A stretch of 25,027 nucleotides of DNA from a virus. The number at the start of each line of letters is the position of its first letter. The first letter of the stretch is position 1. Positions 1-25,027 of the stretch are shown piece by piece. The DNA is taken from positions 1-25,027 of IMG/VR virus record IMGVR_UViG_3300033146_000847; one strand, written 5' to 3'. The position numbers were made by a program, and so were the translations under genes. A model generated the notes under the pieces. The model did no database searches and was not told the DNA's origin. It saw only the letters and a list, made by a program, of their open reading frames with translations.

Positions 1-714
1 TAGTACATCATTTCCTATATTTAATTTACTAGCAGGTATACAGTTAATTGGCTCCATTGTTAAATTATCTAATAGTACATTTGTTGCAGAAGTACCATCA
101 ATACGTAGATGAAAATTTGTATAATTATTACCTGCATAAAATTCAAATTCATATGAGCCTGTACCTGTTAATGAAGCATTTACCGTAATATATGCAGAAC
201 CATTATATAATAATGATATTTTAAATGCTCCACTATTTACAATATAATCAAATTTTAATTTATAGGCAAGTCCTTTATACAATTGTACGCCTCCTCCATT
301 AAGTAATATAGGATATACGTTTGCACTACTTCCTCCATCACTTATAAAATTCATTTTACTAGATGTTACACTAAGTGTTTGAGTACCTGACACGTTTGTT
401 AATATAAATCCTTCAAGACTATTATCAAATGTATATATAGGATTAGTTAATTTACTAAACCCATTAAGTATATTATAATGATAGTTATTTTGTAATATCC
501 AACTAGTAGTATTAATTGTTCCTGCAATAATGTATTCAGTATCACTATTAACATCATATACTCCTGAACCGCTACCTAAAGAAAAAACAAGATGCTTTCC
601 ACTAACAAAGGTTACATCTGCAACCCAGCCGCTTACATCAGTTAATAGATAATCTCCTGTAATAATTGGAGTAACTCCACTCTCTGAATTATATGAGCTT
701 ATAACTTCATTAAA
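1..714 (-). CDS. Modular tail fibre/adhesin, C-terminal part, runs off left edge
   Basis: A minus-strand frame stays open for about 238 codons from 714 to the window edge, far longer than chance in such AT-rich DNA. No ATG occurs in its first half; the frame begins right after a TAA at 715-717. It lies one base out of phase with the 203-aa frame that ends at 699, so the two probably form one protein divided by a frame change (see findings). The sequence is Gly/Ser/Asn/Thr-rich and beta-strand-like. The part encoded by about 50-400 resembles a jelly-roll carbohydrate-binding module of the CBM4/9 kind: a segment with FDNSLEGF, a GLAYKLKFDY strand, a GTGSYEFEFYAG strand and a terminal LLDNLTMEP strand. 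The last gene of the virion block is a usual place for receptor-binding fibres. The adhesin role is inferred from composition, module type and position. Confidence 0.7.
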
Positions 715-717
715 TTA
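699..717 (-). other. Frame-change point in adhesin gene
   Basis: The upstream frame ends at TAA 701-699. The downstream frame opens after TAA 717-715. The two overlap by only about five codons, and one extra base between 715 and 702 would join them. I see no classic X XXY YYZ slippery heptamer in the overlap, so a simple one-base deletion or sequencing error is as likely as programmed recoding. Confidence 0.55.
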
Positions 718-1310
718 TATTTAACTCTATCCGAATAAACATTATCTGTAGCTATTACAGGGCTAGTTGTATCTTTTGATATAGGTATTATTACGTTACT
801 ACCGTTATCTTGACCATATCCTCTATTATTAGCAACTGATTCTTTTTGGTCATTATTAATAGTATGAAAACTAGTTAATGTACCATTAATAGTACCTGTT
901 ATACCATTAGTCGTAGAATATGATATTGTACCGTTTTCTTCTTCACAATTAAATTCTCTAAATGCACCGTTTATTAAAACTGCATATTTGACTATTTCTA
1001 TACTTACTCCGTTAAATAATTCTCCATTGGCATTTAAACTATCTAATATAGGTGTTGTTGAACTAGGAGCGTAATATAGTACTCCTGCATTTGCGTTTAT
1101 TATTCCAAAGTCTATATAATTATCTGTACCATTAAATGTATAACTTCTTCCTTGTCTTACTTGTCGTTCTTCATGACCAATTTTGTCTAACCACTTTGAG
1201 TCACTTAGTATAGTATTATATTGAATAAGGCTGCTCGGAAAGGAACAGCCAAAATTCAACATATTATATAAATGACTACATCTATAATTATTATTATAAT
1301 TATGTCCCAT
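699..1310 (-). CDS. Tail fibre/adhesin N-terminal part with LamG-like module
   Basis: 203 codons starting ATG at 1310 and ending TAA at 699. Residues 1-50 carry a short Asn/Tyr-rich head. They are followed by a QGRSYTFNGTDNYIDFG stretch, the usual opening strand of LamG/concanavalin-like modules in modular tail proteins of Bacteroidota phages. The C-terminus (DNVYSDRVKYN) looks like an inter-module linker rather than a natural protein end. The downstream frame continues with another module one base out of phase. It follows the 109-aa gene with a 10-nt gap and is transcribed last in the visible late block. Receptor binding is inferred, not shown. The gene may be a real truncation, a phase-variation state, a recoding site or an assembly error. 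Confidence 0.7.
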   Translation of the reverse strand: MGHNYNNNYRCSHLYNMLNFGCSFPSSLIQYNTILSDSKWLDKIGHEERQVRQGRSYTFNGTDNYIDFGIINANAGVLYYAPSSTTPILDSLNANGELFNGVSIEIVKYAVLINGAFREFNCEEENGTISYSTTNGITGTINGTLTSFHTINNDQKESVANNRGYGQDNGSNVIIPISKDTTSPVIATDNVYSDRVKYNLMKL

Positions 1311-1320
1311 ATCATTTATA

Positions 1321-1650
1321 TTATTGAGTTAAAAATATATTATCATCACTTATTGTAGTACCTGTATTAAATACTTTTTTAACTAGTATACAATTTTGTA
1401 TTGCTTGCCACGCATATAATGTTTTAACTTGGTCTGCGTACGGTAACATAACTCTTATAGTTTTACTTTCTTCACTATCTGCTTTTATTGTAAGTAATGC
1501 AGGTCTATCTAATACATTTGTTAAATCATCATCTTTAATATCTGATAGGTCAATTACGTGTTCAGTTTGTGGAACTGTTGGTAACCCATTATAGGTTTTA
1601 GTAATACTAAAAAATACTTTAAACCTATTAACTAACTTCATATATCCCAT
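1321..1650 (-). CDS. Hypothetical protein, 109 aa, adjacent to tail adhesin
   Basis: Starts at ATG 1650; an in-frame ATG at 1641 (MKLVNRFKV) is an equally good start. It ends with TAA. It has no membrane segment, no cysteine cluster near the start and no motif I recognise. It sits between the membrane-anchored coiled-coil gene and the adhesin, with gaps of about 10 nt on each side, so it is co-transcribed with them. A small virion or fibre-assembly (chaperone or baseplate) protein would fit, but that is only context. Confidence 0.7.
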   Translation of the reverse strand: MGYMKLVNRFKVFFSITKTYNGLPTVPQTEHVIDLSDIKDDDLTNVLDRPALLTIKADSEESKTIRVMLPYADQVKTLYAWQAIQNCILVKKVFNTGTTISDDNIFLTQ

Positions 1651-1661
1651 ATTATATTATT

Positions 1662-1949
1662 TTATTTTATGTTTTTATCTTTATTTACTATTTTACAAAC
1701 TAATGCAGTATTGTTAGCAAGTATTTCTACATCGTGTAGTCTATTACCATAAGTATCTAATTTAAGACTTATGTTTTTAATCTCTGTTACTGCTATATCT
1801 GTCTTACTTGTAAGAGTTTGTATATTTTCACTTTGTTCTTTTAATGTATTTTTAATTACATTTATTAAGGTTCTTAGTACAAAACCTGCTATTGAAGTTA
1901 ATATTGCAATAGCTGTACCTGATAACCATAGTACTGTATCTATATCCAT
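1662..1949 (-). CDS. Small membrane-anchored coiled-coil protein
   Basis: 95 aa. Residues 7-30 form a hydrophobic helix (LWLSGTAIAILTSIAGFVL). Residues 35-75 are an amphipathic, coiled-coil-like segment (KEQSENIQTLTSKTDIAVTEIKNI). Membrane-anchored coiled coils of this size appear among phage holin-like and lysis-accessory proteins, where XhlA has the reverse order with its membrane segment at the C-terminus. They also occur next to tail genes. A separate lysis cassette lies near 14399-16005, so this need not be the holin; a virion or injection-related membrane protein is possible. The start ATG at 1949 is preceded by AT-rich sequence without a Shine-Dalgarno motif. Confidence 0.7.
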   Translation of the reverse strand: MDIDTVLWLSGTAIAILTSIAGFVLRTLINVIKNTLKEQSENIQTLTSKTDIAVTEIKNISLKLDTYGNRLHDVEILANNTALVCKIVNKDKNIK

Positions 1950-1963
1950 TATAATGTATATTA

Positions 1964-2389
1964 TTATATGTCTGTATTTACTGCTCCTCCACCATCATCG
2001 CCACCATCATCGCCACCATCATCTCCGCCATCATCTTTACCGTCATCTTTCGCTTTCTCATTAAAAACTATAATATCAATTAATTCTTGAATATCTATAC
2101 CTAAGCATTTAAGTTTTTCAAATACTTTAGCTAGATTATATTTACTAACAAATTCTTCCCAAGTTAATACATCATTAGATATGCTAAACTCCCAAGTCCA
2201 TATGACAAATATATACTGTACTATATAGTATATATTTAAATCTAATAATTTATTACTATTACCTCTAAGGTCTTGTTCATACCATATTTTATCCCATACA
2301 GTATTCATTGCTCCTCTTAAGTTAGCATCTACTTGAAGTTCTATATCAACTATTGATGTATTTAAGTTTAATGATTGAAAAATTACCAT
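1964..2389 (-). CDS. Hypothetical protein with C-terminal Asp-Gly repeat tail
   Basis: 141 aa from ATG 2389. A longer frame begins at a GTG at 2443 but overlaps the previous Cys-rich gene by 44 nt, so I chose the ATG ten bases after that gene's stop. The body is helical and Trp/Leu/Ile-rich. The C-terminus carries a low-complexity acidic tail of DDGG repeats (about four units) encoded by imperfect 12-base repeats near 1990-2045, followed by GGAVNTDI. The tail repeats are likely to vary in copy number by replication slippage. The gene overlaps nothing after trimming and sits in the tail end of the virion block. Function is unknown; a role linked to the tail or baseplate is inferred from position. 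Confidence 0.65.
   Translation of the reverse strand: MVIFQSLNLNTSIVDIELQVDANLRGAMNTVWDKIWYEQDLRGNSNKLLDLNIYYIVQYIFVIWTWEFSISNDVLTWEEFVSKYNLAKVFEKLKCLGIDIQELIDIIVFNEKAKDDGKDDGGDDGGDDGGDDGGGAVNTDI
1985..2050. repeat. Imperfect 12-bp repeat encoding DDGG units
   Basis: The plus strand reads repeated CCACCATCATCG-like units (ccaccatcatcgccaccat), which encode the Asp-Asp-Gly-Gly tail on the minus strand. Third-base differences between units suggest the repeat is old or under selection at the protein level. Confidence 0.6.
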
Positions 2390-2399
2390 ATCTATAAGT

Positions 2400-2921
2400 T
2401 TAACAATGTTTACATTTGTGACTAAATTCTTCACATGTTCCACAAAGTTCTGTAATTCTTTTTATAATTTTATTCATTTGCAGTATATCTAATCCTGATG
2501 AATAATCTATAATACAGTCTGTGTCATATACGAAGCCACTTATTGCTTCTGACATTAATGACATATATGTACGCCATAGTCTATCAACTTCTATAAACTT
2601 ATAATGTAAATCTGTTTTACAATCATCGTGTTCACAACATCCGCAAATTATACTTTGAATTAGTGATAGCATACATAGACGCATATCGCATGTAACATAT
2701 ACATAATATACTCCTTCACCTATTGTAACTTCATATATACCGTCTGGTGTAAGATTATATGTATATTCTGTATTTGATATTATTGTTTCATCAAATAATA
2801 CTACTGTAAAAGCATTACTATCATCTAGCCCTTTAATAGTTAAATGATAAGTAATATCAGTTTCTTCAAAATATACTCTTAGAGTATTGCAATCAACTCT
2901 TGATAAATTTGATATATCCAT
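2400..2921 (-). CDS. Cys-rich virion-block protein, 173 aa
   Basis: Starts ATG 2921, ends TAA 2400. The N-terminal 80 residues look like a beta-rich domain (NTLRVYFEETDITYHLTI, YEVTIGEGVYYVYV). The C-terminal half is helical with clustered cysteines: DMRLCMLSLIQ, a CGCCEHDDC segment around residue 95, and a terminal CGTCEEFSHKCKHC. The pattern suggests metal binding or disulfide pairing, but I cannot name the family. Similar beta-then-Cys-helix proteins occur in virion blocks of Bacteroidota phages. It lies directly after a strong hairpin (2937-2964) that separates it from the 312-aa gene, so its expression may be set lower. Confidence 0.7.
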   Translation of the reverse strand: MDISNLSRVDCNTLRVYFEETDITYHLTIKGLDDSNAFTVVLFDETIISNTEYTYNLTPDGIYEVTIGEGVYYVYVTCDMRLCMLSLIQSIICGCCEHDDCKTDLHYKFIEVDRLWRTYMSLMSEAISGFVYDTDCIIDYSSGLDILQMNKIIKRITELCGTCEEFSHKCKHC

Positions 2922-2936
2922 TATTGTAAGAATTAA

Positions 2937-2964
2937 ATCCCCTTATAAATTAATATAAGGGGAT
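2937..2964 (-). terminator. Hairpin between the 312-aa and Cys-rich genes
   Basis: Perfect 11-bp inverted repeat, ATCCCCTTATA then AATTAA loop then TATAAGGGGAT. On the minus strand it is followed by a T-rich run (ATTTAATTCTT). It lies between stop 2982 and start 2921, consistent with a terminator or attenuator after the 312-aa gene. Confidence 0.65.
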
Positions 2965-2981
2965 ATTATTAAAAGTTTATA

Positions 2982-3920
2982 TTAATCAGGTATTGCAGCT
3001 AAGTATGTACCTAAGGCAGTACTATTAGTTCCTGTAGGCATAGCAATAACTAGTTGCACTTCATATGTAGTTTTCATTGAAGTAACATTTCTTCGACTAT
3101 CCATCCAAGTTATTACATGTAAGTCATAAGTACCTCCTGATGCAACCCTTGAAGCAACATCCCACATACCTGTTACAGGTCTATGTGTATAAAAAGCTCC
3201 ATCATTAGCATTATAAGTATACTCCATAGCTAATAATTTAGATGGTGTACCAACACCTTTTTTAAGTTCAGTACAAGTAGTTGTAGAATTATATTCTTCA
3301 TTAAGTCTATGATATTCTACTCTATCTGCATCAGCTAATATACCACCACCTTTTACTGCAAAGTTTTCACCTGCTGTTCCAGAAGTAAACATAAGTCCTG
3401 CTTGAGTACCTATTTGAGCAACTGTAACATTAATATTAACTTCTGCATTAAACTTAGCTATAAATTTAGTAAACAATGTAGCATAAGTATCGGTAGAAGT
3501 AGCTATTTGGCTTATTAGTATTTTGGCGTTTGGGTCTGTATTAGTTTTATCTAAATTAGTATACCATACATTCATTTCCATACCTTCTTCAATAGCACTT
3601 GGTAGGTTTATTGCTCCTACCGGTGAACTAGTAGTTTCAGCACCTAATGCCATTTTTTTAGCAGTCGCTGCTTGGTATTTTAACATTTCTACTTTACATG
3701 TCTTTCTATCAATAAGTCTAGAAATATAAGGATTACCTCCTGATTCAACCCCCATTGCTATATATAAAGCATCTTCTGTACTACTTGCTATACCTGCTGT
3801 AGATAAACCTGCTCCGTTCTTTTCAAAAACATGACATTCTCCATCTGCCATACTATTAATAGTGGCTACTGTAGCTCGTGCAGCATATGCTACATCTTTT
3901 GCTATAAACAAATTTTTCAT
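2982..3920 (-). CDS. Virion structural protein, 312 aa
   Basis: Starts ATG 3920, ends TAA 2982. It is Ala/Thr/Gly-rich with regular beta-strand patterns and few charged clusters, the composition of an abundant virion protein. It opens with MKNLFIAKDVAYAARATVAT and a MADGECHVFEKNGAGL segment, a form I associate with tube-like, sheath-like or surface proteins. I cannot assign the exact part. It is isolated between a 237-nt spacer holding a 47-aa gene and a strong hairpin terminator, a layout typical of a highly expressed late gene. A major tail or auxiliary capsid role is inferred; a structure prediction would discriminate. Confidence 0.75.
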   Translation of the reverse strand: MKNLFIAKDVAYAARATVATINSMADGECHVFEKNGAGLSTAGIASSTEDALYIAMGVESGGNPYISRLIDRKTCKVEMLKYQAATAKKMALGAETTSSPVGAINLPSAIEEGMEMNVWYTNLDKTNTDPNAKILISQIATSTDTYATLFTKFIAKFNAEVNINVTVAQIGTQAGLMFTSGTAGENFAVKGGGILADADRVEYHRLNEEYNSTTTCTELKKGVGTPSKLLAMEYTYNANDGAFYTHRPVTGMWDVASRVASGGTYDLHVITWMDSRRNVTSMKTTYEVQLVIAMPTGTNSTALGTYLAAIPD

Positions 3921-3983
3921 TTCGTTAAAATTTTAATTATTAATATTTGTTTTATTAGTTATTTAATTTAATACTTTTTTTAG

Positions 3984-4127
3984 TTATTTTTTATCTTTAT
4001 TAGTATCAATTGGTTCTTCTTTATATTCTACTATTTTATCTAATAGTTTACAAAGCTGATTGTGTTCTTCTGTAGTTAATGCAGCTTTACTAACATTACG
4101 TACATAGTTAATTTTTCTTAATTGCAT
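3984..4127 (-). CDS. Small charged protein, 47 aa
   Basis: A 47-codon frame, ATG 4127 to TAA 3984: starts MQLRKINYVRNVSKAALTTE and ends EEPIDTNKDKK. It fills the otherwise empty gap between the neck/ring gene (stop 4158) and the 312-aa gene (start 3920). It is Lys/Glu-rich, mostly helical and lacks membrane segments. Its position, strand and protein-like composition support it, but it is short. Function unknown. Confidence 0.6.
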   Translation of the reverse strand: MQLRKINYVRNVSKAALTTEEHNQLCKLLDKIVEYKEEPIDTNKDKK

Positions 4128-4157
4128 AATAACTTGTTTTAATTATATATTTATTTA

Positions 4158-5213
4158 TTATTTGTTTTGCATGTTCTCATTTATAATAGCTTGGTAATTT
4201 GTATCATTTAACTTTGCTTTAATATTTTGTACAGTTAATTGAACAATAGCATCACTGATATTCTTTAATTCAGTCATTTGATTAGTTAGCTTATTTATAA
4301 ATCTAGGCTGCTTAATATAAGATAGTACAATATTAGTTATTACAAATTCTGCATTATTCCAATATACGTTTATTCGTTCATCAACTTGTGTAATTAATGG
4401 TTTTTCTGCCATAGTTCTACCAAACGGATGTACTAGTAAATCTGTTATTTCTTCTGTACTTTTAAGAGCTGTAGGCTTAAGTACACTACCTGTTCTATCA
4501 AATAGACTTACAGTAATAGTATTAGGAGATAAAGATTTACTTTTACTACCTACATAGGTTATCGTAAATGTATAATATATACTAGGTATATCTTTAGCTA
4601 CAAATATAAAACATCCAGCTTTATATATATTATTATAATGTTCCCAATATACTTCAAATTTATCATTATCTTTTAATATATCTAATACGTGCTGTATTAA
4701 CATAAATCTTGCTTCACCTGTATTTAAGCTAGTTACTAAATTAGGATAATCATGTATATCGTATAATGTGGTAGTATGTGAACCATCATCATATTGTATT
4801 TTAAAATCAACATATGCCGGACTAGCACTATCAACAGGTAGACATAATTCCCAATAACTTATTACTGTTTCTGTATCGTTAATAGTATTTTCACATGTAT
4901 ATTCAATAAACGCATCTACTCTATCTCTATGTAGATAATCATCAGGTAGAATAGCATAACCTACTCCGTTACTACTTATTATAACGGGTAGGTTAACACT
5001 TTTCTTTAATGGTTTAAGAGCATCATATGATAGCTGACTATCATCATATCCCTCAATCTTTCTTTTATCTATTATATTGTCTATTAAGCGATACTGTGTT
5101 TCATTAAGTAGCCAATCTTTTTCTTGTATTTTAAGAGCATTTTTACGATTACTATTAACATACTGTAAAGCTTGGTCTAACGCAACATGCAAATCTTGTA
5201 CTGTATTATACAT
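4158..5213 (-). CDS. Neck/ring (head-tail connector) protein
   Basis: 351 aa, ATG 5213 to TAA 4158. The N-terminus is helical with an LLNETQYRLIDNIIDKRK segment, resembling the LTKAQ-type opening of connector proteins from crAss-like and other Bacteroidota phages. The middle is beta-rich. The C-terminus (LSYIKQPRFINKLTNQMTEL, then helices) matches the pattern of a strand-plus-helix ending of those proteins. The location two genes after the major capsid gene fits a ring or adaptor protein sitting below the portal. Assignment is from recalled family pattern plus gene order. It is separated from the preceding gene by 23 nt. Confidence 0.65.
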   Translation of the reverse strand: MYNTVQDLHVALDQALQYVNSNRKNALKIQEKDWLLNETQYRLIDNIIDKRKIEGYDDSQLSYDALKPLKKSVNLPVIISSNGVGYAILPDDYLHRDRVDAFIEYTCENTINDTETVISYWELCLPVDSASPAYVDFKIQYDDGSHTTTLYDIHDYPNLVTSLNTGEARFMLIQHVLDILKDNDKFEVYWEHYNNIYKAGCFIFVAKDIPSIYYTFTITYVGSKSKSLSPNTITVSLFDRTGSVLKPTALKSTEEITDLLVHPFGRTMAEKPLITQVDERINVYWNNAEFVITNIVLSYIKQPRFINKLTNQMTELKNISDAIVQLTVQNIKAKLNDTNYQAIINENMQNK

Positions 5214-5236
5214 AATATAATAGTTTTAATTTATTA

Positions 5237-6253
5237 TTATTCTTTTGGTAATGATTTATATTTTTCAGCTAACATTGCAATATTTACTTTATTAACTTCT
5301 ACATTTTTAAAGTAACTTATTACTTCATCCATGTTATTACCAATTATATCATTGTTATCACTCTTTACAATAAGAGTACTATTTGGTTTTCTATTTAATA
5401 AACCAGCATTTATATAACCCTCTATCATTGCTTTTAATACAAGATTTGAGTCTTTATTTAATTCAAGTACATCAGCAGGTCTTAATTCAATCATTTTATA
5501 TAACCCCATTTGTTTATCTAAAATACTCATTGTACCTGTATTTATAGTACTATCATTTCGAGTTAATACAGTATACATTGCATCAACCCATTTAACATTT
5601 GCTGATTTGTCAGCATATAAAGCTTGTGCTTTTGTCTTTAATTCAAATGCACGTTTTTGTAATCTTTGTTGTTCTAGTTTATCATGTACATAGAACCTTA
5701 TGTTACTAGATGCTTTTCTATCTGCTTGTCTATTTGCTACATCTCTATAATTAATAGTATATCTCCATAATATATAATCCTTGTTATTAGTAGGTTTAAA
5801 TTTATCTAAATAACTATCTTCTAATTCTATAGCTTTAGTTTCTCTTTCTTTATAAAAGAATACTTCTTCTTTAGGTGCTGATTTAACCTTTGCCGCATAC
5901 TCTCTAATTATGCTATCTAGTTTATTTTCAAACTCCTCTTTATCTTTATCTGTATCAAATACTAAACTAGTATCTAGTTTAAGACCTGATGTAGGTACTT
6001 TAACAGCTATACTGTTCCAATATGCTTTATGTACAGTATGCCATTGATTATCTCTAAAAGATAAACCTATTATAGAAGGCATTATCTTTTCTGTTAGTTC
6101 AATATTTTGCATAATTGCTCTAACAGCACTTATAGAAACTCCTATCTTTTGTGGTTTAGGTTCTATAAATTTAGCATTTATTATTTTATATGCACTATTA
6201 TCACTAATAGCATTAATTCTTACTTCTCGTTTATATATTCTACCTTTACTCAT
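5237..6253 (-). CDS. Conserved head-block protein, 338 aa
   Basis: ATG 6253 to TAA 5237. It lies directly after the major capsid gene, beyond a 12-bp hairpin terminator. The sequence is highly charged and helix-rich with few cysteines. It has a basic N-terminus (MSKGRIYKREVRINAISD), a Lys/Glu-rich central helix region (residues 100-215) and a C-terminal helical region ending EKYKSLPKE. I find no enzymatic motif. The position suggests a head-associated protein. Capsid accessory, internal cargo or head-completion roles are all possible. Confidence 0.7.
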   Translation of the reverse strand: MSKGRIYKREVRINAISDNSAYKIINAKFIEPKPQKIGVSISAVRAIMQNIELTEKIMPSIIGLSFRDNQWHTVHKAYWNSIAVKVPTSGLKLDTSLVFDTDKDKEEFENKLDSIIREYAAKVKSAPKEEVFFYKERETKAIELEDSYLDKFKPTNNKDYILWRYTINYRDVANRQADRKASSNIRFYVHDKLEQQRLQKRAFELKTKAQALYADKSANVKWVDAMYTVLTRNDSTINTGTMSILDKQMGLYKMIELRPADVLELNKDSNLVLKAMIEGYINAGLLNRKPNSTLIVKSDNNDIIGNNMDEVISYFKNVEVNKVNIAMLAEKYKSLPKE

Positions 6254-6279
6254 TTTATTTATGTTATTAGGTTTATAAA

Positions 6280-6309
6280 ATAAACTAGGTACGTTAATAC
6301 CTAGTTTAT
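6280..6309 (-). terminator. Hairpin after major capsid gene
   Basis: Perfect 12-bp stem, ATAAACTAGGTA / TACCTAGTTTAT, with a 6-nt loop. On the minus strand it is followed by TTTATAAACC, a short T-containing tail. It lies between the capsid stop (6337) and the next start (6253). It probably terminates most capsid transcripts, allowing the capsid protein to be made in excess. Confidence 0.7.
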
Positions 6310-6336
6310 AAATTTATATTATTTTATTAAATTATC

Positions 6337-7836
6337 TTACAATTCACATTGTAAAAGGAAACTATGTTTAGCATTTTTAATATTTATACTTCTACTTTGT
6401 TTAACTTGATAAGAACTTTCATCTTTATCAGTACTAAAACTATTTTGTGCAACAGCTCCCCATGAAGCAGGTATTGGAGCTAATCCTTTAACTACTCCTG
6501 CAATATTTGATTGTCCTTTCATTTGAACCATCTCAACATTACGTTCTCCATCATATACAGAGTAATCTAAAAATACTCCTGTATGAGAAGATAATGGATA
6601 GCCTGTTCTAGGATGTAGTTTATTATTAGCAGTATCTAATTCTCCAAGTTTTCCTGTATCAAATAAAGCATCATGTTTATAAGTTACTACGTGACCTGCT
6701 GGAGTTTTATATTGAGTAAATGTATTACCATATGATAAGTGACCGTCTTTACCGCTTACAAATTTATCTCCTACTGCTGTCATAAAACCTTGACCATAAC
6801 CTGCTGCTTCACTCATAATAGCTTCATGTAAATCTTCACCAAAACCTTGACCTCCATGTATTACTATTTCCATTGTACCTTTATCTGTATTACCCCAGAA
6901 TATATCTCCTACTGTAGCTTTTAATTTAGATAATGGTAAAGTATCTCCATAAGTATCAAACATACCTACATCTTTAATTGTTTGACGAACACCTGCACCA
7001 ATAGGAATTGGTTTATTTGTAACTTGGTCTTTAAGGTCTATTCTACCATCAATATGTTTATTATATTCACTAATATACATATCATGGTTATTCATATCTC
7101 TCATCCAAACTTCAAATTGACGTTGTTCTTCATTAATCCATAGACTAGTTGCTTCACCATTTTTAGTATCACTTCCACTAAACTGAATAGGAACTACTTT
7201 ATTAGCTAGATTACCTTGAATTATCTTAGTATATCTTTTAAACGAAGTTTGATTGGTCATCTTACCTGGTGCCATAACATTACTTCTATTACCTACAGAA
7301 CCTGATTCTGCAACATTTGGAGCAGTCATTATCCATTTAACTCCAGCAGTTAAATTACCTAAATCACAACTTTTAGTTGGGTCAGTTGTTTTAAGCTCTA
7401 ATGTATAAACATATCCACTATATGCACCTGTATCTCTAAATTCAGGTTCTCCGTGAACATATGCTTGAGTTAATCCATCAGGTGCTAAAAGACCATATTG
7501 AGGAATTATCCAATTAGTACTAAATACAACTTCAAATAAACTGTTTGCTAGACCGGGTGTAGCATTATTTGTAGAATTGAAATAAACTACTTCTCCTGTA
7601 TGTGGCATCATACCCATTACAGACCACCAATAATCAACAGCATTTACATCACGTACTGCACCTTGTCCTTCAGTCATTGCTAAAAAACTAAATCGACTTG
7701 CAAACTTTTCTTCTGCCCAAAGCTTTGTAAGTTTTTTACTAAGTTGGTCTGGTTGAGTAAGCATCAAATTAGTTAAAGCATTTTCGTCAGTATAGCCTCT
7801 ACTATCATATCTATCTGAACTTAATTCTCTAATCAT
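6337..7836 (-). CDS. Major capsid protein (crAss-like, HK97-fold expected)
   Basis: 499 aa, ATG 7836 to TAA 6337. The length (about 500 aa), Gly/Asn/Thr-rich composition and lack of enzymatic motifs fit the major capsid protein of crAss-like phages. It lies right after the acidic scaffold-like gene and downstream of TerL and portal. The segment EGQGAVRDVNAVDYWWSVMG near residue 60 resembles the N-arm/E-loop region of these capsid proteins. A later segment IHGGQGFGEDLHEA lies mid-protein. It has a dedicated downstream hairpin terminator. The HK97 fold is expected from family knowledge and not directly visible. The only real alternative in this position is another abundant head protein. Confidence 0.82.
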   Translation of the reverse strand: MIRELSSDRYDSRGYTDENALTNLMLTQPDQLSKKLTKLWAEEKFASRFSFLAMTEGQGAVRDVNAVDYWWSVMGMMPHTGEVVYFNSTNNATPGLANSLFEVVFSTNWIIPQYGLLAPDGLTQAYVHGEPEFRDTGAYSGYVYTLELKTTDPTKSCDLGNLTAGVKWIMTAPNVAESGSVGNRSNVMAPGKMTNQTSFKRYTKIIQGNLANKVVPIQFSGSDTKNGEATSLWINEEQRQFEVWMRDMNNHDMYISEYNKHIDGRIDLKDQVTNKPIPIGAGVRQTIKDVGMFDTYGDTLPLSKLKATVGDIFWGNTDKGTMEIVIHGGQGFGEDLHEAIMSEAAGYGQGFMTAVGDKFVSGKDGHLSYGNTFTQYKTPAGHVVTYKHDALFDTGKLGELDTANNKLHPRTGYPLSSHTGVFLDYSVYDGERNVEMVQMKGQSNIAGVVKGLAPIPASWGAVAQNSFSTDKDESSYQVKQSRSINIKNAKHSFLLQCEL

Positions 7837-7868
7837 AATATATTATTTTAAATTGTTTACAATATTTA

Positions 7869-9206
7869 TTATAATACTACATTATTAGCAGTATTATTTT
7901 GTGAACCATTAGATGATTTAAACCTACGTGTACCACTATTATTTTTCTTAGCGGTCTTTAGATTTTTTATATTACGATTATTTACAGTATCTTCTATAAT
8001 CTGTTCAGTATTATAGTCTACAAATAATTGTAATTCGTCTAATAGTATATTTTCTACACTCTTATTTCGTTCAGCACGTTTAAGCTGTGCTGCTGTATAT
8101 CCTTCTTTAGTTATAGGTCTAAACATAAAATCTAATAGTGCAGTCTTAGGTACATTAACTAATGTACCATCTTCTTGTTTAATCTTTAAATTATCAGGTA
8201 TCTTAAAGTTACCAATAACTCCTGTTTCAACTAATGCTTTAGTTTCATTAAAAAACTTTTCATTTTGTTGTGCAATCTCTGATAAACGTTGTTGTTCAGC
8301 TAATACTTGTTCATTATTTGTTGCAATTTGTCTATCAGCTAATATTTTAAGGTCTGATGTAGCTTCTGTTAAAAGTAAATCTTCTGTTTCTAAATACTTT
8401 ATATAACTTTCTACTTGTTCAGCTGTTTGTCCGTTACCCAATTTAACAGTTTTAATAATATCTTTAAGTTGTGATATATTATCTTTATCTATATCTATTT
8501 TTGTATAGTCTACAAAATCACTATAACCATCTAATGAGCCATGTGTTCTTTTATAATCATATATAGATTTTATATCATTGTTTTCAGCAAAGAATTTATC
8601 TAATTGTTCAGTAACTATTCTATCAGTTTCTTTAGCTATTATTAATTTATTACGTGCTACAATTCCTTCTAAATTATTTTCAAACTCTAAAGGATTACCT
8701 TGTTCATCATTAAGTAAATAACCATCTAACTTAGCTAGTTCTTCAATACTTAAATCACTAGTATCATCACCTACTTCTTCTAACTCTATTAATTCTTCTT
8801 TAGTCTTGAATACCTTACCCTCTTTATCTATAGCATTTCCACTATCATCGATAGTGTATTCAACATCATCAATGATAATTGCACTATCATCAGTATCAGT
8901 ATCACTAGTACCATTGTTAGCATTATTATCATCAAAATACTTTTTAATAAAGTCATCTTTACTTAGTGTGTTAAAATCATTTACATCTATTTCATCTTTA
9001 GATAATAAAATCTCTCCTTTGTCATCTACAATATTATTGTCCTTATCAAACCCATGAGCACCTGCTTCGGTCATTATTGTAAGGTTATCTTCACTTACTG
9101 TAAAATCTGTTGCTTGATTAAATGCAACTACATCTGTTCCATTATTACCCTCATTACCTAGAGTATCATCTGGATTAAGTTGTACGTTTGTTAAATCATT
9201 TGGCAT
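7869..9206 (-). CDS. Acidic protein between portal and capsid, putative scaffold
   Basis: 445 aa, ATG 9206 to TAA 7869. The N-terminal third is strongly acidic and low in complexity (repeated Asp/Asn/Thr, for example NGTSDTDTDDSAIIIDD). The middle is a long, charged helical region (residues 170-330) with Gln/Glu-rich stretches. The C-terminus is basic (KNLKTAKKNNSGTRRFKSSN). An acidic helical protein with a basic C-terminus encoded just before the major capsid gene is the classic form of a tailed-phage scaffolding protein, whose basic tail contacts the capsid. No protease motif is evident. Assignment is by position and composition. Confidence 0.6.
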   Translation of the reverse strand: MPNDLTNVQLNPDDTLGNEGNNGTDVVAFNQATDFTVSEDNLTIMTEAGAHGFDKDNNIVDDKGEILLSKDEIDVNDFNTLSKDDFIKKYFDDNNANNGTSDTDTDDSAIIIDDVEYTIDDSGNAIDKEGKVFKTKEELIELEEVGDDTSDLSIEELAKLDGYLLNDEQGNPLEFENNLEGIVARNKLIIAKETDRIVTEQLDKFFAENNDIKSIYDYKRTHGSLDGYSDFVDYTKIDIDKDNISQLKDIIKTVKLGNGQTAEQVESYIKYLETEDLLLTEATSDLKILADRQIATNNEQVLAEQQRLSEIAQQNEKFFNETKALVETGVIGNFKIPDNLKIKQEDGTLVNVPKTALLDFMFRPITKEGYTAAQLKRAERNKSVENILLDELQLFVDYNTEQIIEDTVNNRNIKNLKTAKKNNSGTRRFKSSNGSQNNTANNVVL

Positions 9207-9250
9207 AATTATAAATTTTATTGATTAATACTAATATACTATATATAATA

Positions 9251-9297
9251 CATTACTTCACTATGTAGAAAATTTTATAAAATACAGTAAGGTAATG
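9251..9297. terminator. Imperfect hairpin between portal and scaffold genes
   Basis: CATTACTTCACT (9251-9262) pairs with AGTAAGGTAATG (9286-9297), giving 12 positions with one mismatch and one G-T pair, around an A/T-rich loop. It sits in the 107-nt gap between the portal stop and the scaffold start. The plus strand side has a stronger T-run than the minus side, so it may act as an RNA processing or stability element and not as a true terminator. Confidence 0.45.
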
Positions 9298-9313
9298 CGT
9301 TTTATATTTTTAC

Positions 9314-11683
9314 TTATTTACGATTAGCTAATTTAGTCTTTAAAACATCTTTTGCATAGTTTGTTTGATTAGTATGTCTTACGTCATTACTAATAATTTG
9401 TTGCTTATGCTTATCTGTTTCAGCTTTTATATTAGCTATATTTTCTTTACTATTATCTGTAACTTCTTGTCCACTAATTTTTATATTAGCTATTGCAATA
9501 TCTGTATCAGCCTTTATTTTAGCTACCTCTAGTGGAATATTAATTTTTTGTTGTTCTAATTCTTTAGCTTGGGTTAATGCTTTGTCTTGTTGTTCTTGTT
9601 GTGCTTGTTGTTCTTGTTGTGCTTTTTTATCTTCTATTGCTCTCCATTCTTTAATTATCTTTTTAAGCTTTGATGGATTATCAAATTCAATAGCTGCTAA
9701 ACCTAGTTCAAAAGCTCCATTTTGAGCAGCACTAAAAGCCATTTCTTTATAGGCATCTATTTTATCTTGCATACTTGCTTGATTAACCATAAATACACCA
9801 TAATCACTTTCTATATGTTCTCTAGGATTAACATTTAGATATGCAACTCGTCCCTCATCATTTAAATAAGAACCTATAGTAATTTCTTTATCATCTCTTA
9901 ACCAAGCTAGTTTACTAAAGTTTAATAAAGACATATATGACTTTAATCTACCTTTATTAAATATTTCAGTTATAGGGGCAGTACCAACACTTGCTCTATA
10001 AATAGCTTGTTCAGTAGTTCCTTTACCATCACTAGCGTATGTATCTCCGTATCGTTGACGATTCATTCCTATATTATCCCAAGCTTCTGCTTTTATATCC
10101 TGTATTATTTTACCTAAACCTATTATATATTCAGAATCACTAGCATCTACTGCTTTAACTCCTTGTATAGCTACTTGAAAGTTTTCTGCTGTTTCATCTA
10201 CATAAAGTTTCTTATCAGCTTTAATATAATATATTGCTTCTTCTTGTGTAATTTCATCATCATTTACTAATAATCCTTTAGGTATTACTAATATTTTACC
10301 TATATTATTAGCAATAGCTTGTTCTCTATAATAATGAACTATATTATAAATAGCTTGATAAGGTGCTAATATTTTAGGTATACTATGGTTATTAAAATTA
10401 GCAAACAAATTACGTTTACCGCCATATGGATTTTTTATTATAGAAGTATTATTCATTTCATTTTGTTGAACAGGTATAGGAGTGGCTTCTGTATATACTC
10501 CAAGAGTATCATCACCAAATCTATAACCACCTCTAAATTCATTAATCCAATCAACCTCTAATGAAATATCTCCATTCATTATATCTAATTTATATTCTTC
10601 ATCTACTTCTTTTTCCATTATTTCGCCTAATGGATTTTGATATTTAAGAATATATATTTTTTTATATGTAGTATATACATAATGAATTACATCTATAAGT
10701 CCTGTATTAACATTTATTCCAATACTATCACTTTCTCCATATTTTTCTGCAAAATACTCATATACATTACCTACATAATCAGAAAATAAAGCATCTTTAA
10801 TATTTATTGGACTACCTGTATTTACATATCGTTCTATAATTTCTTCTAAATACTTAATATCTTTTAATGTAAGAATATCTCTAAATTGACTTACTACACT
10901 ATGAATAGACATTTTATACTTTCGCATACCCATATCTGTATCTTCATTCCATTCTTCTCCATTACTAACTGAATAATATTCTAACGGACTTATTACTTCA
11001 AAGTGTAAATCATCAAATCGTATATCTTTATAGTCATACCATTCTCCACTTATTAACCAATCTAGGTAAGCTCCCCAATAAGCATAATCTAATTCAAACC
11101 TATTATGAATATAGTCTATAATCTCTTGACCTTTTAATGCACGATTGTCATTCCAAGTTTCATTAAATTTAGATAAAGCTTCATGCAAAGAAGGTATCTT
11201 TTCTCCCTCTACTTCAGGAAATGGAGCTTCTTCTGAATATTTGTTTATAGAACTTTTTAATAAATTATCTAAAATAGGTTTTACAAAATCATATTCTTCT
11301 TTCTTTCTATTACTCTCACTATCACTATTATTAATACCTACTATCGGTTTAAATGAAGCTTTCATATATTCACCTAGATAACGTAGTACAACAGGTGATA
11401 TAATATCTATATTTCTAAGTTTTGCAGGAAATTCTTTAACCTTTATATTTTCACTATGGAAAGGATTAGTTACATAAGTATAATCATTAATATCAAAATC
11501 TCCATTTGCCGCAGCATATAACTTACGTAATTTATATTTATCTGAATTATTAGCTAAACAAGTATTTATTACATGCTTTGCAGTAGGTACATAAAAATCA
11601 GGTTTACTTTTAGCTTTACTAGAAACTCTTTGATTTGGTAGTTTACTACTATATAAATCGTTACTTATTTTAGTTGTTGGCAT
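9314..11683 (-). CDS. Portal protein
   Basis: About 789 aa from ATG 11683 (MPTTKISNDLYSSKLPNQRV). An upstream in-frame TTG at 11725 would add 14 residues, but ATG is preferred. It follows TerL and precedes the scaffold and capsid genes, the standard head order. Length near 800 aa matches crAss-like portals. The body has the mixed helical pattern of portals, with a WRAIEDKKAQ helix leading to a Gln-rich coiled coil (AQQEQQAQQEQQDKALTQAK). It then continues as a long charged coiled coil to the C-terminus, as expected for an extended portal barrel or crown reaching into the head. A region with NIGMNRQRYGDTYASDGKGT lies around residue 550. The portal ring forms the DNA entry channel at one capsid vertex. 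Confidence 0.8.
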   Translation of the reverse strand: MPTTKISNDLYSSKLPNQRVSSKAKSKPDFYVPTAKHVINTCLANNSDKYKLRKLYAAANGDFDINDYTYVTNPFHSENIKVKEFPAKLRNIDIISPVVLRYLGEYMKASFKPIVGINNSDSESNRKKEEYDFVKPILDNLLKSSINKYSEEAPFPEVEGEKIPSLHEALSKFNETWNDNRALKGQEIIDYIHNRFELDYAYWGAYLDWLISGEWYDYKDIRFDDLHFEVISPLEYYSVSNGEEWNEDTDMGMRKYKMSIHSVVSQFRDILTLKDIKYLEEIIERYVNTGSPINIKDALFSDYVGNVYEYFAEKYGESDSIGINVNTGLIDVIHYVYTTYKKIYILKYQNPLGEIMEKEVDEEYKLDIMNGDISLEVDWINEFRGGYRFGDDTLGVYTEATPIPVQQNEMNNTSIIKNPYGGKRNLFANFNNHSIPKILAPYQAIYNIVHYYREQAIANNIGKILVIPKGLLVNDDEITQEEAIYYIKADKKLYVDETAENFQVAIQGVKAVDASDSEYIIGLGKIIQDIKAEAWDNIGMNRQRYGDTYASDGKGTTEQAIYRASVGTAPITEIFNKGRLKSYMSLLNFSKLAWLRDDKEITIGSYLNDEGRVAYLNVNPREHIESDYGVFMVNQASMQDKIDAYKEMAFSAAQNGAFELGLAAIEFDNPSKLKKIIKEWRAIEDKKAQQEQQAQQEQQDKALTQAKELEQQKINIPLEVAKIKADTDIAIANIKISGQEVTDNSKENIANIKAETDKHKQQIISNDVRHTNQTNYAKDVLKTKLANRK

Positions 11684-11833
11684 ATTACTATGTATTATTT
11701 GATTAATTTTTGTAAATATATACAATAATAATATAGTTTACAATAAAAGAATAGATTATTATTACATTAATCTATGTTTATATGTTCTACTACTTAAATC
11801 CCCCGTAAAAGAAGAAATTATTAAAAGCGTAGA
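11684..11833 (-). promoter_or_regulatory. TerL-portal spacer with conserved repeat and hairpin
   Basis: 150 nt between the TerL stop (11834) and the portal start. It holds an 8-bp hairpin (ATAGATTA 11751-11758 with TAATCTAT 11768-11775). It also holds one copy of the CCCCCGTAA repeat that is otherwise found only in the 18.8-20.0 kb region. A separate late promoter or an RNA processing site for the portal-capsid segment is inferred. Confidence 0.45.
11798..11829 (+). repeat. CCCCCGTAA repeat, copy 1
   Basis: Reads ATCCCCCGTAAAAGAAG, then AAATTATTAAAAGCG. It shares the CCCCCGTAA core, the purine run and the AAAGCG end with copy 2 (18836-18866). It lies just past the TerL stop codon, in the spacer before the portal gene. 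Confidence 0.65.
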
Positions 11834-14185
11834 TTATTGATACCAACTTCTATTAAATATACTCTTTCCCTTAGTCTTACTTCTTTGTTCAACTTTATGT
11901 TTAGTTATTAACATTTCTTGTACATCATATACCATAATAATTAATGTAGAAACTCTATCAAAGTTATCTTCTGGATTCCATGTAAGAAGTTCCTCAATAG
12001 TATGTATATCATATATAAAATGAAAGTTATATAAAGTAGCTCCATCATCTGATACTCCTCTAGGTGTATAAAGCCATTCTTTAAGATAGTCTAAACCATC
12101 TGCTTTTTTAGTACCACCGCCTATTATTATACCATATGATGAATCTAATGACTCTTTTATTTTATAATCAAATACGTGTATAGGTGTTTTAATTAATCTA
12201 TCCCTACGTTTCCAACGTTTAAACGTACTTACTATATTTCCTCTATCTACTTCTGGTAATACTTGTGCATTATAATAATCACATATATCTAGTACTAACC
12301 TATTAGTAGTTTCAGTACTACCTGTTCTACCAACATATTGAGCAACTATTATATCACCCCCTCCTGGGATTATATTAGTATTAACCATTTTAACTGTTAT
12401 ACTATCTAATGAATTATCTGTTCTAATAGTTTTTATATCTTTATCTTTAGCAACAGGGTCATAATATACTCTATATAATCCTTTAGGAATATTGCCATCA
12501 CTATCTCTAAAAGGGGGATACCATTCTCGTACACAACCATATACGTCTTCCCCTTTCTTAAATGATAAGCCCATATAATTATGAACCGTTAAACCTTTTG
12601 TTCTACGAATTGCGTTAGATTGAAATACAGCTTTACCGTCTTTAACACTAATCCAACCATCTCTATAAAACTGTAAAGATAAGTCTGACTCAAGTCTTGC
12701 TTTATGGTCTATCATTTCAGGACTAGTAAACATATTATCCTTACTTATAGAAAATGATTCAGTAGGCATATTAGAAAACTGTCCACAGTATGTTAAGTAA
12801 TCTCGTTGACTAGTTTCTGGATTAGCTAATTTATCAGCTCTTTCTTGTAAGTATATATTAGTAGCGGCTACATAGTTTGGATTACCATATGTATCCATTC
12901 CCTCATTTCCTTCTTTATCAAATCCTTCAAGATTTTGAATATATGGTTTAAAAAATCCTACTCCTTTACGCATTGCATTATAATCCCATACATTAGCAAA
13001 CTTCATAGCATCATATTTAGCAGGGTCTAAATACCATACTTTAAATTCTTTCCAATCACCCTCTGTACTACCTCCTGTACCAAAACCTATAATCATTCCT
13101 GTTTTAAATGCTCCTGCAGTAGTTGCAGGAATAGTTACATTCATAAATGCAGAAAGGTTTGGAGCATTACTTAATTCTTCTATTTTAATTTTAGTTGCAT
13201 CTTTACCTATTGCAGCATCTGGATTATTTGGTCCAAAACCTACACTAATAATATTACTACCCCATCCTGTTGCAGTACCTGAACTATCTTTATATCCAAG
13301 CTTTAAGTCTTCTAAATCTTTTTTAAGTAAACCAGCAGCTGTGCCATCAGGTTTAACTCCACATCTATTAAATGGTGTATTAGTTTCATAAAAATCTAAT
13401 TGAGTTTTTGCCATAGGTGCTATAGAACGACCTTTAGTAAGATAGTCTTTAGCATATGCACAAAATATTGATACATTATTTTTAATAAGGTTTGCATCAT
13501 TTGCACTATCAATAGCTTCTTGAAATGACCAACCAGCACGTCTAGATTTTAATACTACTTGGTTTAATCCATTATCTTGTGCAAACTTTTTTGCTTTAGT
13601 CCAATAATACTGACTAGCAAAGAATGTAGGAAGTCCTAAACTTTTACGTGCTGTAATGCTTCCTTTTTTTATACTACTTTTATCAGTACGTAATATTCTA
13701 CCATAGTTAAGGAAATTATAATGTTCTCCTGTTATATGTAATGGTTTAAGTAATTTATAACGTTTTTCTCTAGGTAATGAATTATACTCATTAACATCAG
13801 ATTTAAGCAATTTACAAGGTAGTGTTAAACCATGTGTTCTTTTATCTGTTTCATCACGTAACCATTGCCTATATTCAATACTATCTTTTTCTTCATCTAA
13901 GTATTTACCTGTTTCTTCAAATACTTCACCTGTTGCTTTAAACTTATGAGTATTTACAAATACAAAGTTATAATTAAATAAAAAATGACCTTCTTCATTA
14001 ACTAGAAAATCATCCTCCCTATCAATGTAAGGATTATTAGTTTTAGGATTATTTATATCACTAGCTTTACTATATACTGTTAAATCTGAATTATAATATT
14101 TTACAATAGGAAGTAGCTCCTCCTCTTTAATTTTAGGAAAAGCTACATCTATAGAAATATCTAAACAATCTCTTACATCAATCAT
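11834..14185 (-). CDS. terL: Terminase large subunit
   Basis: 783 aa, ATG 14185 to TAA 11834. The ATPase motor shows a Walker A of the terminase type, SRRAGWS (about residues 214-220). A Walker B follows, KIKIEEL (about 332-338), and a coupling motif GFGTGGS (about 367-373). The C-terminal nuclease domain shows YRVYYDP with Asp near 576, LPEVDRGN with Glu near 645, and a late acidic site (DRVSTLIIMVYDV), fitting an RNase H-like metal-dependent nuclease. About 200 residues precede Walker A, much more than in T4-like terminases, as in crAss-like TerL proteins. The enzyme docks on the portal, pumps genome DNA into the prohead and cuts it. I do not recognise a small terminase gene. Confidence 0.92.
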   Translation of the reverse strand: MIDVRDCLDISIDVAFPKIKEEELLPIVKYYNSDLTVYSKASDINNPKTNNPYIDREDDFLVNEEGHFLFNYNFVFVNTHKFKATGEVFEETGKYLDEEKDSIEYRQWLRDETDKRTHGLTLPCKLLKSDVNEYNSLPREKRYKLLKPLHITGEHYNFLNYGRILRTDKSSIKKGSITARKSLGLPTFFASQYYWTKAKKFAQDNGLNQVVLKSRRAGWSFQEAIDSANDANLIKNNVSIFCAYAKDYLTKGRSIAPMAKTQLDFYETNTPFNRCGVKPDGTAAGLLKKDLEDLKLGYKDSSGTATGWGSNIISVGFGPNNPDAAIGKDATKIKIEELSNAPNLSAFMNVTIPATTAGAFKTGMIIGFGTGGSTEGDWKEFKVWYLDPAKYDAMKFANVWDYNAMRKGVGFFKPYIQNLEGFDKEGNEGMDTYGNPNYVAATNIYLQERADKLANPETSQRDYLTYCGQFSNMPTESFSISKDNMFTSPEMIDHKARLESDLSLQFYRDGWISVKDGKAVFQSNAIRRTKGLTVHNYMGLSFKKGEDVYGCVREWYPPFRDSDGNIPKGLYRVYYDPVAKDKDIKTIRTDNSLDSITVKMVNTNIIPGGGDIIVAQYVGRTGSTETTNRLVLDICDYYNAQVLPEVDRGNIVSTFKRWKRRDRLIKTPIHVFDYKIKESLDSSYGIIIGGGTKKADGLDYLKEWLYTPRGVSDDGATLYNFHFIYDIHTIEELLTWNPEDNFDRVSTLIIMVYDVQEMLITKHKVEQRSKTKGKSIFNRSWYQ

Positions 14186-14187
14186 AA

Positions 14188-14406
14188 TTATTTTTTATTA
14201 AATCCTATTTCTTTTGGTTTCGCGGTGCTATTATAAATATAATTATCACTATTTATGTCTAATGCATACTCATTATCATAAACTTTTATTCCAAGAAACC
14301 ATATTTGCCTACGTATAGTTTTAGTAGGTAAAGCATAAAAAGGTTCTCCTTTTTCATAGTTTAAATCTTTATATAATTCACCATGTGTAACTCGTATTTT
14401 AATCAT
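14188..14406 (-). CDS. Hypothetical protein, 72 aa, between holin and TerL
   Basis: ATG 14406, TAA 14188. It overlaps the holin-like gene by 8 nt and ends two bases before the TerL start, so it is translationally linked to both. The sequence is soluble and mixed (MIKIRVTHGELYKDLNYEKG), with a KTIRRQIWFLGIKVYD segment and no motif I know. Its place immediately before TerL raises the idea of a packaging accessory protein, but it is too small for a typical TerS and shows no DNA-binding motif. Confidence 0.7.
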   Translation of the reverse strand: MIKIRVTHGELYKDLNYEKGEPFYALPTKTIRRQIWFLGIKVYDNEYALDINSDNYIYNSTAKPKEIGFNKK

Positions 14407-14632
14407 GTTTATCTTTTTTAATAATATTAGTATTATCTGTTTTCCAAATATCAGTTATATTACCTATACCTAATAAGGTAGTACCTGTTGCAAATACCAT
14501 TGTAGTAAATGCTACATCTAACTCTTTGTCAGTAATTAAACCAATAAATCCATAAAGTACAGCACTAAGAAGTAATATAACTCCTAGTGCTCTACGATGT
14601 GCTCCTTGTTTACCTTTATCTAAATTATTCAT
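14399..14632 (-). CDS. Holin-like membrane protein
   Basis: 77 aa with two hydrophobic segments (about residues 16-34, GVILLLSAVLYGFIGLI, and 39-58, DVAFTTMVFATGTTLLGIG). They are joined by a short charged turn, with a Lys/Arg-rich N-terminus and a charged C-terminal tail. This is the form of a class II holin. It directly follows the endolysin and spanin-like genes, completing a lysis cassette. It would sit in the inner membrane and open it at lysis time. ATG 14632 lies 3 nt from the previous stop. Confidence 0.7.
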   Translation of the reverse strand: MNNLDKGKQGAHRRALGVILLLSAVLYGFIGLITDKELDVAFTTMVFATGTTLLGIGNITDIWKTDNTNIIKKDKHD

Positions 14633-14635
14633 CTT

Positions 14636-15292
14636 TTAATTTTTATATTTATTATTTATTATATACTTTAAATTAGCTTTAAAATCTTTATCATTACTAG
14701 TCATATTTACTTTCCATTTAACATCTCTCCAATGAAGTATATTACGAGGTGTCCATTTACCATCTCTATATTTATTTATAGCAATAGTTAAATTAGGAGT
14801 ATACGTATATTTATAGTGAGCCGTATCAGAACTATGTAATACAAATCGTTCAAGTTTAAGTATTCCATTATTATACTTATCATATTCTTTATATCTTATT
14901 ACAGTATCAGTAGTAACTATTATAGTATCTTTATATATTTTAGTATTAAAGTATTTCTCAATATTTACATTAGCATCTATTAAGTTACTTATATTTCTAA
15001 ATTTAATATTTATACTATCTAATGTAGATAAAATATCTTTAAGGCTAGTATCATTATACATTTCATTAGTAGTTATTGTAATACCATCAACTTCTGATAT
15101 AACTTTACCCTCTTTAGTTACATAATGTTTAGTACCTTTAGATAATGTTTCATAATTAGTCTCATATCTATTAGCTCTTTTATTAGCTTTATAGAAAAAT
15201 ATACTTAATACGATACTTACTAAAGTTGCTATTAAGGCTATTATATTTATTGCTCTACGTATCATATTTGCTTTATATATTAAATGTATCAT
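14636..15292 (-). CDS. Spanin-like membrane-anchored periplasmic protein
   Basis: 218 aa. An N-terminal membrane segment (IINIIALIATLVSIVLSIFFY-like, about residues 13-34) is followed by a long polar domain. That domain has helix-forming stretches (LKDILSTLDSINIKFRNIS) and beta strands (DTIIVTTDTVIRYKEYDKY). The start ATG 15292 shares one base with the endolysin stop; a second ATG at 15265 (MIRRAINII) is also possible. Type II membrane topology, the place between endolysin and holin, and resemblance to spanin-like proteins of Bacteroidota phages suggest a role in outer membrane disruption. No lipobox partner was found, so it could be a unimolecular or partnerless type. Confidence 0.6.
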   Translation of the reverse strand: MIHLIYKANMIRRAINIIALIATLVSIVLSIFFYKANKRANRYETNYETLSKGTKHYVTKEGKVISEVDGITITTNEMYNDTSLKDILSTLDSINIKFRNISNLIDANVNIEKYFNTKIYKDTIIVTTDTVIRYKEYDKYNNGILKLERFVLHSSDTAHYKYTYTPNLTIAINKYRDGKWTPRNILHWRDVKWKVNMTSNDKDFKANLKYIINNKYKN

Positions 15293-16005
15293 TATATTAC
15301 TTTATCTAAATCTATTTCAGTTATTAAGCTAAATGAAAAACTATTACCATATAGAATACTCGCTTCTCTATATAATGGAAGAAATCTATTTCTATATTCA
15401 TAAGGGCTTTGATGAACTTGACAACCAGCACTATAAAGACCTATATATTCAAGTATTTTCCATTTACTAGCTCTATGGTTATTAATACCAAATACACCAC
15501 GTACTAATCTACCTATTCTATTCCATGCTGAATCAAATATTAATTTATCATCACCTACTCTCTTTACATTAAAGTTAGTTAAAATATCAGTAGGACTGTA
15601 TAAACTAAGTATTGATATATCACCATCTTTATCATTATCTCGTAGTCCATAAAAAGGAGTTGCTTGAACTAATGCTTCATACCCTTTGTGCTTACCTAAT
15701 TTAAATCCTCCTTTTACATGTTGAGGAAGCAGTATAAAAGTACCTTTATTATTAATTGGCTTAATCCTATATGTAAGTCCCGGGTCAGTAGTTATAGCAA
15801 AGTATTCTACATACATTACACCTTTATATTTCCAAAACACTACTTCTATATCATTAAACATATTAGAAGATAGATTACTACTTCTGATTAATACAGTATT
15901 AAGGTTATAGTTAAACTTATCATTTAAGAATATAGGATAACCTTTATCTTTTAATACTTTTAGTATATTCTCAATTACTGCTTTATCTTTTAATTCTTTA
16001 TTCAT
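15292..16005 (-). CDS. Putative endolysin, YkuD/L,D-transpeptidase-like
   Basis: 237 aa, ATG 16005 to TAA 15292. The C-terminal half holds FGINNHRAS (His near residue 178), then YSAGCQVH (Cys near residue 196). This H...S-x-G-C arrangement is the active-site pattern of YkuD-like cysteine peptidoglycan enzymes, and is shared by a widespread group of phage lysins with HR and SAGCQ. No signal peptide is visible, so release depends on the holin-like neighbour. It is translationally coupled to the spanin-like gene by a one-base stop/start overlap. The role would be cleavage or remodelling of peptidoglycan at lysis. Exact bond specificity is not deducible. Confidence 0.72.
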   Translation of the reverse strand: MNKELKDKAVIENILKVLKDKGYPIFLNDKFNYNLNTVLIRSSNLSSNMFNDIEVVFWKYKGVMYVEYFAITTDPGLTYRIKPINNKGTFILLPQHVKGGFKLGKHKGYEALVQATPFYGLRDNDKDGDISILSLYSPTDILTNFNVKRVGDDKLIFDSAWNRIGRLVRGVFGINNHRASKWKILEYIGLYSAGCQVHQSPYEYRNRFLPLYREASILYGNSFSFSLITEIDLDKVI

Positions 16006-16007
16006 TG

Positions 16008-16955
16008 TTAAAATATTAATGTTTGTTGTTGCGATTGATTATAAATTCTATTATGATGATTAAACATTTTCAATACATCTTTTTTTAAATACTTTATATT
16101 GTGAAATTCTACTACTTCTTTTTCTTTACCTGTTTGTTTATCTTTAATATCTCGTATATGAGCTAGAAATAAACCATCACATGTAAGCCCAAATTGTTCA
16201 GTTAAATAAGCATATCCACTAAGTTGTAAACTATACTCTTGTCCATTACAATGTTCAATATTATCTAAAGGTGGTTTAAGTTTCTTATTAGGAGTATATA
16301 CATATTCTTCTGTTTCTTCTCCGAATTGGTCACGTTTAAAATATCCTGCATTAAACTCCATTTTACGCTTATTAGTTTTCCAATCAAGTATTCTAAAAAG
16401 ATTTCCTTTAACCATTAGAACATCTATTAGTCCACTTACTACTAAATCAGGATTATAAACTCCTACTTCAGCATATATCTTCCAACCATTACTAATATGA
16501 TATTCAAGAGCATTATAAATACTTGGATAACGTATATCTATTTTAGTGTTTCTAAAATGTTTTAAATCAACTAATCCATAATCATGGTCATCTAATATAT
16601 CATCTAATGTATAAATATAATCATTTATATATATTCCACCTGCTCTACGATTATAACCATTGGCTGTTTTAATACTTGTTTCAAAATAATTATGTTTTTT
16701 ATTACCTTTATCACATGCAGTAGTATTAATTTCAGCCCATAGTTCTTTTATTTTCTTAGGGGTCATTCTATAGTATTTATGACCTACTGCGTTCCAATAT
16801 TTTCTACTAGTTGCTAATGCTACTTTATCTGTTTCAAAAGGATGTTCGTATTTACCTAATACAGTAGTCATAGAAGTATATGTAACTCCTCTATTATCAG
16901 TATATTTATGTTCTAATTCATTAAAGAATAATTTACATCTTTCGAAACTTCTCAT
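16008..16955 (-). CDS. PD-(D/E)XK nuclease, RecB/Cas4-like
   Basis: 315 aa, ATG 16955. The motif order fits the RecB/Cas4-type PD-(D/E)XK fold: KGNKKHNYFE (His88, Glu92), AEVGV (Glu163), GLIDVL (Asp178), DWKTNK (Asp191, Lys193) and QLSGYAYL (Gln244, Tyr248). All catalytic positions are present, so the enzyme should be active as a metal-dependent DNA nuclease. I see no four-cysteine iron-sulfur cluster. It lies in the late operon between a 201-aa unknown gene and the endolysin, away from any replication genes visible here. Late roles could include genome end processing, branched DNA clearance before packaging or host DNA degradation. Confidence 0.82.
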   Translation of the reverse strand: MRSFERCKLFFNELEHKYTDNRGVTYTSMTTVLGKYEHPFETDKVALATSRKYWNAVGHKYYRMTPKKIKELWAEINTTACDKGNKKHNYFETSIKTANGYNRRAGGIYINDYIYTLDDILDDHDYGLVDLKHFRNTKIDIRYPSIYNALEYHISNGWKIYAEVGVYNPDLVVSGLIDVLMVKGNLFRILDWKTNKRKMEFNAGYFKRDQFGEETEEYVYTPNKKLKPPLDNIEHCNGQEYSLQLSGYAYLTEQFGLTCDGLFLAHIRDIKDKQTGKEKEVVEFHNIKYLKKDVLKMFNHHNRIYNQSQQQTLIF

Positions 16956-16988
16956 TATATCTATATTAATTATTATTTATATATTTGT

Positions 16989-17594
16989 TTAATAATCACC
17001 TATCATAGAAGCTGTAATATTAATACCACTTCTACCTTTATTTTTAGTTTTCTGTTCAGCAAATGCTTGTTGTTTAACCTTTTCTAATTTATTTATTTTA
17101 TCTGGTATATCAACCCCTAAACTTAATAGTTCTTTAATACTACTTGTAAGGGCTTTAACTAAATCTCCTGTTTTCTCAGCATCACTTTCTTTAATTTGGT
17201 CTAGTTTTTCAGCTATCATATCATCTATTAATTCTATTGCTCTATTAGATGTACCGAATGCTTTAAGCAAACTAATATAATTCATAGTCTGTATACCATT
17301 TCGTTCATTAATATATGTACTAATACAACTATTAACTATTTCATCACTTACCCAAGTAATTGGTAATTTAGCAAATACTTTAGCACCTGCATAAAGATGT
17401 TTACCTTTTTCTCCACGTTTAAGTCCCGGACTCCTATAATCACATACATAAAAAATATATGTAAGTTCTTTTAAGGCTAATGTCTTACCACTAGTTTTAT
17501 CACGTTTCCATAAAGTATTAAAATCATTATATAAAGCAAATGTTTCATCTATTACTTTAATACCATTATCTGTTAATTCAAAATAATCTAACAT
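16989..17594 (-). CDS. Hypothetical protein, 201 aa, late operon
   Basis: ATG 17594 to TAA 16989. The N-terminal half is mixed (IKVIDETFALYNDFNTLWKR). It has a conserved-looking block around residues 50-70 (YVCDYRSPGLKRGEKGKHLY). The C-terminal half is helical and charged (KLEKVKQQAFAEQKTKNKGR) and ends MIGDY. No motif identifies it. It follows the 145-aa gene by 4 nt and precedes the nuclease gene by 33 nt. A small terminase or head-completion role is conceivable from position and helical content but unsupported. Confidence 0.75.
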   Translation of the reverse strand: MLDYFELTDNGIKVIDETFALYNDFNTLWKRDKTSGKTLALKELTYIFYVCDYRSPGLKRGEKGKHLYAGAKVFAKLPITWVSDEIVNSCISTYINERNGIQTMNYISLLKAFGTSNRAIELIDDMIAEKLDQIKESDAEKTGDLVKALTSSIKELLSLGVDIPDKINKLEKVKQQAFAEQKTKNKGRSGINITASMIGDY

Positions 17595-17598
17595 ACCA

Positions 17599-18036
17599 TT
17601 AAAACTTTAAATCTAATTTATTTATATTAACTGATTTATTTTTATATGTTCCTCTATTTGCTAATTTAGCTTTTTTAAGCATTTTAGTATGCTCTTTAAC
17701 TTTCTTTGTATGTTCATAGAACTCTACAAAATGTTCATCTAAATAAGCACTTGCTTTAATAGTTGCATCATATACATTAAGTTCTTCTCGTTCCATATAT
17801 AAATCTCTTAATCTATGAAGCTCTATTAAATAAGGACTAGGTCTAAATGAACCAAGAAACATACAATTTACTCTTTTAAGGTCTACTAGAGATTGTTTAA
17901 TAGCTATTGCTTGACCGTTAGCTACATCAAATATTACATCATTTGATATAGGTTTTTTAAAACTTTTTTCAAATGCTTCTTTAATCATTTCAAATACCTC
18001 TTTCTTGGTATCGTCCATCTCCTCTAGTTTGCCCAT
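17599..18036 (-). CDS. Hypothetical protein, 145 aa, late operon
   Basis: I chose ATG 18036 (MGKLEEMDDTKKEV), one base after the upstream TAG stop at 18038-18040. A longer frame exists from a GTG at 18063 but overlaps the 214-aa gene. The protein is soluble, helical and Lys/Glu-rich, with a central FLGSFRPSPYLIELHRLRDL block that looks conserved. The tail is basic (KMLKKAKLANRGTYKNKS). Stop-start coupling with both neighbours indicates one translated unit of three unknown proteins that open the late operon. Function unknown. Confidence 0.75.
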   Translation of the reverse strand: MGKLEEMDDTKKEVFEMIKEAFEKSFKKPISNDVIFDVANGQAIAIKQSLVDLKRVNCMFLGSFRPSPYLIELHRLRDLYMEREELNVYDATIKASAYLDEHFVEFYEHTKKVKEHTKMLKKAKLANRGTYKNKSVNINKLDLKF

Positions 18037-18037
18037 A

Positions 18038-18682
18038 CTAATATGTTGTATCTTGTGCCACACTACCCATTATCATAGAACTTGCCATAAGGAAGTAATC
18101 TACCACTTCGACAACTTTATTATAATTGGTAAAATCTCTTTTTTTATTTTCTGTTGCAATATCATTGATACTTTTTATAATATTGGTTGCTGCACTTTTT
18201 CCTACATCTTTTAAATCTCCCATTTTAGCAATATTTGCTATATTTCCAGAACTGCTATATTTTACAGCTAGTGCATTAATACCTTTTAGATTATTTGGTA
18301 CAGGTATTCTCATAGGTGGTATTTGAGGATTTATAATAACTTCTGTACCTACTACGTATTCATCTTTTGAATGAGCTGAAGCAACATAGTATTTAGCATT
18401 TTCAGCACCACTATAATCACCACGTAGTACAGCAGCTATTGTCATATTTAATACACCACACACTAAGTAATATCCCTGTTTAGCATATACATGCGTAACT
18501 GAACGAGAGTTATTTAAATCTCTTACTATATCTTTATCTCTAGTTGATATTTGATGTAATAGCTTAATTCTTGCAGAACTAAAATAAGCACCTAGTGTAA
18601 CAGCTACTTCTTCATCTACCATTATATCTTTATCATATAGAGGTGCGTGTGGGTTTTTACTATATATTATACTACTTTCCAT
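18038..18682 (-). CDS. Hypothetical protein, 214 aa, first gene of late operon
   Basis: ATG 18682, ending in TAG at 18038, the only TAG terminator seen in the window. It is the first gene after a good Bacteroidota-type promoter (18727-18757). The protein has a helical N-terminus and a central block with PQIPPMRIPVPNNLKGINAL. Small-residue-rich segments follow, with a C-terminal helix (VVEVVDYFLMASSMIMGSV). No domain is recognised. As the lead gene before nuclease, lysis and packaging genes, it could be a virion component or late regulator. Confidence 0.78.
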   Translation of the reverse strand: MESSIIYSKNPHAPLYDKDIMVDEEVAVTLGAYFSSARIKLLHQISTRDKDIVRDLNNSRSVTHVYAKQGYYLVCGVLNMTIAAVLRGDYSGAENAKYYVASAHSKDEYVVGTEVIINPQIPPMRIPVPNNLKGINALAVKYSSSGNIANIAKMGDLKDVGKSAATNIIKSINDIATENKKRDFTNYNKVVEVVDYFLMASSMIMGSVAQDTTY

Positions 18683-18726
18683 ATTTATTAATTAATTTAA
18701 TTTGTACTAATTTATTATTATGTACA

Positions 18727-18757
18727 CAAATATATAAAATTAAATCATACTAACAAA
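18727..18757 (-). promoter_or_regulatory. Bacteroidota-type promoter for the late block
   Basis: On the minus strand TTTG (18757-18754) is followed after exactly 19 nt by TATATTTG (18734-18727). This is a full match to the Bacteroidota primary sigma consensus TTTG-N19-TAnnTTTG. A start site near 18720 would leave a leader of roughly 40 nt before the ATG at 18682. It implies that host RNA polymerase can read the leftward block. Confidence 0.75.
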
Positions 18758-18835
18758 TTTATATAACTTTATTATTATACTAATTTAATATTGATTATAA
18801 TAATTGGTATTGAATTTTATCTAAGATTGAATGTA

Positions 18836-18866
18836 ATCCCCCGTAAGCAAAGAAATCATGAAAGCG
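18836..18866 (+). repeat. CCCCCGTAA repeat, copy 2
   Basis: ATCCCCCGTAAGCAAAGAAA, then TCATGAAAGCG. It is the closest relative of copy 1, including the AAAGCG end. It sits about 80 nt upstream of the late promoter on the minus strand, as an upstream regulatory site could. Confidence 0.65.
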
Positions 18867-19457
18867 AAGTAGCTATACTACTATACTATATACTCTATTC
18901 ATATTAAAAACTAACAAACTCCTTACAATATATTGTCTAACTTTAATTAAACTCCATATAATATATTGTAATCAAATACTTGTTATTGGACATCTACTAT
19001 ATAAACTTTGAGTAAACTATAATGTAGACTAAGATATAAACTATTTCTAGTAATATACAAATTAAATTATGGAAAACTAAGTATTGCAAACACATTACTC
19101 TATGAAATAATCTATACCTAATCTACACTTGTTCTTTAATATAATGTATAGTAAAAATTGTGTATTATCTAGTAATGAATAATATATACTCTTTAATAAT
19201 TTTGTACTTAATTTAGTATTCTGCTACCCTTAGTTTTGGTAAAATCAAACTTAATACTATCTACTATAACACCTGCTATATCACTATTAAGTTTAACTTT
19301 TACTAAATTACATCTAAAATTATTATTAGAACATATAATCAATTTTGTAATAAAATTAGTGTTAAAATTGGTAATCCAATCTATATTTCACCTATTCAAA
19401 ACTTGATTTTCTATAATATACATAATTCCATAATAACTACCAAATATATTTATAATT

Positions 19458-19512
19458 ATTATTAGACTATTATTAGACTATATATATCATTATATATATC
19501 ACTATATATACT
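19458..19512. repeat. AT-rich short tandem repeats
   Basis: ATTATTAGACT occurs twice in tandem (19458-19468 and 19469-19479). It is followed by three approximate units of TATATATATCAT with a 12-bp period. The run is pure A/T apart from single G or C bases, so it should melt easily; a DNA-unwinding element is a possible role. Confidence 0.6.
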
Positions 19513-19712
19513 AATATATGGATAAATATATGAACTAAGATATGATGTAATAGGTAATTCCCGATATGTTCCAAATAGTACTCAATCATATATCACTTTT
19601 GAATTACTAGGTTTATAAATATATGAATAAATTAGTACCCAATTATATAAGCTTTTTAAACTAAATAGTGGTTAAATATGTATAGTACTAAGTACGTATC
19701 TTCTCATAGATG

Positions 19713-19736
19713 TTATTTTCTTTCTTACGGGGGAAT
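19713..19736 (-). repeat. CCCCCGTAAG repeat, copy 3 (inverted)
   Basis: On the minus strand it reads TTCCCCCGTAAGAAAGAAAA. It is the only copy in the opposite orientation, and it shares the GTAAGAAAGAAAA stretch exactly with copy 4. With copies 2 and 4 it gives the region an inverted arrangement. Confidence 0.7.
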
Positions 19737-19929
19737 ATATTCCAACACTAATACTACTACATATATCTATTACTAGATTACTATTAAATACATATTCTAG
19801 TTTATATATCTATATACTAGTTATAATAATTCTTACTAAATTACCTATAATAATAAGTCAGTTTTTTAAAATATAATAGGTGCTTTATTACAAGTTATAT
19901 ATAGTTACCTATGATGTAGATTAAACTAA

Positions 19930-19960
19930 ATCTCCCCGTAAGAAAGAAAATGAAGTCATG
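19930..19960 (+). repeat. CCCCGTAAG repeat, copy 4
   Basis: ATCTCCCCGTAAGAAAGAAA, then ATGAAGTCATG. One base differs in the C-run (TCCCC). Copies 3 and 4 form an inverted pair about 200 bp apart. Confidence 0.7.
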
Positions 19961-20099
19961 GGATTGTACGTAATTTATTAAGTAGTTAAGAATAACTAGG
20001 TATAACTAGAGTTTTAAATATTACAATAACTAGTTAATTATAAATTATAAATAATAGCGGTACGAGGGTTACATTATAACTAAATGTGGCTAGTTGGCT

Positions 20100-20415
20100 A
20101 ATAAGGAGAGAATGAAATGATTGACTGAATAATCTAAATATAATGAATGATAAAGTATAGGTAGTATTAAAGAATAAATAGTAAAGAGTTGGATGAGGTA
20201 ATATAGTAAAAATAATAAGAAGGATAAGAAGGATAAGAAGAATAAGAAGATAGGTGGATTAGGTTAAATAAATTAAAGAATAAATGAGATAGAATAAGGT
20301 AGAGGATGTAAGATAGAATAGTATATAAAGTAGGATATAAAATAGAATATGTGAGATAGAACATAATAGGACTTAAAAGGACTTAAAAGGTATGAAGTGT
20401 GTGACTGCGTACAGG
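20100..20415 (+). other. Purine-rich strand-biased block
   Basis: About 300 nt in which the plus strand is almost only A, G and T with very few C. It includes four tandem 9-bp units (20214-20249) and a duplicated 10-bp unit ACTTAAAAGG (20371-20390). Open frames here on the minus strand encode only Ser/Tyr/Leu low-complexity runs and are not credible genes. Confidence 0.6.
20214..20249 (+). repeat. 9-bp purine tandem repeat x4
   Basis: Units of [A/G]ATAAGAAG at 20214, 20223, 20232 and 20241, identical except for the first base. This is an all-purine-plus-T array in the middle of the purine-rich block. Confidence 0.75.
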
Positions 20416-20518
20416 ACTTGGTGAGACCCCTCCCCTTATATATTTTCGTTGAGCTACCCCCCATCAAATTTAAAGACATTGAAGTCGAATGAAATAATTA
20501 TCTAGTAAAATACATAGT

Positions 20519-20549
20519 TTTGTATTCATTACTGTATTAGTTATAGTTC
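20519..20549 (+). promoter_or_regulatory. Possible weak plus-strand promoter
   Basis: TTTG at 20519-20522 followed after 19 nt by TATAGTTC (20542-20549), which has the TA start but two mismatches to TAnnTTTG. It is 170 nt upstream of the first rightward gene. Plausible but weak. Confidence 0.3.
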
Positions 20550-20655
20550 GGTTTTTCATTGCAGCTGTATTACTTACTACTCTATTTCTAGTATTATTGT
20601 ATTTTTTATGATTATTGATACAGCGTCTTAAATATTAAAATATACGATGTTTTAA

Positions 20656-20685
20656 ATATTATAATCCAATGCTTTATTTAACTGC
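20656..20685 (+). repeat. 30-nt upstream block, copy A
   Basis: ATATTATAATCCAATGCTTT then ATTTAACTGC. It matches 26 of 30 positions with copy B at 21003-21032. It lies 34 nt before the ATG of the 72-aa gene. Conservation across two leaders suggests a promoter or regulator binding site. Confidence 0.55.
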
Positions 20686-20719
20686 GACAGAACAGTATTA
20701 ATTAATTAAACTATAAACC

Positions 20720-20938
20720 ATGAAAGAACTAGGATTTATTGTAGTAGTATTATGTACTATACTACTAACTGCTTATACTATTCATTTAGATAGGCAGGTA
20801 AAGCGTCTCGAACAAGATGCGGTAAGTACTGAAGAAATAGATGAGCACTATACCAAAGGTATGAACAGTATAATGTTTGTACTACTAACTATCAGTGGAG
20901 CAGCATCTATAGTTTTATCATTTATTCTAATGTTCTAA
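20720..20938 (+). CDS. Small protein with two membrane segments
   Basis: 72 aa, ATG 20720 to TAA 20936-20938. An N-terminal hydrophobic helix (residues 4-21, LGFIVVVLCTILLTAYTI) is followed by a charged, coiled-coil-like loop (LDRQVKRLEQDAVSTEEIDE). A second hydrophobic helix (about 50-71, MFVLLTISGAASIVLSFILM) follows. It is the first rightward gene after the divergent region, so it is likely early. Early membrane proteins of phages often act in superinfection exclusion or host membrane takeover, but nothing here specifies the role. The leader is AT-rich without a Shine-Dalgarno sequence (AAACTATAAACC). Confidence 0.75.
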   Translation: MKELGFIVVVLCTILLTAYTIHLDRQVKRLEQDAVSTEEIDEHYTKGMNSIMFVLLTISGAASIVLSFILMF

Positions 20939-20958
20939 GGAGCATTAGTTTAAATGAT

Positions 20959-21016
20959 TATAATACATGGATAATATAATACGTGGATATTATAATACGT
21001 GGATATTATAATACAG
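20959..21016 (+). repeat. 16-bp tandem repeats (iteron-like)
   Basis: Units of TATAATACGTGGATAT at 20959-20974 (with A for G and A for the final T), 20975-20990 and 20991-21006, plus a partial TATAATACAG at 21007-21016. Each unit contains a TATAAT hexamer. The array runs into copy B of the 30-nt block. The regular 16-bp period suggests repeated protein binding, as in iterons or operator arrays. Confidence 0.75.
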
Positions 21017-21032
21017 TGCTTAATTTAACTAC
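21003..21032 (+). repeat. 30-nt upstream block, copy B
   Basis: ATATTATAATACAGTGCTTA then ATTTAACTAC. It is a 26/30 match to copy A and overlaps the end of the 16-bp array. It lies about 120 nt before the ATG of the 145-aa gene. Confidence 0.55.
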
Positions 21033-21154
21033 TACTATATAGCTTATTAAAAATTATAATTTATCGTACCAAGTTGATAGCTGTAGTACCGTAAATGTAA
21101 TACATACAATAGGCTGTTTTTTATATTTTTATTTATTAATTAACAATTTAAGTC

Positions 21155-21592
21155 ATGGATTTAAAAAAAATGCTTAATTTACCTTTAGCAAAGGTTGAAA
21201 AAAGACAAGGTGAAGTAGAAGAAACATCAGTAACTGTAAAAGGGTTTACATATGATGAAAAGGATGATACATTAACGGCTCATTTCAAAGAGCAAAATTG
21301 TGTACCTTACATCAAAGTAACTACTGACGACAAAGGTAAGGAAATTAAAGAACTAGCAATGGGCTCTAGTATTCGTATTAACGGCAGAATAAGCGAATTT
21401 ACGCAAGTTTTACCTAGTGCTACTAAGCAAGAAATTGCAGCTTTAACTAATGTTCCCGGAACTCTTGTTTTAACTGTATTCGAAGGGGAGATTAAAAAGT
21501 ATTTTATACCTGAAATTAGCGATGCTCACATTAATCGTGTAACAGCTGTTCGTAAATTATCTAGTATAAATAATACTCCTGAGATATTCTAA
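21155..21592 (+). CDS. Hypothetical soluble protein, 145 aa
   Basis: ATG 21155 to TAA 21590-21592. It has a Lys/Glu-rich N-terminus (MDLKKMLNLPLAKVEKRQGE). Beta-strand patterns follow (TSVTVKGFTYDEKDDTLTAHF, GSSIRINGRISEF, GTLVLTVFEGEIKKYFIP) with alternating charged and hydrophobic residues. The strand-rich centre with GSSIRINGRI might be an OB-like or other small beta-barrel domain, but I see no firm motif. It uses GC-richer codons than its neighbours (for example ATTCGTATTAACGGC), suggesting high expression or a different origin. It is followed at once by a strong hairpin terminator, so it is probably an abundant early protein. Confidence 0.8.
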   Translation: MDLKKMLNLPLAKVEKRQGEVEETSVTVKGFTYDEKDDTLTAHFKEQNCVPYIKVTTDDKGKEIKELAMGSSIRINGRISEFTQVLPSATKQEIAALTNVPGTLVLTVFEGEIKKYFIPEISDAHINRVTAVRKLSSINNTPEIF

Positions 21593-21611
21593 GGTATCTA
21601 CTACATAATAT

Positions 21612-21642
21612 TAATGGTGCTAGTGTAATGCTAGCACCATTA
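21612..21642 (+). terminator. Rho-independent-like terminator after the 145-aa gene
   Basis: Perfect 12-bp stem TAATGGTGCTAG / CTAGCACCATTA with a 7-nt loop, followed by CTTTCTATG. The T-tract is short but the stem is the most stable in the early block. It lies 20 nt after the stop. Confidence 0.8.
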
Positions 21643-21730
21643 CTTTCTATGAGCATTCTGCGAACTAGTAATAAATGTCTTAACCGATTAATTTAACTAA
21701 GCAACGTAGTATCATATTCATTACGAACCA

Positions 21731-21827
21731 CTGATTGAGAAATAATATTAAACTAGTATAGTTTATTACATAAACAAAACTTAACCATTTATCAATCAGT
21801 ATATCTTATTACATAAACAAAACTTAA
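21731..21827 (+). promoter_or_regulatory. Inverted repeat plus 22-nt direct repeat in leader
   Basis: CTGATTGAGAAAT (21731-21743) pairs with ATTTATCAATCAG (21787-21799), with one mismatch in 13. A perfect 22-nt direct repeat (starting TTATTACATAAACAAAAC) occurs at 21763-21784, inside the loop, and at 21806-21827, after the stem. The second copy ends 24 nt before the ATG at 21852. It could be a duplicated operator or a folding switch in the leader RNA. Confidence 0.6.
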
Positions 21828-21851
21828 ACTATTTACCTAAAAATTATTATT

Positions 21852-22088
21852 ATGGAAGTTATTAAACATATACCACTAGACAGTCCACAAGCTGACATAC
21901 TATGTGAAGCAATTGAAGCAACAAACTTAGACGCTGTACATTATTTAGATAAAGATAAAAATAGAGTAGTAGCAATATCATTACCTATAAGAAAAGTTAA
22001 TTCAGAATTAAATGGATTAAGTCCAGATAATCCAGCATATGAAGATGTTAATACAATGATTGGTATAGCATGTGGTAAAAGAAAATAA
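21852..22088 (+). CDS. Hypothetical protein, 78 aa
   Basis: ATG 21852 to TAA 22086-22088. A small acidic soluble protein with an N-terminal beta/helix part (MEVIKHIPLDSPQADILCEA). A strand follows (VHYLDKDKNRVVAISLPIRK) and a C-terminal helix ends IACGKRK. No recognised motif. It has a complex leader with a duplicated 22-nt element, so it is likely regulated separately from its neighbours. Function unknown. Confidence 0.75.
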   Translation: MEVIKHIPLDSPQADILCEAIEATNLDAVHYLDKDKNRVVAISLPIRKVNSELNGLSPDNPAYEDVNTMIGIACGKRK

Positions 22089-22537
22089 ACTAGATTTGTT
22101 AAGTAGGGGAGGGTGTGAAGATTAACGAGGTATGACTAAAGTATGATTTATAACGAGGGTTAAGGTATGGTCTAGGTACAGGTAATGGTGCTACTATACT
22201 ATCTAATCTACCTAAAATTCTACTAAATATTTTGCACCCTTTCTGTTTAATAATACTAATCATTCTACATCCTATCTAATCTATTTCACTACTAATCCTT
22301 TTAATTCTTCTTTTACCTTTTAACCAACTAAGTATTCTAATATTCTATTTAATCTATTTTAATCTATTTCACTACCAATTCATATACTTACTCCTATATT
22401 AAATTCTATATTTACTCCTATATTCTTTTTATACTTAGTGTTATACTTCTTACTTTTAATAATTATTACATAATTATCAATCTATTACCAAACTTAAAAC
22501 TAAATTAATTTTAAAATTAAACCTAAAATAATCTATT
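22089..22537. other. 449-nt gene-free spacer with G-rich to C-rich switch
   Basis: The plus strand of 22100-22195 is G/A/T-rich with few C. From 22196 to about 22500 it is C/T/A-rich with very few G. Direct repeats are present: TAATCTATTTCACTAC at 22277-22292 and 22360-22375, and TTACTCCTATATT at 22388-22400 and 22412-22424. No open frame is credible. An unstructured pyrimidine-rich leader RNA for the following gene pair, or a replication or R-loop element, is possible. Confidence 0.6.
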
Positions 22538-22843
22538 ATGGAAGATTTACCTAATTATACAATAAAAGAGAGACTAGCTATCTATGAAAAAGCTTTAGAT
22601 ATTTATAACCCTAAAGATAAATATACGGGTATACCTATCGGCTTATGTGCAGCATTAGACTATGCTATACGAGATATACATCAGTGCTTATTAGACTTTG
22701 ATGAAATACTTGATATACTACCTGAATTTCAAGAAATTAAACCATTAAATACACTAAAGGCATATTGGTGGGATATGCGTGATAGAACAGTTAGAATAAA
22801 AGCTCTTAAAACAATGATAAATAATACTAAAAATAAATTATAA
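22538..22843 (+). CDS. Small protein, first of a tandem paralogue pair
   Basis: 101 aa, ATG 22538 to TAA 22841-22843. It is helical and soluble. Shared blocks with the next gene are TIKERL-IYEKALDIY, GLC-A-D-AI, LPEF--IKP, YWW and NTKNKL. The GLC and YWW positions look like a conserved core. It is coupled to its paralogue through a TAATG overlap, so the two are made together and may form a heterodimer. The family is unknown to me. Its long, pyrimidine-rich leader is unusual. Confidence 0.8.
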   Translation: MEDLPNYTIKERLAIYEKALDIYNPKDKYTGIPIGLCAALDYAIRDIHQCLLDFDEILDILPEFQEIKPLNTLKAYWWDMRDRTVRIKALKTMINNTKNKL

Positions 22844-23151
22844 TGAACCAGCTACAATTTACAATAAAAGAAAGGTTAATTATCTATGAGAAAGCCTTAG
22901 ATATTTATAAAAACACTTTTAAGGAAAGTGTTTCACTTGGGCTATGCTATGCTATGGATACTGCTATAATAAAACTTTATAATAAAAATTTAGAATATAA
23001 CGAGCTATATAAATTACTACCTGAATTTTATGATATTAAACCAATTAACGTAAGTAGTTATTGGTGGGCTATAGGTGATAGTAAATCACGTATTATGGCA
23101 TTAAATACAATAATTTCTAATACTAAAAATAAACTAGCTATTGAAAAATAA
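22843..23151 (+). CDS. Small protein, second of a tandem paralogue pair
   Basis: 102 aa, ATG 22843 sharing a base with the preceding TAA. The same helical layout as its neighbour (FTIKERLIIYEKALDIYKN, GLCYAMDTAI, LLPEFYDIKPIN, SSYWWAIGD, ISNTKNKL), with a different middle (residues 22-30) and a short C-terminal extension (AIEK). Clear tandem duplication followed by divergence. Functions such as inhibitor variants against different host targets are possible for early phage paralogues, but not shown. Confidence 0.8.
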   Translation: MNQLQFTIKERLIIYEKALDIYKNTFKESVSLGLCYAMDTAIIKLYNKNLEYNELYKLLPEFYDIKPINVSSYWWAIGDSKSRIMALNTIISNTKNKLAIEK

Positions 23152-23168
23152 ACAATAGCTAGTTATAT

Positions 23169-23244
23169 ACCACAGTAAAGGCAGTAAGATTAATAGTCTT
23201 ATTATCTATATTGGATAATGATAGTTCAATTCTATCCTGTGGTG
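23169..23244 (+). ncRNA. tRNA-like cloverleaf (non-canonical)
   Basis: 76 nt closed by a perfect 7-bp acceptor-like stem, ACCACAG (23169-23175) with CTGTGGT (23237-23243), then a single G. Directly before the 3' strand is a perfect T-arm: GATAG, loop TTCAATT, CTATC (loop fits TTCRANY). A 5-bp hairpin TAAGA/TCTTA with loop TTAATAG lies at 23185-23201. A second 5-bp hairpin TTATC/GATAA with loop TATATTG lies at 23202-23218. A 9-nt linker replaces the D-arm. If the first hairpin is the anticodon arm, the loop has U33 and an AAU anticodon; the second would be an extra variable arm. CCA is not encoded. It may be a degenerate tRNA, a D-armless tRNA or a tRNA mimic. Confidence 0.5.
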
Positions 23245-23280
23245 CTAAACTAAATAATTAAACCATTAAAAACTATAACC

Positions 23281-23586
23281 GTGAAACATTTAAAAGATAT
23301 ACACGAAATGAAAGGCTTTATTCAATTTGATAAAGCACTAGATATGATAGGGTATGAAGTAGTAGGTTACTTCCCTTATGAAACAGCAAGAGTAAAAGGA
23401 CATAAAATATCCAGAAGCTTTGCACGTCCTTTAGAACATGCTTTACAAGATGCAAGATATCATACTGATAATAAAGTAGTATATATTTGTAGAGATAAAA
23501 CTAGGTTCGGTACACATAACTTTGCTGTATTCTGTCATGACAATGGAACTATAATAGGTTCTTTTGATGATGTAGTAGAATATTAA
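23281..23586 (+). CDS. Hypothetical protein, 101 aa, GTG start
   Basis: The start is GTG at 23281, preceded by the same AT-rich leader type (ATTAAAAACTATAACC) as other genes here, which supports it. It ends TAA 23584-23586. A soluble, basic/aromatic protein with an N-terminal helical part (LKDIHEMKGFIQFDKALDM). A strand-rich middle (YEVVGYFPYETARVKGH) follows, then a C-terminal part (VVYICRDKTRFGTHNFAVFC). No known motif. It is preceded by the tRNA-like element, whose 3' end lies 36 nt before the start, so the element could also act as a leader structure. Confidence 0.75.
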   Translation: MKHLKDIHEMKGFIQFDKALDMIGYEVVGYFPYETARVKGHKISRSFARPLEHALQDARYHTDNKVVYICRDKTRFGTHNFAVFCHDNGTIIGSFDDVVEY

Positions 23587-23602
23587 ACATATAGTGATAT
23601 TT

Positions 23603-23707
23603 GCTCTACTTTAGTGAGGAACGATTGGGATAAAAAGCAACAATACCCAATTCAATATGATAATACATAAAGTTAAAAAGGCTATTAGCTAGCTGTTGCA
23701 TTAGAGC
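23603..23707 (+). ncRNA. Candidate pseudoknotted RNA in spacer
   Basis: Outer helix GCTCTA (23603-23608) with TAGAGC (23702-23707). Inside is a hairpin ATTGGG (23624-23629) with CCCAAT (23646-23651). The loop of that hairpin carries GCAACA (23637-23642), which can pair with TGTTGC (23694-23699). This gives three mutually compatible 6-bp helices with a pseudoknot-like loop contact. Each helix is short, so chance pairing is not excluded. Confidence 0.3.
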
Positions 23708-23772
23708 GTATACTAATTGTTGTAAGGTAAAATGTGTGAATTATAATAGACGTATTATAATAATAAATCATT

Positions 23773-23792
23773 AAGGTAGATACGCCTACCTT
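23773..23792 (+). terminator. Short hairpin before the 98-aa gene
   Basis: AAGGTAG and CTACCTT (7 bp) around ATACGC, followed by TAAATTAATATTT. It lies 35 nt upstream of the ATG at 23828. A terminator or attenuator is possible. Confidence 0.5.
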
Positions 23793-23827
23793 TAAATTAA
23801 TATTTAAAGTAATTAAAAATTATAATT

Positions 23828-24124
23828 ATGAAAAGAGTAATTAAACCAACCAATGACAATAATATTACAGTAGATGATTTAATAGACCAGTTAAATTGTA
23901 AGATAGATATTGTAGTATTTTACTATACGGGAAGTACAGTAAGATATCCAGTATTTTTTAAAAAAATAAATTATAGTGAGTATGGATTTGTAAGTCCGAT
24001 ATTTAACTATAAACCTGTTTATACAGGGGATTTATATACTAGTATTAGAACTGCTGCAAGAGCTAAAGATTTATATGTTGTTGATAAAGCCGACATAGAT
24101 AAAATATTTAAAAAAGCTAAATAA
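23828..24124 (+). CDS. Hypothetical protein, 98 aa
   Basis: ATG 23828 to TAA 24122-24124, with a typical leader (AATTAAAAATTATAATT). Mostly beta-strand in the middle (IDIVVFYYTGSTVRYPVFFK, YGFVSPIFNYKPVYTGDLY), with a C-terminal helical, Lys-rich tail (DKADIDKIFKKAK). Soluble, Tyr/Phe-rich, no recognised motif. Function unknown. Confidence 0.75.
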   Translation: MKRVIKPTNDNNITVDDLIDQLNCKIDIVVFYYTGSTVRYPVFFKKINYSEYGFVSPIFNYKPVYTGDLYTSIRTAARAKDLYVVDKADIDKIFKKAK

Positions 24125-24130
24125 TAACTT

Positions 24131-24204
24131 AAAGTACCATAGTTTATGAGGTTTATACCGTTGCTTAAGTAATATTTGAACAAGACTAATACTAGTAGGT
24201 ACTT
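24131..24204 (+). terminator. Long-range 8-bp stem between small genes
   Basis: AAAGTACC (24131-24138) is complementary to GGTACTTT (24197-24204), enclosing a 58-nt loop, and is followed by ATTTTAT. The T-rich 3' flank suits a terminator, but the large loop makes a folded leader equally likely. Confidence 0.35.
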
Positions 24205-24233
24205 TATTTTATAACCAATAAAAACTAAAACTA

Positions 24234-24629
24234 ATGAAAGATACATTAATAACTCATAAAACAGCTTACTTATCCAAAGATAAAGGATTTAAGTTACCTA
24301 ATTCTACAAATTATATAGAAGCGTTTGATTTATCAGATAATTCATTAATTAAAATACGTATTGAAGACCAAAGCATGTTACGTGTTGCTATATGTGTTAC
24401 TCAACCACTTCTACAAAAATGGTTAAGAGAAGAACATAATATTCATATAGAAGTTAAAGTATCTGATTTTATAATAGATACAAATTACTATTGGTCTATA
24501 TTTGGTGCTTATAATAAAACAATGATTAGATGTCTTAGTAATTCAGGAGAACAGACTAAAGAGTTTTATAATACTTACGAAGAAGCTTTAGAAGAAGGAT
24601 TATATCAAGGACTTAAATTGATTAAATAA
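24234..24629 (+). CDS. Conserved small phage protein with TYEEALEEGL tail
   Basis: 131 aa, ATG 24234 to TAA 24627-24629. The core reads TQPLLQKWLREEHNIHIEVK, then a strand-rich part with aromatic residues (YYWSIFGAYNKT). It ends with TYEEALEEGLYQGLKLIK. The QKWLRE-H-IHI core and the TYEEALE-GL--LKLI ending are typical of a very common small protein in Bacteroides phages, as I recall them. No function is established to my knowledge. Its presence supports a Bacteroidota host. The first 35 residues (LSKDKGFKLPNSTNYIEAFD) appear to be an extra N-terminal part. Confidence 0.8.
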   Translation: MKDTLITHKTAYLSKDKGFKLPNSTNYIEAFDLSDNSLIKIRIEDQSMLRVAICVTQPLLQKWLREEHNIHIEVKVSDFIIDTNYYWSIFGAYNKTMIRCLSNSGEQTKEFYNTYEEALEEGLYQGLKLIK

Positions 24630-24662
24630 TGAAGATAAAGCTAAAACTATAAAAGATACATT

Positions 24663-24809
24663 ATGGAATATATTAATAACTACATAAGAACGTTGACAGT
24701 AGACCAATTTATTATTGGTTTCTTAGCATTAGAAATTGCAGTAATTATATTGATAAATTTTATAGTATATGGAATATCTTACTTAAAGAATGGTAAACAT
24801 ATTCTATAA
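24663..24809 (+). CDS. Small single-pass membrane protein, 48 aa
   Basis: A 48-codon frame, ATG 24663 to TAA 24807-24809, reading MEYINNYIRTLTVDQ, then a hydrophobic helix (FIIGFLALEIAVIILINFIV) and a tail YGISYLKNGKHIL. It lies 33 nt after the previous stop and has the local leader style (ACTATAAAAGATACATT). One membrane segment with a basic C-terminal tail. Small size limits certainty, but strand, position and hydrophobic pattern support it. Function unknown. Confidence 0.6.
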   Translation: MEYINNYIRTLTVDQFIIGFLALEIAVIILINFIVYGISYLKNGKHIL

Positions 24810-24817
24810 TGTGAAAT

Positions 24818-24922
24818 AATATAAATAGTTGCGGAGTAAGGCACAGGTAAAGTCCTGTATAAATAGGTGATGTATAGACGGTATATGTAGCCAACTGCAA
24901 TCCTACCGCAATTATTTATATT
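24818..24922 (+). ncRNA. Stem-closed structured RNA candidate
   Basis: A 17-bp closing stem pairs 24818-24834 (with ATAAATAGTTGCGG) to 24906-24922 (with CCGCAATTATTTAT), with one G-T pair and no mismatch. Inside are a perfect hairpin ACAGG / CCTGT (24843-24858, loop TAAAGT) and a weaker TATA / TATA hairpin (24873-24885, loop GACGG). The interior is GC-richer than its surroundings. No open frame covers it. It does not fit a tRNA. I cannot match it to a riboswitch or ribozyme core. Confidence 0.5.
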
Positions 24923-24938
24923 TATTGTTGTAAAGTCG

Positions 24939-24989
24939 TTTTAATGCTTGCTAACGAATGGCAATAAGAAGCGAATAAAGGGATTAAAA
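24939..24989 (+). other. Second small stem-loop near right edge
   Basis: TTTTAAT (24939-24945) can pair with ATTAAAA (24983-24989). Inside, GCTT/AAGC and TTGC/GCAA pairings around TAACGAATG are possible. It follows the 17-bp-stem element and may be a separate domain of the same RNA or a leader for a gene beyond the window. Confidence 0.3.
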
Positions 24990-25027
24990 TTGAAACAATA
25001 AATTAAATATAAACATAGGTGCTGAAA

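Follow-up and report, generated by a model that had tools for sequence, protein, structure and literature searches.

The record analysed here (the window, 25,027 bases, taken whole) raises the question whether a short word repeated before its portal gene and around its gene-block divide is a phage-specific signal, and what would read it. The window is a fragment of a crAss-like phage on the basis of PHROG matches and of tblastn against crAss-like genomes (31–36% identity, best with cr3_1), and no direct DNA match of the window to known phages was found. A crAss-type terminase, portal and major head protein were identified by PHROG matches, with the portal after the terminase, then one gene, then the major head protein, which is also the order in p-crAssphage. 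The carrier of the element belongs to the crAss-like phages (Crassvirales).

Four copies of an oriented element in the window

At one mismatch or fewer, CCCCCGTAAG matched the window exactly four times, at 11800 (+, CCCCCGTAAA), 18838 (+), 19733–19724 (-) and 19933 (+, TCCCCGTAAG), when dinucleotide shuffles of the window gave a mean of 0.12 matches and none of 100 shuffles reached four. The first-pass annotation had claimed four copies, three of them reading one way and the fourth the opposite way, and both the number and the strands were borne out; its sites were correct as well, with the starts of the + copies off by 2–3 bases. It had also described a long shared element with a tail, of which the core held and the tail did not: (T/C)CCCCGTAA is the sole part common to all four copies, the A/G-rich tail differs among them (AAAGAAGAAAT, AGCAAAGAAAT, AGAAAGAAAAT), and the longer CCCCCGTAAGAAAGAAA fitted only three of the four within 3 mismatches. 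On the gene strand the element reads as a Y-tract followed by TACGGGGGA, also written as a pyrimidine tract and then TTACGGGG(G)A. Scores of a position matrix scan of the window were bimodal, with the four sites at 28–32 and the next best at 8.

Table 1. Element copies, given in the gene-strand reading, and surrounding features of the window.
Feature	Coordinates	Strand	A of ACGGGG	Matrix score	Remarks
Portal protein gene	9314..11725	-			phrog_6547, E=8.7e-85; downstream of copy 1; true start likely the ATG near 11683
Copy 1, ATTTCTTCTTTTACGGGGGA	11799..11818	-	-11806	31.7	between terminase and portal, aimed at portal
Large terminase gene	11834..14185	-			phrog_6681, E=1.8e-94
First late gene	18038..18682	-			downstream of copies 2 and 4; without PHROG match
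Divergent gene-poor AT-rich region	18683..20719	.			between late (-) and early (+) blocks; contains copies 2–4
Copy 2, ATTTCTTTGCTTACGGGGGA	18837..18856	-	-18844	29.5	156 bp upstream of first late gene, aimed there
Copy 3, ATTTTCTTTCTTACGGGGGA	19715..19734	+	+19727	30.4	aimed at early (+) gene block
Copy 4, ATTTTCTTTCTTACGGGGAGA	19931..19951	-	-19939	28.1	aimed at late (-) block
First gene of rightward (early) block	20720..20938	+			downstream of copy 3

The gene setting that had been claimed, a portal gene and a divergent layout, was recovered by the PHROG match of the former and by the three copies within the 2-kb divergent region, where GC skew flips sign. Copies 3 and 4 form a converging pair, 212 bp apart. 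The Rfam scan of the window gave no match at gathering score, the tRNA scan yielded nothing, and sigma-70-like promoter matches were in no excess over shuffles. In the right block, TGCTTWATTTAACT was considered as a possible early-gene word and rejected, being no more frequent than chance once mismatches were allowed.

The element in close relatives

Three relatives were chosen by terminase: L003 and L004 from one sample (ca. 61% identity to the window terminase), and L019 from another (63% over the best segment). The element scored 25–34 in these contigs and everything else at most 13. It precedes the terminase at +2117 in L003, +5418 in L004 and +5097 in L019, in each case 8–17 nt upstream of the ATG. 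Moreover, L004 carries the same converging pair (+398 and -622, 224 bp apart) preceding the first late gene, and a further copy was identified at -322 in L019. In this clade, about 64 kb in total, all ten copies lie in intergenic DNA, with no antisense copy within any gene; the eight with visible downstream genes all point at those genes, and the two early-directed copies, of L004 and L019, have their downstream genes beyond the contig end. The scan of relatives that had been proposed thus found both the element and its orientation kept. A second scan of relatives, by head protein, gave no additional clade members with the motif.

The top over-represented 9-mer in the clade was CTTTTACGG (6 against 0.29). 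In a terminase tree, a quick one with SH-aLRT support only and some forks open, the window together with L003, L004 and L019 formed a clade of its own, outside the Intestiviridae crown, and the window does not appear to be a member of the family Intestiviridae.

Dialects across crAss-like phages

In an unsupervised search for over-represented 9-mers against a fifth-order Markov background, the element was the top word in all five complete Intestiviridae genomes tried (cr107_1, cr3_1, p-crAssphage, crAss002 and R. jaberico), in lineage-specific dialects including CCTCTACGGGGGA, CCTTTATGGGGGA, CCTTTACAGGGGA and others. Observed against expected counts were 14 against 1 for CCTTTATGG in cr107_1, 18 against 0.8 for CCTCTACGG in cr3_1, 16 and 15 against 0.7 for CCTCTACGG and CCTCCACGG in p-crAssphage, 9 against 0.4 for CCTTTACGG in crAss002, and 7 against 0.4 and 13 against 1.7 for CCTCTACAG and CCTTTACAG, respectively, in R. 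jaberico. Dialect patterns were set after inspecting each genome; cr271_1 (CTTCTACGG, 13 against 1.6) and half of cr8_1 (CTTTTACGG, 12 against 0.5), examined afterwards, were later checks of the word itself, and in both it again came out as the most over-represented 9-mer. The general form, a pyrimidine tract followed by TA[C/T][G/A]GGGG and usually A, is found in much of the crAss-like group.

One dialect runs throughout each genome, dialects change in concert within a genome, and they are not uniform among phages of Bacteroides hosts, which makes a phage-encoded reader of the element the most likely one. The element is absent from the Steigviridae crAss001 and phi14:2. A regularly spaced word of its own, CTTCTGGAG, was found in crAss001 in 27 copies (minus-strand CV 0.45 against 0.93, p=4e-4; all p-values are uncorrected), and a longer word around CCCTTGTGGCC in 10 copies in cr127_1 of the Crevaviridae.

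In viral_contigs, the 15-mer TTYTTTTACGGGGGA occurred in many copies in four of the 20 contigs followed up. The remaining ones held 1–3 copies each, which were taken as chance, as were the matches to the near-17-mer in three unrelated contigs.

Layout in Intestiviridae genomes

Counted in INTESTIVIRIDAE with genome-specific patterns, the five genomes each hold 24–32 copies, about half of them on each strand. With one general pattern, 37 of the 144 copies in the five genomes were intergenic against 9.9 expected. Sense to antisense ratios inside genes were 12:10, 12:11, 11:10, 12:12 and 9:8, when intergenic copies between co-directional genes favoured sense 18:7 (our own count), with 14 of the 18 sense copies closer to the upstream stop than to the next start.

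Same-strand spacing was more regular than random on 7 of the 10 strands, and on the minus strand of p-crAssphage none of 5000 draws had as low a CV (0.31 against 0.93); the plus strand of cr271_1 was also regularly spaced (p=0.003). Adjacent same-strand copies lie at least 1247 bp apart (35 gaps), opposite-strand pairs are separated by as little as 27 bp, and strand alternation was above chance (76 against 56.8, p=5e-5, four genomes pooled). The origin or terminase (packaging-initiation) site offered in the first-pass annotation, for which one or a few copies would be expected, does not agree with such a regular series on each strand.

Four genera were brought onto common coordinates via 19 anchor genes. 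In 10 of the 12 comparisons, 30–45% of the copies were within 300 bp of a same-strand copy of the other genus, against 8–10% under the null (p 0.001–0.008). Coincidence was lower between cr3_1 and jaberico (17–19%, p 0.08–0.10), and that of opposite-strand copies was close to background. Places common to genera include one ca. 310–330 bp before the terminase, near the site of the relatives of the window, and an antisense site within the RNA-polymerase-associated/zincin gene, found in all four genera. Between crAss002 and cr107_1, which represent one genus, third codon positions were 96% identical in the core and 85% in the flanks (p=0.003).

Stem-loop capacity

The G-rich strand folds as a small stem-loop, about 3 to 5 kcal/mol better than composition shuffles, and the fold beats shuffles in the five Intestiviridae genomes; the opposite strand folds less well because many of the pairs are G-U. 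The register of the stem-loop varies, being CUCCU[YUAC]AGGGG in jaberico, UUCCUC[UACG]GGGGA in cr3_1 and UCCUC[YAC]GGGGR in p-crAssphage. Swapping the 5′ arm among sites made the fold weaker for cr3_1 and jaberico (p=0.02), with a borderline effect in p-crAssphage (0.055) and no such effect in crAss002 and cr107_1. Arm-swap covariation was negative (0.7–0.9) in the clade of the window, where the stem is weak. By these results the support for a hairpin is limited to some members of the family.

Possible readers of the element

With the identity, conservation, orientation, spacing, dialects and third-codon-position conservation of the element observed, and its anatomy well supported, we infer a mechanism as follows. 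Upstream, gene-co-directed placement was seen in the clade of the window, and in the Intestiviridae half of the genic copies are antisense, for which a plain gene promoter is insufficient. Accordingly, the phage-specific directional signal suggested at first stands, and the promoter before genes suggested with it is too narrow. The spacing on both Intestiviridae strands needs something acting on each strand separately, and a phage enzyme starting at an oriented site is preferred because it fits both the gene-block heads and this spacing. The element is a dialect of a conserved, oriented signal; our reading, a tentative one, is that this signal may be a start site for a strand-specific enzyme that the phage encodes, with the virion RNA polymerase as the likeliest candidate.

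What the virion RNA polymerase would recognise is the small stem-loop that the G-rich strand forms once the DNA is opened, and copying would begin next to the G run. Sites at gene-block heads in the clade of the window (early-directed, late-directed, and before terminase/portal) would serve the phage as promoters or leader signals. Along both strands of the Intestiviridae, sites would let the polymerase start near any point of a circularly permuted genome, for transcripts, primers or DNA entry, and such distributed starts would suit permuted ends, which are predicted for crAss002 (PMC10136315). We know of no transcript starts at the element sites.

In phage N4, the virion RNA polymerase has hairpin promoters that are few in number and confined to the DNA before early genes. 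The likeness extends to a podovirus-like phage with an injected polymerase and to a short, oriented and phage-specific stem-loop with a 3–4 base loop, predicted for the element in part of the family; the element differs in occupying dozens of sites, spread over both strands. To our knowledge, crAss-like polymerases are unrelated to that of N4.

A fast-diverging virion RNA polymerase is encoded by all crAss-like phages (PMC7886860, PMC10136315), and in phi14:2 it is the early genes that this enzyme transcribes (PMC10136315). For late genes, the host polymerase is held to be the probable transcribing enzyme (PMC10136315). Copies of the element nonetheless precede late genes, which counts against the virion polymerase reading, as do the weak stem and the lack of arm-swap support in the clade of the window. 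No mention of promoters was found in PMC7886860 and PMC10136315, nor any description of the element in the papers searchable.

An unlikely alternative is a Chi-like recombination or resection signal, in which evenly spaced oriented sites on each strand would serve a helicase or nuclease that resects DNA ends: whichever break or genome end it entered from, the enzyme would meet a site within a few kb, and a phage-encoded reader would co-evolve with the dialect. Chi (RecBCD/AddAB) and other skewed or architecture-imparting words are likewise short, G-rich, oriented, over-represented and tolerated in coding DNA. The Intestiviridae copies lie on both strands, regularly on each, in both senses within genes and with same-strand copies apart, and these phages encode RecT-type recombinases, Gam-like proteins and helicases. 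Known Chi words, however, have 5–8 bases against 12–15 or more in the element, which differs also in its one dialect per phage genus, conserved positions and strand symmetry. Furthermore, the even coverage required is missing from the clade of the window, with no antisense or genic copies in ca. 64 kb, and the intergenic-only placement there is a further difference from Chi. The permuted ends predicted for crAss002 (PMC10136315) would suit a Chi-like signal, but a spaced word, a different one, is also present in crAss001, whose terminal repeats are fixed.

Less probable again is a role in priming, by hairpins on exposed single-stranded DNA that would load the phage primase or replisome for discontinuous synthesis of each strand. 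Strand-specific regular spacing with its same-strand minimum of 1247 bp, the lack of dependence on gene direction inside genes, and the stem-loop capacity are consistent with priming. Bacterial and phage primases known mostly recognise about three bases, against the longer element, and the sparse intergenic gene-directed sites in the clade of the window do not fit. The Chi-like and priming readings explain the Intestiviridae layout about as well as a polymerase start site, but not the clade of the window.

It is improbable that the element acts after transcription as an RNA hairpin, be it a terminator, a processing signal or 3′-end stabiliser, or an antitermination signal. The better fold of the G-rich strand, owing to G-U pairs, speaks for this, and the 14 of 18 sense intergenic Intestiviridae copies nearer the upstream stop are joined by the clade copies before terminase/portal, which also hug it. 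Half of the genic copies would nevertheless end up in antisense RNA, and the positions of these are kept from genus to genus; no T run follows the element, the terminator scan found no intrinsic terminators (G+C-rich stem and T run) in 11500–21300, and arm swapping gave no support in the clade of the window.

A packaging, nicking or DNA-architecture site (a terminase sub-site, a T5-like nick, or a binding site of a phage IHF-like protein) is more improbable still. Localized T5-type nick sites likewise consist of a short directional word that recurs in phage DNA; the regular, genome-wide spacing is in favour, and a DNA ligase is encoded in the Intestiviridae genomes examined, with none annotated in crAss001 and phi14:2, which are without the word. 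Yet T5-type nicks lie on one strand, as do the known nick motifs, and the element is found equally on both, with opposite-strand sites as close as 27 bp and with gene-directed placement in the clade of the window.

DNA uptake sequences of Haemophilus and Neisseria are comparable in being the commonest word of the genome, with dialects between lineages, both strands occupied and regular spacing. They occur in hundreds or thousands of copies, whereas the element is in a phage genome in tens of copies, with conserved positions and no uptake system. Finally, single copies do arise by chance in unrelated contigs, but a chance repeat or composition effect is refuted by the shuffles, relatives, dialects, spacing, and positional and codon-position conservation.

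Implications for crAss-like phages

A wider form of the virion polymerase reading, itself doubtful, is that crAss-like phages may have ancient, oriented and position-conserved stem-loop starts on both strands, distributed hairpin promoters whose dialect would co-evolve with the fast-evolving virion RNA polymerase and of which other families would have their own versions. The versions meant are CTTCTGGAG of crAss001 and CCCTTGTGGCC of cr127_1. Such a system would serve entry, transcription and priming of permuted genomes.

The crAss-like phages are very common gut viruses, and the places where their transcription and replication start are poorly known. An element found in like orientation at corresponding places of different genera, in one dialect per lineage, gives a concrete handle on these places, and it could help to recognise and bin crAss-like contigs.

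Repeats and duplicated genes

The window contains several repeats, and the split terminase frame of its relative L019, a contig from another sample, is listed with them.

Coordinates of the features (nt)
Sequence	Position	Feature
Window	20100-20465	Purine-rich stretch with repeats resembling GGATAAGA; next to it comes a patch rich in C, GACCCCTCCCC ... TACCCCCCATC
Window	20957-21014	Three tandem copies of the 16-base unit ATTATAATACRTGGAT
Window	21755-21827	Pair of 30-base repeats (AGTATAKYTTATTACATAAACAAAACTTAA), 93% identity, 43 bp apart
Window	22538-23151	Two neighbouring genes with similar products of 101 and 102 residues
L019	5112-7458	Terminase frame split into ORFs 5112-6326 and 6523-7458

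The purine-rich and C-rich stretch lies in non-coding DNA that is otherwise AT-rich, and the ATTATAATACRTGGAT units are placed between genes 1 and 2 of the rightward block. The AGTATAKYTTATTACATAAACAAAACTTAA pair directly precedes the gene at 21852 and is a possible operator or promoter pair. Further into the block, the neighbouring genes are a tandem duplication. Since the L019 contig contains ambiguous bases, its split frame may reflect either a misassembly or an insertion.

Repeated words in other crAss-like phages

Crevaviridae phage cr127_1 (NC_055886; L052/L053) carries 10 copies of a repeat of about 29 bases, CGGAACACCTCYCGCCCTTGTGGCCAWTA, several of them intergenic, and has two converging pairs whose partners are 173 and 192 bp apart.

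In crAss001 (NC_049977; L040/L046), the word CTTCTGGAG occurs 27 times against 5.6 expected, and the 17 minus-strand copies are evenly spaced (p=4e-4). This word is possibly the Steigviridae equivalent of the oriented signal.
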